Shown: positions 1-64,000 of the stretch, piece after piece
How the letters are laid out: each line of letters opens with the position of its first letter
Numbering within the stretch: the stretch's first letter is position 1
Assembly: GCA_003223645.1 (NCBI GenBank)
Contig: QHVT01000005.1
Span: 62,001-126,000 of the forward strand
Source of the DNA: Acidobacteriota bacterium
Lineage (GTDB): Bacteria; Acidobacteriota; Thermoanaerobaculia; Gp7-AA8
DNA length: 64,000 bases
Reading direction: 5' to 3'
Notes under the pieces: generated by a model
What the model saw: the letters and a program-made list of their open reading frames with translations, nothing else
Databases searched by the model: none
What the model was told of the DNA's origin: nothing
Position numbers and translations under genes: made by a program

Positions 1-1508
1 CGGTCCATCACGATCCCGACTCGCTGATCATCTGCAACGGCTACAAGGACCGGAACTACATCCGCACGGCGCTGATCGGGCGCAAGCTCGGAAAGAAAAT
101 CATCATCGTCGCGGAGAAGGTCTCCGAGGTCGAGATGATCACGACGATCGCGGCGGAGCTCGGCGTCGAGCCGTGGATCGGCTTGCGTGTGCGCCTGCTC
201 TCGAAAGGCTCCGGCAAGTGGGCCACCTCGGGCGGCGAGCACGCGAAGTTCGGGCTCTCGACTGCCGAGATGCTGGAAGCGATGGAGATCATGGCCGAGG
301 CCAACATGAGCTCCGCGTTCAAGCTCCTGCACTTCCACATCGGCTCGCAGATCCCCGACATCCTGACGATCAAGCGCGCGGTGCGCGAAGCGGCGATGTA
401 CTACGCGAAGCTGTACAAGAGCGGACACAAACTCGAGTACGTCGACGTCGGCGGCGGACTGGCCATCGACTACGACGGCTCGCGCTCGACGTTCCACTCG
501 TCGATGAACTACTCGGTCGAGGAGTACGCGAGCGACATCGTCTACAACATCATGGATGTGTGCGACGACGAGAAGGTGCCGCATCCGACGATCGTGTCGG
601 AGTCGGGACGCGCGACGGTCGCGCATCATTCCGTGCTGGTGGTGCAGGCGTTCGGCGCAATCGAGAAGACGCCGCTCGAGCCGCGCGTGATCCGCGCCGC
701 CGATCACAAACTGGTCAAGGAGCTGATCGACATCGATCAGCGGCTCGCGGACGTCAACGTGACCGAGGCGTGGCATGACCTGCAGCTGATCAAAGAGCAG
801 GCGCAGACGATGTTCGAGCTCGGCCTGCTCGCTCTCGACGTGAAAGCGCGCGTCGAGTCGCTGTACTGGCAGATCGCCGAGCGGACCCAGACGATCGTCA
901 GCGCGATGGATGCGACGGAAGTACCGGAGGACGTGCGCGATCTGAAGATCGAGCTCGCCGATCAGCACATCTGCAATTTCTCGGTCTTCCAGTCACTGCT
1001 CGACCACTGGGCCCTCGGGCAACTGTTCCCGATCGTCCCGATTCATCGCCTCGACGAAAAGCCGATGTACGAGTCGACGATCGTCGACATCACGTGTGAC
1101 TCGGACGGCAAGGTCTCGAAGTACATCGACCTCAACGACGTGCGCGACACGCTTCCGCTCCACGAGATCCGCCCCGAAGAGCCCTACCTCCTCGGCGTGT
1201 TTCTCACCGGCGCCTACCAGGACATCATGGGCGACATCCACAACCTCTTCGGCCGCGTGAACGAGGTGCACGTGTTCCTCGATCCCGACGAAGAAGCCGG
1301 CTTCTACATCGAGGAAGAGATCCCCGGCCAGCCGATCGGTGAAGTGCTGGCGATGACGCAGTGGGACTGGCGCGATCTCGAGAAGCGGATGAAGCAGCAG
1401 ATCGACGTCGCGATCAAGCAGGATATCGTCAAGCCGAACGAAGGGATGCGCCTGCTGCAGGAATACGAGCGCGGCCTCAAGGATCAGACATATCTGACGT
1501 TCGAGTGA
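1..1508 (+). CDS. speA: Biosynthetic arginine decarboxylase, 5' end outside window
   Basis: PLP-dependent fold III decarboxylase converting arginine to agmatine, the first step of the agmatine route to putrescine. The open frame starts at base 3 without a start codon, so the N-terminal part with the PLP lysine lies outside the window. Visible family motifs are the ICNGYKD segment (about bases 30-50), HFHIGSQ (about 330-350), VDVGGGLAIDYDGS (about 445-485), SESGRA (about 598-615) and the late ITCDSDG segment (about 1088-1108), which carries the cysteine that completes the partner subunit's active site. About 501 residues remain of a family that is about 630-660 long. Together with arcA/arcC at 15-17 kb it places two arginine-consuming routes in the window. 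No sign of damage. Confidence 0.93.
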   Translation, partial: VHHDPDSLIICNGYKDRNYIRTALIGRKLGKKIIIVAEKVSEVEMITTIAAELGVEPWIGLRVRLLSKGSGKWATSGGEHAKFGLSTAEMLEAMEIMAEANMSSAFKLLHFHIGSQIPDILTIKRAVREAAMYYAKLYKSGHKLEYVDVGGGLAIDYDGSRSTFHSSMNYSVEEYASDIVYNIMDVCDDEKVPHPTIVSESGRATVAHHSVLVVQAFGAIEKTPLEPRVIRAADHKLVKELIDIDQRLADVNVTEAWHDLQLIKEQAQTMFELGLLALDVKARVESLYWQIAERTQTIVSAMDATEVPEDVRDLKIELADQHICNFSVFQSLLDHWALGQLFPIVPIHRLDEKPMYESTIVDITCDSDGKVSKYIDLNDVRDTLPLHEIRPEEPYLLGVFLTGAYQDIMGDIHNLFGRVNEVHVFLDPDEEAGFYIEEEIPGQPIGEVLAMTQWDWRDLEKRMKQQIDVAIKQDIVKPNEGMRLLQEYERGLKDQTYLTFE

Positions 1509-1562
1509 TGTTTGACGTCGTTGCAATCCAACAGAGGGATTCCAACCAGAGGAGACAAGCCC

Positions 1563-2486
1563 ATGCGTAAAACACTTGCGCTCTGCCTGCTGACGTTGCT
1601 CTTCGTTGTGGCGAACGCGTTCGCCGCCGGCGAGGCGCGCATCAACGGCAAAATCGTCGATGCCGCGACGAAAGACCCGATCCCGAACGCCACGGTCACG
1701 CTCGACGCGACGCAGGCGAAGACGGTGCATCAGGAAACGAAGTCGAAGAAGGACGGCTCGTATGCGTTCTTCGTGCTCGACGGCACGATTCCATACAAGT
1801 TCACATGGTCGGCGCCCGGTTATGCGCCGCACCAGGAAGTGATCAAGTTGAAGCTCGGCGAGCCGAATCCCAAGGACGTCGAGCTGTCGAAGGGCGACGT
1901 GGCTCCGGAGGGCGGCGCGCCTGTGAAGGCCGCGGGCGACCCGGCGGCGATCGCGTACAACGAAGGCGCGGGGCTGGCGAACGAAGGCAAGACCGCCGAG
2001 GCGATCGCGAAGTTCGAAGAAGCGCTGAAGCTGAAGCCGGCATTCACTCCGGCATGGTCGGCGCTCGCCAAAACTCATCTGAAGCTGAAGGAGTATCCGA
2101 AGGCGATCGAGGCCGCGAAGAAAGTCCTCGAGATCGACGACGAAGACACCGACATGTGGGCAGTGCTGACGAACTCGTATCTCGCCACGGGCGACAAGGC
2201 CGCGGCGGCGGAAGCGCAGAAGCACCTGCCGGCGAACGCGGGACAGCTGTTCAACGACGCAGCGAAAGCGATCAACGCCGGCAACGACGCCGAGGCGGAG
2301 AAGCTGCTCAAGCAGGCAGTGGCCGCCGACCCGAAGCTGGCGCGCGGGTACTACGAGCTCGGAATGCTGTACGCCCGCACGCAAAAGAACGCGGACGCGA
2401 AGGCGAACCTGCAGAAATATCTCGAGCTGGAGCCGGACAGCAAAGATGCGGCGACGGCGAAAGAGATGATCAAGTACCTGCAGTAG
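1563..2486 (+). CDS. Secreted TPR protein with carboxypeptidase-regulatory-like domain
   Basis: A 307-residue protein. The ATG at 1563 is preferred because an AGAGGAGA ribosome-binding site lies about 7 bases upstream and the first residues form a signal peptide (MRKTLALCLLTLLFVVANAFA). Residues about 23-85 (INGKIVDAATKDPIPNATV) resemble the beta-sandwich carboxypeptidase regulatory-like domain, and about 120-305 are tetratricopeptide units such as NEGKTAEAIAKFEEALKLKP. Probably a periplasmic scaffold or binding protein; no enzymatic motif is visible. It follows speA by 54 bases, but joint function is not implied. Function is unknown beyond the domain architecture. Confidence 0.8.
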   Translation: MRKTLALCLLTLLFVVANAFAAGEARINGKIVDAATKDPIPNATVTLDATQAKTVHQETKSKKDGSYAFFVLDGTIPYKFTWSAPGYAPHQEVIKLKLGEPNPKDVELSKGDVAPEGGAPVKAAGDPAAIAYNEGAGLANEGKTAEAIAKFEEALKLKPAFTPAWSALAKTHLKLKEYPKAIEAAKKVLEIDDEDTDMWAVLTNSYLATGDKAAAAEAQKHLPANAGQLFNDAAKAINAGNDAEAEKLLKQAVAADPKLARGYYELGMLYARTQKNADAKANLQKYLELEPDSKDAATAKEMIKYLQ

Positions 2487-2527
2487 GTGGTTGCGCGGTT
2501 GCGGCGGTTGCGCGGTTGCGCGGCAGA

Positions 2528-6307
<3,780 letters not shown>

Positions 6308-6361
6308 GCGCGTCGTCCTTTTGGCGGGGCCGCCGAAGCGAGAGGGGCTGACGAACGCCGG

Positions 6362-6415
6362 CTCTTTAGCTTTTTTTATCCTGGTTGCAAGCGGCCACAC
6401 GCAAATCAGTCCAGG
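6362..6415 (-). promoter_or_regulatory. SAM-II-like riboswitch upstream of metH
   Basis: On the minus strand, a CCTGG arm (6411-6415) is followed two bases later by TGATTT (6403-6408), a loop, TTGCAA (6385-6390), the complementary CCAGG arm (6380-6384), then ATAAA and AGCTAAA (6364-6370). The order GAUUU, UUGCAA, P1 closing arm, AUAAA, GCUAAA is the conserved skeleton of the SAM-II (metA) riboswitch. It ends about 55 bases before the metH start. The gene downstream makes methionine, the precursor of SAM, which fits the expected control. Assigned by eye; a covariance search was not possible. Confidence 0.7.
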
Positions 6416-6458
6416 TGGGCGGAGGGTACGGCAGCGGCGGCGCTCCTGTCAAACGGCG

Positions 6459-7349
6459 CTATTTGCGCACGGAGCGCGTGCGGCCGTTGCTGTAGTTCGA
6501 GAGCACCAACGCGCTGTGATTATTCGAGCGGTTGTGATCGTTGTATGCGGTGACGCTGACGTGATGCGTGAAGATCGTCTTCACCGGCTTGGTATCGACG
6601 AGCGCGATGATCGTTGCCGTTGCTCCCGGCGTGAGCGTACCGAGGGCGCACTGCACTCGCCAGACAGGCGGAGGCGATGGTGAACCAATGATGGCAAAGA
6701 TCGCAGGCTCGGAGCAGGTTCCCTGCGACGGCGTGACGCTCAGATACTTCACTTTTGCCAGGTCGCCCTCGATCGTCAGGTCAACGTCGGCGCGCTGCAC
6801 CGTCTGCGGTCCGTCATTCCCGACGTCGACCGTGATCGGGAACTGCGTTACGCGCACCTCCGGTGCGCGGCTCGCGACTTCGAGGTCGGCGTCCGGTCCC
6901 ACCAGGACGATGAGCAGGCGGCTGCCGGTGCCTTGATTAGGATCGCCGGTGTCGTATTCGATGACCGGCTGATTGGTCAATACGTAGATGTCGACGGTCG
7001 GATCGATACGAACGAACAGTTTGAACGTCGCCGATTCGCCGGCGTGAAGCGTGTCCATCCTCGCGATGGCTGTACCGTATCCGCCATACAACGGCGTGAG
7101 GATCGACGCCGCGGGGCCTCTCGTTTCAACGAACGAGATGAACCGCGTGATCGACGCTGTATCGTCGGAGAGCACGACGTTGTGGGCGTCGACCGCTCCG
7201 GCATTCGTGACTGTGAAGGTGTAGCCGAGCTCCGAGCCGGGCGTGAGACTCTCCTCGCTGGTCGTGGCCGTCAACTCGACGACGGCGGACGCGTCCGCGA
7301 ACGCAGCGGTCGCCGAAACGAGGAATCCGAGGAACAACAGTACGCGCAT
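6459..7349 (-). CDS. Secreted DUF11-like repeat protein
   Basis: A 296-residue protein starting MRVLLFLGFLVSATAAFA, a clear signal peptide, followed by SELGYTFTVTNAGAVDAHNVVLSDD (about residues 35-60), typical of the DUF11 beta-sandwich repeat found in surface and adhesion-like proteins. A second Ig-like section (about 155-290) contains PITVDVGNDGPQTVQRADVD. Its start codon overlaps the stop of the upstream methyltransferase-like gene as TAATG, implying translational coupling. No cell-wall anchor or sorting signal is visible. Probably exported; role unknown. Confidence 0.7.
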   Translation of the reverse strand: MRVLLFLGFLVSATAAFADASAVVELTATTSEESLTPGSELGYTFTVTNAGAVDAHNVVLSDDTASITRFISFVETRGPAASILTPLYGGYGTAIARMDTLHAGESATFKLFVRIDPTVDIYVLTNQPVIEYDTGDPNQGTGSRLLIVLVGPDADLEVASRAPEVRVTQFPITVDVGNDGPQTVQRADVDLTIEGDLAKVKYLSVTPSQGTCSEPAIFAIIGSPSPPPVWRVQCALGTLTPGATATIIALVDTKPVKTIFTHHVSVTAYNDHNRSNNHSALVLSNYSNGRTRSVRK

Positions 7350-7855
7350 TATGCAAATAATTGTAACGTAAACGGGGTGAGCCGCGGAATCCAGCGCCGC
7401 ACGTTCTCGCAATACAGCTTGTAGTCGTCGCCGAATAGCTCGCGCAATTTCGGCTCTTCGTACAACATCACGAATCCGTTCACGAGCGCCCAGAGGATCA
7501 GCAGCATGATGAGGATCTCCCGGGCGATGTTCGGGATCAGGAGCGCCTCGCCGCCCAACGCGAAGCCCATCCCGAGGTACATCGGATTGCGGACCCGGCG
7601 ATAGAGACCGCGCACGACGAGACGCCGCGGCGGATCGAACGGCGCGGGCGTGCCGCGGCCCGTCCACGCAAAGTCCCACACGCAGCGCAGCATGATCAGC
7701 GCGCCGATCGCGAGGAGCGCGAACGCGATCGGATTCGCGTTCGCCTCGAAGGCAACGCCCTTCGATTGCGCGAACCAGCGTGGAAGAAACCACATCCAAA
7801 TCGAGACGAAGAGCGGGGCGATGACGGCGGCACGGAGGATGGCGAAGAGGCGCAT
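7349..7855 (-). CDS. Isoprenylcysteine methyltransferase-like membrane protein
   Basis: A 168-residue integral membrane protein with four or five hydrophobic segments. It contains RGLYRRVRNPMYLGM (about 87-101) and a C-terminal YEEPKLRELFGDDYKLYC segment, the AdoMet-binding signature of the ICMT/phospholipid N-methyltransferase group. Bacterial members methylate lipids or small thiols; the substrate here cannot be read. The ATG at 7855 (MRLFAIL) is chosen because upstream codons belong to the tandem repeat at 7852-7928. The start codon itself coincides with a repeat unit (GCCTATGCGCC). Confidence 0.8.
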   Translation of the reverse strand: MRLFAILRAAVIAPLFVSIWMWFLPRWFAQSKGVAFEANANPIAFALLAIGALIMLRCVWDFAWTGRGTPAPFDPPRRLVVRGLYRRVRNPMYLGMGFALGGEALLIPNIAREILIMLLILWALVNGFVMLYEEPKLRELFGDDYKLYCENVRRWIPRLTPFTLQLFA

Positions 7856-7928
7856 AGGCTCCTGGGCGCATGGGCTCACAGCTCTATGAGTCTTTGAGCC
7901 TTTGAGCCACTGCGCCTGTCAGCCTATG
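7852..7928. repeat. GGCTCATG-type tandem octamer block
   Basis: Degenerate 8-bp units of the type GCGCATGG / GCTCATAG between two divergent genes. Similar blocks lie at 14886-14966, 25222-25275, 25680-25766, 58299-58398 and 62625-62876. Confidence 0.75.
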
Positions 7929-7936
7929 ATCGCATC

Positions 7937-9052
7937 ATGACCACGGCCCCCGCCACAGAAGTGCCGATCGCTCACACCGATCCGATCAACGCGCAGATCC
8001 TCGCCGTCTCCGAGGATCGCATTCAGGGATTCGTCGAAGATCCGTTCGGAGAGATCGCGAACAAAGCGGGGCTCGACGTCGAGCTGGTGATGGAGCGCAT
8101 CCGCGCGATGCTGCAGGCGGGGACGATCCGCCGTGTGCGGCAAACGTTGATGGCGACGAATCTCGCTGAGGGAGCGCTCGTGGCGTGGCAGTTCCCGAAT
8201 GAGAAGCTCGATGAGGCATTCGACTTCATGTTTCGCGAGGATCCGTTTTCGGGACACGTCGTCATCCGCTCGACGGACGCCGCGACGCCGGGATCGAACT
8301 ATCGACTGTGGACGACCGTCAAAGTGCCGCAGGGCTACTCGATCGAGAAGCACTGCGCGATTCTCGCGAAGCTCACCGGCGCGCTGCATTTCCGCGTGAT
8401 GCCGGCCCACCGCATCTTCGCGCTAGGCGTCGGCCACGTGCGACGCAAAGGGATGGAGCCGGGCTCGAAGTCGGACGAGCTGGCGGAAGTGAAGGACACG
8501 GCGAAAGTCGAGCTCTCCGATCTCGAGTGGCAGGTGCTGACCGCACTGAAACGCGAGCTGACGCCGGACGAGGTCGTGCGCGATGTCTGGGAGCGCCGCG
8601 CGGAAGAAGCGGACCTGCTTCCCGACATCTTCAACGCCGTCGCTGCGAACCTCAACGCGCGCGGCGTGATCGGACGCTTCTCGACCTTTCTCGAACATGT
8701 GAAGACACTGCAGACCGGCGATCGCGTGACGCGCTTCAACGCGCTCTTTCACTGGGCCGTTCCGCCGGGACGCGAAATGGAAGCGGGACGCGAGATCGGC
8801 CGCTTTCACATCCTCACGCACTGCTACTGGCGCGAAGGCGGCGAAGAGTTCCGCAACGTGAACATCATGGCCGTCGCGCACGGAACCGAAAAGGAAAGCG
8901 TGCTCGCGCACAAACGCGCGATCGACGAGCATCTCGCGTCGATCGGGATGCCGGTCTCGTACACGAACGTGTTCTGGGGCGGACGCAGCGAGATCAAGCC
9001 GAGCGAGATCTCGCCGATTGCGTATCGGGAGTGGCTGTCATCCCGAGCGTGA
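7937..9052 (+). CDS. Two-domain Lrp/AsnC-like protein, probable fused siroheme decarboxylase
   Basis: 371 residues made of two similar halves (about 14-175 and 195-365). Each has a winged-helix-like start (FGEIANKAGLDVELVMERIRAML; LPDIFNAVAANLNARGVIGR) and an AsnC-like alpha/beta part. Half two has RFNALFHWAVPP and FRNVNIMAVAHG, resembling AhbB, and half one resembles AhbA. AhbA/AhbB (and NirD/L/G/H) decarboxylate siroheme to didecarbosiroheme for heme or heme d1. These are normally separate chains of about 150-170 residues, so this looks like a fusion. A classical Lrp regulator is the alternative. No other heme gene is nearby. The last residues (SSRA) and the stop codon are encoded by the repeat starting at 9036. 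Confidence 0.55.
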   Translation: MTTAPATEVPIAHTDPINAQILAVSEDRIQGFVEDPFGEIANKAGLDVELVMERIRAMLQAGTIRRVRQTLMATNLAEGALVAWQFPNEKLDEAFDFMFREDPFSGHVVIRSTDAATPGSNYRLWTTVKVPQGYSIEKHCAILAKLTGALHFRVMPAHRIFALGVGHVRRKGMEPGSKSDELAEVKDTAKVELSDLEWQVLTALKRELTPDEVVRDVWERRAEEADLLPDIFNAVAANLNARGVIGRFSTFLEHVKTLQTGDRVTRFNALFHWAVPPGREMEAGREIGRFHILTHCYWREGGEEFRNVNIMAVAHGTEKESVLAHKRAIDEHLASIGMPVSYTNVFWGGRSEIKPSEISPIAYREWLSSRA

Positions 9053-9139
9053 GCGAGGGAGCCGGGGCTCGGGTGGCGGCACGAAGCTCGTGCAACGCAG
9101 CCCCGCCCGCCCAGGTCCCTCGCTACGCTCGGGATGACA
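9036..9139. repeat. GTCATCCCGAGCGTGAGCGA palindromic element
   Basis: Opens TGTCATCCCGAGCGTGAGCG and closes with the reverse complement CTCGGGATGACA; the inner arms GAGGGA/TCCCTCGC and a variable GC-rich loop complete a long hairpin. Sister copies lie at 16253-16348 and, in frame in thiL, at 19129-19220. The first bases overlap the 3' end of the preceding gene and supply its TGA. Confidence 0.85.
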
Positions 9140-9183
9140 TCAGCGAATCGACAGTCCGATCGCGATCGCGCCGATCGCGCGGC

Positions 9184-9224
9184 CTCTGGAGGACAGGCTG
9201 GAAAGCCTGTCCTACACCAGGGGG
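9184..9224. repeat. GACAGGCTGGAAAGCCTGTC hairpin repeat
   Basis: A short inverted repeat (GACAGGCT / AGCCTGTC) followed by CTACACCAG. The same motif family recurs at 31563-31622. It could form a transcript hairpin at the end of the two convergent genes, but no T-tract follows. Confidence 0.6.
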
Positions 9225-9227
9225 ACG

Positions 9228-9779
9228 CTACCGAACCGTCAGTCCGATCGTGATCGCGCCGATCGCGCGGCCGCCGTCCATCACCGGAACGGAGATCTGC
9301 GCGAGGTTGCGCGATGCGCTGTCGTCGTAGCGGGGACGGTCGATGAACACGTCACCCTTGCCGGCCGCGAAGGCCCGCTGCCACTTCGCTTCGTCGCCTT
9401 GCCAGTAGTCGGACGTCTTGTCGCTCGCGCAGACGTTCGCGCCCTGGTTGTCCATCACGAAGATCTCGCCGTACACCGTGTTCGTCGCGGCGAGCTGGCG
9501 CAAATGATCCGCGCAGGTACCGGTGATGATCTGCTTGACCAATGTTTCCGCCTTGCCGGCGATCCACTGTTTGTCGAGCGACTGGATCGTCGCCAGCGGC
9601 ACTTTCTTCGCGTTCTGCGCCTTCACCGCCGCCACGATCACGGGATCGCTTCCCCACGCGCGCAGTTTCGCCGCCTCGGACTCGAGGAGCTTCTGTGTCG
9701 ATTGCGCGGATTGAGCCTGAAGCGAAGCGGAGAAAACGAACGTCGCGAGTACAACCCACGACCATCTCATGAAGCGCAA
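9228..9779 (-). CDS. Secreted single-domain Cache/PDC-like sensor protein
   Basis: 183 residues (the ATG at 9770 is also possible). An N-terminal signal peptide (WVVLATFVFSASLQAQ) is followed by a region resembling the periplasmic PDC/Cache ligand-binding fold. It includes YGEIFVMDNQGANVCASDKTSDYWQGDE (about 101-128), a pattern common to extracytoplasmic sensor domains, and a closing IGAITIGLTV. There is no kinase, cyclase or chemotaxis output domain, so it would act as a free periplasmic binding protein. It lies 4 bases after prfC on the same strand and is probably cotranscribed with it. Confidence 0.65.
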   Translation of the reverse strand: MRFMRWSWVVLATFVFSASLQAQSAQSTQKLLESEAAKLRAWGSDPVIVAAVKAQNAKKVPLATIQSLDKQWIAGKAETLVKQIITGTCADHLRQLAATNTVYGEIFVMDNQGANVCASDKTSDYWQGDEAKWQRAFAAGKGDVFIDRPRYDDSASRNLAQISVPVMDGGRAIGAITIGLTVR

Positions 9780-9783
9780 TGTA

Positions 9784-11397
<1,614 letters not shown>

Positions 11398-11445
11398 GCG
11401 CGCGCTGTAACAGCGCGGAGTGGTGCGCGCTTCCAGCGCGATCCT

Positions 11446-11516
11446 GTGGAGCGGCGGCCGCTCTCGGCCGCCGGATTCTCGCGAGGGGTCGGCGGCCGAA
11501 GCGGCCGCCGCTCCAC
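11446..11516. repeat. GC-rich inverted repeat between ADOP gene and prfC
   Basis: GTGGAGCGGCGGCCGCTCTC on the left and its complement ending GCGGCCGCCGCTCCAC on the right, with each arm itself containing a small hairpin built on GGCGGCCG. It lies between the stop of the permease gene and prfC and could act as a transcript 3'-end structure. Confidence 0.7.
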
Positions 11517-11520
11517 TGAG

Positions 11521-13932
11521 TCATTCCGCGCGTAGCGCGGTCACAGGATCCGTCCGGCTGGCGCGGCGCGCGGGGAACCAGCTCGCAACCAGAGTCACGG
11601 CCACCATCACGGCAATCGCGCCGGCGATGGTGGCCGCGTCGTTGACGCGGATGCCGTAGACGAGACTCTGCACGTATTTCGTAAATGCGAGCGACGCGGC
11701 GCCTCCCGCCACCACCCCGATGAGAACGAGCCGCAATGCGCGGCGCAATACGTTCCAGGCGATGTCGCGCTCGCGCGCGCCGAGGGCGATACGCACGCCG
11801 GTCTCGCGCGTGCGCCGCGCGGCGATGTAGGACATGAGGCCGTACAGGCCGATGCACGACAGCACGAGTGCGACGATTCCGAAGAACGTCGACAGCGCGG
11901 CCAGCGCGCGCTCGTGCCGCATCGACTCGTCGATCTGTTCGGTCTGCGTGCGGACATCGAACAGCGGCACGTTCGGATCGATGTTGCGCACGGCGGCACG
12001 CACTGCGTTCGCCAGCTGATGCGGATCGCCGCTCGTTCGCACGACGAAGCTCATCGAGTTGATGCGGTCGAGCTGCTGGCGATACGGGAAGATCACGGTC
12101 GGCGGCATCTCGTCCTTCATCGACGTGTAGCGCGCGTCGCGCACGATGCCGACGATCTCGTACGCCGGTGCTTTCTTTTTCGAGAAGCCGATGTGCCGTC
12201 CAATCGGATTCTCGTGCGGGAAGAACTGGCGCGCCAGCGTCTGCGTAATGAGCACCACCTTCGGCGCGCCTTCATCATCGCTCGCGCGAATTCCTCGGCC
12301 GAGGACGACCGGAATGCGCATCGCGTCGAGGAACTGCTCGCCGACCGTGTGCATGTACACGTACTCGCGCTTCTTCTCGTCGACAGGTTTTCCTTCGATG
12401 ATCAGCGTGCCGATCGCGGACATGCCGCTGAGAAGCGCGTAGCGCGTCGGCGCGGCGATGCGCACGCCCGGCACGGCGCGCACGCGCGTCAGTACTTCGT
12501 CGTAGAACTGCACGAGACGCGTGCCTTCGTAGCCGTTGAGCGTCGGATCGAGACGGAACAGCAGCAGGTTGTTCGCATCGAATCCGCGCTCGCTCGATTC
12601 GAGATACGCGAGCGAGCGGAGGAAGAGGCCGCAGCCGATCATCAGCACGATCGAGACCGCGATCTGAATCGTCATCAACACGTTCGCGAATCGGTTGCGC
12701 GTCGTGGTCGTGATGCGGATGTTCGTCGCGCGCATCGCGGGCACGATTCCGAACGCGACACCGGTCAACACGCAGATCGCGATCGTGAAGAGCAGCACGC
12801 GCACGTCGATCGGCACGGCGACGTCGAGCTGCGGCCCCGGCGTGGTGAGGACGAACGGCACGAGCGGGCGGATCCAGTACGCGAGCGCGATGCCGGCCGC
12901 GCCGCCGAGGAGCGAGAGCGTGACGCTTTCGACGAGGAGCTGCGTGATCAACGCGGTGCGCGACGCGCCGAGGGACATGCGGACGGCGATCTCTTTTCGG
13001 CGCGATGTCGCGCGCGCGAGCAGCAGCCCCGCGACGTTCGTGCAGGCGATGAGCAACACGAGCAGGACCGCGGCCACGAGGATGAGCACGGGCTGGCGCA
13101 GGTTCGCGCGCGTTTCGCCGAGGCCGCGCGCGCCCGGAAGTGCGCGCACGTGAATGCGCGGCCCGTGCACCTGCGGCTGCAACATCGCGGTCAGCTCGGA
13201 AGCGATTTGCGCGTCGCTGCCGCGGCGGCGACCCATGAGCTGCACCCACCACGAGCTCGGATTCGTCGCGTCGGAGACTCCGAACAGCGTCTTCTGCGCG
13301 GACAGCGGCACCGTCACTTGCGCCGCGCTGCCGACGTCGAGCGTGCCGCGAAACGCGCGCGGCTCGACGCCGGCGATCGTGAACGGCTTGCCGTTCAACA
13401 CGAGCGCGCTGCCGATCACATTCGGATCGCCGCCGAGTCGCGAACGCCAGTACGCGTAGCTGATGACGGCTTCGTTGTCGCGCATGAGCAAACGCCCGAG
13501 GGCGGCGCGCACGCCGAGCGCGTCGTAATAGTTTTCCGAGACCATCGCGCCGCGCGCGATCGTCGGCTCGCCGTGGATCGAAACGTTCAAACGGTCGATG
13601 CCGGAGAACGCGACGAGCGAGGAAAGCGTGCGCGCATTGCGCGCGAACATCTCGTACGCGGGAGATGAGAACGAAGTGCTCCTCGCGTTGGCGCCGTCGA
13701 ACGACACGCTGCCGGACAGCGACTCGGCGGGAAAATCATTCGCGGACCATTCGAGCAGGACGAGCGACTCGGGATCTCGCGCCGCGATGTGATCGAAGAG
13801 GATCGCGCGCGCGACGCCGAACATCACCGTGTTCGCGCCGATGCCGACTGCCAGCGAAAGGATCACGGTCAACGCAAATCCCGGCTGACGCCCGAGCGTG
13901 CGAAAGAAGTAGCGAATGTCGCGGCCGATCAT
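11521..13932 (-). CDS. ADOP-family ABC transporter permease (MacB/FtsX type)
   Basis: 803 residues. It opens DIRYFFRTLGRQPGFALTVI, then a transmembrane segment LSLAVGIGANTVMFGVA, a large periplasmic MacB-type core domain (about 50-270), three FtsX transmembrane helices (about 280-410), a second periplasmic domain (about 430-660) and a final FtsX block (about 680-795). This duplicated layout without an ATPase partner defines the acidobacterial duplicated orphan permeases. Such proteins are presumed to work with an ATPase encoded elsewhere in lipid, peptide or signal export. No ATPase gene is adjacent. An inverted-repeat operator-like site lies about 80 bases upstream. Confidence 0.9.
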   Translation of the reverse strand: MIGRDIRYFFRTLGRQPGFALTVILSLAVGIGANTVMFGVARAILFDHIAARDPESLVLLEWSANDFPAESLSGSVSFDGANARSTSFSSPAYEMFARNARTLSSLVAFSGIDRLNVSIHGEPTIARGAMVSENYYDALGVRAALGRLLMRDNEAVISYAYWRSRLGGDPNVIGSALVLNGKPFTIAGVEPRAFRGTLDVGSAAQVTVPLSAQKTLFGVSDATNPSSWWVQLMGRRRGSDAQIASELTAMLQPQVHGPRIHVRALPGARGLGETRANLRQPVLILVAAVLLVLLIACTNVAGLLLARATSRRKEIAVRMSLGASRTALITQLLVESVTLSLLGGAAGIALAYWIRPLVPFVLTTPGPQLDVAVPIDVRVLLFTIAICVLTGVAFGIVPAMRATNIRITTTTRNRFANVLMTIQIAVSIVLMIGCGLFLRSLAYLESSERGFDANNLLLFRLDPTLNGYEGTRLVQFYDEVLTRVRAVPGVRIAAPTRYALLSGMSAIGTLIIEGKPVDEKKREYVYMHTVGEQFLDAMRIPVVLGRGIRASDDEGAPKVVLITQTLARQFFPHENPIGRHIGFSKKKAPAYEIVGIVRDARYTSMKDEMPPTVIFPYRQQLDRINSMSFVVRTSGDPHQLANAVRAAVRNIDPNVPLFDVRTQTEQIDESMRHERALAALSTFFGIVALVLSCIGLYGLMSYIAARRTRETGVRIALGARERDIAWNVLRRALRLVLIGVVAGGAASLAFTKYVQSLVYGIRVNDAATIAGAIAVMVAVTLVASWFPARRASRTDPVTALRAE

Positions 13933-14012
13933 GCCCGGTCACGTCAGCGAGCGCGATGCCGCCGCTAACTATTTGATTTGATTGCGCCGCGGCAACGGCG
14001 ATCGTTCGAAGA

Positions 14013-14040
14013 TGGGACGAAGTGTCCCACGGGCGGACAC
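14013..14040. promoter_or_regulatory. Operator-like inverted repeats upstream of the ADOP permease
   Basis: Two overlapping inverted repeats: TGGGAC-5 bp-GTCCCA (14013-14029) and GTGTCC-7 bp-GGACAC (14022-14040). They sit 81-108 bases upstream of the permease start. The symmetry suggests binding of a dimeric regulator, but no regulator gene is adjacent. Confidence 0.45.
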
Positions 14041-14072
14041 CGTGTGGGGCCACACCGCGCCGAGCGAAACGT

Positions 14073-14909
14073 TTACGGCCGGCGGCGCATGAACGACTTG
14101 TACTCGCTCGCGTAGCGATCTTCGCGCGGGGCGAGCTGCCGCGCGGTCACGTAGTGCAGCTCCGCGGCCTGAGCATCGCCAAGCGCCTCGCACACGGCGG
14201 CGAGGTTGTAATGCAGCGCAGCGCTTCGCGGATCCTGCCGCAGCGCGCGCTGCCAGATCTCGCGCGCATCGCCGAGCTCTCCGACGTCGATGCGCGCGAA
14301 TCCTTCGTCGAAGGCAGGCGCATTCGGATCGAGCTGGATCGACTCGCGCACGCGTCGCGGCGTGATGCGGTCGGCCGCATTCACCGCCGCGTAGCGCGTC
14401 GCCTGATCGAGCGCGATGTTCTTCTCCTCGTCCGTCAGCTCGTCGACGCGCGGCGACGTCCCCTCCCCTTTCACGAGATACGAGACCTGCTGCTTACCCG
14501 CGGATACGTCGACGCGAGCCGTGCAGATCGCATCGCTCCAGACGAACTGCCGCCGCGCTTTTTTTCCGTCGACGTCGTACGCGTTCCCTTCCGCCGTTCC
14601 TTTCTTGGACTCGCAGGTGAACGACTTCACGGAGAGATACGCATCCGCTTTCATGTCGCCGCCGCGCCGCGCGTCGCGCATGCGCAGCGTCCCGCCGCGA
14701 TTGACCTGCTCGATGAAGCGCTCGACGAACGCGTCGACTTTCGTCGTGTCGCCGATCGCGCGCACGACAGCGATCGTTTCGATGTCGCCCAAATCATGCG
14801 GCGCGGGGACGTGGTGTTCGAACGTGATACGCGGCGCAGCCGCGAGGAATGGTCCGGCCAGAACGAACAGCAACCCCACCAGCCGGGGCGCATGGGCGCA
14901 TAGGCGCAT
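14073..14909 (-). CDS. Secreted protein with C-terminal TPR units
   Basis: 278 residues if translated from the ATG at 14909. A hydrophobic N-terminus (LVGLLFVLAGPFLAAAP) suggests export. The middle part (about 30-170) has no recognised domain. Residues about 195-270 contain two TPR-like units (DAREIWQRALRQDPRSAALHYNLAAVCEALG). The only upstream ATGs lie in the tandem repeat at 14886-14966, so the start may have been created by the repeat; a GTG within LVGLL is a shorter option. Function unknown. Confidence 0.65.
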   Translation of the reverse strand: MRLCAHAPRLVGLLFVLAGPFLAAAPRITFEHHVPAPHDLGDIETIAVVRAIGDTTKVDAFVERFIEQVNRGGTLRMRDARRGGDMKADAYLSVKSFTCESKKGTAEGNAYDVDGKKARRQFVWSDAICTARVDVSAGKQQVSYLVKGEGTSPRVDELTDEEKNIALDQATRYAAVNAADRITPRRVRESIQLDPNAPAFDEGFARIDVGELGDAREIWQRALRQDPRSAALHYNLAAVCEALGDAQAAELHYVTARQLAPREDRYASEYKSFMRRRP

Positions 14910-14966
14910 GGGCTCATAGTAGCTCCTCTGAGCCTATGCGCCTGTGAGCCTGTGAGCCCGTGCCTA
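14886..14966. repeat. GGCTCATG-type tandem octamer block
   Basis: Degenerate 8-bp units (GCGCATGG, GCTCATAG, CCTATGCG) between the TPR gene and arcA. It overlaps the first codons assigned to the TPR gene (14909). Confidence 0.75.
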
Positions 14967-14981
14967 TAGAATCCCGTCCGC

Positions 14982-16247
14982 ATGCGGTTGAATGTGACGA
15001 GTGAGATCGGCAGGCTAAAGAGCGTGCTGGTCCACCTCCCCGGGCGTGAGATCGACCAGATGGTCCCGCCCATGATGGCCCAGCTTCTCTTCGACGACAT
15101 CCTTTACGGACAGGTCGCGCGCGAGGAGCATCGCCGTTTCCAGCAGCTGATCCGCTTCATCGCCGACGACGTGCTCGATCTGCAGGATCTGCTCGAGGAG
15201 ATATTCGACGACGGCGACGTGAAGGACCACGTCGTGCGCGACCTCGCCAAGCGCAACCGGCTCAACCGGCGACTGACGGCCTCATTGCTCGAACTGCGTC
15301 CGGCCGCACTCGCGGAAGTGTTGATCGCCGGCATCGCGCGCGAGAGCGCGTCCGGCGAGCTGCCGAAGTTCGATCTCTTCCCGATCCCGAATCTCTTTTT
15401 CATGCGCGACCCGCAAGTGGTCCTCGGCGATCGCGTGATGATCTCTTCGATGGCGACGCAGGCGCGCCGACGCGAGTCGCTGCTCTCGAAATATGTCTTC
15501 GAACATCACCCGCGCTTCAGCGACGTCCAGCCGTTCTGGGTCGACTTCATGGCGACGGAACGCGAGCGGCCGAAGCGCAACATGCCGACGATTGAAGGCG
15601 GCGACGTGCTCGTCCCGCGCCGCGATCTCCTGCTCCTCGGCGTCACCGAGCGCACGAACAAGACCGGCGTCGACTGCCTGCTGCGCGCGCTCAAAGATGC
15701 GGGCGCGCGTGTGCGGCACGCGATCATCGTCGACATCCCGCGCGCGCGCTCGTTCATGCATCTCGACACCATCTTCACATTCATCAGCCGCCACGAATGT
15801 CTCATCTATCCGCCGGTCATCCTGCCGAGCGGCGGACAGGCCGCGAGCGTCACGCTCGCCGATCTGACGAAGAAGAAAGGCATCAGCTATTCGGAAGAGA
15901 AGTCGCTCCTCGGCGCACTGAAGAAACGCGGCTTCGATCTCGAGCCGATCTACTGCGGCGGACGGCGCGCCGTCGATCAGCAGCGCGAGCAGTGGACCGA
16001 CGGTGCGAACGCGTTCGCGCTCGCGCCCGGAATCATTCTCGGCTACGAGCGCAACGTGCGCACCGCGGAGGAGCTCGCGCGCCACGGCTATCACATCGTC
16101 TACGAAGACGATCTCCTCCTCGGCCGCACGGAGCTCGAGACCTGGACGAACAAAAAGTACGCGCTGCAGATCGCGGGGAACGAGTTGTCGCGCGCGCGCG
16201 GCGGGCCGCGTTGCATGACCATGCCGCTCGAGCGCGAGGACCTTTGA
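14982..16247 (+). CDS. arcA: Arginine deiminase
   Basis: 421 residues, guanidino-modifying enzyme fold. It hydrolyses arginine to citrulline and ammonia. Visible motifs: N-terminal EIGRLKSVLVHLPGREID, FFMRDPQVVLGDRV (about 139-152), EGGDVLVP (about 205-212), HLDTIFTFISR (about 256-266) with the catalytic histidine, and the C-terminal GGPRCMTMPLER with the catalytic cysteine. Followed after a repeat element by carbamate kinase (arcC). No ornithine carbamoyltransferase (arcB) lies between or near them, so citrulline conversion must be encoded elsewhere or the pathway is partial. Confidence 0.93.
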   Translation: MRLNVTSEIGRLKSVLVHLPGREIDQMVPPMMAQLLFDDILYGQVAREEHRRFQQLIRFIADDVLDLQDLLEEIFDDGDVKDHVVRDLAKRNRLNRRLTASLLELRPAALAEVLIAGIARESASGELPKFDLFPIPNLFFMRDPQVVLGDRVMISSMATQARRRESLLSKYVFEHHPRFSDVQPFWVDFMATERERPKRNMPTIEGGDVLVPRRDLLLLGVTERTNKTGVDCLLRALKDAGARVRHAIIVDIPRARSFMHLDTIFTFISRHECLIYPPVILPSGGQAASVTLADLTKKKGISYSEEKSLLGALKKRGFDLEPIYCGGRRAVDQQREQWTDGANAFALAPGIILGYERNVRTAEELARHGYHIVYEDDLLLGRTELETWTNKKYALQIAGNELSRARGGPRCMTMPLEREDL

Positions 16248-16252
16248 TGTGA

Positions 16253-16348
16253 TGTCATGCCGAGCGTTAGCGAGGCACCTGGGCGGGCGGTGACACAGGA
16301 CGCGCGCCTCCCACCCTCCCAGGTTCCTCGCTGACGCTCGGGATGACA
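16253..16348. repeat. GTCATCCCGAGCG palindromic element between arcA and arcC
   Basis: Second copy of the element at 9036-9139 (opens TGTCATGCCGAGCGTTAGCG, closes CTCGGGATGACA). It lies between the arcA stop (16247) and arcC. The ATG taken as the arcC start (16343) is part of the closing CGGGATGACA arm. Confidence 0.85.
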
Positions 16349-17290
16349 AAACAAGCAAAGTTGGCCGTGGTGGCGTTCGGCGGCAACGCGCTGCTGCGCC
16401 CCGAAGATCACGGCACGCAGGAAGAACAGATCGCGCGGGCGAAGCAGGCAGCGCGCTGGCTCGCCGACATCGTGCGCCACGGATACAAACTGATCGTCGT
16501 GCACGGCAACGGACCGCAGGTCGGCAACATCCTCGTGCAGGCCGAAGAAGCGTCGACGAAAATCCCGCCGCAGTCGCTGGACGTCTGCGTCGCGCAGACC
16601 GAAGGTTCGATCGGATTCGTCCTGCAGCAGGCGATTCGTAATCGACTCGAATCGATCGGTTCCGCCGGGGAGGTCGCGACGATCCTGACGGAGGTCGAAG
16701 TCGATCCCAACGATCCGGCGTTCAAACGTCCGACCAAGCCGATCGGTCCCTTCTTCAACCGCTTCCGCGCCGAAGCCCTCGAGCGCGATCATGGATGGAC
16801 GATGCGCGAAGACGCGGGCCGCGGCTGGCGCCACGTCGTGCCTTCGCCGAAGCCGCTGCGCATTCTCAACTTGAAAACGATCGCGCGCATGCTCGAGAGC
16901 TCGGCGGTCGTGATCGCGGCGGGCGGAGGAGGAATCCCCGTCGTCCGCGGCCGCGACCATCAATGGCGCGGCATCGAAGCCGTCATCGACAAAGACTACG
17001 CCTCGGCATTGCTCGCGGCAGACCTCAACGCGGATTTGTTTTTAGTGCTGACCGGCGTCAACAAAGTCGCCCTCGACTTCGGCAAACCCACGCAACGAAC
17101 CATCGATCGCCTTTCAGTCGAAGAAGCCGAGCGCTACCTCGCCGAAGGCCAGTTCCCCGCGGGATCGATGGGCCCGAAGATCGAAGCCGCCATCCAATTC
17201 GTGCGCGCGACGAAGAAGCAAGTGCTGATCACGGACGTGGAAGTTTTGCGCGAGGCGTTGGAGGGGCGTGAGGGAACGGTGGTGGGGTGA
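16343..17290 (+). CDS. arcC: Carbamate kinase
   Basis: 315 residues, amino acid kinase fold. It uses carbamoyl phosphate and ADP to make ATP at the end of the arginine deiminase pathway. Motifs: VVAFGGNALLRPED (about 9-22), VHGNGPQVGNIL (about 53-64), AAGGGGIPVV (about 192-201) and VDPNDPAFKRPTKPIG (about 119-134). The assigned ATG at 16343 lies in the end of the repeat element; a TTG at 16361, just before the VVAFGGNAL strand, would be a more typical family start. Probably cotranscribed with arcA. Confidence 0.92.
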   Translation: MTKQAKLAVVAFGGNALLRPEDHGTQEEQIARAKQAARWLADIVRHGYKLIVVHGNGPQVGNILVQAEEASTKIPPQSLDVCVAQTEGSIGFVLQQAIRNRLESIGSAGEVATILTEVEVDPNDPAFKRPTKPIGPFFNRFRAEALERDHGWTMREDAGRGWRHVVPSPKPLRILNLKTIARMLESSAVVIAAGGGGIPVVRGRDHQWRGIEAVIDKDYASALLAADLNADLFLVLTGVNKVALDFGKPTQRTIDRLSVEEAERYLAEGQFPAGSMGPKIEAAIQFVRATKKQVLITDVEVLREALEGREGTVVG

Positions 17291-17530
17291 TCAAAAGTGA
17301 TATGGCGGTAACCGGCCTTCGTTGATCAGCAGGCGCAGTGCGTCGTTCACATCATCGTCGGTGCGGAAAATCTCCGCGATGTCGTCGGCGATACTGACTC
17401 GCGTCACGGTCATCGGAATGTAATGACGGCCGACGACGGCAGTGTTCCAGAACTCATCCGTCAGCTGAGGAATATCGGAGTAGTCAATCGGCAGCTCGTC
17501 GCGAAGGTAGTCTCTGTCTTTTTCTTTCAT
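17291..17530 (-). CDS. Small hypothetical protein, 79 residues
   Basis: A short acidic protein (MKEKDRDYLRDELPIDYSDI...). The IDYSDIPQLTDEFWNTAVVGR stretch recalls the N-terminus of some small antitoxin-like proteins (IPELTDE-type), but the DNA-binding half is not recognisable and no toxin gene is adjacent. It lies convergent to arcC with no gap. A real but unassigned gene is likely because of its plausible composition and the following 42-base gap. Confidence 0.5.
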   Translation of the reverse strand: MKEKDRDYLRDELPIDYSDIPQLTDEFWNTAVVGRHYIPMTVTRVSIADDIAEIFRTDDDVNDALRLLINEGRLPPYHF

Positions 17531-17572
17531 ATAGCGTCGTCGTTCCTGCCACGCTCCGAGGCTACCTCGGTG

Positions 17573-17884
17573 TTACTTGTTTGCGCAATCCGGACAAAAC
17601 GCCCGCAGCCTCTCGTACGCCCAGATCCCATACGTGTGCCCGTCCGCCCAGTTCGGCTGCAGCGCGTAGTTGCCGATCGGCTCTACGGATTGGAGAACGA
17701 AGGACGCCGGCGTGTAGCGTTGCGGGAGGCCGCCGGCCATGCGGCCGAAGAGGTCGGGCTCGCCGGAGCAGACGGCGCATGGGCAGGCGCGGCGGAGCTC
17801 TTCGAGCGGATAGTATGATTCGTGGCCGTCGTCCCAGACGACGACGAAGAGATCCCCGATCACCTGATAGCTTGTTGGGCGCAT
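17573..17884 (-). CDS. DUF971 domain protein
   Basis: 103 residues. The pattern LRRACPCAVCSGE (about 28-40), VEPIGNYALQPNWADGHTYGIWAYERLR (about 67-94) and a closing CPDC matches the DUF971 domain, also found at the N-terminus of gamma-butyrobetaine hydroxylases and in Fe-S-related contexts. The paired cysteines could bind metal. It is divergent from truA with start codons overlapping by two bases (17883-17884), so the two promoters must lie within each other's genes. Confidence 0.8.
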   Translation of the reverse strand: MRPTSYQVIGDLFVVVWDDGHESYYPLEELRRACPCAVCSGEPDLFGRMAGGLPQRYTPASFVLQSVEPIGNYALQPNWADGHTYGIWAYERLRAFCPDCANK

Positions 17885-18659
17885 GCCGACTTATAAACTG
17901 ACGATCGAGTACGAAGGCACTCGCTATTCCGGTTGGCAGGCGCAGGGTAACACGCAGAAAACGGTTCAGGGTCATCTGCTGCGGGCGGCACGCGAAGTCA
18001 TTGGCGAGGTAGACATCGGCGGCGCGGGACGGACGGACGCGGGCGTGCACGCCGCGGCGCAGGTCGCGCATTTGCGGATGCACAAGGCGATGGATCCGCT
18101 GCTCCTGACGCGCAAGATCAACGACCTTCTGCCGCACGACATTCACATCCTTCGCACGACGCGCGCGCGCGACAACTTTCACGCGCGGCACGACGCGGTC
18201 TCGCGCGTGTACCTCTATCAAATCTCCACGCGACGCACGGCGTTCGCGAAGCCGTTCGTGTGGTGGATCAAAGACACGCTCGACGTCGATGCAATGCAGC
18301 GGGCGGCTTCCGCGATCGCGGGACGTCACGACTTCAGCGCATTCACGGACAAGCGGCTGGCGCCGGACGAGTCGCGCATCGTGGTCGTCGAGCGCTGCGA
18401 GCTCGCGCGCGCGGGCGACTTGATCCTCGTGCGCATCGCCGCGTCGCATTTTCTCTGGAAGATGGTGCGCAAGCTGATCTCGTTCTTCGTGGAGATCGGA
18501 CGCGGCAACGAGACGGACATCGCGTCGCGTCTGAAACGCAACGCGGAGCATTACGCGCCGACCGCGCCGCCGTCGGGACTCTTTCTCGAGGCAGTCGTGT
18601 ACGAGAACGAGTCGTTCGATCGCCCGCTCATGCCGATCGTGCCGGTGGAGTCGCAATGA
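17883..18659 (+). CDS. truA: tRNA pseudouridine(38-40) synthase
   Basis: 258 residues. It isomerises uridines 38-40 in the tRNA anticodon arm. Family features: KLTIEYEGTRYSGWQAQ at the N-terminus, the catalytic aspartate in GAGRTDAGVHA (about 48-58), FHARHDAVSRVYLYQI (about 100-115), and the C-terminal SHFLWKMVRKLISFFVEIGRG. Length is normal. The stop overlaps the thiL start as ATGA. Confidence 0.95.
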   Translation: MPTYKLTIEYEGTRYSGWQAQGNTQKTVQGHLLRAAREVIGEVDIGGAGRTDAGVHAAAQVAHLRMHKAMDPLLLTRKINDLLPHDIHILRTTRARDNFHARHDAVSRVYLYQISTRRTAFAKPFVWWIKDTLDVDAMQRAASAIAGRHDFSAFTDKRLAPDESRIVVVERCELARAGDLILVRIAASHFLWKMVRKLISFFVEIGRGNETDIASRLKRNAEHYAPTAPPSGLFLEAVVYENESFDRPLMPIVPVESQ

Positions 18660-19675
18660 ACGAAGCCGCGCTCGTGGCACGTGCGCGCGAGCTGTTCTCG
18701 AATCGCATCGGCGACGACGCCGCGGTCATCGACGGACAAGTGATGACGGCGGACATGCTCGTCGAAGACGTCGACTTCACGCGGTCGACGCCGGTCCGCT
18801 TGATCGCGCGGAAAGCGCTGGCGGTGAACCTCTCCGATCTCGCGGCGATGGGCGCGCAGCCGGCGTACGCGCTGCTCTCGCTCGCGCTGCCGCCGTGGGC
18901 GCACGAAAAGGCGGATGAGTTGCTGGCGTCGTTCGCTGAGGCGGCGAAGCAGCACGCGATCGAGATCGTCGGTGGCGATTTCTCGCGCGGCGAGAAGCTG
19001 ACGATCGCGATCACGGCAATCGGAAAGATCGTCACGCGTCCGCTCTTGCGCAGCGGCGCGAAGCCGGGCGATCGCATCTATCTCTCGCGTCCGATCGGCG
19101 GAAGCGCGACGGGACTGCACCTCCTCGATGTCATCCCGAGCGTGAGCGAGGGACCTGGGCGGGCGGGGCCACGCAACGCGCACCCACCCGCCCAGGTCCC
19201 TCGCTACGCTCGGGATGACATGAGTTACGCGGAGCGCGAGTTCGCCGAGTCGGCGATTCGACGTCAGCTCGATCCCGAGCCGGAAGTCGCGCTCGGACTC
19301 GCGCTCGCGCGCATCGCGGAAGTCACGTCGTGCATCGACGTCTCGGACGGCCTCTCGACCGATCTTCATCATCTCTGCGATGCATCGAATTGCGGCGCGG
19401 AGATCGAGCGCGAGCGCATCCCGATCTTTCCCGATCTTCTCTCCTACGGCCCGCGCCTCGGCATCCGCGCGCGTGATGTCGTGCTGCACGGCGGCGAAGA
19501 GTACGCGCTCCTCTTCACGTCATCATTGCGTGAGGCAGAGCTGAGCACCCGCGTCGGACGTCCCGTGTACAACATCGGAAGAATGACGCGCGATCGCGCG
19601 GTGATGTTGAAAGAAGACGGCGTCGCACAGCCGCTCGAAGCGCAGGGCTTCGAGCACTTTGCGTCGTCATCCTGA
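18656..19675 (+). CDS. thiL: Thiamine-monophosphate kinase with in-frame repeat insertion
   Basis: 339 residues. It phosphorylates thiamine monophosphate to the diphosphate cofactor. Motifs: IGDDAAVID (about 16-24), MTADMLVEDVDFTRS (about 28-42), AVNLSDLAAMGAQPAYALLSLALP, EIVGGDFSRGEKLTI, ISVSDGLSTDLHHL-type segment (CIDVSDGLSTDL) and HGGEEYALLF. Residues about 158-189 are encoded by a palindromic repeat (19129-19220) inserted in frame between the GLHLLD helix and the AEREF segment, where other ThiL proteins have a short loop. The stop codon (19673-19675) lies in a second, unrelated repeat. Translationally coupled to truA. Confidence 0.92.
   Translation: MNEAALVARARELFSNRIGDDAAVIDGQVMTADMLVEDVDFTRSTPVRLIARKALAVNLSDLAAMGAQPAYALLSLALPPWAHEKADELLASFAEAAKQHAIEIVGGDFSRGEKLTIAITAIGKIVTRPLLRSGAKPGDRIYLSRPIGGSATGLHLLDVIPSVSEGPGRAGPRNAHPPAQVPRYARDDMSYAEREFAESAIRRQLDPEPEVALGLALARIAEVTSCIDVSDGLSTDLHHLCDASNCGAEIERERIPIFPDLLSYGPRLGIRARDVVLHGGEEYALLFTSSLREAELSTRVGRPVYNIGRMTRDRAVMLKEDGVAQPLEAQGFEHFASSS
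19129..19220. repeat. GTCATCCCGAGCG palindromic element inside thiL
   Basis: Same family as 9036-9139 and 16253-16348: TGTCATCCCGAGCGTGAGCG on the left, CTCGGGATGACA on the right, with GGGACCTGGGCGGG / CCCGCCCAGGTCCC inner arms. It is translated in thiL as VIPSVSEGPG...VPRYARDDM with no stop, adding about 31 residues. Confidence 0.9.
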
Positions 19676-19761
19676 GGCGCGCAGACGCCGAAGGATCTCG
19701 CACGACGCAGAGTCTCCGTATTTCGAGATCCTTCGTCGCGCTTCGCCGACTCAGGATGACG
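19665..19761. repeat. CGTCATCCTGAG palindromic element at thiL 3' end
   Basis: Opens CGTCATCCTGAGGCGCGCAG and closes CTCAGGATGACG, with GAAGGATCTCG / GAGATCCTTC inner arms. Sister copies lie at 45528-45605 and 48579-48676. It encodes the final serines and the TGA of thiL. Confidence 0.85.
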
Positions 19762-19792
19762 GGGCGGAACCGCAAGCCAGGACAGGCGCGGG

Positions 19793-21175
19793 CTACGAGA
19801 AGATCTCGTCGACCGGCTCGTACTGTCCTTCGCGCGCGTTCGGCACGTAGTCGAATCCGCGATTCAGCGGATCGTCGTGGCGCACGGTGGTGTAGTCGAT
19901 GCCCATCGCGGAGTACAGCGTCGCCGTGACATCCTCGGGGCGCACGTCGCGGTTCGCTTTCCATCCGTACTCGACGGCCTTGCCGCCGGTTTGATCGGTT
20001 TTGCCGATGATGCGGCCGCCGCGCACGCCGCCGCCGGCGAAGACGATGCCCATCCGTCCGTAGTGATCGCGTCCGCCTTGGTTCGTCAGCGGTCCGACGG
20101 TGCGGCCGAACTCGGAGTAGATCATTACGATCGTTTCGTCGAGGAGCGTCTTGCCCGCTTCCGATCCCGGCATCGCCGCGAGGTCGGCGAGCAGTGCGGA
20201 GTACGCGTTATCGAGCTCCGATGTGCGGCCGCGCAACGCGTTGTAGATGTCGCTGTGATGGTCCCAGCCGTACGACGTCGACTGCACGAAACGCGCGCCG
20301 CGGCGCGACGCGATCAACTGCTTTGCGAGGACCAGTGAATCGCCGAACGTGGTGTTGCCGTAGCGAATGTGATCGGCGCCGCTGACATTGAAGAGCGGCG
20401 AGATCTCCGGCGACTCGGTCATGCGCCGCGCGGTGACGGCGAAGTCCGCGAAGTCGTTCGCTTCTTTCGCCAGGCCGCCGGTGCGATCGGCGTCGAGCTG
20501 ATCGAGGAGTTGCAGTCTCTGATCGAGACGAGCGTTGCCGTCTTCGTGGCGCAGCGACGACACGCCACTGCCGCGCTGTCGAATCACGAGCGGTCCGTAA
20601 CGCGCGGGGAAATAGCCGGTCGTCGTCTTCGGCGTCTCGAACGCGATGAACGCGGGCAGCACGTCGTCGGGCTTGCGCGTCGCGTACGATTCGATCGCGA
20701 CGACGGCGCCGATGTGCGGCGCGATGCGTCCGGTGAGCGACGCGGGATTGCGGCCGATCTGCGCCCATAGCTGCGCCAGCGGATGCACGGCGACCCAGGC
20801 GAGGCCGGAGCGAATGAACGCGAGCTTGCCAAGGTGCTGGGCGGTCTTGGGCATGTAGCCTTGCGGCCAGCGCACGTCGCCGTACGACGTCGGCGCGAGC
20901 GCGGCCGGCGTCCAGCCGCCTTCTTTCAAGTCCCACAAGTCGGCCTGGCTCGCGCCGCCTTCGAGAAAGATCGTGATGCAGTTCTTCGCGGTGCCGCGCA
21001 CGGTCGGATGAATCGCCGACTGCGCTTCGAGCAGCGACGGATGAAAAACGTCGGAGAAAAACGAGGCGACGAGTCCGAGTCCGCCGAGGCGGATGAAGCC
21101 GCGGCGCGAGAAACCGGCGCCGTTCAGCGGAAACGCCGGCGGGGTCGCGCAGATCTGACAATCGTTTCGCTTCAT
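19793..21175 (-). CDS. DUF1501 domain secreted protein
   Basis: 460 residues. The N-terminus contains a twin-arginine-type signal (FSRRGFIRLGGLGLVASFF, about 23-41). The body has FLEGGASQADLWDLKEGG, YSEFGRTVGPLTNQGGRDHYGRMGIVFAGGGVRGG and a C-terminal EDVTATLYSAMGID, the signature of the DUF1501 (sulfatase-like fold) family. In Planctomycetes and relatives these proteins are encoded next to DUF1549/DUF1553 proteins, as here (7-base gap to the upstream gene). Exact substrate is unknown; an exported hydrolase or carrier role is inferred. Confidence 0.88.
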   Translation of the reverse strand: MKRNDCQICATPPAFPLNGAGFSRRGFIRLGGLGLVASFFSDVFHPSLLEAQSAIHPTVRGTAKNCITIFLEGGASQADLWDLKEGGWTPAALAPTSYGDVRWPQGYMPKTAQHLGKLAFIRSGLAWVAVHPLAQLWAQIGRNPASLTGRIAPHIGAVVAIESYATRKPDDVLPAFIAFETPKTTTGYFPARYGPLVIRQRGSGVSSLRHEDGNARLDQRLQLLDQLDADRTGGLAKEANDFADFAVTARRMTESPEISPLFNVSGADHIRYGNTTFGDSLVLAKQLIASRRGARFVQSTSYGWDHHSDIYNALRGRTSELDNAYSALLADLAAMPGSEAGKTLLDETIVMIYSEFGRTVGPLTNQGGRDHYGRMGIVFAGGGVRGGRIIGKTDQTGGKAVEYGWKANRDVRPEDVTATLYSAMGIDYTTVRHDDPLNRGFDYVPNAREGQYEPVDEIFS

Positions 21176-21182
21176 CGCAGTC

Positions 21183-22994
21183 TCAGTGGAACAGGAACTC
21201 GAGTTTGTTGAGCAGCACGAACTGCAAATCCTCGGTGCGATCTTCGACTTTTCCGCCGCGCAGATATTGCGTCGCGAGCATGCGCTCGTTCGCGGTCGGG
21301 TAACGGGAGAGCGTCGCGAGGTACAAACGCTCGGTGATCCGATCGGGATCGAGCGTCTCGTTCAGAATCGCCGTGACGGTGGTGTTCATCGAGCGGCGGC
21401 ACGCGCGCAGAACGAGCGAGTCGTTCATCATCGAGATCGCCTGCACGAGCGACGGCGAATTCGAGCGCTCGATGACGTCGCGGTCGCCGGCGCCGAAGTC
21501 GGAGAGGAACTGTCCGATGTTGAAGCCGAGGAGGAAGTACGGATCGGGAGACGCGACGGTCTTCGTCACATGCAGCGCGCCCGGCTGCGAGCAGATCGCG
21601 GGCGTGCCCTGACACACATCGAAGCGGCTGCTCGTCGCGCGGTACATCGCGTCGAACAGCATCTCCGCCTGCAGCCGCCGCGGGTAGTGCCGCGCGAAGT
21701 ACGGCGTATACGACTCGTTCCACGCGCCGGTGTCGTAGTGCGACGCGAGCTGATACGTGTTCGACTGCGTCATGACGCGCATCAGCGCGCGGAGGTCGTA
21801 GCCACCCGCGATGAATGCGTCGGTGAGATCTTCGAGCAGTTGCGGATGCGAGGCCTGCGTGTCGAGCTTCTCGAGGTCGAAATTGTCCGCTGGCTCGACG
21901 ATGCCGAGTCCGAACAACTCTTTCCAGATGTAGTTCACGGCCGCGCGCGCGAACTGGCGATCGGCGGTGAGATAGCGCGCGTACGCGGTGCGCCACAGCT
22001 CACCGTCGGCGGGAGCTCCGCCATTGAGATAGCGCGGCAGGACGATATCGGACTGCCCTTCAATCGGCTGGCGCGGACTCTTGTTTCCGCTCGTCGTGTT
22101 GAGCACGTAGTCGAGCGGAAAGACGTTTGGCTCCTGAACGAAGCGATTGATGGACGTCTTGCTGAAGAATGCGGCCAGTTCCCAAAGCTGACGGCGCTTC
22201 AGATGCGCGAGGCCCGTGTTCACGAGCTCGAGATGGCCGGCGCCGTTGTGGCAGGAGATGCACATCAGCTGCATGCCGAGGAACTGCGCGCCGCTTTGCG
22301 TCGCGAGGTTGTCCCACGTGTCTTGCAGCGGACCGTTGCCCTGCTTGAGGCGGTACGTGTAGTTCGCGGTGCCAACCAGGACCGGATCGCCTGATCCCGT
22401 GAGCAGCTCGCGCACCATCGCGTCGTACGGCTTGCGTTCGGCCAACGACTGGCGAATCCATTTGTAGTACGCCACGCTGCCGGCGCCGGTGCCTTGTCCG
22501 ATCGCGGTGGCGAACTGCGTGTTCTGCACGAGATCGCCGAACCAGAGCGTCCAGCGATCGTTGAACTCATCGGACGCGAGGAGACGATCGATCGCTTTGT
22601 CGCGTTTGTCCGCGCTGGTGTCCGCGACGAACGCCTGCGCTTCGCCGCTCGTCGGAATGCGTCCGGCGAGATCGAGCGTGACGCGGCGCAGAAACTCGCT
22701 GTCGCTCGACACCCGCGCGGGCGCGATCTTCGCGCGCTTCAGCGCATCGAGGATGTGCGTGTCGATGATGTTGCGCGCTTCGAAATACGCGATCGGCGGC
22801 GAGCCGACGGAGCGGCGCTTGCCGGCCGACGGCGCCGCGAATTCGGCGACGCGGGAGACTTCGGCGCGGATCGATTGCGCGTCGCGGTGGAGTGTCGGAT
22901 CGAACGGACAGTCGGCGTTGCCCGCCGTGTTCGCTGCCATCGCTGCGGTTGCAGCCAGCAATCCGATGGCGACGACGGCAGTCGCGACTCGCAT
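21183..22994 (-). CDS. DUF1549/DUF1553 domain secreted protein with CXXCH motif
   Basis: 603 residues from the ATG at 22994 (signal peptide MRVATAVVAIGLLAATAAMA). DUF1549 part: DSEFLRRVTLDLAGRIPTSGEAQAFVAD, ASDEFNDRWTLWFGDLVQNT. DUF1553 part: RQFARAAVNYIWKELFGLGIVEPADNFD and YLATLSRYPTANERMLA near the C-terminus. A single CISCHNGAG motif in the middle could bind c-type heme. It forms an operon with the DUF1501 gene downstream; the pair is typical of planctomycetal/acidobacterial secreted degradation systems. Confidence 0.88.
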   Translation of the reverse strand: MRVATAVVAIGLLAATAAMAANTAGNADCPFDPTLHRDAQSIRAEVSRVAEFAAPSAGKRRSVGSPPIAYFEARNIIDTHILDALKRAKIAPARVSSDSEFLRRVTLDLAGRIPTSGEAQAFVADTSADKRDKAIDRLLASDEFNDRWTLWFGDLVQNTQFATAIGQGTGAGSVAYYKWIRQSLAERKPYDAMVRELLTGSGDPVLVGTANYTYRLKQGNGPLQDTWDNLATQSGAQFLGMQLMCISCHNGAGHLELVNTGLAHLKRRQLWELAAFFSKTSINRFVQEPNVFPLDYVLNTTSGNKSPRQPIEGQSDIVLPRYLNGGAPADGELWRTAYARYLTADRQFARAAVNYIWKELFGLGIVEPADNFDLEKLDTQASHPQLLEDLTDAFIAGGYDLRALMRVMTQSNTYQLASHYDTGAWNESYTPYFARHYPRRLQAEMLFDAMYRATSSRFDVCQGTPAICSQPGALHVTKTVASPDPYFLLGFNIGQFLSDFGAGDRDVIERSNSPSLVQAISMMNDSLVLRACRRSMNTTVTAILNETLDPDRITERLYLATLSRYPTANERMLATQYLRGGKVEDRTEDLQFVLLNKLEFLFH

Positions 22995-23045
22995 GTGCGT
23001 AACATGAACAGAGTGCGCCCGCGCGAGGCGCATTGGCAACGGCAG

Positions 23046-23522
23046 TTACCGTTTGTTTGCGCGAATGTTGGAGGCGGCGACCGCGCAGACGAACGCGCTG
23101 ATGCCGAGAGTGGTGCGGACGGCGTGCGCGCGGACCCAGTTTTTCGCGAGCGATTGCGAGCGCGAGCTCGGATAGTCGGCGGGCGGTTGCGCTTCGAGCT
23201 CCTTGTTGATCGGTACCGTCACCATGATCGTCGCGGCAAGCACGCCCGCGAGTGCGACGGCCGACGCGGAGTCGAGGATGCGGCGGACGGGAACTCCGCG
23301 CGGCGCGGCGATCGCGAGCGTGACCGCGGTCCCGAGCGCGACCGGACCGATGGCGCTGAACACCGACGCGGTCTTGAGCGGATCGAGAGGCGAGTCGCGG
23401 TGCGGGCGCTCTTCTTTCCAGCCGGGAACGAGCGCCGCTTCGCCGAAGCCGAGCGAGCCGGCGAGCAAACCGGCGGCGGTGAGATTCACGAATCGCAGGA
23501 AGGATTCGATAGTGCGGTTCAC
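23046..23522 (-). CDS. Small four-helix membrane protein, DUF1772-like
   Basis: About 158 residues from a GTG at 23522 (VNRTIESFLRFVNLTAAG). Four hydrophobic segments (about 9-27, 50-72, 82-102, 130-150), with charged VPINKELEAQPPADYP between the third and fourth. The layout resembles the DUF1772/anthrone-oxygenase-like group. No ribosome-binding site is obvious at the GTG and no other in-frame start fits better. Role unknown. Confidence 0.6.
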   Translation of the reverse strand: MNRTIESFLRFVNLTAAGLLAGSLGFGEAALVPGWKEERPHRDSPLDPLKTASVFSAIGPVALGTAVTLAIAAPRGVPVRRILDSASAVALAGVLAATIMVTVPINKELEAQPPADYPSSRSQSLAKNWVRAHAVRTTLGISAFVCAVAASNIRANKR

Positions 23523-23542
23523 GAGGGAAAGTATAAACGGTG

Positions 23543-23603
23543 GCGGGCAGCGTGCGGCGGGCAGCGGGTAGAGCCGCACATCTTCTGCACGCTGCCCGCT
23601 GCT
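23543..23603. repeat. GCGGGCAGCGTGC inverted repeat
   Basis: GCGGGCAGCGTGC (left) pairs with GCACGCTGCCCGC (right), with a partial tandem copy in the left arm. It lies between the PDZ gene stop and the downstream membrane-protein gene and may form the 3' end of the sigma/PDZ transcript. Confidence 0.55.
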
Positions 23604-23605
23604 CG

Positions 23606-24235
23606 CTATTTCTGTAATTTCTTTTCCAGATCGCGCAGCCGCCCTTCGAGATCCTTGATCTTGGCTTGCAGCTCGTCGCAGTTCTGGAGGCGCTCGACGC
23701 GCGCTTTCCACTCGGGGCTGTTGAAGGTTTCGCCGAGACGCTCGCCGAGGTCGGTGAGGTTTTGCACGCGGATGCGGCCGGGGCCGAAGTCCTTCTCGAC
23801 GAGCGTGGCGGTCAGCGTCTGGCGATTGCGTCCGCGGAGCACGTCGATGCGCACGGCCTCGCCGTCCTTCTTTTCCTTGATCGCGCCGCGCAGGTCCCAC
23901 GTCGAGTCGATGTCTTTCCCATCGACGGCGACGATCACGTCGCCGACGCGCAGTCCCGCTTTGTCGGCGGGGCTGTTGTCTTCGACGGACGCGACGAGCG
24001 CACCCGCGTCTTTCGGCGCGCCGAAGTATTCGCGCAGCTCATCGGAGAGATCCATGAGGCTGACGCCGAGGAATGCGCGCTTGCCGCCGAGCAGCATGTC
24101 TCCCGGTCCGAGGAGATCGGAGCCTTCGATGACTTTGCCGTCTTTGATGATGATGGTTTTCGAGTGCGTCGACTGCGCGAACGCGGACGTCGCGGCGACG
24201 AGAATCGTGAGAGCGAGAATCAGACGAGATTTCAT
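23606..24235 (-). CDS. Secreted PDZ-domain protein with C-terminal coiled coil
   Basis: 209 residues. Signal peptide MKSRLILALTILVAATSAFA. PDZ domain at about 55-140 (RAFLGVSLMDLSDELREYF, SPADKAGLRVGDVIVAVDGKDI). The last 45 residues (RLQNCDELQAKIKDLEGRLRDLEKKLQK) form a heptad coiled coil. No protease domain. Its place directly after an ECF sigma factor and an anti-sigma-like protein suggests a periplasmic sensor or substrate-binding partner in that envelope-stress circuit, analogous to PDZ control of RseP/DegS; this role is inferred. Confidence 0.8.
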   Translation of the reverse strand: MKSRLILALTILVAATSAFAQSTHSKTIIIKDGKVIEGSDLLGPGDMLLGGKRAFLGVSLMDLSDELREYFGAPKDAGALVASVEDNSPADKAGLRVGDVIVAVDGKDIDSTWDLRGAIKEKKDGEAVRIDVLRGRNRQTLTATLVEKDFGPGRIRVQNLTDLGERLGETFNSPEWKARVERLQNCDELQAKIKDLEGRLRDLEKKLQK

Positions 24236-24247
24236 TGGCCTTCCTTC

Positions 24248-24628
24248 TTAGTCGTAGGTTTTCAGCGATGCCGGCTGCACGGCGGAGTCGAGATCCATGA
24301 TCACGCGGGTGCCTTTGTCGTTCTCGAGCACGACCACCGGCTCCGCCTGTTTGGCGCTCTCCTTCACCGCCGCGAGCTCGGCTTGAATCTTCTGTTGTTC
24401 GATGCGCAGCGCGTCGAGCTTCTGCCGCTCGTGCAGCATCATTCCGATCTGAACTGCTCCGAAGAGACAGATCACCATCGTGAACGCGGCCGCCAGCCGC
24501 CACACCAGCGGACGCCGGCGCGACTGCGCGTCCGCGCGCAACTTCCGGCGCACGTCAAACGTGAATGCGGGCGACGCCTTCGCGCGCGGCAGCGCGCGCA
24601 TGCAATTGCCCAGTTCTGTCTCGGTCAT
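24248..24628 (-). CDS. Probable anti-sigma factor, single-pass membrane protein
   Basis: 126 residues: a cytoplasmic part (1-42) with FDVRRKLRADAQSRRRP, one transmembrane helix (about 43-65, LAAAFTMVICLFGAVQIGM), then a coiled-coil periplasmic part (LDALRIEQQKIQAELAAVKESAK). There is no zinc-binding HXXXCXXC motif. The gene overlaps the 3' end of the sigma-factor gene by 74 bases, the usual arrangement for a cognate anti-sigma factor. Assigned from context and topology. Confidence 0.65.
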   Translation of the reverse strand: MTETELGNCMRALPRAKASPAFTFDVRRKLRADAQSRRRPLVWRLAAAFTMVICLFGAVQIGMMLHERQKLDALRIEQQKIQAELAAVKESAKQAEPVVVLENDKGTRVIMDLDSAVQPASLKTYD

Positions 24629-25178
24629 GAGCGTTTCCTCCAGTCCACCAGGGAGCGAGGTGCCTCCGCATCAGCTCGCGTGCGCGCGAAATGCGCGACT
24701 TCACCGTTCCGTCGGGCAACGAGAGAGCCGCGGCAATCTCGTCGTACGACCATTCTTCGATCTCGAACAACACCAGCGGAGCGCGATACTTGATCGGCAG
24801 TTTCTCCAGCGCCGCCGCGACCTGTTTCTGGATCTCGTCCGTGATCAGGTTCTTGTCCGGCGCTTCGCTGCTAGACGACGTGCTCGCATGCAATCGCGGC
24901 AGGAGCAGGTTCCACCGCCGCTCGCGGCGAATCTCGCTGACCGTGAGATTCGTCGCGATGCGGAAGAGATACGGACCCAGTTTCTCCCGCTCGCGATAAT
25001 TCGCCGCGCTGCGATAGAGCCGCACGAACGCATCCTGCGCCAGCTCCTCCGCGCGATCGCGCGAGTGGACGAGATGCGTGAGGTAGTTGACGAGGGAGTC
25101 TTTGTAGCGGCCGACGATCTCCGCGAACGCCGCCTCGTCCCCTTCGGTCACGCATTTCATCAGCGCGTCGTCTGTCAT
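24555..25178 (-). CDS. ECF RNA polymerase sigma factor
   Basis: About 207 residues from the ATG at 25178 (MTDDALMKCVTEGDEAAF). Region 2 includes YLTHLVHSRDRAEELAQDAFVRLYRSA (about 34-60), and region 4 includes LPIKYRAPLVLFEIEEWSYDEIAAALSLPDGTVKSRISRARELMRRHL, a typical sigma-70 region 4 helix-turn-helix. Upstream ATGs belong to the tandem repeat block and are not used. Heads an operon with the anti-sigma-like and PDZ genes; autoregulation is likely but no promoter was identified. Confidence 0.9.
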   Translation of the reverse strand: MTDDALMKCVTEGDEAAFAEIVGRYKDSLVNYLTHLVHSRDRAEELAQDAFVRLYRSAANYREREKLGPYLFRIATNLTVSEIRRERRWNLLLPRLHASTSSSSEAPDKNLITDEIQKQVAAALEKLPIKYRAPLVLFEIEEWSYDEIAAALSLPDGTVKSRISRARELMRRHLAPWWTGGNAHDRDRTGQLHARAAAREGVARIHV

Positions 25179-25221
25179 CTGAGTGAGAAACGCGCGGGAC
25201 GGGAAAAGGTTCCGGGCGGGG

Positions 25222-25275
25222 CTCAGAGGCGCATGGGCGCATGGGCTCATGGGCTCATGGGCTCATGGGCTCAGA
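25222..25275. repeat. GGCTCATG-type tandem octamer block
   Basis: GGCGCATGGGCGCATGGGCT-type units repeated about six times. The end of the neighbouring four-helix-bundle gene (residues PLSP and its TGA, 25263-25274) is made of these units. Confidence 0.8.
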
Positions 25276-25622
25276 GGGGTGCGGTGGTCGATCATTTTGG
25301 TGAGGCCGGAGCCAATCTTCGCGATCAGGGTGCGCGTGTCATTCAGGTCCGAAGCCAGACCGCAGCGCATGATGACTTCTAGTTGCGTCTCCACCTCATA
25401 AAGTGATCCGCGCGCCTGCACCAGATAGTGACGGCGATCGCGATCGGTCGTGCGTCCCTCACCTTCGGCAATATTGCTCGGAACAGAAAGCGCCGCTCTC
25501 ACGAGCTGATCTGCAATGGCAAACCGCTTTCTCGCAACGAGGTCGTCCGCCAACCCGATCATCCGTACCGCCAAGTCGACAGAGGCCTCCCACACAAACA
25601 AATTACGAAACGAATTTTTCAT
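25263..25622 (-). CDS. Four helix bundle protein (S23/IVP family)
   Basis: 119 residues. NLFVWEASVDLAVRMIGLADDLVARKRFAIADQLVRAALSVPSNIAEGEGR is the hallmark of the four-helix-bundle family first seen as 23S rRNA intervening-sequence proteins and also found in diversity-generating retroelements. Here there is no rRNA or reverse transcriptase nearby. The last four residues and stop are encoded by the tandem repeat block, so the original C-terminus may have been different. Function unknown. Confidence 0.85.
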   Translation of the reverse strand: MKNSFRNLFVWEASVDLAVRMIGLADDLVARKRFAIADQLVRAALSVPSNIAEGEGRTTDRDRRHYLVQARGSLYEVETQLEVIMRCGLASDLNDTRTLIAKIGSGLTKMIDHRTPLSP

Positions 25623-25679
25623 CTGAATTGCCGGCGCCGAGGAGGGACGAAACGCGCCCGTGTGGAGTGCAATGATATC

Positions 25680-25766
25680 TCACTCTGAGCCCATGAGCCT
25701 CTGAGCCCATGAGCCTTTGTGCCCGTGAGCCTCTGAGCCCATGAGCCTCTGAGCCCCTGCGCCTAT
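25680..25766. repeat. GGCTCATG-type tandem octamer block
   Basis: CTGAGCCCATGAGCCT-type units, about ten in a row, between two genes on the minus strand. The block starts exactly at the TAG stop of the large TPR gene (TAG followed by GCGCAGGGGC). Confidence 0.8.
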
Positions 25767-28700
25767 TTCCGCGCGTCTTCCAACTGCTTGATCCGACTCA
25801 CGATATCGCGGTAGTTCGAGTTCATCCCGTACACCTCCATGAACGCTTTCTGCGCGTTGTCGGTGTCGCCGACTTCCTGGTAGGCGGAGCCGAGGTCGTA
25901 CAGGAGGCCGACGTGCTCCTCCTCGGTGATCTCGGGGATCTCGAGGCCTTTGCGATACCACTTGATCGCGAGCTGGGGCATGCCTTTCTCGAGGAAGCAG
26001 AGGCCGAGCATGGACGCGCACTCGACGGCGCGCTTGGGATCTTTCGACGCGAGCTGGAACTCGCCGATGGCTTCGTCGATGAGGCCCATCTCCTTGTAGG
26101 CGATGCCGAGGTTGTAGTGCGTGTCGTAGTCTTCGCTGTCGAGCTGCTGCTCGACGCCCTTCTTGAACTCCTTGAAGATCTCTTCGAGCGACTGTTCTTC
26201 TTCGGACAGCGAGATCGGCTCCTCATCCTCGGCGAGCTCGGACTCGAGCTCCGCGGCGAGGTCGAAGAAGTTGTCTTCGTCGGCGAAGAGATTCTGCTCT
26301 TCGGCGAGCGCGGCGGTCATCAGCGGCGCGGGCGGCTCGATCGCTGGGGGTGGGGGTGGAGGTGGAATCGGCGCGGCGATTTCTTCGTCTTCGTCGGGGA
26401 TGGCGGAGAGCAGCTCACTCTCGATCTCGTCGCGCGAGAGCACGGGAGGCTTCGGCGCGGACGACGGTGGAATCGCGGCTGCGATTTGCGCGGCTTCGAG
26501 GTTCGCGCGGCGCGTGGCGAGGTTCGCCTCGCCGGGGAAGCGCGCCTCGAGCGTCTCGAGCTTGCGCTTCGCTTCCTCGAACAACTCCTGTTCGATGTAG
26601 AAGTCGATCTCGCCGATTTCTTCGAGCGGCAATTCTTCGACTTCTTCGTGCGCGAGCGATTCGACGCCGAAGAACGGCTCTTCTTCCGCGACGGCCGGCT
26701 CGGACTCTTCTTCTTCGAGCGCAATCAGCGGCTCGTCCGGCACGAGCAGCTGCACCGGCATGAAATCGATCTCTTCTTCCGCTTCGAGCTCGAGCAACGG
26801 CGCGGATTCAGGCTCCGGCTCGAGGATCTCTTCCGCGGCCTGAAGATCGAACGCGACTTCCTCCACTTCTTCCACCGCCGGCGGCGGCTCTTCGACGGGA
26901 AACTCGAACGCGAGCTCGGGCTCCAGCGCGAGTGGTTCGGGCTCAGGCTCCGGTTCAGGCTCGGGTTCGGGTTCCGGTTCTTCGATCTCGAATTCGAGCA
27001 CGGACTCGGGCTCGAGGTCGAAGCTGATCTCTTCCGCGGTGTCGTTATAGTCGACCGGAATGCGCGTGTGGCGACCGCTGCCCTCAGCGGTCGCGGTGCC
27101 GCTGAGGGCAGCGGCACCCACATCGAACATCTCGCCGCGCGACGCGAACTCGTTGCGGATCGCGTCGATCGCCGCCGTGTCGCCTTGTTCCTGCGCGACT
27201 GCTGCATACGCGCGCGCGGCAACGTGCGCGCCTTCGACGTCGCCTTCTTCGAGCAGGATGCGGAACAGCCGCTCGTGCGCGATCAGGTTCGACGGCGCGC
27301 GCTCGAGCACCATTCGTAAATGCTCGGCTGCTTTTTCGGCGAGGCCGTATTTCGCGAAGACCTCGGCCTCGGTGAGATGTTCGGTGATGAAATCGAGATC
27401 GTCGCTCGCTTCGATGTCCGCCGACGCGATCTCCGGAGGAGGCGGCGGCGGCGGTGCGGGCATGCGCACGGGCTCGGGGGGCGGCGCGGGCGCGGGCATG
27501 TCCAGCGAGAAGTCGATCTCGAGCGACGGCGACGCGTCGAGCTCGAGGACCGGCTCGTTCGAGAAGTCGAACGTCGGCGTCGGCTCTTCGATCTCCAGCG
27601 ACGGGATCTCCGGCATCGGCGCGCGGGACGCTCGCTGCTGCGGAATCGTGTCGATGCCGCCCATCTGCGTGCGCACGAACTGCAGTTTGTTGCGATGCTG
27701 CGCGTTCTGCGGCTCGCGCTGGATCAGTTTCTCCAGCACCTTCGACGCTTCGTCGTACCGCCCCTTCGACACGTGCGCCTCGGCGAGGCTGTTCATCGCC
27801 GCCAGGATGTTCGTCTCTTCGTTGAGCCGCGTGTACACCGCGACGAGCCGCTCCAGCGTCGGCGCGTTGCCGGAGTCGACGCGCAGGATGCGGTTCAGCG
27901 TCTCGACCGCCGCGCCGCGCTCGCCGCGTGAGAGCGCCTTCTCCACGTTGGGCGTGAGCAGCTCCAGCGCGCGGTCGGCGTCGCCCTGGCGCAGATGCAA
28001 ATCCGCGAGCGCCTCGCGGATCGTCGGCTCGTTCGGGTCCGCCTGCATCGCGCGCTCGAGGTTCGCGCGCGCGCCCGCCGCGTCGCCGCGCGCGAGCTGA
28101 ATCTTTCCCTGCATCGCGAGGAGGCGCGGATTGTTCGCGTTCATCTCCAGCGCGGTGTCGACGAGCTGCTTCGCGTTCTCGTAGTCCTTCGCCTCGATCA
28201 GCGCCGTGACGAGCGAGTCGACGAGATCGACGTTGCGCGGATCGATCTTCAGCGCCTTGCGGAAGACCTGCACCGCTTCGTCGAGCATGCCGCGCTTGAG
28301 CAGCATGCGTCCGACGCGATCGAACTCCTTGAGCGCTTCGGCGGCCTGATTGTTCGCGGAGTAGAGATCGGCGAGCTTGACGTGGACGTTGATCGAGTTC
28401 GGATCGAGCTCGGAGATTTTCTTGTAGATGCCGAGGGCGTTTTTCGGATCGCCGTGCTTCAGGTAGTAATCGGCGAGAACCTGGTACTGGCTCTTCGCCT
28501 CCATCGCCAGCCCCTGCTTCGCGTAGAGGTCGGCGAGCTTCGCGTAGATCTCCAGCTTCGACGGATCGAGCTTGTTGATCTTCTTGAAGATCGCGATCGC
28601 CTTGAGAAAGAAGCCGTCTTTCCCGTAGTGATCGGCGATGCGCGTGAAGACCTTCACCGCCTCATCGTTGCGATTGATGCGGACCCAGAGGTCTCCGATG

Positions 28701-28831
28701 CGATTGAGAGTGTTGACGTCGTTCGGGTTTTCGTCGAGGAGCCGTTCGTATTCCTTGATCGCCGGTTCGATCTTGCCTTTCGCCACCAGCTTTTCCGCGC
28801 TGGCGATGACTTTATCGCGTTGAACCGCCAT
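25763..28831 (-). CDS. Large TPR protein with acidic linker and in-frame repeat insertion
   Basis: 1022 residues, no signal peptide or membrane segment. Residues 1-390 are about ten TPR units (first: GKIEPAIKEYERLLDENPNDVN). Residues about 410-890 form an acidic, Pro/Glu-rich linker including an EPEPEPEPEPEP run. Residues about 895-1020 contain further TPR units (HYNLGIAYKEMGLIDEAIGEFQLASKDP). Within the linker, residues about 570-588 (VGAAALSGTATAEGSGRH) are encoded by a 56-bp palindrome also found in tal-pgi. Its start overlaps the rnhB 3' end by 20 bases. Proteins of this shape are common in deltaproteobacteria and Acidobacteriota; a cytoplasmic scaffold, perhaps for motility or polysaccharide systems, is only a guess. 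Confidence 0.85.
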   Translation of the reverse strand: MAVQRDKVIASAEKLVAKGKIEPAIKEYERLLDENPNDVNTLNRIGDLWVRINRNDEAVKVFTRIADHYGKDGFFLKAIAIFKKINKLDPSKLEIYAKLADLYAKQGLAMEAKSQYQVLADYYLKHGDPKNALGIYKKISELDPNSINVHVKLADLYSANNQAAEALKEFDRVGRMLLKRGMLDEAVQVFRKALKIDPRNVDLVDSLVTALIEAKDYENAKQLVDTALEMNANNPRLLAMQGKIQLARGDAAGARANLERAMQADPNEPTIREALADLHLRQGDADRALELLTPNVEKALSRGERGAAVETLNRILRVDSGNAPTLERLVAVYTRLNEETNILAAMNSLAEAHVSKGRYDEASKVLEKLIQREPQNAQHRNKLQFVRTQMGGIDTIPQQRASRAPMPEIPSLEIEEPTPTFDFSNEPVLELDASPSLEIDFSLDMPAPAPPPEPVRMPAPPPPPPPEIASADIEASDDLDFITEHLTEAEVFAKYGLAEKAAEHLRMVLERAPSNLIAHERLFRILLEEGDVEGAHVAARAYAAVAQEQGDTAAIDAIRNEFASRGEMFDVGAAALSGTATAEGSGRHTRIPVDYNDTAEEISFDLEPESVLEFEIEEPEPEPEPEPEPEPEPLALEPELAFEFPVEEPPPAVEEVEEVAFDLQAAEEILEPEPESAPLLELEAEEEIDFMPVQLLVPDEPLIALEEEESEPAVAEEEPFFGVESLAHEEVEELPLEEIGEIDFYIEQELFEEAKRKLETLEARFPGEANLATRRANLEAAQIAAAIPPSSAPKPPVLSRDEIESELLSAIPDEDEEIAAPIPPPPPPPAIEPPAPLMTAALAEEQNLFADEDNFFDLAAELESELAEDEEPISLSEEEQSLEEIFKEFKKGVEQQLDSEDYDTHYNLGIAYKEMGLIDEAIGEFQLASKDPKRAVECASMLGLCFLEKGMPQLAIKWYRKGLEIPEITEEEHVGLLYDLGSAYQEVGDTDNAQKAFMEVYGMNSNYRDIVSRIKQLEDARK
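27067..27122. repeat. 56-bp palindromic element inside the TPR gene
   Basis: Two hairpins in a row (GGTGCCGCTGCC/GGCAGCGGCACC-type and GCGACCGCTGCC/GGCAGCGGTCGC-type) bounded by TGTG and CACA. It differs at one base from the element at 59823-59878 once reverse complemented. It is read in the TPR protein in the same orientation and frame as in tal-pgi. Confidence 0.9.
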
Positions 28832-29546
28832 CTTCCTCGCACAGACCGAACAACAGCCTCGGCTCCTCCACCCCTTCGAACGACTTGCGATGGATCGGAC
28901 TAGGGCCGTACGTTTTCAGCGCGGCCTGATGTCCTTCAGTCGCATATCCCCGATTATGTTTGAAATCGTAGACGGGGTAGCACGCATGATACGACTCCAT
29001 CAGCAGATCGCGGTAGACCTTGGCAACGATCGACGCCGCGGCGATCGTTGCGCTGCGGCGGTCTCCTTCGATCAGCGGAATCTGCGGCATCTCCAGCGTC
29101 TCGAGCGTGACGGCGTCGAGGAGCAGTACGTCCGGGCGGAGCGGAAGGTTTTCGACGGCGTCGTACATCGCCAGTTTGCTGGCCTGCAGAATGTTGATGC
29201 GGTCGATCGTGCACGGCTCCATCACGCCGATCGAAACGGCGCGCGCGCGCTGCAGAATGAGACGGCAGATCGAGACGCGATCGTCGGGGTCGACCTGCTT
29301 CGAGTCGTTGACGCCGAAGAGCGTGGGATCGGATTCGAGGACGACGCACGCGGCGACGACGGGACCGGCGAGACATCCGCGTCCGACTTCATCCGTCCCC
29401 GCGATGCAGCGAAAACCGAAATCGCGAAGCCTGCGCTCGATCACCGACATCTCGGCGACGCGCGCGAGCTCCGCGAAAAGGGAGTCGTGGAGTCGTTCGT
29501 CGGGAGTGCGCTTCGGCTTGCGCGCGCGGAGTCGTACCTGTGTCAT
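28812..29546 (-). CDS. rnhB: Ribonuclease HII
   Basis: 244 residues from the ATG at 29546 (MTQVRLRARKPKR). It cleaves RNA in RNA-DNA hybrids, including single ribonucleotides. Catalytic motif GTDEVGRGCLAGPVVAA (about 50-66), then NDSKQVDPDDR, LLLDAVTLE with the third acidic residue, and SIVAKVYRDLLM. An N-terminal extension of about 45 basic residues precedes the core. In many genomes rnhB follows rplS; here it is separated from rplS by two plus-strand genes and a lipoprotein gene. Confidence 0.93.
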   Translation of the reverse strand: MTQVRLRARKPKRTPDERLHDSLFAELARVAEMSVIERRLRDFGFRCIAGTDEVGRGCLAGPVVAACVVLESDPTLFGVNDSKQVDPDDRVSICRLILQRARAVSIGVMEPCTIDRINILQASKLAMYDAVENLPLRPDVLLLDAVTLETLEMPQIPLIEGDRRSATIAAASIVAKVYRDLLMESYHACYPVYDFKHNRGYATEGHQAALKTYGPSPIHRKSFEGVEEPRLLFGLCEEDGGSTR

Positions 29547-29615
29547 CGATGAAAACCGCGACGCTCGTAAACCTGCGTTGCCGGTGGTTGCTTCCGTGCA
29601 TGGTTGAATAGCGCG

Positions 29616-30392
29616 ATGACCAAAATCAAGTCCGGCCTTTTGCCGGTCGTGGCGGCGAACGTTCGCGCAAGCCGCGAGCAGCGCGGTTTGTCGCGGGAAC
29701 AACTGGCGGCCGCGACTGACATCGACGCGCAGATGATCAAGCGCATCGAAAGCGGACGCGCGAATCCGGCGCTGGTCGTGCTCTCGCGTCTCGCGGCGGC
29801 GATGACGATCTCGCTCTCGCTCCTCGTCGGCGGTGCGGCCGCGGAAGCAGCCGAGCCGCTCGACTCCGAGACTGTCGGAGAAACGATCGTGCTGCTGCGC
29901 AAGGGAAGGCATCTCTCCCAGCGCTCGCTCGCGCAGCTCGCCGGCCTTCGCGCTTCGACGTTGCGACGATACGAATCAGGTGAGACCGATCCGAGGCTCG
30001 AGGGAGCGGAGTTGCTCGCGCGGGCGCTCGAGATCGAGCCGACCGAGCTCTTGCAGCAGATCGAGCAGCGGCAACTGCATGCGGATCCGTCGTCGCGTAC
30101 GTCGATGATCATCGCGCCCGGTGTCGAGCAGCGCGTCCTCGCGAGCAGCGAGCGTTCGGAATTGTGGGAGTGGCGATTCGCAGGACGCGCAACGGCACAG
30201 ACGAAGACGCCGCCCGGTATCGCGGAAGAGATCGCGACCGCGATTCGCGGAGATCTCGTCGTTACTGTCGATGGCGAGGAGCGCATGCTGCGCCGCGGAG
30301 GCAGCATGACGATCGCCACGAAACAGCCGTGGCAGATTGCGAACAGCCGGACCACGACTGCGCGGCTGCTTCGCTTTCAGGTCAAGATTTGA
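29616..30392 (+). CDS. Double-HTH XRE regulator with C-terminal cupin
   Basis: 258 residues from the ATG at 29616. Two complete XRE-type helix-turn-helix domains in tandem: NVRASREQRGLSREQLAAATDIDAQMIKRIESGRANP (about 15-51) and IVLLRKGRHLSQRSLAQLAGLRASTLRRYESGETDP (about 87-122). A single-cupin-like C-terminus follows (about 165-258: GDLVVTVDGEERMLRRGGSMTIA). One HTH plus cupin is a common regulator layout; two HTH domains are uncommon. It faces the secreted EXO-like gene downstream, with an inverted repeat between them that could be an operator. Confidence 0.85.
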   Translation: MTKIKSGLLPVVAANVRASREQRGLSREQLAAATDIDAQMIKRIESGRANPALVVLSRLAAAMTISLSLLVGGAAAEAAEPLDSETVGETIVLLRKGRHLSQRSLAQLAGLRASTLRRYESGETDPRLEGAELLARALEIEPTELLQQIEQRQLHADPSSRTSMIIAPGVEQRVLASSERSELWEWRFAGRATAQTKTPPGIAEEIATAIRGDLVVTVDGEERMLRRGGSMTIATKQPWQIANSRTTTARLLRFQVKI

Positions 30393-30444
30393 GGCACAGC
30401 CACAAAATATGACCTTCGTTCGCTGGCGGCCTCATTCGAAACGA

Positions 30445-30475
30445 TTGACCCACTGCCAGTCATTTGACGGGTCAA
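30445..30475. promoter_or_regulatory. TTGACCC inverted repeat, possible operator
   Basis: TTGACCC (30445-30451) and GGGTCAA (30469-30475) form a 7-bp inverted repeat with a 17-bp spacer, in the gap between the HTH-cupin gene and the secreted protein gene. The spacing would place the half-sites about two helical turns apart. It is a candidate site for the neighbouring HTH regulator; no direct evidence. Confidence 0.35.
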
Positions 30476-30624
30476 CATCCGCCATTCGGGTCAGATGGTG
30501 ATCCGCCTCTGCGTACTCGCAGGACTTATTTCCAATGACTTACGCGGAGCGCGTCCTTCCTGGCATCCTTGCAATGGTGAAGGGCAACGCGCAAAGAGCG
30601 CGACCGACGAAAGGATCAGGACAA

Positions 30625-31506
30625 ATGCTCAAAAAGTCTCTCACGGTGATGTTCGCCCTCGCACTCGCGACGGCGATGTATGCGGAAGGTCCCTCCCCTG
30701 AGCTCAACAACGGCCGTACGCATCAGATGCCGACGAATGCGAACGCGAACGTCGACTTCCATGCCGCCGGCGTCGGCGGCTCCGGGAACCTCGTGGATCA
30801 TGGCGGCGAAGTGCTGACCAATGCGAAGGTCGTCTACATTTTCTGGGGCTGGGCCTCGAACACGACCGATCCGTATGTCGCAGAAATCCGTTCGTTCCGC
30901 GATGACCCGAACGCGATGATGGCGCACATCGGAATGCTCGCGCAGTACCGCAGCACCGGCTCGACCAGCCTCAAGGGCACACAGCCGGATGTGTTCGATG
31001 CAGTGCCTCCGTCGCAGGCCAAGGTGACGGACGCGATGGTACAGGCGAAAGCGGCGGCTTCGTGCGCGGCGCTCTCGGGCGGCTGCAAAACCGACACGAT
31101 CTACGAAGTGTTCATCCCGGCCGGCTACTACTCCGATGACGGCACCGGCGCACAGTCCTGCGGCGGAACGAACCTCCAGTACTGCGCGTATCACGGCAAC
31201 GGCGACGGCGCGAACCTCAGCGCGAGCATCAAGTACTCGATCCAGCCGTATCCGAGCTGCTCCGGCTGTCACGGCCTCGCCGGCTGGACGGCGTACAACG
31301 ATGAGGAGCACTTCATCGTCCACGAGACACGAGAAGCGATGACCGACGCGCGCCTCAACGCGTGGTGGGACCGCGCCGGCTACGAAGCCGACGACAAGTG
31401 CGCGTGGGGCACCAACCTCAAGTTCCTCTTCTCGGAGACCGTCAGCGGCCACACGTATGCGTATCAGCAGGAGTACTCGAACTCTGCACGCAACTGCGTG
31501 AAGTAA
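30625..31506 (+). CDS. Secreted EXO-like protein with HETRE motif
   Basis: 293 residues from the ATG at 30625, behind a CAGGA site. Signal peptide MLKKSLTVMFALALATAMYA. The segment AKVVYIFWGWASNTTDPYVAEIRSF followed by HFIVHETREAMTDARLNAWWD and CAWG matches the layout of plant EXORDIUM/phosphate-induced-like and related bacterial proteins, where an HE..E motif precedes a TDP..NAW segment. The HETRE could be a metal site, so a metalloprotease-like role is possible. Cysteine-rich middle (CSGCHG) suggests disulfides. A strong terminator follows directly. Confidence 0.6.
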   Translation: MLKKSLTVMFALALATAMYAEGPSPELNNGRTHQMPTNANANVDFHAAGVGGSGNLVDHGGEVLTNAKVVYIFWGWASNTTDPYVAEIRSFRDDPNAMMAHIGMLAQYRSTGSTSLKGTQPDVFDAVPPSQAKVTDAMVQAKAAASCAALSGGCKTDTIYEVFIPAGYYSDDGTGAQSCGGTNLQYCAYHGNGDGANLSASIKYSIQPYPSCSGCHGLAGWTAYNDEEHFIVHETREAMTDARLNAWWDRAGYEADDKCAWGTNLKFLFSETVSGHTYAYQQEYSNSARNCVK

Positions 31507-31530
31507 TCGAGTTCACGTTGCAGAGATCGA

Positions 31531-31558
31531 AAAACCCCGGCGAAAGCCGGGGTTTTTT
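31531..31558 (+). terminator. Rho-independent terminator
   Basis: AAAACCCCGGC-GAAA-GCCGGGGTTTTTT: an 11-bp stem (seven G-C pairs plus flanking A-T pairs), a GAAA tetraloop and a T-tract, 25 bases after the stop of the secreted EXO-like gene. The symmetric A/T flanks also allow function on the other strand for the convergent lipoprotein gene. Confidence 0.93.
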
Positions 31559-31562
31559 ATTC

Positions 31563-31622
31563 GTGTGGCGCAGGCTTTCCAGCCTGCGCCCCGGGGGCAG
31601 GTTGGAAAACCTGCCTACACCA
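31563..31622. repeat. GCAGGCTTTCCAGCCTGC hairpin repeat
   Basis: GCGCAGGCTTTCCAGCCTGC and a second arm GGCAGGTTGGAAAACCTGCC followed by CTACACC. Same family as 9184-9224. It lies between the terminator and the convergent lipoprotein gene. Confidence 0.7.
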
Positions 31623-31625
31623 GAG

Positions 31626-32069
31626 CTACTGCGAGCCCAGGCTGCGCTGCCAGTTCTCGGTGATGTCGAAGTACACCGTCTTCTTCTCGCCGTTCGCCAG
31701 CTCGATCTTCACGACGTTGTAGCGGCGTCCATCAGCCGTGCCGGTGCCGCCGCCTTCGCGGCGAAAGCGGCCGTAGCGATCGAAGATCCAGTGGTTCTGA
31801 AACTCGGCGCCGCCGTCGGGAGCATCCGCGGGAACGGAGACGGCGGTCGTGATGGAGTCGCCTTCGTGATCGACGAGATCCTCCGCCGCCGCTGGCGGCG
31901 GAGTGGCGGGAGCCGCTGCTTTCGGCGCGGGAGCCTGCGCGGTCGCGCAGCCCCCGAGCAGCAAAAGCGCGAATGCGGCGCGCTTACTTCGGGCGCTTCT
32001 CTTCGATGCGCGCGGCTTTTCCGCGGAGATCGCGGAGGTAGTAGAGTTTCGCACGACGGACGCGGCCAT
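31626..32069 (-). CDS. Probable lipoprotein, start uncertain
   Basis: The C-terminal 115 residues look genuine: [36 protein letters not shown] (a lipobox LGGC then a Pro/Ala linker) and a soluble part [49 protein letters not shown]. No ATG, GTG or TTG lies just before the lipobox. The ATG at 32069 gives an unusually long Ser/Arg-rich leader that overlaps rplS by 86 bases in another frame. Translation may reinitiate after rplS from an atypical codon. Function unknown. Confidence 0.5.
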
Positions 32070-32349
32070 GGCGTTCGACCTCGATCTTGTCGATCGTCGG
32101 AGAGTAGAGAGGGAACATGCGCTCGACGCCGATGCCGCCGGAAATCTTGCGGACGGTGAACATCTGGCGCGTACCGCCGCCCTTGCGCGAGATGACCACA
32201 CCCTGGAACACCTGGATGCGCTCCTTGTCGCCTTCCTTGACCTTCACGTGGACCTTGATCGTGTCGCCGGGGCCGAACGCCGGAATGTCCGTGCGCTTGA
32301 TCTCCGCAGACTCCACGAGTTTCATAATCTCTGGCATTGCAGACTCCAA
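31984..32349 (-). CDS. rplS: 50S ribosomal protein L19
   Basis: 121 residues. [35 protein letters not shown] (about 24-58) and [39 protein letters not shown] are diagnostic of L19, which sits at the 30S-50S interface. Last ribosomal gene of the ffh-rpsP-khpA-rimM-trmD-rplS cluster on the minus strand, 37 bases after trmD. Confidence 0.97.
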
Positions 32350-32386
32350 GTTCTAAAAAGCGCGTAAGTATACCCGAGGGCTTCGG

Positions 32387-33106
32387 CTAGAACTTGCCGA
32401 GCCTGCGAAGAATTTCCCGCGCCTCTTCGTCGAGCTCCGCCGTCTCCAGAAGGTCGGGACGTTTTTCCAGCGTCGCGCGCAACGCCTGCTCCTTCCGCCA
32501 TTTGCGGATGTTCTCGTGGTGGCCGGAGAGCAGGATGTCGGGGACCCGCTGTCCGCGCAGTTCCTCCGGCCGCGTGTAGTGCGGATAGTCGAGCAGACCC
32601 TTGAAGAAGGAGTCTTCCTCGACCGATCCCGCGTTGCCGACGACGCCCGCGACAAGCCGCCCGATGGCATCTGCCATCAGCATCGCCGGCAGCTCGCCCC
32701 CGGAGACGACAAAGTCGCCGATCGAAACCTCGTCGGGCTGCAGCGCCTCGTGGACGCGATGATCGAAGCCTTCATAGCGGCCGCAGAGGAAGACGACGTG
32801 CTGCTTGTCCCGCAGCTCGAGCGCGACTGCTTGATCGAACTTTCGTCCCTGCGGCGTCGTAAGAACCAGGTGGAGCGGCGGACTGATCGCCTCCACGCAC
32901 CGCAACACCGGCTCCGCCAGCATCACCATCCCCGGCCCGCCGCCGTAGGCCTCGTCGTCGGTCGAGCGATGTTTGTCGCTCGTGTAGTCGCGCAGATCGT
33001 GCACGCGGATGTCGAGCAGTCCCTGCTTCACGCCGCGCGCGATCACGCCTTCGGCCAACAGCGGATCGAACATCCGCGGAAAGATCGTGACGAAATCGAA
33101 TCGCAT
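32387..33106 (-). CDS. trmD: tRNA (guanine37-N1)-methyltransferase
   Basis: 239 residues. SPOUT-class enzyme methylating G37 of tRNAs to prevent frameshifting. Motifs: MRFDFVTIFPRMFDPLL at the N-terminus, DEAYGGGPGMVML (about 51-63), the knot segments LCGRYEGFDHRV (about 107-118) and EVSIGDFVVSGGELPAMLMADAIGRLV (about 126-152). Normal length and context between rimM and rplS. Confidence 0.97.
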   Translation of the reverse strand: MRFDFVTIFPRMFDPLLAEGVIARGVKQGLLDIRVHDLRDYTSDKHRSTDDEAYGGGPGMVMLAEPVLRCVEAISPPLHLVLTTPQGRKFDQAVALELRDKQHVVFLCGRYEGFDHRVHEALQPDEVSIGDFVVSGGELPAMLMADAIGRLVAGVVGNAGSVEEDSFFKGLLDYPHYTRPEELRGQRVPDILLSGHHENIRKWRKEQALRATLEKRPDLLETAELDEEAREILRRLGKF

Positions 33107-33182
33107 CGGTTGCGCGGTCTCGCGGTTACGCGGTCACGCGGTATCCCTCTGCGTGACCGCGCAACTGCGCAACTGCGCAACC
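33107..33182. repeat. GCGGTTGC short-period repeat
   Basis: Degenerate octamers of the GCGGTTGC / GCGGTCTC / GCGGTTAC type, ending CTGCGCAACTGCGCAACC. Sister of the block at 2487-2566. It fills the gap between rimM and trmD. Confidence 0.7.
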
Positions 33183-33183
33183 A

Positions 33184-33708
33184 TCATTCCACGGCATCGA
33201 GATCATCCAACCCTTCCGGCAGCGTGACCGTCATCCGCTTCTTGTGCAAGTCGATCTCCGTGCAGAGCTCCGCGGCGAACGGCAGCTCGAACGTTTTCCC
33301 GTCGGTACGCTGCACTTGCAGCAGCAAACCTCCGCTCCCTTCGATCACGTCCTTCACCACGCCGCGCTCGTTGCCGTTCGCGTCGAAGAGCGTGAGGCCG
33401 ACGAGGTCGTGGAGAAAATACTCGCCCTCTTCCAGCTCGCGCGCTTCTTCTTCCGGAATCTCGACCGTCCATCCCTGCAACGTCTGCACGTCTTCGGGCC
33501 TGTCGATGCCGGCGAATTTCACGAGCGCGCGTCCGAGGTGCTCGCGCGTGCTTTCGATGCGCATATTGCGCGTCGACGATTCGTCGGGCGAGACGAGGGT
33601 CACTTCCTCGAGCTCGGCGAAACGCTCGGCGGAATCGGTCCACGGCTCGACGCTCGCTTCTCCGCGAACGCCGTGCGCCTTGCGGATGATCCCGACCGCA
33701 ATTCTCAT
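33184..33708 (-). CDS. rimM: Ribosome maturation factor RimM
   Basis: 174 residues from the ATG at 33708 (MRIAVGIIRKAHGVRGEASV). It binds S19 and assists 30S head maturation. The N-terminal RimM beta-barrel (GIIRKAHGVRGE) is followed by a PRC-barrel (EEGEYFLHDLVGLTLFDANGNERGVVKDVIEGSGGLLLQV). Codons upstream of 33708 belong to the GATGGCA repeat. Part of the rpsP-trmD-rplS group. Confidence 0.94.
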   Translation of the reverse strand: MRIAVGIIRKAHGVRGEASVEPWTDSAERFAELEEVTLVSPDESSTRNMRIESTREHLGRALVKFAGIDRPEDVQTLQGWTVEIPEEEARELEEGEYFLHDLVGLTLFDANGNERGVVKDVIEGSGGLLLQVQRTDGKTFELPFAAELCTEIDLHKKRMTVTLPEGLDDLDAVE

Positions 33709-33711
33709 GAA

Positions 33712-33788
33712 TGGCAGATGGCGGATGGCAGATCGCGAAAAGCGTGGCAACGGCTCTGCTGCCATCTGCCGTCAGCCATCTGCCCTCT
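33712..33788. repeat. GATGGCA/GATGGCG heptamer repeat
   Basis: Degenerate 7-bp units GATGGCA/GATGGCG (GGCAGATGGCGGATGGCAGA) and their complement. Other blocks at 34322-34425 and 57405-57595. Lies between khpA and rimM. Confidence 0.7.
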
Positions 33789-34017
33789 AATCCAGAATGT
33801 CGAGGGAGTAGCGCCGCCGCGACTTCTGCGCGGCGGCATTCAGCAGCGTGCGGATCGCGCGGGCGGTGCGGCCCTGGCGGCCGATGATCTTGCCGAGATC
33901 TTCCTCCGCGACTTCGAGCTCGATCGTGGTCTGGTCGGCGCGGTCGAACGTATGCGTCCGCACTTCGTCGGGATGATCGACGAGGGACTTGGCGACGAAC
34001 TCGACCAGCTCTCTCAC
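33787..34017 (-). CDS. khpA: KH-domain RNA-binding protein
   Basis: 76 residues consisting of one KH domain, with the GXXG loop in LGKIIGRQGRTARAIRTLLNAAA (about 42-64). KhpA forms a complex with KhpB in many bacteria and affects translation and cell shape. It lies between rpsP (1-base gap) and rimM, its usual place. Confidence 0.92.
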   Translation of the reverse strand: MRELVEFVAKSLVDHPDEVRTHTFDRADQTTIELEVAEEDLGKIIGRQGRTARAIRTLLNAAAQKSRRRYSLDILD

Positions 34018-34018
34018 G

Positions 34019-34252
34019 CTATTTCTGCTTTTTGAGGATCGACTTCACGGTCGGCGAGAGCTGCGCGCCCTTGCTCACCCAATAGTCGACGCGCGCGCGG
34101 TCGATCTTCACGTCGGCCGGCTTCTTCTTCGGGTCGTAGTGGCCGATCTGCTCGACCGTCGACGCGGCCGGCGTCTTCTGCGAGTCCGACACGACGATGC
34201 GGTAGAACGGCGCGTGCGTGGCTCCACGGCGGCGCAAACGAATCTTCAACAT
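34019..34252 (-). CDS. rpsP: 30S ribosomal protein S16
   Basis: 77 residues from the ATG at 34252 (MLKIRLRRRGATHAPFYRIVV), with an AAGGAG site about 13 bases upstream. EQIGHYDPKKKP and RVDYWVSKGAQLSPTVKSILKK are typical of S16. First ribosomal gene after ffh; cotranscribed with khpA. Confidence 0.97.
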   Translation of the reverse strand: MLKIRLRRRGATHAPFYRIVVSDSQKTPAASTVEQIGHYDPKKKPADVKIDRARVDYWVSKGAQLSPTVKSILKKQK

Positions 34253-34321
34253 GTGCTCTGTAACTCCTTGAAATGGTTGCTGCGTCGGGCCGAACAGCTC
34301 ACCCGAGGCAAGAATTCCGGT

Positions 34322-34425
34322 GGAGGACAGGCAATCGGATGGCGGATGGCAGATCGCAGATGGCGGATTCAGAACGCCATCCGCCATCCGCCATCTGCCA
34401 TCTGCCATCCGATTGCCTGTCCTTC
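34322..34425. repeat. GATGGCA/GATGGCG heptamer repeat
   Basis: Heptamer units in an inverted arrangement: a GATGGCGGATGGCAGATCGC half followed by its complement GCCATCCGCCATCTGCCATC, so the transcript could fold into a long hairpin between ffh and rpsP. Confidence 0.8.
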
Positions 34426-34428
34426 ACT

Positions 34429-35769
34429 TTAGTGCAAAAACTCGGGCGGCAGCCCCTTCATCATCTTACCGAACCTGCGCGCGCCCATCCCCTTCGAGAA
34501 CGTCCGCATCATCTTCTTCATCTGCAGGTACTGCTTCAGGAGGCGATTGATCTCCTGCACGCTCGTCCCCGAGCCCTTCGCGATCCGCTTCTTCCGCGAG
34601 CCGTTGATGAGCTGCGGGAACTCGCGCTCTTTCTTCGTCATCGAGTCGAGGATCGCCTGCATCCGGTGAATCGCCTTCTCGTCGATGTCCTGCTCGCTGA
34701 TCTTTCCCGCGCCGGGGATCATCGACACGAGCGACGACAGCGGTCCCATCTTCTTCACCTGCTGCAACTGCGAGCGGAGATCTTCGAGCGTGAACTTGTC
34801 CTTCGCGACGCGCTCGGCGAGCCGCGCCGCTTCTTTCTGATCGATCTCCGTTTCGACTTTCTCGATCAGCGACAGCACGTCGCCCATGCCGAGGATGCGC
34901 TGGGACATGCGGTCCGGGTAGAAGACGTCGAGGTCCGCGTACTTTTCGCCGACGCCGACGAATTTGATCGGACGATTCACGACCGACTTCACGGACAGCG
35001 CCGCACCGCCGCGCGCATCGCCGTCGAGCTTCGTCAGCACGATGCCGGTGACGCCGAGGCGATCATCGAATTCTTTCGCGGACTTCACCGCGTCCTGTCC
35101 GGTCATCGCATCGGCGACGAACAAAATCTCGCTCGGACGGACATCGTCCTTGATCGTCTGCAGCTCCTGCATGAGCTCATCATCGATATGCAGCCGTCCC
35201 GCGGTATCGAGAATGACGGTGTCATACAGCAGCGTCTTCGCCTCGGCCAGCGCTTTCTGCGCGATGTCGATCGGGTTGCGGTTCTCGCCGATCTCGAAGA
35301 ACGGCACTTTCACGTTGTTCGCGACGATGCGCAGCTGATCGATGGCCGCGGGGCGATAGACGTCGCACGGAACGAGGAGCGGACGCCGTCCGCGACTCTT
35401 CACGTGCATCGCCAGCTTGCCGGACGTCGTCGTCTTGCCGGAGCCCTGCAGGCCCACCATCATGATCACGGCGGGACTGCCGACGAGCGCGAGTCCGACT
35501 TCGTTGCCGCCGAGGAGCCCTTGCAACTCGTCGCGAACGATCTTCGTGACCTGCTGCGCCGGAGAAAACGCGGTGAGCACTTCCTCGCCGACCGCTTTCT
35601 CTTTGACGCGGTTGGTGAACTCCTTGACGACTTTGAAGTGGACGTCGGCCTCGAGCAGCGCGACGCGGATTTCCTTCAGCGCGTTATCAATGTGCCACTC
35701 GTTGAGCGCGGCCTCGCCGCGCAGGGTCTTGAAGACCCGATCCATCTTGTCCTGTAAGTTGTCAAACAT
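34429..35769 (-). CDS. ffh: Signal recognition particle GTPase Ffh
   Basis: 446 residues from the ATG at 35769 (MFDNLQDKMDRVFKTLRG). SRP54 N domain, then the GTPase with GLQGSGKTTTSGKLA (about 108-122), PCDVYRPAA, DTAGRLHIDDELM and TKLDGDARGGAAL. The methionine-rich M domain ends MKKMMRTFSKGMGARRFGKMMKGLPPEFLH. It targets nascent membrane proteins with 4.5S RNA and FtsY. Starts the cluster leading to rplS. Confidence 0.96.
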   Translation of the reverse strand: MFDNLQDKMDRVFKTLRGEAALNEWHIDNALKEIRVALLEADVHFKVVKEFTNRVKEKAVGEEVLTAFSPAQQVTKIVRDELQGLLGGNEVGLALVGSPAVIMMVGLQGSGKTTTSGKLAMHVKSRGRRPLLVPCDVYRPAAIDQLRIVANNVKVPFFEIGENRNPIDIAQKALAEAKTLLYDTVILDTAGRLHIDDELMQELQTIKDDVRPSEILFVADAMTGQDAVKSAKEFDDRLGVTGIVLTKLDGDARGGAALSVKSVVNRPIKFVGVGEKYADLDVFYPDRMSQRILGMGDVLSLIEKVETEIDQKEAARLAERVAKDKFTLEDLRSQLQQVKKMGPLSSLVSMIPGAGKISEQDIDEKAIHRMQAILDSMTKKEREFPQLINGSRKKRIAKGSGTSVQEINRLLKQYLQMKKMMRTFSKGMGARRFGKMMKGLPPEFLH

Positions 35770-35779
35770 AGGCGCGTCC

Positions 35780-36679
35780 CTACAATCGCGGTCTCTGCCC
35801 GCCCATTCCTTCGCCCGGCAGCGCGAGCACGCCGTCGCGCCGGAGCATCGCCAGGAACTCGCGGCTCCCCTTCTCGTTGAGGTGCACGTGGTCGGCGAAC
35901 AGCGCGGGATCGTGGAAGACCGTGTCGTAGGTCGCGACACGGACGTGGTCGTCAAGCGGCAGTCCCGCGATGAGCTGCGGCAGGTTCTCGATTCCTTTCG
36001 CGTAGTACGGCGCGATCACGAACCGCACTTCCACGCCGCGTCTCCGCAACGCCGTCACGATGCGTTGCAGCGCCTCGCGATTTCCCGGAAGGAACGGCAC
36101 CACGCGCTTCCCCTCGGGCTCGCTCGTTTCCGGCAGCGAGCCTCGCATGATCCAGTCCTGATCGCTCTGCCGCATGTAGTGGAGCGCGTCGACGAAGAAG
36201 CCCGTGTTGAGCAGCAGCAGGTGAAAGATCTTCTCCATCCGCGCGGCGTCCGGATGCCGCTCCTGATACAGCGCCATCAGCCGCGGCGAAAGCGTCGCAA
36301 ACGGCCGCAGCTCGGTGAGCACGGCACCGTCGACCATCACGCACGTCGGCTCGAAGATCACCATCTTCGGCGGCCGGTTGCGATCGAGATAATCGAGAAG
36401 CAACGCCTCGGCGACGACCGGCGACATCGAGTTGTACGAGAGGTTGAATGCCTTCTTCCCCGTCAGCTCTTCGATGGCCGGCGCATAGAACGAGTTCACG
36501 CCGCGCGAGTCGCCCATGATGAGGATGTCGGCGTTGGTGCCGCCGCGATAGAGCTGCGAGTAGCGGAACTGGCTTCGTACGAGCACGCGCGCGAGCATCC
36601 ACGACAGCAGGCGGTCGCCGGCCATCACGACGAACAAGAGCGTCGCGAGCCAGAGCAGTGCCTTGCGTGCGTCGCGCAT
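35780..36679 (-). CDS. SGNH-hydrolase-like membrane-anchored protein, MBOAT partner
   Basis: 299 residues from the ATG at 36679. One N-terminal transmembrane helix (ALLWLATLLFVVMAGDRLLSW), then ILIMGDSRGVNSFYAPAIEELTG with a GDS nucleophile motif and near the C-terminus FADHVHLNEKGSREFL, the D..H pair of SGNH enzymes. Its start is 1 base after the stop of the MBOAT gene. The pair resembles AlgI with AlgJ/AlgX and DltB with DltD, which O-acylate exported polysaccharides or wall polymers. The polymer modified here is unknown. Confidence 0.78.
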   Translation of the reverse strand: MRDARKALLWLATLLFVVMAGDRLLSWMLARVLVRSQFRYSQLYRGGTNADILIMGDSRGVNSFYAPAIEELTGKKAFNLSYNSMSPVVAEALLLDYLDRNRPPKMVIFEPTCVMVDGAVLTELRPFATLSPRLMALYQERHPDAARMEKIFHLLLLNTGFFVDALHYMRQSDQDWIMRGSLPETSEPEGKRVVPFLPGNREALQRIVTALRRRGVEVRFVIAPYYAKGIENLPQLIAGLPLDDHVRVATYDTVFHDPALFADHVHLNEKGSREFLAMLRRDGVLALPGEGMGGQRPRL

Positions 36680-36680
36680 G

Positions 36681-38165
36681 TCAGAACTGGAAGTAGATGA
36701 AGTTGATGCCGGAGAACGTGCCGAAGAGCAGCAGCACCCACGCGCACGCGGCACAAAACGCGAGCCGTTGTGCGGTGGAGAACTGAGGCGCGTGCGCCGA
36801 CACCGTCACCTGTTCGCCCGGCTCGACCGCGATCACCGCTTTGCGCCGCTTCGGCAGGAACGTCGCCGCCTCGATCGCGCAGAGCGCCGCGATCAGCAGC
36901 ACGCACTTCAGAATCCGCCAGCGGTTGTCGATGTCGAGCAGCGAGCCATGCACGTGCGTGATCCCGGAGAGCACCTGCCACGCGACGGAGAACGACGGCG
37001 AGCGGAAGAAGATCCACGCGAAGCAGGTGAGATGAAACACGAGCAGCACCAGGAACGCGTGCGAGACCAGCGCCGGCACGCGTACCGCGCGAATCGCGCG
37101 CTGGTACCACGGGCCGATCCAGCGCTGCGCGACGAGATAGCCGCCGTGCAGCGCGCCCCAGGCCACGAACGTCCAGTTCGCGCCGTGCCAGAGTCCGCCG
37201 AGGAGCATCGTCAGCATCAGGTTCCGGTACGTACGCCACGCGCCGCCGCGATTTCCTCCGAGGGAGACGTAGAGGTAATCGCGCAGCCAGCTGGAAAGCG
37301 AGATGTGCCAGCGCGTCCAGAATTCGCTGAAGCCGCGCGAGAAGTACGGCCGGTCGAAGTTGACGCCGAAGTCGAAGCCGAGGACGCGCGCGAGGCCGAT
37401 GGCGATGTTCGAATAGCCCGAGAAGTCGCAGTAGATCTGGAATGCGTAGAGATAGACGCCGAGGAGCAGCGAGAGCGTGCTGTGCGCCTCCGGATGCGCG
37501 AAACGGACGTCGACGAGCGGCGCGATCGAGTCGGCGATCGCGACCTTGCGGACATATCCCGCCATGATCAGCGTGAGTCCCGAGACCATCCGTTCGTAAT
37601 CGAACGAATGGTCATGCTTGAGCTGCGGAATCATCCGCGACGCGCGGACGATCGGACCCGCGACCAGCTCGGGAAAGAAGACCACGAACGTCGTGAACTT
37701 CAGCAGATCGCGCTCCGCCTTTTCCGCGCGGCGGTAGACGTCGATCGTGTAGCTCATCGTCTTGAAGACATAGAACGAGATGCCGACCGGCAGGACGATC
37801 TTCAGCGCGTTGTAAGAGACGTGCAGGCCGAGCGACTGGCTGATGCGCGCGGCCGAGTCGGCGAAAAAGTTGAAGTACTTGAAGAACCCGAGCAGTCCGA
37901 GATTGACCGCGACGCTGAGCACGATCAGCCGTTTGCGCGTCGCGTCATTCTGCTGATTCTCGAGAAGGATGCCGAGCGAATAGTCGACGACGCTCGAGAA
38001 CAGCAGGAGAAAGACAAAGCGCCAGTCCCACCACGCATAAAAGACGATGCTCGAAAGCAGCATCACCCACAGCCGCACGCGGCCGCGGGTCGCCCAATAA
38101 AACAGCAGAAAGATGGGCAGAAAAATGAGAAATGCGAAGCTGTTGAAGAGCACCGAAGCCGGCAT
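36681..38165 (-). CDS. MBOAT-family membrane O-acyltransferase (AlgI-like)
   Basis: 494 residues, about 11 transmembrane helices. Motifs: NSFAFLIFLPIFLLFYWA at the N-terminus, KTMSYTIDVYRR, FPELVAGPIVRASRMIPQL, FSEFWTRWHISLSSWLRDYLYVSLGGNRGG (about 290-320) and MLLGGLWHGANWTFVAWGALHG with the invariant catalytic histidine (about 335-356). Transfers acyl groups across the membrane to an exported polymer, with the SGNH-like partner encoded just downstream. Confidence 0.9.
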   Translation of the reverse strand: MPASVLFNSFAFLIFLPIFLLFYWATRGRVRLWVMLLSSIVFYAWWDWRFVFLLLFSSVVDYSLGILLENQQNDATRKRLIVLSVAVNLGLLGFFKYFNFFADSAARISQSLGLHVSYNALKIVLPVGISFYVFKTMSYTIDVYRRAEKAERDLLKFTTFVVFFPELVAGPIVRASRMIPQLKHDHSFDYERMVSGLTLIMAGYVRKVAIADSIAPLVDVRFAHPEAHSTLSLLLGVYLYAFQIYCDFSGYSNIAIGLARVLGFDFGVNFDRPYFSRGFSEFWTRWHISLSSWLRDYLYVSLGGNRGGAWRTYRNLMLTMLLGGLWHGANWTFVAWGALHGGYLVAQRWIGPWYQRAIRAVRVPALVSHAFLVLLVFHLTCFAWIFFRSPSFSVAWQVLSGITHVHGSLLDIDNRWRILKCVLLIAALCAIEAATFLPKRRKAVIAVEPGEQVTVSAHAPQFSTAQRLAFCAACAWVLLLFGTFSGINFIYFQF

Positions 38166-38179
38166 TTTACAATCGCCGC

Positions 38180-38397
38180 ATGCCGCGGCTGCTGCTCATT
38201 CTTCTCCTCGCCGTTCCCGCCGCCGCGCAACTCACAGAGTCGATCGAGTGATGTCCTCGAAGAGCCAGCGTCGTCGGCCGCGACAACAGGTCGAAGACCT
38301 CACCGCCGCCGACTTCGAAGTCCGCGTCGACGGCAAGCCCGCGCCGGTCACGAACTTCTATCTCGTCCAACGCGGGCACGATCATCGATGCCCGACG
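38180..38397 (+). pseudogene. VWFA-related acidobacterial protein, N-terminal remnant
   Basis: An ATG at 38180 opens a signal peptide (MPRLLLILLLAVPAAAQ, LTESIE) that hits a stop at 38249. In another frame, from about 38295, follows VEDLTAADFEVRVDGKPAPVTNFYLVQ, the conserved start of the VWFA-related domain proteins abundant in Acidobacteriota. The expected VxVVVxD strand between them is garbled by small deletions, and the VWA domain itself is absent after about 38395, where a short hairpin repeat (GGCGGGCTCTCAGCCCGCC) begins. It marks the left edge of the accessory block. Confidence 0.75.
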
Positions 38398-38491
38398 TGG
38401 AGCGGCGGGCTCTCAGCCCGCCGAAATCACGGCGGCGCAAACGGTTCCCACGCGCCTCGTAACTTACGAACAGTGGGGTTCGTGTGCGACT

Positions 38492-39304
38492 TCAAAGGTG
38501 ATCAGGATCAAGCGGCGACGTGCGACCGGCGCGATGATCTGCGAGCGCTTCCCCTGCCATTAGTACTAGATCGCTACGTCTGTTAAAAAAGGCATCCTCT
38601 GGCCCGATGACAGTGATTGTTCCCTTCGTGAGGTTACGCGATACAGTTCTAGTTGGCTTTGCCGCTACTTTCGGTTTTCGCTTCGCTGGACGTTTTGCGC
38701 GGCGGGGTTGTAGGTTCTTCGGAGGCGGTGATGAAGCTTCGGCGATTTGCTGGGTTGGTGCTCCTGTAGCACTTAGAAGTTTGCCGATGACGCTGACAAG
38801 ATGTGGACGTACAACTTCAGCAAAGCGCGCCGCCGATTCATATTGCCAAATGATACCCAATTGAGCAATTTCACTACGAAACCTAACGACTCGTGCGAGC
38901 TGTTTAACTTCTTCGGTACTACTTGGTGGCGGAGATGGCGCGGCGCTAAAATAGAACATGATTTGCGGCGAACGCGTTGACTTCCATGCCTTAAAGGCAA
39001 GTCGAAACTCTTCTTCGGTTCCCGACAAAGCACGGCCTGTTGCAGTGCCAAAGCGCTTCCACATTATCCCAATGAAAATGTCGTACGGACCGATCTGCTC
39101 TGTGATTATTGCTTGGGGCCGACCTGCGGCGGGACGCGCATGAGTTTCCCAACGAACTAATTCAATGACAGCGCGTGTCTGCGGAACCAACGCAGTCACC
39201 GTGCTGTTCAGTTCGTTAATTACTGTTGCTAGCGACTCGCGTTCCGCAGTAACGTCGCTTGGCGACGCGACGAAGACTCGGATCTTGCGATACTCGAGTT
39301 CCAT
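38492..39304 (-). CDS. DUF4062-domain protein
   Basis: 270 residues. The N-terminus RKIRVFVASPSDVTAERESLATVINEL followed by IGPYDIFIGIMWKRFGT and GTEEEFRLAFKAW matches the DUF4062/TIR-like Rossmann fold (about 6-150), which is found at the start of STAND NTPases and in antiviral or stress proteins. The C-terminal part is basic (RRAKRPAKRKPKVAAK) and then unassigned; no NTPase or nuclease domain is fused. Codon use is less GC-rich than the neighbouring ffh cluster, suggesting transfer. A stand-alone defence-related role is possible but unproven. Confidence 0.7.
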   Translation of the reverse strand: MELEYRKIRVFVASPSDVTAERESLATVINELNSTVTALVPQTRAVIELVRWETHARPAAGRPQAIITEQIGPYDIFIGIMWKRFGTATGRALSGTEEEFRLAFKAWKSTRSPQIMFYFSAAPSPPPSSTEEVKQLARVVRFRSEIAQLGIIWQYESAARFAEVVRPHLVSVIGKLLSATGAPTQQIAEASSPPPKNLQPRRAKRPAKRKPKVAAKPTRTVSRNLTKGTITVIGPEDAFFNRRSDLVLMAGEALADHRAGRTSPLDPDHL

Positions 39305-39430
39305 ATGCTATCCATTCTACGACTAGCGGCGACCGGACTGAGCACCGGATAGGTCTCCTGCAGCTGATATGCGACTGAAGGATAGAGAGTCGACGGTAAT
39401 GGCGTCGACGGACAACGTCCGATTCCGACG

Positions 39431-40066
39431 TTAGCTATAGCGAATCGCTATGGTCTTTTTCGCCTCCGGAGACTCGTGGCGCCAACCCGTGAGATTGATG
39501 GCGATCGGCGAGAATGGCCGAATGGCGCTCCTCGCGGTGCCACGCCCCTCGAGCTGCGACAACCACCCCTTGCGTTTCGACGGACTGTAGACTGACGTAC
39601 CCGGTGTCTTGATCGCCCGAGCGCGAAACAGCGCCTTGATCCGCAGCATCACCCGAGTGCCGTCTTCGACCAGGTTGGCGTAGCTCCTGACCAGCTCCTT
39701 CAGCGTCAGCAGTTCGCTGGCGCCGTGAAACACGGACTTGACCGATCCCAGTCGCAACAGCTCCGACAAACGGTCGGCGTCGATTCGATCGCTCTTGTTG
39801 TCCTGCGCGCCGCGACCTCGGGTGTTGCACACCACGACGCGCTCGGCGTACGGCTTCAGAACCTCGTGCAGCCACTGCGCTTGCGTCCCCTCTTCGAAGA
39901 CAATGTGTACCCGCGATCCGAGGCCGCGCACCAGCCCGACGATAGCTTTGGCCTCGGTCGCCACCGTCGCTCTCATCACCACCGAACCCTGCTCATCCCG
40001 AACACTCACCACCAGGGTTGCCTGATGGACATCGAGAGCCACATACTGAATCGCCTGTTGTTTCAT
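39431..40066 (-). pseudogene. IS110-family transposase, N-terminal fragment
   Basis: Starts MKQQAIQYVALDVHQATLVV at 40066. Residues 1-190 match the DEDD (RuvC-like) half of IS110 transposases: VALDVHQ, FEEGTQAQWLHEVLKPY, CNTRGRGAQDNKSDRIDADRLSELL. After SQLEGRG the similarity stops and an unrelated 30-residue tail follows. The C-terminal Transposase_20 domain with the catalytic serine is missing, so the copy is inactive. GTTAGC motifs lie on both sides (39430 and 40140). Confidence 0.85.
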
Positions 40067-40242
40067 GGCAGCCGTCCCTTCCTTTCGTTTGGTCTTTTGC
40101 AACTCCAAACTTACAGGAAGGGGCGTGCTTTCAATATGCGTTAGCCGGCGCCACGCTTGACATGTTCTTGGCTAAGTGGGTAACGTTTTGCTTCCGAGAC
40201 CGTCGAAACGAAGGGCTGAACGTGTGTTCTTAAGAGGCATGC

Positions 40243-40920
40243 TTGGCTGACGAGGCAACCAAAGCTCTTACCGTAGAAGGACTTGAGCGGCTTCAGTACT
40301 GGCTGCTGACCACCCGTGATAACTTTGACGTGGGGCGTTTTCGAGAATCTCTTCCCACCGTGTTGCGCGATTCAGACGGCACATCCGTCGTGATTGAGTC
40401 AGCGAACGAGCCGTTCCCGTACAACGCTATGTTCGCTTGGGCGATCTTTGAGGATGAGGTCGAACTAACGGTCGACTACCACACCTCCGGGCCCGATTCT
40501 CACGCCTCTGATGAGCGCCACGACACCCAGACGGAATCGTTAGACGCGCACGAGGAAGGTCCAGAAGACCTTCCTTGTCCAGAACACCTGATGTCGTGGC
40601 TCGGGGGTTTCTTCGGTTCTAACAGTGCGCCAGCACACGGACACGCGCGCTACAAATATGCGGGTGAACGGAAGCAAGCGAAATTTGAGATGTCGTTGGC
40701 GAGTGAACTTCCTCCAGACACTGAGCTATATGGCGTAGCACTTCGCCTGCGGAATGCGCCTAACGGGATTACATCTGTGCGCGTAACACGCGGACTCTCT
40801 GATTGGTATGTGGAGGTCATCTATGATCGCGATGTTGTTTTTGCCGAGCTTGATCCGATAGCTGATGCTGCGAGTCTTTTGCCGATATTAGACGACTTCC
40901 TGACGGAGAAACAGCGATGA
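40243..40920 (+). CDS. Unknown protein, first gene of a three-gene operon
   Basis: 225 residues from a TTG at 40243, supported by an AAGAGG site 5-10 bases upstream (the ATG at 40240 is out of frame and stops at once). Composition is soluble and acidic (HASDERHDTQTESLDAHEEGPEDLP in the middle). No motif or family was recognised; no signal peptide or membrane helix. The stop overlaps the next start as ATGA, indicating translational coupling. Base composition is visibly lower in GC than the host genes, so the operon is probably acquired. Confidence 0.7.
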   Translation: MADEATKALTVEGLERLQYWLLTTRDNFDVGRFRESLPTVLRDSDGTSVVIESANEPFPYNAMFAWAIFEDEVELTVDYHTSGPDSHASDERHDTQTESLDAHEEGPEDLPCPEHLMSWLGGFFGSNSAPAHGHARYKYAGERKQAKFEMSLASELPPDTELYGVALRLRNAPNGITSVRVTRGLSDWYVEVIYDRDVVFAELDPIADAASLLPILDDFLTEKQR

Positions 40921-41426
40921 GACCGAGTTACTCGCTTCGTACGGTCACCCGGTTTATACCTCTCACGTCAACAACGCGGCCTCGACGCGAGTATCGAGAT
41001 CTCATCAGGTACTGGACTCTTGATCTTGATGTCCACAAGAAGAGGCTCAGAGAACTACGGTCTGCGGCCGGCACAGAGAACTCCCGGAGCGTTGAAGAGC
41101 GGTGGCAGAAGTACCTCGACACAGCGGCAGAGAAGCGTCTCACGAGCGAGGAAGTCGCAACAAACGCGCGCCGGTGCTGGGCACGAATACGCGGCATTGC
41201 ACCCACACTCCAGCCGCCAGACGCAAGTCCGACTAATTCCAAAGGCCTTCTCATGTCGTGGGACATGTCTGGTCGGCATCTCGAAGTTGAAATCCTGCCT
41301 GACAGTTCGTATGAATGGTTTTACCGCGAGCGTATCGCCGATATTGCGGAAGGTGGAGAGCAACGCGACGTTGAAACGATTTCAGAAGCGCTTGCTTCAC
41401 GCCTCCGACACCTAACGGAGTCTTAG
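40917..41426 (+). CDS. Unknown protein, second gene of the operon
   Basis: 169 residues. The N-terminal half is helical and basic (RREYRDLIRYWTLDLDVHKKRLRELR). The C-terminal half has GLLMSWDMSGRHLEVEILPDSSYEWFYRERIADIAEGG, a beta-rich segment of a type I recall from small uncharacterised proteins, but no named family can be given. Starts inside the stop of the first gene and ends 4 bases before the third. Likely acts together with both neighbours. Confidence 0.7.
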   Translation: MRPSYSLRTVTRFIPLTSTTRPRREYRDLIRYWTLDLDVHKKRLRELRSAAGTENSRSVEERWQKYLDTAAEKRLTSEEVATNARRCWARIRGIAPTLQPPDASPTNSKGLLMSWDMSGRHLEVEILPDSSYEWFYRERIADIAEGGEQRDVETISEALASRLRHLTES

Positions 41427-41430
41427 CCGG

Positions 41431-41862
41431 ATGGCGTCGCCTCCTTTTGAGATGACGAATGGTGTTGTGTTTCGTCTCGGTGTCCGCAGCGAGGAAGAAT
41501 TGTTTTTTGCCGAAAAGAGAAAGCCTCTCGTGGGTGATTTCGACTTAGGAAGTGACGAAGAGACCGAAGCGGCAGCCAAACAGTACGCGGCGTTGTCAGC
41601 TTGGGATGAGCAACGCACCACTGTGGAACAGGCTCGAGTATTTCTTTCCCCGAATCGGCGCCTTCCGATTTGGTTGTCAGTGTTGGAAATAAGATCGATG
41701 CATTCCCTTAGAGTGATTCGGCGGCCGCATTCAAAGCCGCTGCCGGGCCGCGAGGGCCATTGTGACATCGAGAACGTATGGCCAAGTGACAAAGCTACGT
41801 TCAAGAAGATTCGGTCTGACCTCCGCGACATCGCAACTTGTAATCGCGACGACCTCAATTAA
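41431..41862 (+). CDS. Unknown protein, third gene of the operon
   Basis: 143 residues. Begins MASPPFEMTNGVVFRLGVRSEEELFFAEKRKPLVGDFDLG and contains ALSAWDEQRTTVEQARVFLSPNRRLPIWLSVLEI. The regular alternation suggests a compact alpha/beta protein. No catalytic signature, signal peptide or transmembrane helix. Starts 4 bases after the second gene, so all three are one transcript. No promoter was identified with confidence upstream of 40243. Confidence 0.7.
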   Translation: MASPPFEMTNGVVFRLGVRSEEELFFAEKRKPLVGDFDLGSDEETEAAAKQYAALSAWDEQRTTVEQARVFLSPNRRLPIWLSVLEIRSMHSLRVIRRPHSKPLPGREGHCDIENVWPSDKATFKKIRSDLRDIATCNRDDLN

Positions 41863-41912
41863 TTGCGCAAGCGGATGGCACAGGATTTAGTTAGCGTCCG
41901 CCCAAATTGTAC

Positions 41913-42742
41913 TCAGGCCCTCCCCCCCCACAACAAAGTAGTCGTAGCGAGGCATCTCCGAAGCATCACATTTTCGTTCCCCGCCTGAATCGCTGTCTAA
42001 CGCTTTTCCTCCGCCAATCCCAAATACCCCACACCCTCCCCGTAATACCCCGCGCAGCGGGAGCGAGGGCCACCAACACCAACATTGACGTTGGTTGGCC
42101 TTTCGCGCCGCTTGGGAGGGAGAGGTGGAACTGAGCGGAGCGAAGGGCCGGATGAGGGTTGTGGTTCTTCAGTTCAGGCCATTGGCGCTGGCTTGTCCTC
42201 GCCGCACCGCGGGTCTCTGCGCACAGTGATCCCCGGTTTGGCGGCAAAGCCGTCGTCATGACCGATCGGCCGACTTTCTCTCCCGTGGGAAGGCGGGATC
42301 AACATCCTCCTGGCTGCTTGACCTCGGCGTCAACGAGCGATGCACCCCGGCGGCGGTTCGTCGCCACGATCGATCAGAGGGTGCCAGCCGTATTTCTCGG
42401 CCAGCTCCTGGACGCGCCGAATATCGGGCTTCCGTCGCTTCGGGCCGCTCGATGATTGGTGGCTCGTCGAGCACGTCGGGCGGCCGGTCCGATTTCTCAT
42501 CAGCCGGCCGCACCATCTGATCCTGTGACATGCATGGAAGCTCAGCGCCTTTTCACGACTGGAGCCGGATCCCCGCCGCATCGATCTTCTCGTACACCCA
42601 TTGCGGCAGGCAGAGATCGAGCTTGTCGGCGCGGCAGTTGGAATGGCAGACGATCGTGGCCACCTGAAAGCAGCGCGGGAAGTCGAAGGTCGTCGAGGGG
42701 TAGTAGAAGACCGGATCGATCTCGTGACGGTGGCAGATGTCG
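41913..42742. repeat. Segmental duplication, copy A
   Basis: About 830 bases that recur, diverged, at 53704-56174 (copy B). Shared landmarks: TTGTACTCAG near the left edge, AAAGTAGTCGTA, TCGCTGTCTAACGCTT, CCACCAACACCAACATTGAC, GTTCAGGCCATTGGCGCT, GATCAACATCCTCCTGGCTG and the 3' end of the amidase gene (42553-42742). Bases 41913-42552 contain no convincing gene: small frames are open in both copies, but their substitutions show no coding bias. Confidence 0.85.
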
Positions 42743-43212
42743 AGCGTCAGTTCGATGCCGGCATCGACCTGTGCCTCGTCGAGCTGCGCGAAGTAGTGAG
42801 AGCGGCGCCAGTCGTACTTGAGGAACGGACCGTTGTACAGGGTGTTCGGCGTGTTCATGCCGAACGCGTAGAGGCGATCGCCATCGAGGTCGAGCGCGAG
42901 CTCGTTCGCGAACTCGATCGCAACCGACGACCGGTCATAGCGGCCCCCGGTGCCCTTCAGGCCGAGGTGAAAGGTCCAGGCCGCATCCTCGAAGGTCTTG
43001 TAGATCGTGCCGTCGCGGTCGACGAGCCACGGTGCGCCGACGCGGTCGGTGTTGAAGTTCCAGGCGTCGATCGCGCTGGTGGCCTTGCTGGGGCGGCCGA
43101 AGACGGGGGTGTGTCGTGTCCGGCCCGCGGTGCCGTGCCACACGACGTACTTCTTCTCGGTCATGTTCGAGAACCACTGGCCGGGCTTGAGAGCATACGA
43201 TTTGATCTTCAT
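42553..43212 (-). CDS. PGRP/amidase-2-type N-acetylmuramoyl-L-alanine amidase
   Basis: 219 residues from the ATG at 43212, behind an AGGAG site. EKKYVVWHGTAGRTRHTPVFGRPSKATSAIDAWNF (about 19-53) carries the first zinc histidine. VDRDGTIYKTFEDAAWTFHLGLKGTGGRYDRSSVAIEFAN and a later FQVATIVCHSNCRADKLDLC complete the peptidoglycan-amidase fold. It would cleave the MurNAc-L-Ala bond. No signal peptide, so export must use another route or act after lysis. Last gene of the four-gene minus-strand operon; its 3' end was copied into the duplication at 55972-56174. Confidence 0.8.
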   Translation of the reverse strand: MKIKSYALKPGQWFSNMTEKKYVVWHGTAGRTRHTPVFGRPSKATSAIDAWNFNTDRVGAPWLVDRDGTIYKTFEDAAWTFHLGLKGTGGRYDRSSVAIEFANELALDLDGDRLYAFGMNTPNTLYNGPFLKYDWRRSHYFAQLDEAQVDAGIELTLDICHRHEIDPVFYYPSTTFDFPRCFQVATIVCHSNCRADKLDLCLPQWVYEKIDAAGIRLQS

Positions 43213-43230
43213 CGCGCATTCTCCTGAAGG

Positions 43231-43258
43231 GTGGGGCGCGCGCTCGCGCGCGCCCCAC
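43231..43258 (-). promoter_or_regulatory. Perfect 12-bp intercistronic hairpin
   Basis: GTGGGGCGCGCG-CTCG-CGCGCGCCCCAC: a 12-bp stem with a 4-base loop, between the 104-residue gene and the amidase, just upstream of the amidase ribosome-binding site. No T-tract. Likely an mRNA-stability or attenuation element that sets amidase yield apart from the upstream genes. Confidence 0.6.
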
Positions 43259-43267
43259 CGGTCAAAC

Positions 43268-43582
43268 TCAGAGGTCCTTTCCCGCCTTGAACTGCGGGGC
43301 GAGGTCACCGCCGGCGGCCGACATCGCGTCGAGCGCCTGATTGAGCATCGTGATCGCCGCCCGCCACGTCGACGGGATCAGCGGCAGCGTGGCCAACATG
43401 GTGAGCAGCGGCTTGACGCCGCGGTACACCTTCACCACCTTCTGGAACTTCGTCAGCGGCGTCTCCGCCACCAGCGTGTTCTCGTGCTCCATCTCCTGCA
43501 TCAGCGTGCGGATGCTGCGGTCGATGACCCGCTTGTGGTCGCGGATCACGGCTTCGGACTGTTCTTTCGGGTTAGTGCTCAT
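43268..43582 (-). CDS. Hypothetical protein, 104 residues, in M4-protease operon
   Basis: Mostly helical (IDRSIRTLMQEMEHENTLVAETPLTKFQKVVKVYRGVKPLLTMLATLPLIPSTWRAAITMLNQALDAM). A weakly hydrophobic stretch (PLLTMLATLPLIPSTW) is too short and interrupted for a sure membrane helix. Its 5' end overlaps the protease gene by 11 bases. It does not resemble emfourin, the known small inhibitor of protealysin-like proteases, but its position would suit a chaperone, immunity or inhibitor role. Confidence 0.65.
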   Translation of the reverse strand: MSTNPKEQSEAVIRDHKRVIDRSIRTLMQEMEHENTLVAETPLTKFQKVVKVYRGVKPLLTMLATLPLIPSTWRAAITMLNQALDAMSAAGGDLAPQFKAGKDL

Positions 43583-44681
43583 GGGTTCGTTTCTCCTTTC
43601 GTGAAAACTGAGGAAAGAGGGGAACGGACAGGCCTACGCCCGACCAGGCGTCCCTCACGATCCGCTGCACGCTGCCGCCATTGCCGTAAAGCTCTCCGGC
43701 AATGTCGACGGTAGCGCGCGCGAAGTCGGTGAAGTCCGCGTCGGGATTGAGGCGGTCCGTCAACGCGACGTACCAGATCCGTCCCGGCACCTCCCAGGTC
43801 TTCCCGCCGAGCGCCATCGAGGCGCGGTAGAAGGCGTGGTTGAGAATGCCGGAGTTGATGTGGACGCCGCCGTGGTCGTCGGTGGTATGGACGTAATCGC
43901 GCATGTGCGAGGGCTGCGGGTCACGGCCGAGGACGGGGTCGTCATAGGCGGTGCCCGGAGCAGCCAGCGAACGCACGGCGACGCCGTGGACGGCGGGGCC
44001 GAAAAGGCCGGCGCCGATGAGCCAGTCGGACTCGCTCGCGGCCTGGCCGAGCAGAAACTGCTTGACCATGCTTCCGAACGCGTCGGACACATGCTCGTTG
44101 AGCGCACCCGTCTCACCGTAATAGCCGAGTCCCGCGGTATGTTGCGTAATCCCGTGGGTCAGCTCATGGGCGATCACGTCGACGAATGCGGTAAAGCGCG
44201 TGAAGAGGCGTCCGTCGGCGTGGCCGTAGACCATCTGGCGGCCGTTCCAGAGCGCGTTCCCGAAGGACGTGCCGTAACGCACGGTCGAGTCGAGACGCAT
44301 TCCTTTGCCGTCGATGGACGCACGACCGAAGACGCGCCAGAAAAAATCGCACGTCGTTCCGCTTCCGTCGTACGCCTCGGTGACTTCGACGTCGGTGTTG
44401 CGGGGGCCGTGCTCGCTCATGGCGAGCTGTCCCGGCAGCACGAACTGATGATCCGCGTCATAGACGCAACGCCGTTTCCGCGGGCGCGCGTCCCCGGAGG
44501 GAGGTGCGCCGGCCGGAACGGATTCGAGCAGGGTGGCGGCCGCGCGACCGCTCTCGAGCTGTTGCATGTGCTCGAGCGTCGCGCGGGCGCTGTCGCTCGC
44601 CAGGCCGGTTGCATGTGCGGCGACCCGCGTCAGGATGTGAGGCGGGATCGCGCCGCAGACAACATGTGGAATGGTACGCAT
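43572..44681 (-). CDS. Protealysin-like M4 metalloprotease
   Basis: 369 residues. A short propeptide with CGAIPPHILTRVA (about 9-21), the PPxxL-type motif of protealysin-like enzymes. Thermolysin fold with zinc ligands in HELTH (172-176) and GALNEHVSD (E196), and catalytic histidine in DDHGGVHINSGILNHAFYRAS (H274). Unlike secreted thermolysins it lacks a signal peptide and PepSY/FTP propeptide. Protealysin-like enzymes of Serratia act inside or leave the cell without a classical signal and are linked to invasion. It is flanked by two helical proteins and an amidase in the same operon. Confidence 0.88.
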   Translation of the reverse strand: MRTIPHVVCGAIPPHILTRVAAHATGLASDSARATLEHMQQLESGRAAATLLESVPAGAPPSGDARPRKRRCVYDADHQFVLPGQLAMSEHGPRNTDVEVTEAYDGSGTTCDFFWRVFGRASIDGKGMRLDSTVRYGTSFGNALWNGRQMVYGHADGRLFTRFTAFVDVIAHELTHGITQHTAGLGYYGETGALNEHVSDAFGSMVKQFLLGQAASESDWLIGAGLFGPAVHGVAVRSLAAPGTAYDDPVLGRDPQPSHMRDYVHTTDDHGGVHINSGILNHAFYRASMALGGKTWEVPGRIWYVALTDRLNPDADFTDFARATVDIAGELYGNGGSVQRIVRDAWSGVGLSVPLFPQFSRKEKRTHEH

Positions 44682-44689
44682 GGCTCATC

Positions 44690-45304
44690 TCAGGAAGCGC
44701 TGGTGGACGTCGCGGCCTTGACGCCGGGCTTCTCGGCGGCAGCTTTCTCGGCGGCAGCTTTGTCGACCGCGGTCTTCTCGGCGGCAGCTTTGTCGGCAGC
44801 TTTCTTCGCGGCGAACCTACGCCGCGCCTCGGCACGGCCCAGGTCGCGTTTCATGTTCGCGACGAACGCCGCGAGCGTCGGGCTCTTCTTGTCGCGCGCA
44901 AACGTTTGCGCAACCACGTAGACTTGAAGCGCCTCCTCGGTCAGCACAGCGAGCCGGACGTTCAGGTTCGTCAGCAGGTCCTTTTTGAACCTCTCGATTT
45001 TGTCGAGGACAGGGCGGAACGCGTCGTAGAGCTGCAGGGTGTCGCGGCCGACTTTGGGGTCGAGCTTCCCGGTCGCCTGAAGTTCAAGCGCCTGTTCGAC
45101 GGAAGCGATGACCGTTCCGAGAAACTCGATCGGGTATCCCAGGCGCGCGTTCACGAAACTCTCCGTGACCGCGTGGGCGGGATCGGGCTTCGGGACGAGG
45201 CTGGCCACCTTGTCCAGGGACGCGGAGAACTCGTTGGCCAGCAACTGATACTGGGTGACCGTGAGGGTCGGGGGTCCAATGACGGGATTGGCATCTTCTG
45301 CCAT
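44690..45304 (-). CDS. Helical protein with Ala/Lys-rich tail
   Basis: 204 residues, first gene of the protease operon. Residues 1-150 are amphipathic helices (LTVTQYQLLANEFSASLDKVASLV, TLQLYDAFRPVLDKIERFKKDLLTNL). Residues about 160-200 are a low-complexity Ala/Lys tail with AAEK repeats, as in histone-like or cell-wall-associated proteins. No signal peptide. No family assigned. The promoter at 45445-45473 reads into this gene. Confidence 0.68.
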   Translation of the reverse strand: MAEDANPVIGPPTLTVTQYQLLANEFSASLDKVASLVPKPDPAHAVTESFVNARLGYPIEFLGTVIASVEQALELQATGKLDPKVGRDTLQLYDAFRPVLDKIERFKKDLLTNLNVRLAVLTEEALQVYVVAQTFARDKKSPTLAAFVANMKRDLGRAEARRRFAAKKAADKAAAEKTAVDKAAAEKAAAEKPGVKAATSTSAS

Positions 45305-45444
45305 GACTGACTCCTTCCCACCGCGCGGCGCAGACGCGCTGCGCGCACGCGGTGACTCATTCGTTACCCGCTCACGCCTCGGCCGAGGTGCAACGGGCGA
45401 GAGGCTCCTGCAGAAGCCACGAGGGAAGGACCGGTCCCGAAGCT

Positions 45445-45473
45445 AATCTAGGTTCAGGTACTATGATTGTCAA
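45445..45473 (-). promoter_or_regulatory. Consensus sigma-70 promoter for the protease/amidase operon
   Basis: On the minus strand TTGACA (45468-45473), a 17-base spacer and TAGATT (45445-45450), about 140 bases before the start at 45304. A perfect -35, a near-consensus -10 and ideal spacing are unusual in this GC-rich setting, implying strong housekeeping transcription. Confidence 0.7.
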
Positions 45474-45527
45474 GTGATAACCATGATTAGCAACCCATTG
45501 CTTCATTCACCAAGTTCAATTACATCC

Positions 45528-45605
45528 CGTCATCTCGAGCCGCGAAGACGGCGAAAGATCTCAAAACACGTAACTTGAGATTTTTCGCTACGCTCAGAAT
45601 GACGG
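45528..45605. repeat. CGTCATCTCGAG palindromic element
   Basis: Diverged copy of the 19665-19761 family (left CCGTCATCTCGAGCC, right CGCTCAGAATGACGG). Between the protease-operon promoter and the XRE gene. The rest of the 45305-45700 gap holds the promoter and AT-rich sequence without an ORF. Confidence 0.75.
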
Positions 45606-45700
45606 AATTTCCGTGTGACTTAATTAGCGAATGGAGTACTGAATTGCATGGCGCAGGACGCGTCCAGCGATTTTATTTTCCGTTGTGCTATAGTTCCAGC

Positions 45701-46117
45701 ATGCTACATGACGACTTTCGCAATGCCAGGCTCGCTGCCGGCCTATCTCAGGCGGAGCTCGCCCGCCGCGCCAAGGTGTCGCGCCGGCAGATTCAGTTGC
45801 TGGAGACCGGGGCCAACGTCACCATCGATACGGTGAGGCGGATCGCGCCGCTGCTCCCCAACCTCACGCGCATCACGCTCGGCGGGCTGGAAATGCTGAC
45901 GGCGAACTCCGATCTGGAGGAAGTGCGGCGGCGGGCATTCGCCCTCTTCGAGGACGTCAGCCGCCTGATCTACGCACTCGGGGCCGTTCCGCCCTCTCCG
46001 CAGCAGTCCGGGACTTACCGCCATCCGTCCGGAAGCGAGTCTGAAGAGCGGACCGCGCAGCGGTTGGAGAAGATCGTCGAAAAAGAGAAGCAGAAGGGCC
46101 CACGGTCCGACGCCTAG
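45701..46117 (+). CDS. XRE-family HTH regulator
   Basis: 138 residues from the ATG at 45701 (MLHDDFRNARLAAGLSQAEL). A single XRE helix-turn-helix at about 4-58 (AGLSQAELARRAKVSRRQIQLLETGANVTIDTVRRIAPLL), then a helical tail ending in a charged KIVEKEKQKGPRS. Divergent from the protease operon and 20 bases upstream of a small gene; it may regulate either or serve as the antitoxin of the small gene. Confidence 0.82.
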   Translation: MLHDDFRNARLAAGLSQAELARRAKVSRRQIQLLETGANVTIDTVRRIAPLLPNLTRITLGGLEMLTANSDLEEVRRRAFALFEDVSRLIYALGAVPPSPQQSGTYRHPSGSESEERTAQRLEKIVEKEKQKGPRSDA

Positions 46118-46137
46118 AGAGCAACGAGAGAGCACCA

Positions 46138-46434
46138 GTGCGCCAGCACCAGCACCTGGAAAAATTCGAGCCGCTGAACGTCGAATACCGCGAGACGTTC
46201 TTCGACGCATATCTGCGGCTCGACGTCTCTTCCGAGACATTTCGCGCGCTGATGAACCTCCTCGATAAGGCCATCAAAGATGGAGAAGAGGTGCGGAGGC
46301 TGAGCACCTCGAAATTGCGGGTGATCCGGACGCCCGCCGGCTCATGCCTGCGCCCCATGCGTCTGTATTTCCTCGTCGAGCACCGAACGTTGCATTTCGT
46401 ACACATCGAGTACTACGACGAGGACTATCCCTGA
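46138..46434 (+). CDS. Small protein downstream of XRE gene, possible toxin
   Basis: 98 residues from a GTG at 46138. FRALMNLLDKAIKDGEEVRRLSTSKLRVIRTPAGSCLRPMRLYFLVEHRTLHFVHIEYYDEDYP: alternating beta strands after a helix, loosely like RelE/HigB-type toxins, and encoded next to an XRE protein. The catalytic residues of RelE are not clearly present, so this is only a candidate. The end of the gene overlaps the minisatellite by a few bases. Confidence 0.55.
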   Translation: MRQHQHLEKFEPLNVEYRETFFDAYLRLDVSSETFRALMNLLDKAIKDGEEVRRLSTSKLRVIRTPAGSCLRPMRLYFLVEHRTLHFVHIEYYDEDYP

Positions 46435-46784
46435 CGAGGGCTCGAGGTCGAGCCTCGAGGGCTCACGGTCAAGCCTCCAGGGCTTACGGTTAAGCCTCCA
46501 GGGCTTACGGTTAAGCCTCCAGGGCTTACAGTTAAGCCTCCAGGGCTTATGGTTAAGCCTCCAGGGCTTACGGTTAAGCCTCCAGGGCTTACGGTTAAGC
46601 CTCCAGGGCTTACGGTTAAGCCTCCAGGGCTTACGGTTAAGCCTCCAGGGCTTACGGTTAAGCCTTCAGGGCTTACGGTTAAGCCTCCAGGGCTTACGGT
46701 TAAGCCCCCAGGGCTTACGGTTAAGCCTCCAGGGCTTACGGTTAAGCCCCCAGGGCTTACGGTTAAGCCTCCAGGGCTTACGGT
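46428..46784. repeat. 21-bp minisatellite, about 17 units
   Basis: Tandem array with core CCTCCAGGGCTTACGGTTAA plus G, about 17 units over 357 bases. The middle units are nearly identical; the outer ones, toward 46430, are diverged (GAGGTCGAGCCTC types). The 21-bp period keeps all frames open: minus reads TVSPGGL, plus reads VKPPGLT. It fills the space between two convergent genes (46435-46821). Confidence 0.95.
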
Positions 46785-46821
46785 TGAACGCAGCACGGCC
46801 TGTCCCCTCGGAACTCAGCTC

Positions 46822-48351
46822 CTAGCTGGCGGCCGCGAATGCCGAGTCGGGGTTGGCCCGCAGCGAGCCGATGAACCGCTGCACGTGCCGTACGGTCGTC
46901 CCCGACGCCTTGCGTGCGGCGATGGCCTCGCTCAGAAACCGGAGGGCCGTAATTGCGCGCGAGTTGAGTCTCGCCGCGGTGAACTCCCGCACGATCTGCC
47001 GCGCGAAGACCTCCGCTTCGATCGGCGCACCTCTCGTGAGATGCGCCTCGACGACATCCAGTCCGCACAACCCCGCCTCTTCGACCAGGTTGTGCCGGAG
47101 GAGCTCCTCGCGAACGCGGTGGAGATGCCCGATTCCCTGTTCGAGGGCACCTCTCCGGATCATCAACCGGCCGCGCGCCAGCTCCGCGCGCGCCACCTGG
47201 AGCGGCGAGGCGATCCCGGCGAACAGCCGCACCGCCTCTGACAGGTGAGACTCCGCAAGAGCAAAGTCGCCCAGCTCGATGGCCGAGTGGCCAAGATTGT
47301 TGTGGATGCTGGCCACGGCATCGGTGCCGGCGACTTCTTCCGCGAAGGGGAGCAGCGAGCGGTATAGGTCACACGCCTCGCGATACCTTTCGGTGCGATG
47401 CAGCAGCGCTCCCTCGCTGATGCCGCAGAACAGCCGCCCGCGGCTGTCGCCGTACTCTTCGAACACGCGCTGGCATTCGCGAAGGAGCAGCATCGCCTCT
47501 TCGAAGCGGCCGGCTTCCTGAAGCGTCGCCCCGCGGGCGATGCCGATGGCGGCCCTGGCGAGCTCCTCCCGCTCGAGGGGAAGCACCGCTGCCGCGCGGT
47601 CGAAGGCGGCGAGCGACTCCTCGTACCGTGCGAGCAGGCGCAGCGCGGTCGCGTGATCGCGCCACGCCACCGCCGCGCCGCGCGACGCCTCCGCAAGCCG
47701 CGCCGCGATCGCCACCGCCAACCGCGTCACGACGAGCGCCTCGGTTGGCGCCCGGTGGACCCGGACATTGAATTGCCGGCTCAGCTCATGAAGCACGCCT
47801 GTGCCGTGCAATTCCGGCCGTTCCGCCAACTCCGGCCACGCGGCCGCGGGCGTCTCCTCCAGCATCCGCTCGACGAGCGTGTGGACTCGTTCTTCCTCCT
47901 GAAGCTGCTGCCGCACGACGGCGGCATCGCGCCCGACTGCCTCCATCTCATCGGGTAACGCCGGCGGGAGTCCGAACGCCTGGATCGACTGCTCGTACGA
48001 TCCCAGGGCGGCGCGCAGATCGCCGGCATCCCGCAGCGCATCCCCCCGCAGCCGCCATCCGTGAACACGCAGAAGCGTCCGCACCGGCTCAGCATCGGCG
48101 GGCAACCCGACCCGATCGGCATGCGCGAGGACGAAATCAGCGATTGCCCGGGTGCGAGGGTCGCTCGCCGCCGCATGAAGCATGGCCTGCAACGTGTGGA
48201 GCGTCGCCGCCTCAGGGTGCGCCGCCAGCCATCCGTTCCAATCCACGGCCGGCTGACTCAGGATCTCGGCGGCGTTGCGGGATCCCTCGCCGCGGCCGGC
48301 CGCCAGCCACTCGGCGAAGGCCCCGATTCTCGCGACGTTCTCCTCGCGCAC
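46822..48351 (-). CDS. TPR-repeat protein, 509 residues
   Basis: Begins MREENVARIGAFAEWLAAGRGEG. Degenerate TPR pairs run over about 100-470: RDAGDLRAALGSYEQSIQAFG, RLLARYEESLAAFDRAAAVLP, ELGDFALAESHLSEAVRLFAG and ALEQGIGHLHRVREELL. No signal peptide and no kinase, protease or HTH domain. Base composition is host-like (GC-rich), unlike the genes at 38-42 kb. Similar stand-alone TPR proteins occur in Acidobacteriota; function unknown. Confidence 0.8.
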   Translation of the reverse strand: MREENVARIGAFAEWLAAGRGEGSRNAAEILSQPAVDWNGWLAAHPEAATLHTLQAMLHAAASDPRTRAIADFVLAHADRVGLPADAEPVRTLLRVHGWRLRGDALRDAGDLRAALGSYEQSIQAFGLPPALPDEMEAVGRDAAVVRQQLQEEERVHTLVERMLEETPAAAWPELAERPELHGTGVLHELSRQFNVRVHRAPTEALVVTRLAVAIAARLAEASRGAAVAWRDHATALRLLARYEESLAAFDRAAAVLPLEREELARAAIGIARGATLQEAGRFEEAMLLLRECQRVFEEYGDSRGRLFCGISEGALLHRTERYREACDLYRSLLPFAEEVAGTDAVASIHNNLGHSAIELGDFALAESHLSEAVRLFAGIASPLQVARAELARGRLMIRRGALEQGIGHLHRVREELLRHNLVEEAGLCGLDVVEAHLTRGAPIEAEVFARQIVREFTAARLNSRAITALRFLSEAIAARKASGTTVRHVQRFIGSLRANPDSAFAAAS

Positions 48352-48578
48352 GCGCTAACGATACACCGGCGCCTCAGCGTTTGGGGTTCAGAAGCCGCTG
48401 CAGTCCGTGCTTGAGGATCAGTTCAATCGCGCGCGTCTCCTCGTCCCTGCTTCCACCGTGAACGATCGGCGGTTTTGCCTTCGCGGCGCCTTCAGTCTTC
48501 AGCTTTTCAGGTATGCGCACATCTTAAGGAGTGTCAGAAACCGGCGTCTTCCACACCCCGAGAGTCTGCGAAAAATCT

Positions 48579-48676
48579 CCGTCATCCTGAGTCGGCGAAG
48601 CGCGACGAAGGATCTCGAAATGCGAAGAGTCTGCAATTTAGAGATCCTTCGCCGTCTTCGCCGGCTCAGGATGACG
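48579..48676. repeat. CGTCATCCTGAG palindromic element
   Basis: CCGTCATCCTGAGTCGGCGA on the left, GCCGGCTCAGGATGACG on the right, with GAAGGATCTCGAA / GAGATCCTTC inside. Same family as 19665-19761. It lies in the 48352-48747 gap, which otherwise shows no gene. Confidence 0.9.
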
Positions 48677-48747
48677 AGGGATTTTTTCATAACCTCCGAC
48701 CTGAACGCCCGGAAAGAGGACGCCGCCCTGCACCGTTCTCACCGGTG

Positions 48748-49620
48748 ATGGCCGATCCGGCGCTGCGGCTCGATGAAAACGTTCCCGGCGATTTCTACGT
48801 CGACTCGACGTGCATCGACTGCGATGCCTGCCGCGTCTTCGCGCCGACGGTGTTCAGCGACGAGAGCGACCAGTCCTTCGTCTTTCATCAGCCGGAGACC
48901 GGCGAAGAGCTGCTCGCCGCGCAGAAGGCGCTCATCACTTGTCCGACGTCGTCGATCGGATCATCGACCGGCGCGCGGGCGGCAATCGATACGTTGCCGG
49001 AGTGGATCGCCGAGGACGTGTATCGCTGCGGCTACGCGAGCGAGAGCTCGTTCGGCGCGATCAGCTACTTTCTCGGCGATCCGAAAATCCTCATCGACTC
49101 GCCGCGCTTCGCCGGACCGCTGGTGAAGAAGCTCGACGAGGCCGGCGGCGTGCGCCGGATGCTGCTCACGCACCAGGACGACGTCGCCGATCACGAGAAG
49201 TTTCACGAGCGCTTCGGCTGCGATCGCGTGCTGCATCGCGACGACGTGCGCGCGCACACGAAGATGATAGAAGTGCAGCCGGCCGGCCTAGAAGCGATCA
49301 ACGTCGCGATCGAGCTCGCGTCCGATCTCGTGATGATCCCGACTCCCGGCCACACGCGCGGCCACGCCGTGTTCCTCTATCGCAACCGTTTCCTCTTCAC
49401 CGGCGATCACCTCGCCTGGAGCCCGAACCGCGGCCACCTCTACGCCTTCCGCAGCGCGTGCTGGTACTCGTGGCCGGAGCAGATCCTTTCAATGACGAGG
49501 CTGCTCGACTATTCGTTCGAGTACGTGCTGCCGGGACATGGGCGGCCGATTCACCTTCCCGCCGATGAGATGCGGGCATCGCTCGTCAAGTGTATTGATT
49601 GGATGAAAACGAAGCGGTGA
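48748..49620 (+). CDS. Ferredoxin-domain metallo-beta-lactamase fold protein
   Basis: 290 residues. An N-terminal ferredoxin-like unit (about 18-70) has CIDCDAC and later CPTSSIG, a single Fe-S site. A metallo-beta-lactamase fold (about 90-290) follows with LLTHQDDVADHEKF (THxDDxxDH metal site), PTPGHTRGHAVFLY, FTGDHLAW and VLPGHGRPI. The combination suggests a redox-linked hydrolase, glyoxalase-II-like. Start at 48748; the preceding open frame is repeat sequence. Immediately followed by a brkB remnant, so the intact brkB at 56315 may once have been its neighbour. Confidence 0.82.
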   Translation: MADPALRLDENVPGDFYVDSTCIDCDACRVFAPTVFSDESDQSFVFHQPETGEELLAAQKALITCPTSSIGSSTGARAAIDTLPEWIAEDVYRCGYASESSFGAISYFLGDPKILIDSPRFAGPLVKKLDEAGGVRRMLLTHQDDVADHEKFHERFGCDRVLHRDDVRAHTKMIEVQPAGLEAINVAIELASDLVMIPTPGHTRGHAVFLYRNRFLFTGDHLAWSPNRGHLYAFRSACWYSWPEQILSMTRLLDYSFEYVLPGHGRPIHLPADEMRASLVKCIDWMKTKR

Positions 49621-49690
49621 AAATATCTCAACCTCTTGAAACAAACGTTCAAAGAATAGGCGGCGCGGCTTCTCACTTCGCGCTTACGCC
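49619..49690 (+). pseudogene. brkB 5'-end remnant
   Basis: Starting at the MBL stop codon, the frame AAA TAT CTC reads KYLNLLKQTFKE and then a TAG. The intact YihY/BrkB gene at 56315 begins RKYLGLFKQTFKEF. AAACAAACGTTCAA is identical in both (49639-49652 and 56339-56352), with third-position differences around it. Downstream resemblance (GCGGCGCGGCTTCTC vs GCGACGCGCCTCGGC) fades by about 49690. Confidence 0.65.
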
Positions 49691-49768
49691 GGGGACATCA
49701 TTACGTGCGCACGTCGAAGGAGGCGCTCCATCTACATCGCTCCCTACTTCGGAACCTGCAAGGAATCG

Positions 49769-50023
49769 TCATTTGATGTACACATGAGTGACGCGACCAT
49801 TGACAACGACCACATTGGCTTCTTTGTATTGGAGCACTTTTGCGGGCTCCTCGCCCAAGGTGGATGTGGGCTCTCCTAGAATCGCAAGCACTTCAGCGAT
49901 AGTCATGCCGAGTTTAATGCGTTTCGCCGGAGGTGCGCTAGCAAGCACGGCCCTTTCTGCCTCAACCGCCTTGGCGAGATCAATACCCCGTTCGGCGAGA
50001 TACTGGCAGTAGCGCGAATTCAA
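49769..50023 (-). CDS. Small BamE/SmpA-like protein
   Basis: 84 residues. The C-terminal half (IKLGMTIAEVLAILGEPTSTLGEEPAKVLQYKEANVVVVNGRVTHVYI) fits the SmpA/OmlA (BamE) pattern: G-M-T-x2-E-V-x3-L-G-x-P then paired strands. A normal lipoprotein signal is missing and the N-terminus (MNSRYCQYLAERGIDLAKAVEAERAVL) is helical, so it may be a truncated or cytoplasmic variant. It lies between the brkB remnant and the IS30 copy. Confidence 0.5.
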   Translation of the reverse strand: MNSRYCQYLAERGIDLAKAVEAERAVLASAPPAKRIKLGMTIAEVLAILGEPTSTLGEEPAKVLQYKEANVVVVNGRVTHVYIK

Positions 50024-50098
50024 GAACTAAGTGCCGTCTCACAAAGAGACGGAGTGATCTGGGACACTGACGACAACTTCCGCAAGAAGGGATCGTCA

Positions 50099-51090
50099 AT
50101 GCAATATCACCAGATCACCCCTGAAGAGAGATATACGTTAGCCGCGCATCGAGCGCAACAGCCACGACTGTCGAACGCAGAAATCGCCCGGCGCATGGAA
50201 CGGCACGCGAGCACGATCAGTCGCGAACTGCGCCGCAACGCATCACGACACGATGGCGGCTATCGGGCGAGCGGCGCGCAGGAACGCACGAACGGCAGGC
50301 GCTCACGGACACGCCGATGGAGCAAGCTCACGGGCAAGCAGTGGATGCTCGTGGAGGGGCTGTTGCGCGAGGGCCTCAGCCCAGATCAGATCAGCGGCAG
50401 ATTCCACCGCGATGGAACGTTGCGGGTAAGCCACGAGACGATCTACCAATACATTTGGGCTGATAAGCGCGCAGGCGGCCATCTGTACCTTTGTCTTCGG
50501 CAACACACCAGACGCCGTCGGAAGCGGTATGCGACCAAGGAGCGCCGCGGCCGTTGTCTCCGGCAAGAGGCACATCTCCGATCGTCCTGCAGCGGCAAAC
50601 GAGCGCCGTGAGTTTGGGCACTGGGAGATTGATACGGTCCATGGTTCCGGACGTGATTCGGTCGTGACTCTGGTCGAACGCCTGACCGGCGTGGTCCTGA
50701 TCGGAAAACTACCGAACCTCTCCGCTACTGCACTCAACAGACGTGTGCTCCTGATCATCCGGCGATTCGAACGGAAGCACGCCCGTTCATTCAAGACCGT
50801 CACTGCCGACAACGGAACCGAGTTCCACAGCTACGCAACGATTGAGCGAAAGGCTCGTCTCGAGTTCTACTTCGCCACGCCCTACCACTCCTGGGAGCGC
50901 GGTACCAACGAGAACACCAATGGTCTGATTCGCCAGTACCTGCCGAAGCGCACCTCCCTGGCCTCTCTCTCCCAGGCACAATGCAATGCCGTCGCTCAGC
51001 GCAATCAATCGCCGGCCGCGAAAGCGCCACCAATATGCAACGCCGCTTGAACGACTCGAGGAGCTTCACCGCCCTTCACCCCGCTCATAA
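50099..51090 (+). pseudogene. IS30-family transposase with two frameshifts
   Basis: MQYHQITPEERYTLAAHRAQ (HTH, IS30-like) to about 50545, then a frameshift; SGKRHISDRPAAANERREFGHWEIDTV with the first catalytic aspartate, TADNGTEFHSYATIE with the second, and HSWERGTNENTNGLIRQYLPK with the glutamate. A second frameshift at about 51003 precedes INRRPRKRHQYATPLERLEEL. The catalytic DDE set is intact, but the reading frame is broken twice, so the copy is inactive unless rescued in trans. Terminal inverted repeats could not be identified by eye. Confidence 0.88.
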
Positions 51091-51276
51091 CAACATTCGC
51101 CGCGAATCACACCAGCACCCCGCCAACTCCGTCAAAGACCTCCAAGTGTTGACGCTCCGCGTAAGCGTCACCTTCCTGCACAATGCGCCCGGTTAGCGCG
51201 GCCGACTAACTCCGCCACGGCTACTTCTATTCATTGAACGTCGCTTCAGATACTCTTGCACTGTCAGCGTTGCAGT

Positions 51277-52335
51277 TCACCCTTGATGCCGCGCGGTGCG
51301 TCGGCGATTCCCTTCCCAGAGCGAACGCAGCGCGACGGCAACGACGTGGACGACAACAGCAAGAGTAAGCACCCTGGTAATCGTCGTAATGTGACCGGCC
51401 GGCTGCGTCTCAGCGCCATTCTTGAACTGCGCTACCACTTTCTGTGTACCAATTTGGTATTGACGAGCGGACGCACAGAATGCAGTCGCAATCGTTCCGT
51501 AGATCAGGGCAAATATGTCCATTGCCACTAATTGTATTAAATACTGGCGCGGTAGATCAGACAATCCCGCCACGTTATTCCCGCGCCACGGTGATAGGTA
51601 GCCGAATGCATAATAGGCATCGGTCAACACGACGGCAAAAATCGTTAACGCCGGTAAATACATCAGGAAACCATGCGTAGACGAGACCAGTGGTCGTCGT
51701 AGGCTCGGCGGTTGATATAGGCTGGTGACCGGCCCTTCGCGCTCGTCGAGACGATCAAAGACCGCTGTCGCTCCTATATGGACGGAAACGTATTTTCGGT
51801 CGTCGCGAGAACCGGAGAGCGCTTCCTTGAGCGCGGACGCTATCACTAAGTTTTCGCGTTTGGAGGTCATGCGTAGGTAAAATGCGGCAACGAGTAGTAT
51901 GATAGACCCGAGTACGGCAGCGTCACTGACGCTAACCCTAAGACCGATCACAGGTACATTCACCGCAGTGGTTTCAACCCACGACTGTATTTGTTGCTGA
52001 AGCAATTGTGCTCGCGCCCATGGCGTCGGAGCGGCTGATTGTTCAAGTTCCGCCCACTGTCGATCCCACGAAAGGTAGGAATTCCATTCGACTGCAAATA
52101 TGGCGGCAGAAGCAAGAGTGGCGAGAAAGAGAGCTAACCTGGCACGCTTCTGAGACTCAGTAATCGCGGACAGATGTAAATCTAGCAATGCCTTCCGCGA
52201 GATTTCATTTTTGCGAGAGGGATCGCCCTTTCGGTCAACGCTGTCTTCTCTCATTGCTTTAGGAGTGTCGAACGCGTGTGGATCCCTACCTCGGCATGTG
52301 ATTTGGTAGGCCGAACGGGGGTATGCCTTGTTCAT
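51277..52335 (-). CDS. Hypothetical membrane protein, about five TM helices
   Basis: 352 residues from the ATG at 52335, chosen for its AAGGG site. Hydrophobic segments at about 80-96, 145-165, 225-245, 270-292 and 318-335. Between the second and third is a cytoplasmic section MTSKRENLVIASALKEALSGSRDDRKYVSVHIGA. No recognised family. Base composition is lower in GC than the host core. Flanked by IS30 and by GTTAG-type motifs. Confidence 0.7.
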   Translation of the reverse strand: MNKAYPRSAYQITCRGRDPHAFDTPKAMREDSVDRKGDPSRKNEISRKALLDLHLSAITESQKRARLALFLATLASAAIFAVEWNSYLSWDRQWAELEQSAAPTPWARAQLLQQQIQSWVETTAVNVPVIGLRVSVSDAAVLGSIILLVAAFYLRMTSKRENLVIASALKEALSGSRDDRKYVSVHIGATAVFDRLDEREGPVTSLYQPPSLRRPLVSSTHGFLMYLPALTIFAVVLTDAYYAFGYLSPWRGNNVAGLSDLPRQYLIQLVAMDIFALIYGTIATAFCASARQYQIGTQKVVAQFKNGAETQPAGHITTITRVLTLAVVVHVVAVALRSLWEGNRRRTARHQG

Positions 52336-52619
52336 TAATTGCCCTTCGTCGTGAGCTAAACTCGTATGCCGGTAAGCGTCATCTTGCATCGCCTAACGAC
52401 CTCTCACTCAGCTGCGGCGAGGCTTCCAGTGCCACTGGCGACGCGACGCGCCGCATGCTGCAACTAACGAAATATCGGCGGGCGCGATGTGCAAGCGGCG
52501 TGACGCCACCACGCTTGGAGGATTACTCAGCCGGCTCGGCTGGCGGGCCTCAAGGGCGGCCCGCCATCAGCTGCTGTGATGGAGTTAGCCGGCGGTTCAG
52601 CACCGCCGGCCTGATATCA

Positions 52620-53600
52620 CTAGAGCGCGAAGACACCAGCATACGTCGCCGCAGCCGCCGCAGATGCGATTGCTGCGAGCAGCCAAGCTGCAATCTTGAC
52701 GTTTGCCGCTGCCGCGCCGTTGGCGAACGCGGACTGATACATTCCTTCAAGATCTCGAATGGTAGGAACACAAATCTTCTTACAGAAGGATCGTGAACTT
52801 TTTTCGGGATCGTTCGAGATAAACAGACATTTCTTCCCGGACTGCGTGTATTTACCGATATGAAGCGTGTTGATGACGTCCCAACGTGAGCCGCTGCGGT
52901 TGTAACAGATGTCGAAGTGAATGTGAGGGGAACCGTCTGGAGCACACCCACCCATTTTATGACCCTTCCCAGGTGAATGATTGGGCCGGAATTGCAGCCG
53001 CCAAGAACCTACCGTGATATTTCGATATGGCGTCTCGAAAGGCACGGCACCTGAAGAGCGGCCCCGGTTGCGCACTATGATCGGCATCCCATCGACGATA
53101 TCGGTCGGTTGAGTAGAGATGCTATCCTGATCCTGATCACGGTAGAATTCGAGCGCGACGTCAAATGGCTCGTCTAGAAGCACGCCGCGCACAATGGCAC
53201 CAGCAACCTCGGGCGACCCATATCCGCCGATGATCCTCACTCTCTGTAGAGCGCGAATGAAATCTGCAGTTGGCTGATCTAACGCAGACTCCGTTGCGTC
53301 GTCGGACGTGAGCGCGAACACTGTGGGCTCGTCGAGCATGACAGAAGACGACAAGATTTCTGCCATTTGCGAAGCCCCAGCGTCGAAGGCCCACAAACTT
53401 CCGTCCGTAGGGTCGTCGATGTTTTCGAACACGCCAGGCCGCACCGCTAGCCGACGTACGATTGAGACGGGAGCATCCCGTTTGCGATCGCGGATCCGAT
53501 CCTCTTCACGAGGATGAGCGTCAATTCGCGTTGGAACAAATACAAGTGCGGCTGCCGCCGTTCCCGCCTTCACAAACCTCCTGCGATTGACGTTGGACAT
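52620..53600 (-). CDS. Hypothetical exported protein with twin-arginine-like signal
   Basis: 326 residues from the ATG at 53600 (GGAGA site 7 bases upstream). MSNVNRRRFVKAGTAAAALVFVPTRIDA is a Tat-type signal. The body has GGYGSPEVAGAIVRGVLLDEPFDVALEFYRD and a cysteine/histidine-rich section GKGHKMGGCAPDGSPHIHFDICYN, which could bind metal. A C-terminal hydrophobic segment (IAAWLLAAIASAAAAATYAG) may anchor it. No family recognised. Confidence 0.68.
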   Translation of the reverse strand: MSNVNRRRFVKAGTAAAALVFVPTRIDAHPREEDRIRDRKRDAPVSIVRRLAVRPGVFENIDDPTDGSLWAFDAGASQMAEILSSSVMLDEPTVFALTSDDATESALDQPTADFIRALQRVRIIGGYGSPEVAGAIVRGVLLDEPFDVALEFYRDQDQDSISTQPTDIVDGMPIIVRNRGRSSGAVPFETPYRNITVGSWRLQFRPNHSPGKGHKMGGCAPDGSPHIHFDICYNRSGSRWDVINTLHIGKYTQSGKKCLFISNDPEKSSRSFCKKICVPTIRDLEGMYQSAFANGAAAANVKIAAWLLAAIASAAAAATYAGVFAL

Positions 53601-53981
53601 ACGCATTCTCCGTGTGTTAGGCGATGGCGTTAGTACCATCCGCAACAGTATAGCAGGCTCTGAGATCAGGCAGTTCGTCGTTATGTCAAGAAGGTCGTCC
53701 GGCTAACTTGTACTCAGCCGTTACCCGACGACAAAGTAGTCGTAACGAGGCATCTCCGCAGGATCACGTTTTCGTTACCCGCTTGAATCGCTGTCTAACG
53801 CTTCTGCTCCGCCAATCCCAAATACCCACATCCCTCCCCGTAATTCTCCGCATAGCGGGAGCGAGGGCCACCAACACCAACATTGACGTTGGCTGCCTTT
53901 CGCCCCTCTTGGGAGGGAGAGGTGGAACTGAGCGGAGCGAAGGGCCGGATGAGAGTTGTGATCTTCAGTTCAGGCCATTGG

Positions 53982-55421
53982 GGACACATGACAGCATGAA
54001 GAGGTCAGTTGGGATGACAAAACATGGCAAGTGTCAGCATGAAAAGGTCACTCGTGTTGGATAGGTGCAAAGCGGCGGCGAGGCAGAGTGTATTGGTGCT
54101 CAACAAGGAGCGGCTGGTTCGACGGATCGCGCCGACGAAGCGCAAGGAAGCGAATGACGTAGGCGTCGAGATCGACCTCAGCGCGAACGAGTCTTTGGGT
54201 CCACGAAGGATCGATGAGGAAAGGACGTCCGAGAACTGAGAGCACTCCGCGATCATCAGTACGTCGGATGAAAATGACTGTGCCGCAGGGATGCGCTTGA
54301 AGGTCGAGAGCGGCGTAGGCCGGCATCGCACGTCGCGATGGAGCCTGTTCGATCCTGAGCGTATGGCGACGCCGCGCGGCGGCGATGTAGCGCTCGGAGT
54401 GTTCGAGAAGCTCGAACAGAGTTACTCGTTCGAAGCGATGCCAGGCCTTGGCCTGCCATCGACCATTCAGACTCTCGATCGCGGCTTGGAACCCAGGCTC
54501 CCGAGGCGGGGCAAAGACGGGAATCACGCCAAGTAGCAGGCAGGTCCGCATGACACGTCCAATGACATCGGTGTACCGATTCGAGCCGACGAACACGTTG
54601 CCATTGTCGAACTGCGAGGCAACCCGAATTGAGTCAATGCTGGACGAGCAAAGAAGCCGTCCGTTCGGCTGTAATCGAATGTTCGGGCCAGGACGTAACT
54701 AGTCCTCCATGCAATGAGATACCGTTGAGCACGACAACTTCGACGCCACCGGCGAGCACGAGTCCCGAGACGATGTCGAACGAATCGAGCTCGGCTTGCC
54801 GAGCAGCAACTTCGGGCAAGTACCACCCAATCGGTGGAGCAACTCTGCGCACTCGGCGCTGAGAGTCGAGTGCTCCACTGCGCTCTATGATTCGTCCGAT
54901 GGTCCTGACCGACGGCGGCTTCTCGCTCCCACGCTCGAGCAAGGCTGCGTAGATTGCCTCAGCTCCGTGCTCACCAAGATCGCTCGCCTTGACGAGTTGT
55001 TCACGGATGGCCACGACCAGCATCTCCACAGCGCGCTCGGTGCGGTTGATCGGGCGGAGTCCGGCTCTGGTCTTGCCCGTCCAGTCGACACGGTCCAATC
55101 GTTGCCCCGCCGCGTGCCGCACCCACCGTTGAATCACCGACAAGCTGACGTGGAACTCGCGTGCCGTTTCGCGCAACTTGCCACCAGCGCGGACTCGTTC
55201 GACCATCCGCCTGCGGCGTTGTCCGGCGCTTCTGCTCGATCGGCTCCTACTCTGTTTTTTGCTCGCAATCTAAACTCGCTTTTTGTCGAGTATCACCCTT
55301 TCGGGTATTTGAGGAAGAATTGCCGCTATCGCGAGAAGTCACGCTTTTCGACCCAAGGTCACTACACCAAGTGACCTCGTCATGATGGCATCTGGGTGAC
55401 CTTGTCACGCTGACACTTGGC
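53982..55421. mobile_element. Insertion sequence with integrase-core transposase
   Basis: Interrupts copy B exactly within GTTCAGGCCATTGGCGCT. The 8-bp GCCATTGG occurs at both junctions (53974-53981 and 55422-55429) as a target-site duplication. Each end carries two copies of a motif of the type TGTCAGCATGAAAAGGTCAC (left 53986-54008 and 54029-54051; right 55396-55418 and about 55369-55392, inverted). The 54029 and 55396 copies match at 21 of 23 positions. It encodes one frameshifted transposase. Confidence 0.85.
54048..55206 (-). pseudogene. Frameshifted HTH/rve integrase-core transposase
   Basis: From 55206: MVERVRAGGKLRETAREFHVSLSVIQRWVRHAAG (HTH), then DSFDIVSGLVLAGGVEVVVLNGISLHGG with the first catalytic aspartate. 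After LLVQH (about 54634) a stop appears; shifting by one base continues DSIRVASQFDNGNVF (second aspartate), IPVFAPPREPGFQAAIESLNGRW (glutamate) to 54048. Resembles IS481-like integrase-core transposases. The single shift inside the catalytic core is most likely a mutation; the position is not typical for programmed frameshifting. Confidence 0.8.
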
Positions 55422-55801
55422 GCCATTGGCGCTAGCTTGTCCTCGCCGCACCGCCGCGGGTCTCTGCGCACGTGATCCCCGATTGGCGGCGGCAAAGCCA
55501 CCTTCACGACCGATCGGCCGGCTTTCTACCGTGGAAAGGTGTGATCAACATCCTCCTGGCTGCTGGTATGACCTCGACGTCAACGAGCGATTTACCCCGG
55601 CGGCGGTTCGTCGCCACGTTTGATCAGATGGTGCCAACCGTATTTCTCGACCAGCTCTCGGACGCGCCGAATATCGGCCTTCCGTCACTTCGGGCCGCTC
55701 GATGATTGGTGGCTCATCGAGCACCTCGGGCGGCCGGTCCGCTTTCTCATCAGCTGGCGGCACCATCTGATCGTGTGACATGCATTAAAGCTTAGTGCAG
55801 C

Positions 55802-55964
55802 TCCCCGGAAACAGTGTCCGGTCAGCGGGGCGGCGGGGACGCCGCCCGTCCAGCCGGCGAGGACGCCGGCGTTCTATCGTCGGCAACACCCTGGGAACGC
55901 CGGCGTCCCCGCCGGCTGGTCAGGCGGCGTCTCGCCGCCTGCACTGGACACTATTTTGCGGGGA
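55802..55964. mobile_element. MITE-like element, 163 bp
   Basis: Terminal inverted repeats TCCCCGGAAACAGTGTCC (left) and, reverse complemented, TCCCCGCAAAATAGTGTCC (right). The interior is made of GC-rich hairpins (GCCGGCGAGGACGCCGGCG, CAGGCGGCGTCTCGCCGCCTG) and has no ORF. Copy A lacks it: AAGCTCAGCGC there versus AAGCTTAG/ACTCAGCGC at the edges here, which gives the empty site. Confidence 0.8.
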
Positions 55965-55971
55965 AATGTAC

Positions 55972-56174
55972 TCAGCGCTTTCTCACGACTGGAGCCGGAT
56001 CCCCGCCGCCCTCGATCTTCTCGTACACCCACTCCGTCAGGCAGAGATCGAGCTTGTCGGCGCGGCAGTTGGAGTGGCAGACGATCGTGGCCACCTGAAA
56101 GCAGCGCGGGAAGTCGAAGGTCGTCGAGGGGTAGTAGAAGACCGGATCGATGTCGTGACGCCGACAGATGTCGT
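55972..56174 (-). pseudogene. 3' fragment of the PGRP-type amidase gene
   Basis: Encodes about 67 residues (DICRRHDIDPVFYYPSTTFDFP..., CHSNCRADKLDLCLTEWVYEKI) closely matching the C-terminal third of the intact amidase at 42553. The N-terminal two thirds, including the first zinc histidine, are missing. The extreme C-terminus is shifted by an indel and differs. Part of duplication copy B. Confidence 0.9.
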
Positions 56175-56210
56175 ATCGATTTGATGAAGGGCAAAAGGTA
56201 AGCGTCCCTC

Positions 56211-56286
56211 CTTTGGACTGCGGCGGCTGCGCCGCCGCTTTTGTATACGTGTAAAGAGCGGCAGCGTTAGCTGCCGCAGTCCAAAG
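56211..56286. repeat. CTTTGGACTGCGGC inverted-repeat element
   Basis: CTTTGGACTGCGGC at the left and GCCGCAGTCCAAAG at the right, with GCGGCTGCGCCGC and GGCAGCGTTAGCTGCC hairpins inside. A small non-coding palindromic element at the boundary between duplication copy B and the brkB gene. Confidence 0.85.
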
Positions 56287-56314
56287 TGGAACACCCGTTG
56301 CTCACCTACGCAAC

Positions 56315-57388
56315 GTGCGCAAGTATCTGGGGCTCTTCAAACAAACGTTCAAGGAATTCGGCGAGGATAAAGCGACGCGCCTCGGCGCCGCGCTCGCGTA
56401 CTACACGATCTTCTCCATCGCGCCGCTGCTCCTGATCGCGATCGCGGTCGCCGGTCTCGTCTTCGGACGCGAAGCCGCGCATCGCGAGATCTCCGGTCAG
56501 CTCGGCGGTCTGCTCGGACACGAGGCCGCGAAGGGCATCGAGGCGATGATCACGGCGGCGGACAAGCCGAAGACGGGCATGCTGGCGACGATCATCGGCG
56601 TCGTCACGCTCTTCTTCGGCGCGTCGGGCGTGTTCATGCAGCTGAAAGACGCGCTCAACACGATCTGGAACGTGACGACGAAGAAAGCGCACGGCATTCT
56701 CGGCTTCATCAAGGAGCGCTTCCTCTCGATCGCGATGGTCCTCGGCATCGGCTTCCTGCTGCTCGTCAGCCTCGTCTTCGACGCGGCGATCTCGGCGATG
56801 GGCGGCTATCTCAACCGCCGCTTCCCCGGCGGCGAGACGCTGCTGCAGACCGTGCAGCTCCTCATCTCCTTCGCGCTCGTCACCATTCTCTTCGCCGCGA
56901 TCTTCCGCTTCCTGCCCGACACCCATCCGGAATGGCGCGACGTCTGGCTCGGCGCGCTCTTCACCGCCGTCCTCTTCGTCCTCGGCAAACTCGGTCTCTC
57001 GTTCTACCTCGGCAAAGCCGCCTTCGGCTCGACGTACGGCGCGGCGGGATCGCTCGTGATCCTGCTCGTGTGGGTCTACTGGTCCGCGCAAATCCTTTTC
57101 ATCGGCGCCGAGTTCACGCAGGTCTACGCGCGCACACACGGCAGCATGGCCGGCGACACGTCGAAGAAAGAAGCGCGCGCCCAAGCCGACCTCCCCGAAG
57201 ACCGTCCGAAAGAGGCGACGCCAACGACGCTCATGCCGGTGTACGCGAAGCAGAAACGCGGCGGCGGCGTTGCGAAGCTCGCCGCCGGCGGAGCCGCCGG
57301 CCTCTTCCTCGGCGCGCTCGTCGGCGGCGTGAGCACGTTCATCGTGATGCTGAAGGCGGCGAAGAAAGTGCTCTTTCCGCTGCGGTGA
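56315..57388 (+). CDS. YihY/BrkB-family membrane protein
   Basis: 357 residues from a GTG at 56315. KATRLGAALAYYTIFSIAPLLLIAIAVAGLVFG (about 19-51), GASGVFMQLKDALNTIWNV (about 102-120), FRFLPDTHPEWRDVWLGALFTAVLFVLGK and AAGSLVILLVWVYWSAQILFIGAEFTQVYA are the conserved YihY segments (six membrane helices). Family members are putative transporters or envelope proteins; the old name ribonuclease BN is not supported. A glycine-rich hydrophobic segment near the C-terminus (GGAAGLFLGALVGGVSTFIVML) is an addition. A 5'-end remnant of a related gene lies at 49619. Confidence 0.88.
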   Translation: MRKYLGLFKQTFKEFGEDKATRLGAALAYYTIFSIAPLLLIAIAVAGLVFGREAAHREISGQLGGLLGHEAAKGIEAMITAADKPKTGMLATIIGVVTLFFGASGVFMQLKDALNTIWNVTTKKAHGILGFIKERFLSIAMVLGIGFLLLVSLVFDAAISAMGGYLNRRFPGGETLLQTVQLLISFALVTILFAAIFRFLPDTHPEWRDVWLGALFTAVLFVLGKLGLSFYLGKAAFGSTYGAAGSLVILLVWVYWSAQILFIGAEFTQVYARTHGSMAGDTSKKEARAQADLPEDRPKEATPTTLMPVYAKQKRGGGVAKLAAGGAAGLFLGALVGGVSTFIVMLKAAKKVLFPLR

Positions 57389-57404
57389 TCGCGGCTGCGC
57401 TGAT

Positions 57405-57595
57405 GGCCAGCACCAGATGGCGGATGGCAGATGGCGGATGGCGGCTCCGCTGATGGCGGATTGCGGCTGCGCCGATGGCGGATTGCAGCTGCGCTGATGG
57501 CCCCGCCCCCGCGATCGCCATCTGCCATCCGCCATCTGCCATCCGCCATCTGGTGCTGGCCATCCGCGAAGCCGCCCACCGCCATCAGCGCAGCC
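57405..57595. repeat. GATGGCG heptamer repeat
   Basis: Long run of 7-bp units (GCGGATGGCAGATGGCGGAT, GCTGATGGCGGATTGCGGCT) followed by the complementary arm (GCCATCTGCCATCCGCCATC), forming a very long imperfect hairpin between the brkB and TVP38-family genes. Confidence 0.85.
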
Positions 57596-57626
57596 CCCCC
57601 CACAGCGCAGCGTATAAAATCCGGTA

Positions 57627-58301
57627 GTGAGTCGACCGCGAATGCTCCAGTTGATCGCGGGCATTGCCGTGCTCGCGCTCGTCGTCATCGCCATTCGCAT
57701 GCTGCCCGTCGCGGAGTGGCTCGAGGCGTTCAAAGCGTGGGTGCAGGGTCAGGGTGCGCTCGGCTACGTGCTGTACGTCGTCGCGTACATCGTCTGCTGC
57801 GTCTTCGTGATCCCCGCGCTCGCGCTGACGCTCGGCGCCGGCGCGATCTTCGGCTTCGTCGCCGGCTCGATCGTCGTCATCATCGGCGCCACCTTGGGAG
57901 CGATCGTCGCGTTTCTCCTCGCGCGTGGCGTGCTCCGCCGTCGCGTCGAGCGCATCACCGCGAATCACGTGAAGTTTCGCGCGCTCGACCGCGCCATCAC
58001 GCGCGAAGGCACGAAGATCATGTGGCTGGTGCGTCTGTCGGGCTTCCCGCCGTTCACATGGGTCAACTACGCCTTCGGCCTCACCGGCGTGCAGCTGCGG
58101 CCGTACATCATCACCACCTTCTTCGGCATCATCCCCGGCACGCTCGCCTTCACCTGGGCCGGCGCCGCCGGCGCGGCCGCGCTCACCGGCACCGGCAACC
58201 GGATTCTGCTGATCGTGACGGCCTGTGGCGCAATCCTCGTGAGCGTGTTCATTGCACGCATCGCATTGCAGGCGATTCGACGGGCCGGAGTCGAGGAGTA
58301 G
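57627..58301 (+). CDS. TVP38/TMEM64-family membrane protein
   Basis: 224 residues from a GTG at 57627 (VSRPRMLQLIAG). Hydrophobic helices with the VTT-domain core: FVIPALALTLGAGAIFGFVAGSIVVIIGATLGAIVAFLLARGVLRRRV (about 60-107), RLSGFPPFTWVNYAFGLTGVQLRPYIITTFFGIIPGTLAFTWAGAA (about 136-181). DedA/TVP38 proteins act in lipid scrambling or envelope homeostasis. The TAG stop is directly followed by the tandem octamer block. Confidence 0.88.
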   Translation: MSRPRMLQLIAGIAVLALVVIAIRMLPVAEWLEAFKAWVQGQGALGYVLYVVAYIVCCVFVIPALALTLGAGAIFGFVAGSIVVIIGATLGAIVAFLLARGVLRRRVERITANHVKFRALDRAITREGTKIMWLVRLSGFPPFTWVNYAFGLTGVQLRPYIITTFFGIIPGTLAFTWAGAAGAAALTGTGNRILLIVTACGAILVSVFIARIALQAIRRAGVEE

Positions 58302-58398
58302 GCCCGCATGGGCTCATAGGCTCATGGGCGCATGGGCTCATAGGAGCTGCGGCGGACGGATCTATGAGCCTATGAGCCCATGCGCCCATGAGCCTTTC
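58299..58398. repeat. GGCTCATG-type tandem octamer block, inverted
   Basis: TAGGCCCGCATGGGCTCATA units, then the complementary run TATGAGCCTATGAGCCCATG, so the two halves can pair. The first units follow the stop of the preceding gene without a gap. Confidence 0.85.
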
Positions 58399-58440
58399 AC
58401 GGCATTATGCTTGCCGCTTCAATCTCGGAGGAAACACGCA

Positions 58441-61209
58441 ATGAGCAACAATCCCCTCGCCGAATTGGCGAAAACCGGACAGAGCGTCTGGTTCGATCAG
58501 ATGGAGCGCAAGCTCGTCACGTCCGGAAAACTGCAGCGGATGATCGACGAGGACGACCTGCGCGGTTTGACGTCGAATCCGACGATTTTCGAGAAGGCGA
58601 TCGGCGGCAGCGACGACTACGACGGACAGCTGCGGATGCTCGCGTCGCAGAACAAAACGCGCGAAGAGATCTACGACGAGCTGACGATCGAAGACATCGG
58701 CAAAGCGGCCGACGTCTTTCGCCCCGTCTACGAAAAGACGAAAGGCGGCGACGGGTTCGCGAGTCTCGAGGTCTCGCCGCTCCTCGCGCGCGACACCGCC
58801 GGCACGGCCGCGGAAGCGAAGCGCCTCTTCGCACGCCTCGGGCGTCCGAACGTGATGATCAAGATTCCGGCGACGCCCGAAGGCATCCCCGCGATCGAAG
58901 AGTCGATCGCCGCCGGCGTCAACATCAACGTCACGCTCATCTTCTCGAACGACGTCTACGCGCAGGTGATCGAAGCGTACCTGCGCGGACTCGAGCGCCG
59001 CGTCGCGCAGAAGCTTCCCGTCGGCGACATCAACTCCGTCGCCAGCTTCTTCGTCAGCCGCATCGACACGCTGGCCGACAAGGAGCTCGAGAACGAGCCG
59101 CAGCTGCAGGGAAAAATCGCGATCGCCAACGCGAAGCTGGCGTATCAGCTGTTCCAGAAAATCTTCGGCAGCGAGCGGTTCCTCAAGCTGCGCGATCAGG
59201 GCGCGCGCGTGCAGCGGCCGCTGTGGGCGTCGACCGGCACGAAGAATCCGAAGTACAGCGACGTGATGTACATCGAGTCACTGATCGGTCCCGACACCGT
59301 GAATACGATCCCGCCCGCGACGTACGACGCGTTCAAAGACCACGGCCGCGTCATTATGACGCTCGATCAGAACGTCGACGAAGCGAAGCGCGTGCTCGAC
59401 GAGTTCGAAGCGAAAGGGCACAGCCTGAAGGCGATCACCGACAAGCTGACGGCCGACGGCGTGAAGTCGTTCGACGAGAGCTTCGCGCAGCTGATGTCGA
59501 CGATCGAGGCGCGGCGCGACGCCGCAATGCGCGGACTGCCCGAGCGCATCACGCTGCACGGCGTCAACGCCGACGATGCGATCCAGCGCGCGGAAAAAGA
59601 AAAGTTCGTCTCGCGCATCTGGTCGAAGGACGCGAAGCTCTACAACGCGACCGAGGGCGCCGATTTGCCGCTCGGCTGGCTGACCGTGCCCGAGCTGATG
59701 CAGCAGCGCATCGGCGAGATCACTTCCTTCGCCGACTCCGTGCGCAACGATTTCGCGCACATCGTCGTCCTCGGCATGGGCGGCTCGAGCTTGTGCTCCG
59801 AAGTCACGCGCCGCGTGTTCGGTGTGGGTGCCGCTGCCCCCAGCGGCACCGCGACCGCTGAGGGCAGCGGTCGCCACAAGGGCTATCCCGAGCTGCTGGT
59901 GCTCGACTCGACCGTTCCCGAAGCGGTGCAGCTGCTCGAAGAGAAGATCGACGTCGCGCGCACGCTGTTCATGGTCGCGTCGAAATCGGGATCGACCACC
60001 GAGCCGATCATGTTCCATCGCTACTTCTACGATCGCGTGAAGAGAGTGAAAGGCGACCGCGCCGGACAGAACTTCATCGCCGTCACCGATCCCGGCAAAC
60101 AGCTCGCGAAGGACGCGGAGCGCGACGGCTTCCGCAAAGTCTTCCTCAACATGCCGGACATCGGCGGCCGCTACTCCGCGCTGTCGTACTTCGGCCTCGT
60201 GCCCGCCGCGATCGCCGGCGTCGACATCGCGACGCTCGTCGACCGCGCGGTCCACGCCGCGCACGTCGCGGTCACGCCGTCGATCCGCAAGAATCCCGCG
60301 GCACTCCTCGGCTGTGCCATCGGCGGCTCCGCGCTGCAGGGACGCGACAAGCTCACGCTCATCACGCCGCGCCCGCTCGACACGCTCGGTCTCTGGGTCG
60401 AGCAGCTCATCGCCGAGAGCACCGGCAAGGAAGGCAAAGGCATCGTTCCGATCGCGAACGAGCCCGAGCTGCCGGCGGCTTCGTACCAGAACGATCGGCT
60501 CTTCGTATCAGTCCGATTGCGCGGCAGCGACATCACAGCGCGCCTGCGCGAGCTGACCGCGGCCGGACATCCGGTCATCGACTTCGTCCTCGAAGACGCG
60601 CTCGACCTCGGCGAATGTTTCTTCGTCTGGGAGTTCGCGACCGCGATCGCCGGCGCGCTCATCGGCATCAACGCGTTCGATCAGCCGAACGTCGAGAGCG
60701 CGAAACAAAACACGCGCGATCTTCTCGCCGGCAAGATGAAAGTGAGCGGCACACAGATCAGCGTCGATGACAGTGAAGCAATCGCCAAACTCCTCGGCGA
60801 AGCGAAGCCGGGCGACTACGTCGCGCTCATGAACTACTTCGCCGAGACGCCGCAGCGCGACGAGCTGCTCGCGAAAGTTCGCGAGACCATCGCGCGCGAG
60901 CTGCGCGTCGCGACGACGAGCGGCTACGGCCCGCGCTTCCTCCACTCGACCGGACAGCTGCACAAAGGCGGCAAGAACAGCGGCGTGTTTCTGCAACTCA
61001 CCGGCGGCCGAGGCCCTGACGTCCCGATTCCCGGCGACGACAACCTCACGTTCGGAAAGCTCGTGCGCGCGCAAGCCGAAGGCGACTACCAGGCGCTCGT
61101 CGACGAGAAGCGCCGCCTCCAGAGCATCAACCTCGGCGACGACATCGAGCGCGGACTGCAAACGCTCCTCGATCACGTGACCAGCGCGGTGGCGAAGGTG
61201 AAAGCATGA
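58441..61209 (+). CDS. Bifunctional transaldolase / glucose-6-phosphate isomerase
   Basis: 922 residues from the ATG at 58441, with a strong GGAGG site. Transaldolase half (1-380): SNPTIFEKAI, NVMIKIPATPEG with the Schiff-base lysine, RPLWASTGTKNPKYSDVMYIESL. Isomerase half (about 400-915): VVLGMGGSSLCSEV, MVASKSGSTTEP, NFIAVTDPG, FVWEFATAIAG and GPRFLHSTGQLHKGG. It links glycolysis and the pentose phosphate pathway. Residues about 461-480 (VGAAAPSGTATAEGSGRHK) come from a 56-bp palindrome inserted between RRVFG and GYPELLVLDST, at the surface loop before the next strand. Translationally coupled to gnd (ATGA). Confidence 0.93.
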   Translation: MSNNPLAELAKTGQSVWFDQMERKLVTSGKLQRMIDEDDLRGLTSNPTIFEKAIGGSDDYDGQLRMLASQNKTREEIYDELTIEDIGKAADVFRPVYEKTKGGDGFASLEVSPLLARDTAGTAAEAKRLFARLGRPNVMIKIPATPEGIPAIEESIAAGVNINVTLIFSNDVYAQVIEAYLRGLERRVAQKLPVGDINSVASFFVSRIDTLADKELENEPQLQGKIAIANAKLAYQLFQKIFGSERFLKLRDQGARVQRPLWASTGTKNPKYSDVMYIESLIGPDTVNTIPPATYDAFKDHGRVIMTLDQNVDEAKRVLDEFEAKGHSLKAITDKLTADGVKSFDESFAQLMSTIEARRDAAMRGLPERITLHGVNADDAIQRAEKEKFVSRIWSKDAKLYNATEGADLPLGWLTVPELMQQRIGEITSFADSVRNDFAHIVVLGMGGSSLCSEVTRRVFGVGAAAPSGTATAEGSGRHKGYPELLVLDSTVPEAVQLLEEKIDVARTLFMVASKSGSTTEPIMFHRYFYDRVKRVKGDRAGQNFIAVTDPGKQLAKDAERDGFRKVFLNMPDIGGRYSALSYFGLVPAAIAGVDIATLVDRAVHAAHVAVTPSIRKNPAALLGCAIGGSALQGRDKLTLITPRPLDTLGLWVEQLIAESTGKEGKGIVPIANEPELPAASYQNDRLFVSVRLRGSDITARLRELTAAGHPVIDFVLEDALDLGECFFVWEFATAIAGALIGINAFDQPNVESAKQNTRDLLAGKMKVSGTQISVDDSEAIAKLLGEAKPGDYVALMNYFAETPQRDELLAKVRETIARELRVATTSGYGPRFLHSTGQLHKGGKNSGVFLQLTGGRGPDVPIPGDDNLTFGKLVRAQAEGDYQALVDEKRRLQSINLGDDIERGLQTLLDHVTSAVAKVKA
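59823..59878. repeat. 56-bp palindromic element inside tal-pgi
   Basis: TGTGGGTGCCGCTGCCCCCA start, CACA end, two hairpins. One base differs from the element at 27067-27122. With one extra base at the junction it adds 19 codons without a stop. Confidence 0.92.
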
Positions 61210-62618
61210 ACGAGTCGCAGTTCGGAATGATCGGCCTCGGTGTGATGGGCGCGAACCTCGCGCTCAACGTCGAAGACCACGGTTTCTCCGTCGCCGTCTG
61301 GAACCGCGAAGCCGATCGCGTGAAGTCGTTCATCGCCGAGAACAGCGGAAAGAAATTCACCGGCACGACCGAGCTGACGGACTTCGTGCGCGCGATCGCG
61401 CGGCCGCGGCCGATCATGATGATGATCAAGGCCGGCGCGCCGGTCGACGAAATGCTCGACAAGCTCGTGCCGCTCCTCGACGAAGGCGATGTCGTCATCG
61501 ACGGCGGCAACTCCTGGTTCAAAGACACGCAGACGCGCAACGCGCGGCTCGCGAATACGAAACTGCACTTCGTCGGATCGGGAGTCAGCGGCGGCGAAGA
61601 AGGCGCGCGCTACGGCCCGTCCCTCATGCCCGGCGGAACAGCCGAGTCGTGGGAGCACATCCGCCCGATCTTCGAGGCGATCGCCGCGAAGAGCGACTCC
61701 GGTCCCTGCGTCACGTACTGCGGCACCGACGGCGCCGGCCATTACGTGAAGATGGTGCACAACGGGATCGAGTACGGCGACATGCAGCTAATCGCCGAGG
61801 CGTATGACCTGTTGCGAAGAGGACTCGGATGCAGCGCGGACGAGCTGGCGTCGATCTTCGACGAATGGAACAAGGGTCCGCTGCAGTCGTTCCTCATCGA
61901 GATCACGGCAAAGATTTTCCGCGTGCGCGATTCGGAAACGAACGCGCCGCTCGTCGACAAAATCCTCGACAAAGCGGGGCAAAAGGGAACCGGCAAATGG
62001 ACCGCGCAGGTCGCGCTCGACTTGACCATTCCGATTCCGACGATCGCCGCGGCGATCGACGCGCGCGTGCTCTCCAGCATGAAAGACGAGCGCGTTCGCG
62101 CATCATCGATGCTGAACGCCTCCGCACCCGCGCGCCCGGAAAATCGCGATCAATTCATCAAAGACGTCCACGACGCGCTCTACGCCGCGAAAATCTGCTC
62201 CTACGCGCAGGGCATGGCGCTCATCCAGGCCGGCAGCCGCGAATGGAAGTGGGACATCGACATGCGCGAGATCGCGCGCATCTGGAAAGCCGGCTGCATC
62301 ATCCGCGCGAAGTTCCTCGACTCGATCATGCGCGCGTACGAGCGCGATAAAACGCTGCCGAACCTGCTCCTCGACGAAGCCTTCCGCGCCGACATCACGT
62401 CATCCCAACAGGCCTGGCGCCGCTGCGTCGCCTACGCGCAGACAAACGGCATCCCCACTCCCGCGTTCTCCGGCTCCCTCGCCTACTTCGACAGCTACCG
62501 CACCGCCAACCTGCCGCAGAACCTCACCCAAGCCCAGCGCGACCTCTTCGGCGCGCATACCTATCAGCGCAACGACAAAGGCGCGGACGCGCCGTTCATT
62601 CACACGGACTGGGAGTGA
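61206..62618 (+). CDS. gnd: 6-phosphogluconate dehydrogenase (decarboxylating)
   Basis: 470 residues. Rossmann motif GLGVMGANLALNVEDHGF (about 9-26), then GVSGGEEGARYGPSLMPGG (about 126-144), DGAGHYVKMVHNGIEYGDMQLI with catalytic lysine and the substrate-binding segment, and C-terminal AQRDLFGAHTYQR. It converts 6-phosphogluconate to ribulose 5-phosphate with NADPH formation. Start overlaps tal-pgi stop. Together the two genes cover the reductive and transaldol arms of the pentose phosphate pathway. Confidence 0.97.
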   Translation: MNESQFGMIGLGVMGANLALNVEDHGFSVAVWNREADRVKSFIAENSGKKFTGTTELTDFVRAIARPRPIMMMIKAGAPVDEMLDKLVPLLDEGDVVIDGGNSWFKDTQTRNARLANTKLHFVGSGVSGGEEGARYGPSLMPGGTAESWEHIRPIFEAIAAKSDSGPCVTYCGTDGAGHYVKMVHNGIEYGDMQLIAEAYDLLRRGLGCSADELASIFDEWNKGPLQSFLIEITAKIFRVRDSETNAPLVDKILDKAGQKGTGKWTAQVALDLTIPIPTIAAAIDARVLSSMKDERVRASSMLNASAPARPENRDQFIKDVHDALYAAKICSYAQGMALIQAGSREWKWDIDMREIARIWKAGCIIRAKFLDSIMRAYERDKTLPNLLLDEAFRADITSSQQAWRRCVAYAQTNGIPTPAFSGSLAYFDSYRTANLPQNLTQAQRDLFGAHTYQRNDKGADAPFIHTDWE

Positions 62619-62624
62619 GACGCA

Positions 62625-62876
62625 GGCTCATAGGCTCACAGGCGCATAGGCTCATAGCTCTTCTATGAGCCCATGAGCCTCTACGCCTCTGACCCTTTCT
62701 ATGAGCCCATGAGCTCTACGCCTCTGAGCCTTCTATGAGCCCATGAGCCTCTGCGCCCCTGAGCCTTTCTATGAGCCCATGCGCCTCTACGCCTCTGAGC
62801 CTTTCTATGAGCCCATGCGCCTCTGCGCCTCTGAGCCTTCTATGAGCCCATGAGCCTCTGCGCCCCTGAGCCTCTA
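62625..62876. repeat. Long GGCTCATG-type octamer array with 35-bp superperiod
   Basis: Longest such array in the window (about 250 bases). Basic 8-9 bp units (GAGCCTCT, GCGCCTCT, ATGAGCCC) are organised in a higher-order unit of about 34-37 bases starting TTCTATGAGCCCATG, which occurs five times (about 62698, 62732, 62767, 62804 and 62839). The last unit supplies the TAG stop of the phospholipase D gene. Confidence 0.85.
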
Positions 62877-64000
62877 CAACTGCGGTTTGAACCACGACGC
62901 CACCGACTCGCGAATGCGGTTGAAGAACGGCCGCCGCAGCCAGCGGCGGCGCGTGATCTCTTCGCTGCGCGCGAGGTCTTCGAAGAACATCGTCTCCATC
63001 TGCGAGGCGATCGCCTCGTCGTAGACGTTCACGTTGTTCTCGTCGTTGAGACGAAACGAGCGGTCGTCGAAATTCGAGCTGCCGATCGTCGACCAGATGC
63101 CGTCGACGACCATCGTCTTCGCGTGCATCATTGTCGGCTGGTACTCGAAGATGCGGATGCCGCGGCGCAGCATCCGCTCGTACAGCCACCGCGCCGCGTC
63201 GCGCACGATCGGCACGTCGGTGTATTCGCCGGGAACGATCACGCGCACGTCGACGCCGCGGCGCACCGCCGTCTCCAGCGCGCGCAGCGTGTCGCGGTCG
63301 GGAACGAAGTAGGCGTTGGAGATGCAGATCGACTTCTGCGCGCTGACGATCGACACGATGTACATCAGCTTCACCGCCGACGATCCTTCCGACGGCGACG
63401 ACTTGATCACCTGCGCGCAATGCGGTCCGCGTTTTTCGAGCTCCGGAAAATAGTCGAGACCCGTCAACAGCTCGCCGCGGCTCTTGACCCAGTTGTCCAT
63501 GAACGCGAACTGCATCTGCGTCACGACCGGACCTTCGACGCGCACGACCGTCTCGCGCCAGTGATTCGGCGCGTCGGCGTCGCCGAGCCACTCGTCGGCG
63601 ATGCCCATGCCGCCGGAGAAGCCGATCTCGCCGTCGATGATCATCAGCTTGCGATGCGTGCGGTGATTGACGCGGGAGAGCGTGTACCAGCGCAGCGGGT
63701 GATACCACTCGACGGCCACGCCGTTGCGCTGCAGGAAAAGCACGAGGTCGCGCGACATCGGCGCCGATCCGACGGCGTCGAGAATCACGTTCACCTGCAC
63801 GCCCCCGCGCGCGCGCTCCGCCAACGCCTCCGCGAATTGCCGCCCGATCTCGCCGTCCCAGTAAATGTAGAACTCGAGATTGATCGTCTTCTTCGCGCCG
63901 CGGATCGCGCCGAGCATCGACGGAAAAAACGCGACGCCGTTTTTCAGGATCTCGATGCGGTTTCCTTCCGCGAGCGGCATCCCGGTGAGGGCGTACATCG
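62874..64000 (-). CDS. Cardiolipin synthase / phospholipase D family protein, N-terminus probably cut
   Basis: At least 374 residues. Two HKD motifs: HRKLMIIDGEIGFSGGMGI (first) and HAKTMVVDGIWSTIGSSNFDDRS (second). The PLDc spacing and NRIEILKNGVAFFPSMLGAI start correspond to cardiolipin synthase-like enzymes after their membrane segments. The ATG at 63998 is at the window edge; the frame is open to the end, so the true start, probably with membrane helices, may lie beyond. Stop codon TAG is formed at the junction with the octamer array. Confidence 0.88.
   Translation of the reverse strand, partial: MYALTGMPLAEGNRIEILKNGVAFFPSMLGAIRGAKKTINLEFYIYWDGEIGRQFAEALAERARGGVQVNVILDAVGSAPMSRDLVLFLQRNGVAVEWYHPLRWYTLSRVNHRTHRKLMIIDGEIGFSGGMGIADEWLGDADAPNHWRETVVRVEGPVVTQMQFAFMDNWVKSRGELLTGLDYFPELEKRGPHCAQVIKSSPSEGSSAVKLMYIVSIVSAQKSICISNAYFVPDRDTLRALETAVRRGVDVRVIVPGEYTDVPIVRDAARWLYERMLRRGIRIFEYQPTMMHAKTMVVDGIWSTIGSSNFDDRSFRLNDENNVNVYDEAIASQMETMFFEDLARSEEITRRRWLRRPFFNRIRESVASWFKPQL

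Follow-up and report, generated by a model that had tools for sequence, protein, structure and literature searches.

A SAM-II-like aptamer in the metH leader of an acidobacterium and the terminators that accompany it in related genomes

Introduction

The gene for methionine synthase, metH, lies on the minus strand of an acidobacterial DNA stretch of 64 kb (64,000 nucleotides, here called the window), and a short series of motifs in its leader recalls the SAM-II aptamer. Does this leader contain a SAM-II riboswitch, and through what output would such a switch act on metH? Reports of SAM-II concern Alphaproteobacteria and, in a few cases, other proteobacteria and Bacteroides (PMC1273637), as well as γ-Proteobacteria and Bacteroidetes (PMC2258182); a long-loop form comes from Bacteroidetes and marine samples (PMC2864571). 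From comparisons of sequence, we conclude that the window element is very probably a SAM-II aptamer that would control metH by SAM.

The aptamer and its gene

Positions 6415-6360 of the window, read on the minus strand, hold in succession CCTGG A CTGATTT GCGTGT GGC CGC TTGCAA CCAGG ATAAAAAAA GCTAAA GA GCC. These segments supply P1, the two strands that form the P2 pseudoknot, a third strand rich in U and the core GCUAAA (Table 1). The skeleton drawn by the sequence-only reading, CCTGG..TGATTT..TTGCAA-CCAGG..ATAAAAAAA..GCTAAA, is exact at 6415-6362 on the minus strand. The window carries all 12 pairs of P1, P2a and P2b, that is, a P1 hairpin and an H-type pseudoknot with a 3′ tail. The nucleotides of the SAM site, with roles carried over by alignment from PMC6061858, are also present: the GAUUU third strand, UUGC, and the bulged U and AAA of GCUAAA.

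Table 1. Features of the metH leader and gene, in window coordinates.
Feature	Position	Strand	Basis
-35-like hexamer TTGACA, just past the upstream gene's stop	6447..6452	-	leader comparison
-10-like hexamer TACCCT, spacer 18, 7 bases 5′ of P1, weak TATAAT match	6423..6428	-	leader comparison
P1 5′ strand CCTGG	6411..6415	-	covariance match, reading, alignment
L1 uridines of GAUUU (triplex third strand)	6403..6405	-	role from PMC6061858
P2a 5′ strand GGC, also in the putative switching strand	6394..6396	-	alignment, pairing tests
P2b 5′ strand UUGC	6387..6390	-	alignment
P1 3′ strand CCAGG	6380..6384	-	covariance match, alignment
L3, A-rich, ATAAAAAAA	6371..6379	-	reading
GCUAAA core: P2b 3′ strand, bulged U 6368, A6367-A6365 of the probable SAM site	6365..6370	-	contacts inferred from PMC6061858
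P2a 3′ strand GCC	6360..6362	-	alignment; 95.8% of P2a cells paired
GCGGCCCC, terminator 5′-arm remnant; 3′ arm and U-tract missing	6326..6333	-	alignment with G017, G007, G008 and G009 metH leaders
Shine-Dalgarno-like AAAAGGA, 8 bases 5′ of ATG	6316..6322	-	read directly
metH, cobalamin-dependent methionine synthase, 1259 aa	2528..6307	-	NF007024, TIGR02082, Pfam

A lenient cmscan of window 6250-6500 (251 bases) matched the site at full length on the minus strand with both SAM-II models: RF01726 at 36.6 bits (E 1.1e-5) and RF00521 at 26.9 bits (E 2.2e-4). The search with RF00521 that had been proposed as a check gave a match along the whole model at a score below the gathering cut-off of 36 bits, an outcome that the sequence-only reading had counted against itself; the cut-off of RF01726 is 44 bits. 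With both scores under these lines, which mark database inclusion and no biological feature, the site is missed by standard annotation, and Rfam at gathering cut-offs gave 0 matches over the whole 64-kb window. The site is placed in the SAM-II class, outside gathering-level Rfam membership. Searches of the genome from which the window comes (6.38 Mb in 51 contigs) found two places only, the same with RF01726 as with RF00521: the window site (RF01726, E 6.5e-5 in the genome-wide search) and a second one at C41:266994-267054 (RF01726, 38.3 bits, E 2.6e-5). Both are followed by genes of methionine/SAM biosynthesis, the second by one for a bifunctional homocysteine S-methyltransferase/methylenetetrahydrofolate reductase (MTHFR) (NF006396, 732.2 bits).

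The identity of the window gene, and with it the placing of the element in a metH leader, is backed by NF007024 (1935.5 bits), TIGR02082 (1611.8 bits) and the five expected MetH Pfam domains. The distance of some 55 bases that had been given likewise holds, since 6362 lies 55 bases from the metH ATG at 6307; from the aptamer end to the start codon there are about 52 nt. The upstream ORF ends at 6459. The candidate promoter hexamers lie between it and P1, and transcription would probably start a few bases 5′ of P1. An exact TTGACA occurs at a like place in 22 of the 34 distinct leaders of the order; a generic promoter scan, which required at least 4/6 in the second hexamer, left the TTGACA/TACCCT pair of the window unreported.

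Within the metH gene itself, window 5141-5261 forms an imperfect inverted repeat, about 121 bases long, which is in frame and falls in the linker that joins the homocysteine domain to the pterin domain. A repeat akin to it (82%) is found at L076:2294-2426, and in the metH of a member of the same genus (L047:6085-6200) the flanks are present and the repeat itself is absent. Judged by these comparisons, it appears to be a mobile repeat of intergenic type within a metabolic gene.

Conservation in the order

At E ≤ 0.1, RF01726 matches all 18 genomes of the family, 0 of them over the cut-off; at E ≤ 0.01, it matches 18 of the 19 genomes of the order. In total, the order has 35 sites in its 19 genomes (34 distinct leaders and one variant). 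The downstream gene, whose type was judged by N-terminal sequence and motifs and HMM-tested for the two genes of the window's own genome, is metH at 18 sites and the bifunctional homocysteine methyltransferase/MTHFR gene at 17; by genome, a site precedes metH in 18/19 and the bifunctional gene in 17/19. Four further weak RF01726 matches (L036, L037, L038 and L043), when read, did not resemble a SAM-II leader before a methionine gene and were kept out of the alignment.

Pairing was assessed in an alignment of 24 sequences, of which 21 come from the order and 3 from other parts of the phylum. Paired cells make up 91.7% in P1 (for G407, this helix is misaligned by a few bases), 95.8% in P2a and 99.0% in P2b, or 95.1% of the 288 cells of the three helices combined. 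The covariation score is 0.125; shuffles give 0.075 (sd 0.009), slid partners 0.002-0.051. Changes on both sides of a pair number 11 cells, compared with 4.5 in shuffles. The outer pair of P1 is C-G in 10 of the 24 sequences and G-C in 9. Since P1 and P2b vary little, the covariation rests on few pairs. The GCUAAA core is invariant in the alignment, apart from one genus in which a C is inserted. The pairs of the pseudoknot are thus conserved, with some compensatory change, and the pairing on which the sequence-only reading had made its case depend is kept in the leaders of relatives. Two leaders of genus g4, L020 and L031, have aptamer variants with the extra core C (GCCUAAA) and a GAGUUG third strand, differences that would matter for SAM binding.

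Could the likeness be a chance one, or could a conserved protein-binding or attenuator site stand here instead of a SAM aptamer? The Rfam scores under the gathering cut-offs speak for such a reading, but the whole-length match to two SAM-II models with both pseudoknot helices kept, the occurrence of only two sites in the genome, both before methionine-synthesis genes, and the related sites in the phylum that pass the RF00521 cut-off make it very improbable. Nor is the element likely to be SAM-V, which shares the SAM site and has a core nearly superimposable with that of SAM-II (PMC6061858): the cmscan of window 6250-6500, up to E 10, gave RF01726 and RF00521 and no SAM-V family, and SAM-V is described as translational (PMC6061858), while the terminator-linked platform of the relatives fits SAM-II.

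Terminators in the relatives and the window copy

The window element, taken as a SAM-II aptamer, would act as follows. When SAM is plentiful, the RNA would fold into an H-type pseudoknot around it, built of P1, P2a, P2b and the U-rich third strand. Expression of metH would then go down; at low SAM, the strands of the aptamer would be free and metH would be expressed. The usual output in the order would be transcription termination through a GC-rich hairpin and U-tract 3′ of the aptamer.

Of the 35 sites of the order, 32 have an intrinsic terminator 3′ of the aptamer and ahead of the gene. This makes SAM-induced termination likely, and the distance to the start codon is then not odd. It had been suggested that this distance implies a new mechanism; the suggestion is not supported, given these 32 sites and the terminator platforms that are common among SAM-II leaders (PMC1273637, PMC2258182, PMC6061858). 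The three sites without a terminator are those before metH in the window, in G002 and in G018. In the window leader, the terminator-platform test found no intrinsic terminator between aptamer and metH. Aligned with the metH leaders of G017, G007, G008 and G009, it keeps the 5′ arm GCGGCCCCGC and continues directly into AAAAGGACGACGCGC-ATG. In the G002 metH leader (L025), a gap takes the 3′ half of the terminator and the usual metH start codon; from the sequence, this gap would reflect an assembly error or damage.

With the aptamer and 5′ arm kept and the 3′ arm and U-tract lost, the output of the window copy may be translational, or control may be weakened or lost. A translational output, in which folding around SAM would alter access to AAAAGGA/AUG, is possible, and we lean against it. 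The intact aptamer, the good Shine-Dalgarno sequence at an ideal distance and the absent terminator favour it, and translational SAM-II switches are known before metX (PMC6061858) and metA (PMC9373788). Against it, the Shine-Dalgarno sequence lies outside P2a, about 38 bases further on, and a helix between the aptamer loop and the window leader (-20.6 kcal/mol) was dropped as evidence of a translational switch, since 21.5% of shuffled leaders reach it; no competing helix stood out over shuffled sequence.

The window copy might also be a switch in decay, its aptamer still present, its platform deleted and metH constitutive, or the deletion might be a draft-assembly error at a GC-rich hairpin; we hold this to be somewhat unlikely. 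Such a view draws on the terminator kept in G017, of the same genus, and in other near relatives, on the start of the window gap at the hairpin loop, and on the similar gap before the G002 metH, which even removes the usual start codon. It has against it the core positions of the aptamer, which are intact and show no decay, and the clean ribosome-binding site and ATG that the window gap leaves.

Two proposed forms of antiterminator pairing

How might the aptamer of the order be linked to its terminator? We propose that the loop strand GGGGCCGC, freed when SAM is scarce and containing the GGC that is otherwise in P2a, would pair with the 5′ arm of the hairpin (GGCCCC) as an antiterminator. This pairing of the aptamer loop (GGGGC..) with the terminator 5′ arm is here called type B; in type A, the tail GCUAAAnn pairs with the terminator.

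For type B in the order (n = 32), own pairings stand at -16.16 kcal/mol against -14.94 for swapped ones (0/5000 permutations). When the set was thinned by identity, p was 0.0002 at 85% (n = 26), 0.015 at 80% (n = 18) and 0.045 at 75% (n = 9); at 70% the signal was gone (p = 0.87, n = 5). An earlier test with a longer 5′-arm stretch gave p = 0.0016 for 15 metH-type leaders and p = 0.065 for 17 bifunctional ones. Outside the order, type B was not significant (p = 0.068, n = 96). The 5′ arm reads GCCCC or GCCTC in 30 of 32 terminators of the order, and GCCCC occurs in 0 of 31 other terminators, a list that contains near-duplicates. Against type B, 9.5% of the pairings with 27 control terminators were as strong as the own pairings, and the longest pairing runs (6-11 for own pairs) were not separated from those with control terminators (mean 6.4). 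Equilibrium folding was set aside as proof of two states: of the 4 leaders with a terminator that were folded, 3 favoured it without ligand (a fifth, that of the window, has none), which leaves switching unproven. On balance, we slightly favour an antiterminator in the order that is formed by the aptamer loop strand and the 5′ arm of the hairpin.

Type A is strong outside the order. Own pairings there (n = 96) have -9.39 against -8.07 (0/5000 permutations), and with thinning at 70% identity the result is still 0/5000 at n = 21; at n = 7, p is 0.047. Within the order, p = 0.21. Of the 96 non-order hairpins, 47 contain the motif TTT[AG]GC, where shuffles would lead one to expect 2.2; among the 32 hairpins of the order, 0 contain it. 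In non-order terminators such as those of L145, L157, L198, L110 and L095, nnUUU[A/G]GC complements the tail GCUAAAnn and co-varies with it.

It is tempting to propose two wirings in one phylum, a suggestion that we rate at a little short of even. Most leaders would pair the SAM-binding tail (GCUAAAnnG) with a terminator motif of the UUURGC type, and the order would pair the P2a loop GGGGC with the 5′ arm; the antiterminator would have moved between the strands of the pseudoknot, and the window metH would then have lost its terminator.

Distribution in the phylum and beyond

How far does the element reach? Among 396 genomes of the phylum, RF01726 matches 13 at E ≤ 0.01, one of them over the cut-off, and from this model alone the element seemed nearly confined to the order. 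That view is corrected by RF00521, with matches in 77 genomes at E ≤ 0.05 and in 34 over the cut-off, and by R1, a model of our own trained on the alignment of the order plus three non-order sequences, with matches in 70/396 at E ≤ 0.05; both of these searches used stricter filters, and matches near E 0.05 are doubtful. Taken together, the three counts indicate that SAM-II is regular in the phylum and that the form of the order is divergent and sub-threshold. The sequence-only reading expected the site to broaden the range of SAM-II, which it does little, as the class is known outside Alphaproteobacteria (PMC1273637, PMC2258182) and passes the RF00521 cut-off in those 34 genomes. A literature search for SAM-II or SAM_alpha in Acidobacteria, Acidobacteriota or Thermoanaerobaculia, in sources available in part and lying mostly outside subscription journals, found no description. 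One RF01726 match over the cut-off, L035:1500-1561 (G389, 48.6 bits), precedes no methionine gene but a TonB-receptor-like one, named by eye and with no NCBIfam match.

In a scan of named genomes by sequence pattern, 28 stretches matched, and records of Acidobacteriota, Acidobacteria or Thermoanaerobaculia account for 25; of the other three, one is in a Bacteroidales record and two are in other bacteria (one uncultured). Close copies of the aptamer stand before metK in L051 and L053, one in a Bacteroidales record and one in another bacterium, their similarity hinting at common origin or transfer.

Downstream genes outside the order were surveyed for 101 hits of R1 and RF00521 to about E 1e-3, which omits weaker hits and some same-genus duplicates; the gene was taken as the longest ORF starting within 700 bases, and tandem sites count twice. 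The main clusters are homocysteine methyltransferase/metH (53), threonine synthase (16) and O-acetylhomoserine sulfhydrylase (15); small ones are metK, a nitrite/sulfite-reductase family and a short-chain dehydrogenase (2 each). Eleven singletons include aspartate kinase, a metX-like gene and a TonB-type protein; representatives of most clusters were profile-tested, the reductase and the metX-like gene falling below curated cut-offs and the TonB-type protein having no match. In other families of the phylum, tandem SAM-II aptamers with terminators, about 120-140 bases apart, are found in L191, L160, L198, L172, L169, L138 and L157; most of them precede threonine synthase genes. As 44 tandem SAM-II sites were already reported (PMC9481103), these were not taken as new; SAM control of threonine synthase would be less expected.

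Comparison with known systems and significance

The window site is closest to long-loop SAM-II (RF01726; PMC2864571), the best-scoring model, with which it shares P1, UUGCAACC, the A-rich L3 and GCUAAA. It differs in scoring below the cut-off of 44, in being acidobacterial and in its targets, metH and the bifunctional homocysteine methyltransferase/MTHFR. With the alphaproteobacterial form (RF00521, the metA motif; PMC1273637), it has in common a promoter, here a putative one, just 5′ of P1 and, in the order, a terminator after P2; the differences are a score below the cut-off of 36, a P2a of 3 bp here, and proteobacterial targets that are mainly metY, metA and metX (PMC4239095). The SAM_alpha regulons of Proteobacteria comprise metY, metA, metX, metC, hom and metW in the part of that source consulted, where metH is not named. 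In view of this list, metH as a main target is a modest extension.

For the metZ SAM-II of S. meliloti, SAM-induced termination is predicted (PMC9373788), as in the order. In the order, the loop strand would pair with the 5′ arm of the terminator. The published SAM-II accounts searched, in the main-text passages available, yielded no description of the two wirings. We regard the element as belonging to a known sensor class with new members, and the wiring of the platform in the order as possibly new.

In B. subtilis, yitJ encodes a bifunctional homocysteine methyltransferase/MTHFR. The SAM-I element before it, the yitJ S-box (PMC11014391), is a functional parallel to the sites before the bifunctional genes of the order, although the RNA fold is unrelated.

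SAM-II control of methionine synthesis extends through the Acidobacteriota, including sites under current Rfam cut-offs. Its constant targets within the order are metH and the gene for the bifunctional homocysteine methyltransferase. If the two wirings hold, SAM-II would offer a testable case of an expression platform rebuilt around an unchanged aptamer.

Follow-up and report, generated by a model that had tools for sequence, protein, structure and literature searches.

A 56-bp palindromic element that lies in frame in two unrelated genes of the window (the whole stretch of 64,000 nucleotides analysed here) is very probably a compact REPIN, a BIME-type REP dimer, and its spread by a RAYT acting in trans, the filtering of its insertions by reading frame and the loss of target sequence would form part of the same explanation. 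Judged from sequence, the element appears to provide the same 18-amino-acid linker in about thirty unrelated, apparently working proteins, nearly always in one frame. The preliminary description of this DNA had proposed a protein-tolerated mobile repeat resembling the Rickettsia palindromic elements. That reading of a mobile in-frame repeat is supported by further copies in the genome and by the absence of the element from orthologues; it had missed the assignment to the RAYT-associated REP/REPIN class and the replacement of target residues.

The first copy occupies positions 27067–27122 on the minus strand of the window and lies in frame (phase 2) in the gene of a 1022-aa TPR-repeat protein (25763–28831, minus strand), assigned by Pfam TPR matches and orthologues. 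It reads VGAAALSGTATAEGSGRH, lies where the last conserved TPR region gives way to an acidic low-complexity tail, and is absent from 9/9 orthologues. Two hairpins are defined on the minus strand by the DNA fold and by stem-type covariation, one at 27095–27118 (GGTGCCGCTG-CCCT-CAGCGGCACC) and the other at 27071–27094 (GCGACCGCTG-AGGG-CAGCGGTCGC). The second copy (59823–59878, plus strand) reads VGAAAPSGTATAEGSGRH, also in phase 2, within tal-pgi (58252–61209, plus strand), which encodes a bifunctional transaldolase/phosphoglucose isomerase according to Pfam TAL_FSA and PGI matches and PGI matches in the PDB. Its hairpins, supported by the same fold and covariation, are found on the plus strand at 59827–59850 (GGTGCCGCTG-CCCC-CAGCGGCACC) and 59851–59874 (GCGACCGCTG-AGGG-CAGCGGTCGC). 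The structure model of the PGI is poor (mean pLDDT 59) and places the element in a low-confidence loop. A direct read of the DNA reproduces the two positions given in the preliminary description, the common peptide VGAAA(L/P)SGTATAEGSGRH, and the single base that distinguishes the copies after reverse complementing, which falls in the first loop (CCCT or CCCC); shuffled sequences gave 0 chance matches.

Other repeats were observed in the window. A tandem array with a 21-bp unit, equivalent to 7 codons, spans 46374–46856, and arrays of 8-bp units of the CTATGAGC / GCTCATAG type, often facing each other, are located at 25212–25281, 25667–25773, 58287–58404, 62617–62882, 7841–7934 and 14871–14976. 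Inverted TGTCATCCCGAGCG...CTCGGGATGACA repeats are found at 9036–9143, 16251–16348 and 19127–19224, and dispersed blocks of 66–230 bp each, 88–95% identical and in the same order, at 41926–42742 and 53724–56173.

Repeats were gathered by pattern and BLAST searches from the genome to which the window belongs (6.38 Mb, 51 contigs). In its common orientation the element is TGTGG GTGCCGCTG CCCT CAGCGGCACC GCGACCGCTG AGGG CAGCGGTCGC CACA. The genome contains 44 copies, 42 beyond the two in the window: 42 of the total have at most 3 mismatches in a 47-bp core, and two with a 1-nt deletion were recovered, beyond the pattern search, by BLAST and inspection of the loci. An exact fit to the pattern is found in 25 of the 42 core-matched copies, with 0 for the reversed control, and the ends are whole or nearly whole in 41/42. 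The same core search returned 0 copies in 100 related genomes, one of them of the same genus. When a wider collection was scanned with the pattern of half an element, at least three contigs from unrelated organisms were among the matches listed. The identical 18-residue peptide across many proteins could in principle be a conserved motif native to them, convergent or ancient, with no insertion involved. This possibility is refuted for practical purposes, because copies in unrelated genes are mostly 96–100% identical at the nucleotide level, occur in both orientations, and are absent from all orthologues examined, including those of tal-pgi (4 genomes), of the TPR protein (9 genomes), of PanC and of others.

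The orthologues, from the same genus and the same family, lack the element and are mostly 8–16 residues shorter. PanC with the element is longer by a constant 12 aa than 4/4 orthologues, and the net gain is 16 aa in PGI (4/4), 15–16 aa in saccharopine dehydrogenase and 12–14 aa in LigD; a gain near 19 aa is found at few loci (L002, L006 and L028). Because the mere addition of about 57 bp would lengthen a protein by 19 aa, approximately 8–32 bp of target are gone at most sites, and about 8 bp in tal-pgi. The single extra base at the junction that the preliminary description had invoked to keep the frame is thus not what the orthologues reveal. In PanC the element substitutes for the end of a helix (DVARDAGAN). 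According to the predicted model, whose core matches solved PanC structures, the first element residues lengthen the helix and the remainder forms a low-confidence loop. We infer that the element probably replaces target residues, rather than being simply inserted, through some mode of target loss. The loss could postdate insertion, since the closest comparison available is a relative of the same genus, about 45–85% identical in the carrier proteins. Insertion of the IS200/IS605 type is not known to involve target deletion. A rule of even numbers in the target losses (8, 14, 20, 26 and 32 bp) was considered and dropped, as odd values occur at other loci. Comparison of the element ends with orthologous DNA at the junctions gave no consistent microhomology.

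Each half of the element is a REP, with a 5' TGTGG, a 10-bp stem and a 4-nt loop (CCCT), and the two halves are inverted and abut. A half-site pattern with at most 1 mismatch finds 258 single-REP sites in the genome (reversed control 0), many of which pair as longer inverted REPINs of 83–99 bp with small hairpins between the REPs; the 56-bp form is without these. Among 145 REPs the outer stem triplets are CGA/TCG in 69, GTG/CAC in 44 and TGA/TCA in 26, so that 139/145 are fully paired and 6 are not. The stems vary on both sides yet stay paired, which identifies the hairpin as the conserved unit. As single-stranded DNA, a 58-mer adopts a clover, in which an outer stem carries two perfect hairpins, at −29.9 kcal/mol (z about −8, specifically −7.9), and 0 shuffles were as stable; a 'clover' fold is discussed for REPINs in PMC3116915. 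In RNA a long hairpin is favoured (−49 kcal/mol). At one locus (L024; G000:C51:114031-114110) the element is directly followed by a partial second REP, GCTGAGGGCAGCGGTCGCCACAA, which places three hairpin units in a row.

A profile search with Y1_Tnp (PF01797) matches one gene in the genome, which encodes 181 aa and contains the motifs HVH and YIFNNPVRAG. It is a RAYT-type HUH gene whose best PDB match is TnpA-REP (4ER8), and it has TGTGG hairpin REPs on both sides, with another stem (AGCGGCGCCCG-CTT-CGGGCGCC). The REP class of these flanks, TGTGGAGCGGCGCCCGCTTCGGGCGCCG, is present at 212 genome sites and differs in sequence from the CCGCTG class of the element. The 3' coding end of the RAYT gene (L119:1423-1968, on G000 contig C4 at about 53 kb) enters the flanking TGTGG REPIN, giving the C-terminus ELVERRPLRAPGSRDKSAAEAAAAPQDDELP. 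Several relatives carry RAYT-type genes with GTAG or GTGG hairpins nearby; in the same-genus relative a search for a RAYT-type gene gave no match. Because the stem of the flanking REPs (AGCGGCGCCCG...) is not that of the element, the enzyme is only a candidate mobiliser. The mismatch limits the claim on the enzyme and not the REP-dimer architecture, since several REP types can coexist in one genome, as stated in PMC3733652. The architecture is that of a RAYT/REPIN system, and we infer that this RAYT may move the CCGCTG class.

With its inverted-repeat ends TGTGG...CCACA, the short, non-autonomous, multicopy element could also be taken for a conventional MITE that a DDE transposase mobilises via its terminal inverted repeats. 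We regard this as highly improbable: no target-site duplication or direct repeat was seen at the 42 element junctions, and the orthologues reveal a net loss of target. The module, moreover, is a single hairpin with a 5' TGTGG that is combined in REPINs of several lengths, as REPs are, and a RAYT accompanied by TGTGG REPs is present.

REPs are extragenic by name. To assess the location of the element, 22 ORFs of the window were used to train a codon model, which was applied to 120 bp on each side, with an open frame through the element required. By this strict test 29/42 short elements are genic, as against 2/34 long REPINs in a sample drawn from the contigs that were listed first (Fisher P = 8e-9). 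For positions chosen at random in the window the same test gives 54–59% genic, so that the short form is not depleted from genes and the long form is. A mostly extragenic location, typical of REPs, is thus true of the sampled long REPINs (32/34 not genic) and untrue of the 56-bp form. Two long REPINs of this sample lie in genes, L185 (95 bp) in that of a maltokinase-like protein and L166 (90 bp) in that of a membrane protein; neither meets a stop along its length, and both finish in the AEGSG(T/R)H frame. A Pfam domain or an orthologue alignment extends across the 56-bp element in histidine kinases, ornithine cyclodeaminase, saccharopine dehydrogenase, an AMP-binding enzyme, PurL, PanC, a LigD-like ligase, a SAM methyltransferase, an IspE-like kinase, a TonB receptor, FecR, VanZ and others. 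The carriers have no function in common, and the insertions hit enzymes commonly needed for growth (PanC, IspE).

Each strand of the element has two stop-free frames, as had been described, and a third frame with TGA. Phase 2 (xWT GTG ... CAC Axx) is used by 28 of the 29 copies that are genic by the strict test, split 19 to 9 between the two orientations; the sole phase-1 copy (L008) uses the other open frame. Among loci supported by homology or Pfam the figure is 22/22. The preliminary description had emphasized that both window copies share orientation and frame. The constancy of frame extends to the genome, whereas the common orientation is an accident of two copies, both orientations being present in genes (20 and 9 copies by the strict test).

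Target choice could by itself produce this constancy, with no selection on the peptide, if insertion requires A/T on both sides, which in a GC-rich genome falls mostly on codon position 2. Such an account is in keeping with the frequencies of A/T by codon position (0.35/0.56/0.16, highest at position 2), with the A/T preference on both flanks of the 42 copies, and with the flanks of the long, mostly intergenic REPINs in the sample, which have A/T on the left in 33/34 and on the right in 32/34. In-frame replacements simulated with the observed A/T preference yield 68% in phase 2, a value that is exceeded by the observed 28/29 (P about 2e-4) and by the 22/22 homology-supported loci. Target choice as the whole explanation is therefore unlikely; it accounts for part of the bias, and the remainder probably reflects selection on the peptide. 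A further locus, L192 (1241-1295), holds a 55-bp copy in a peptidase S46 gene that enters the TGA frame and, through a 1-nt loop deletion, continues in the LSGRGAAEGSGTH frame. This frame correction points to selection on the reading frame and provides independent support for it.

In the paralogues L001 and L019 the element is located at the same junction and is 55/56 identical, with flanks that are 77% and 66% identical; the pattern suggests homogenisation or repeated use of the site. A difference of 1/56 between elements whose flanks are 66–77% identical would also be expected from exaptation, in which selection retains a useful linker, or its useful mRNA hairpin, and keeps the copies uniform, and the high stability of the RNA hairpin is in line with this. 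Such a role is nonetheless very unlikely, given carriers without a common function and the fact that recent spread or gene conversion also explains uniform copies.

Under the REPIN reading, copies of the element would spread as a single-stranded clover with the RAYT acting in trans, and insertions that put the gene out of frame, or that are read in the TGA frame, would be purged. Of the two open frames, the one usually tolerated would yield a small flexible linker rich in Ala, Gly, Ser and Thr (VGAAALSGTATAEGSGRH, or VATAALSGRGAAEGSGTH in the other orientation). Insertion would be accompanied at most sites by the target loss described above, and the linker would take the place of a loop or of a helix end. 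Long REPINs, in most of their frames, contain a stop or give peptides with Arg, Cys or Trp, which would keep them out of genes. The complete proposal, namely that a REPIN lineage has evolved a compact, spacer-less form, which encodes a harmless flexible linker in one and the same phase whichever strand is read and spreads through coding DNA by replace-type insertion (56 bp in, about 8–32 bp out), is held tentatively. If true, it would describe a form of replace-type REPIN mobility and a mode of protein loop evolution that are, as far as could be found, undescribed.

Rickettsia long ago raised the question of how palindromes can enter proteins and leave them intact. The present case offers about thirty parallel insertions in one genome outside Rickettsia, with extragenic sister repeats as an internal control, and frame choice, loop tolerance and insertion mode thereby become measurable. 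The RAYT is a testable enzyme, and the carriers provide a natural collection of positions at which proteins tolerate an 18-residue linker.

REPINs and BIMEs are REP dimers associated with RAYT transposases (PMC3116915, PMC2817692). The element resembles them in its 5' (T)GTGG tag and hairpin, inverted pairs, clover fold, high copy number and a RAYT gene with flanking REPs, and published REPs starting with (T)GTGG look alike (P. putida, TGTGGGAGCGGG...; P. fluorescens, GTGG...; S. maltophilia, GGTGGGTGCCG...CGGCAC). It differs in that the 56-bp form is spacer-less, mainly genic and confined to one frame, and in that the RAYT is flanked by REPs with a different stem. In the sections of PMC3733652 considered here, GTAG and CGTC REPs are reported inside ORFs as dimers or groups encoding 20–30 aa, most of them in Opitutus terrae and Rickettsia conorii, the affected genes include a DNA ligase, and RPE-4 and RPE-6 are equated with CGTC REPs. 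According to the same sections, REP monomers and dimers thus occur within ORFs as here, and intragenic copies having already been described, the REP class is not new. By contrast, nearly all genic copies examined in the present genome belong to one compact subclass, and residues are replaced and not added; the null test of the frame and the exclusion of long sisters from genes are likewise not among the points reported in those sections. The Rickettsia palindromic elements, as cited in PMC3733652, are similar in being palindromes in frame in many unrelated, probably functional proteins. They differ in the tag, CGTC for RPE-4 and RPE-6 in those sections and GTGG here, and in that the present genome bears a RAYT. 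To these precedents the present case adds a compact REPIN subclass that, of the genomes searched, occurs in this one alone and is mainly genic, with its frame tested against a null, its long sisters excluded from genes, and residues of its hosts replaced.
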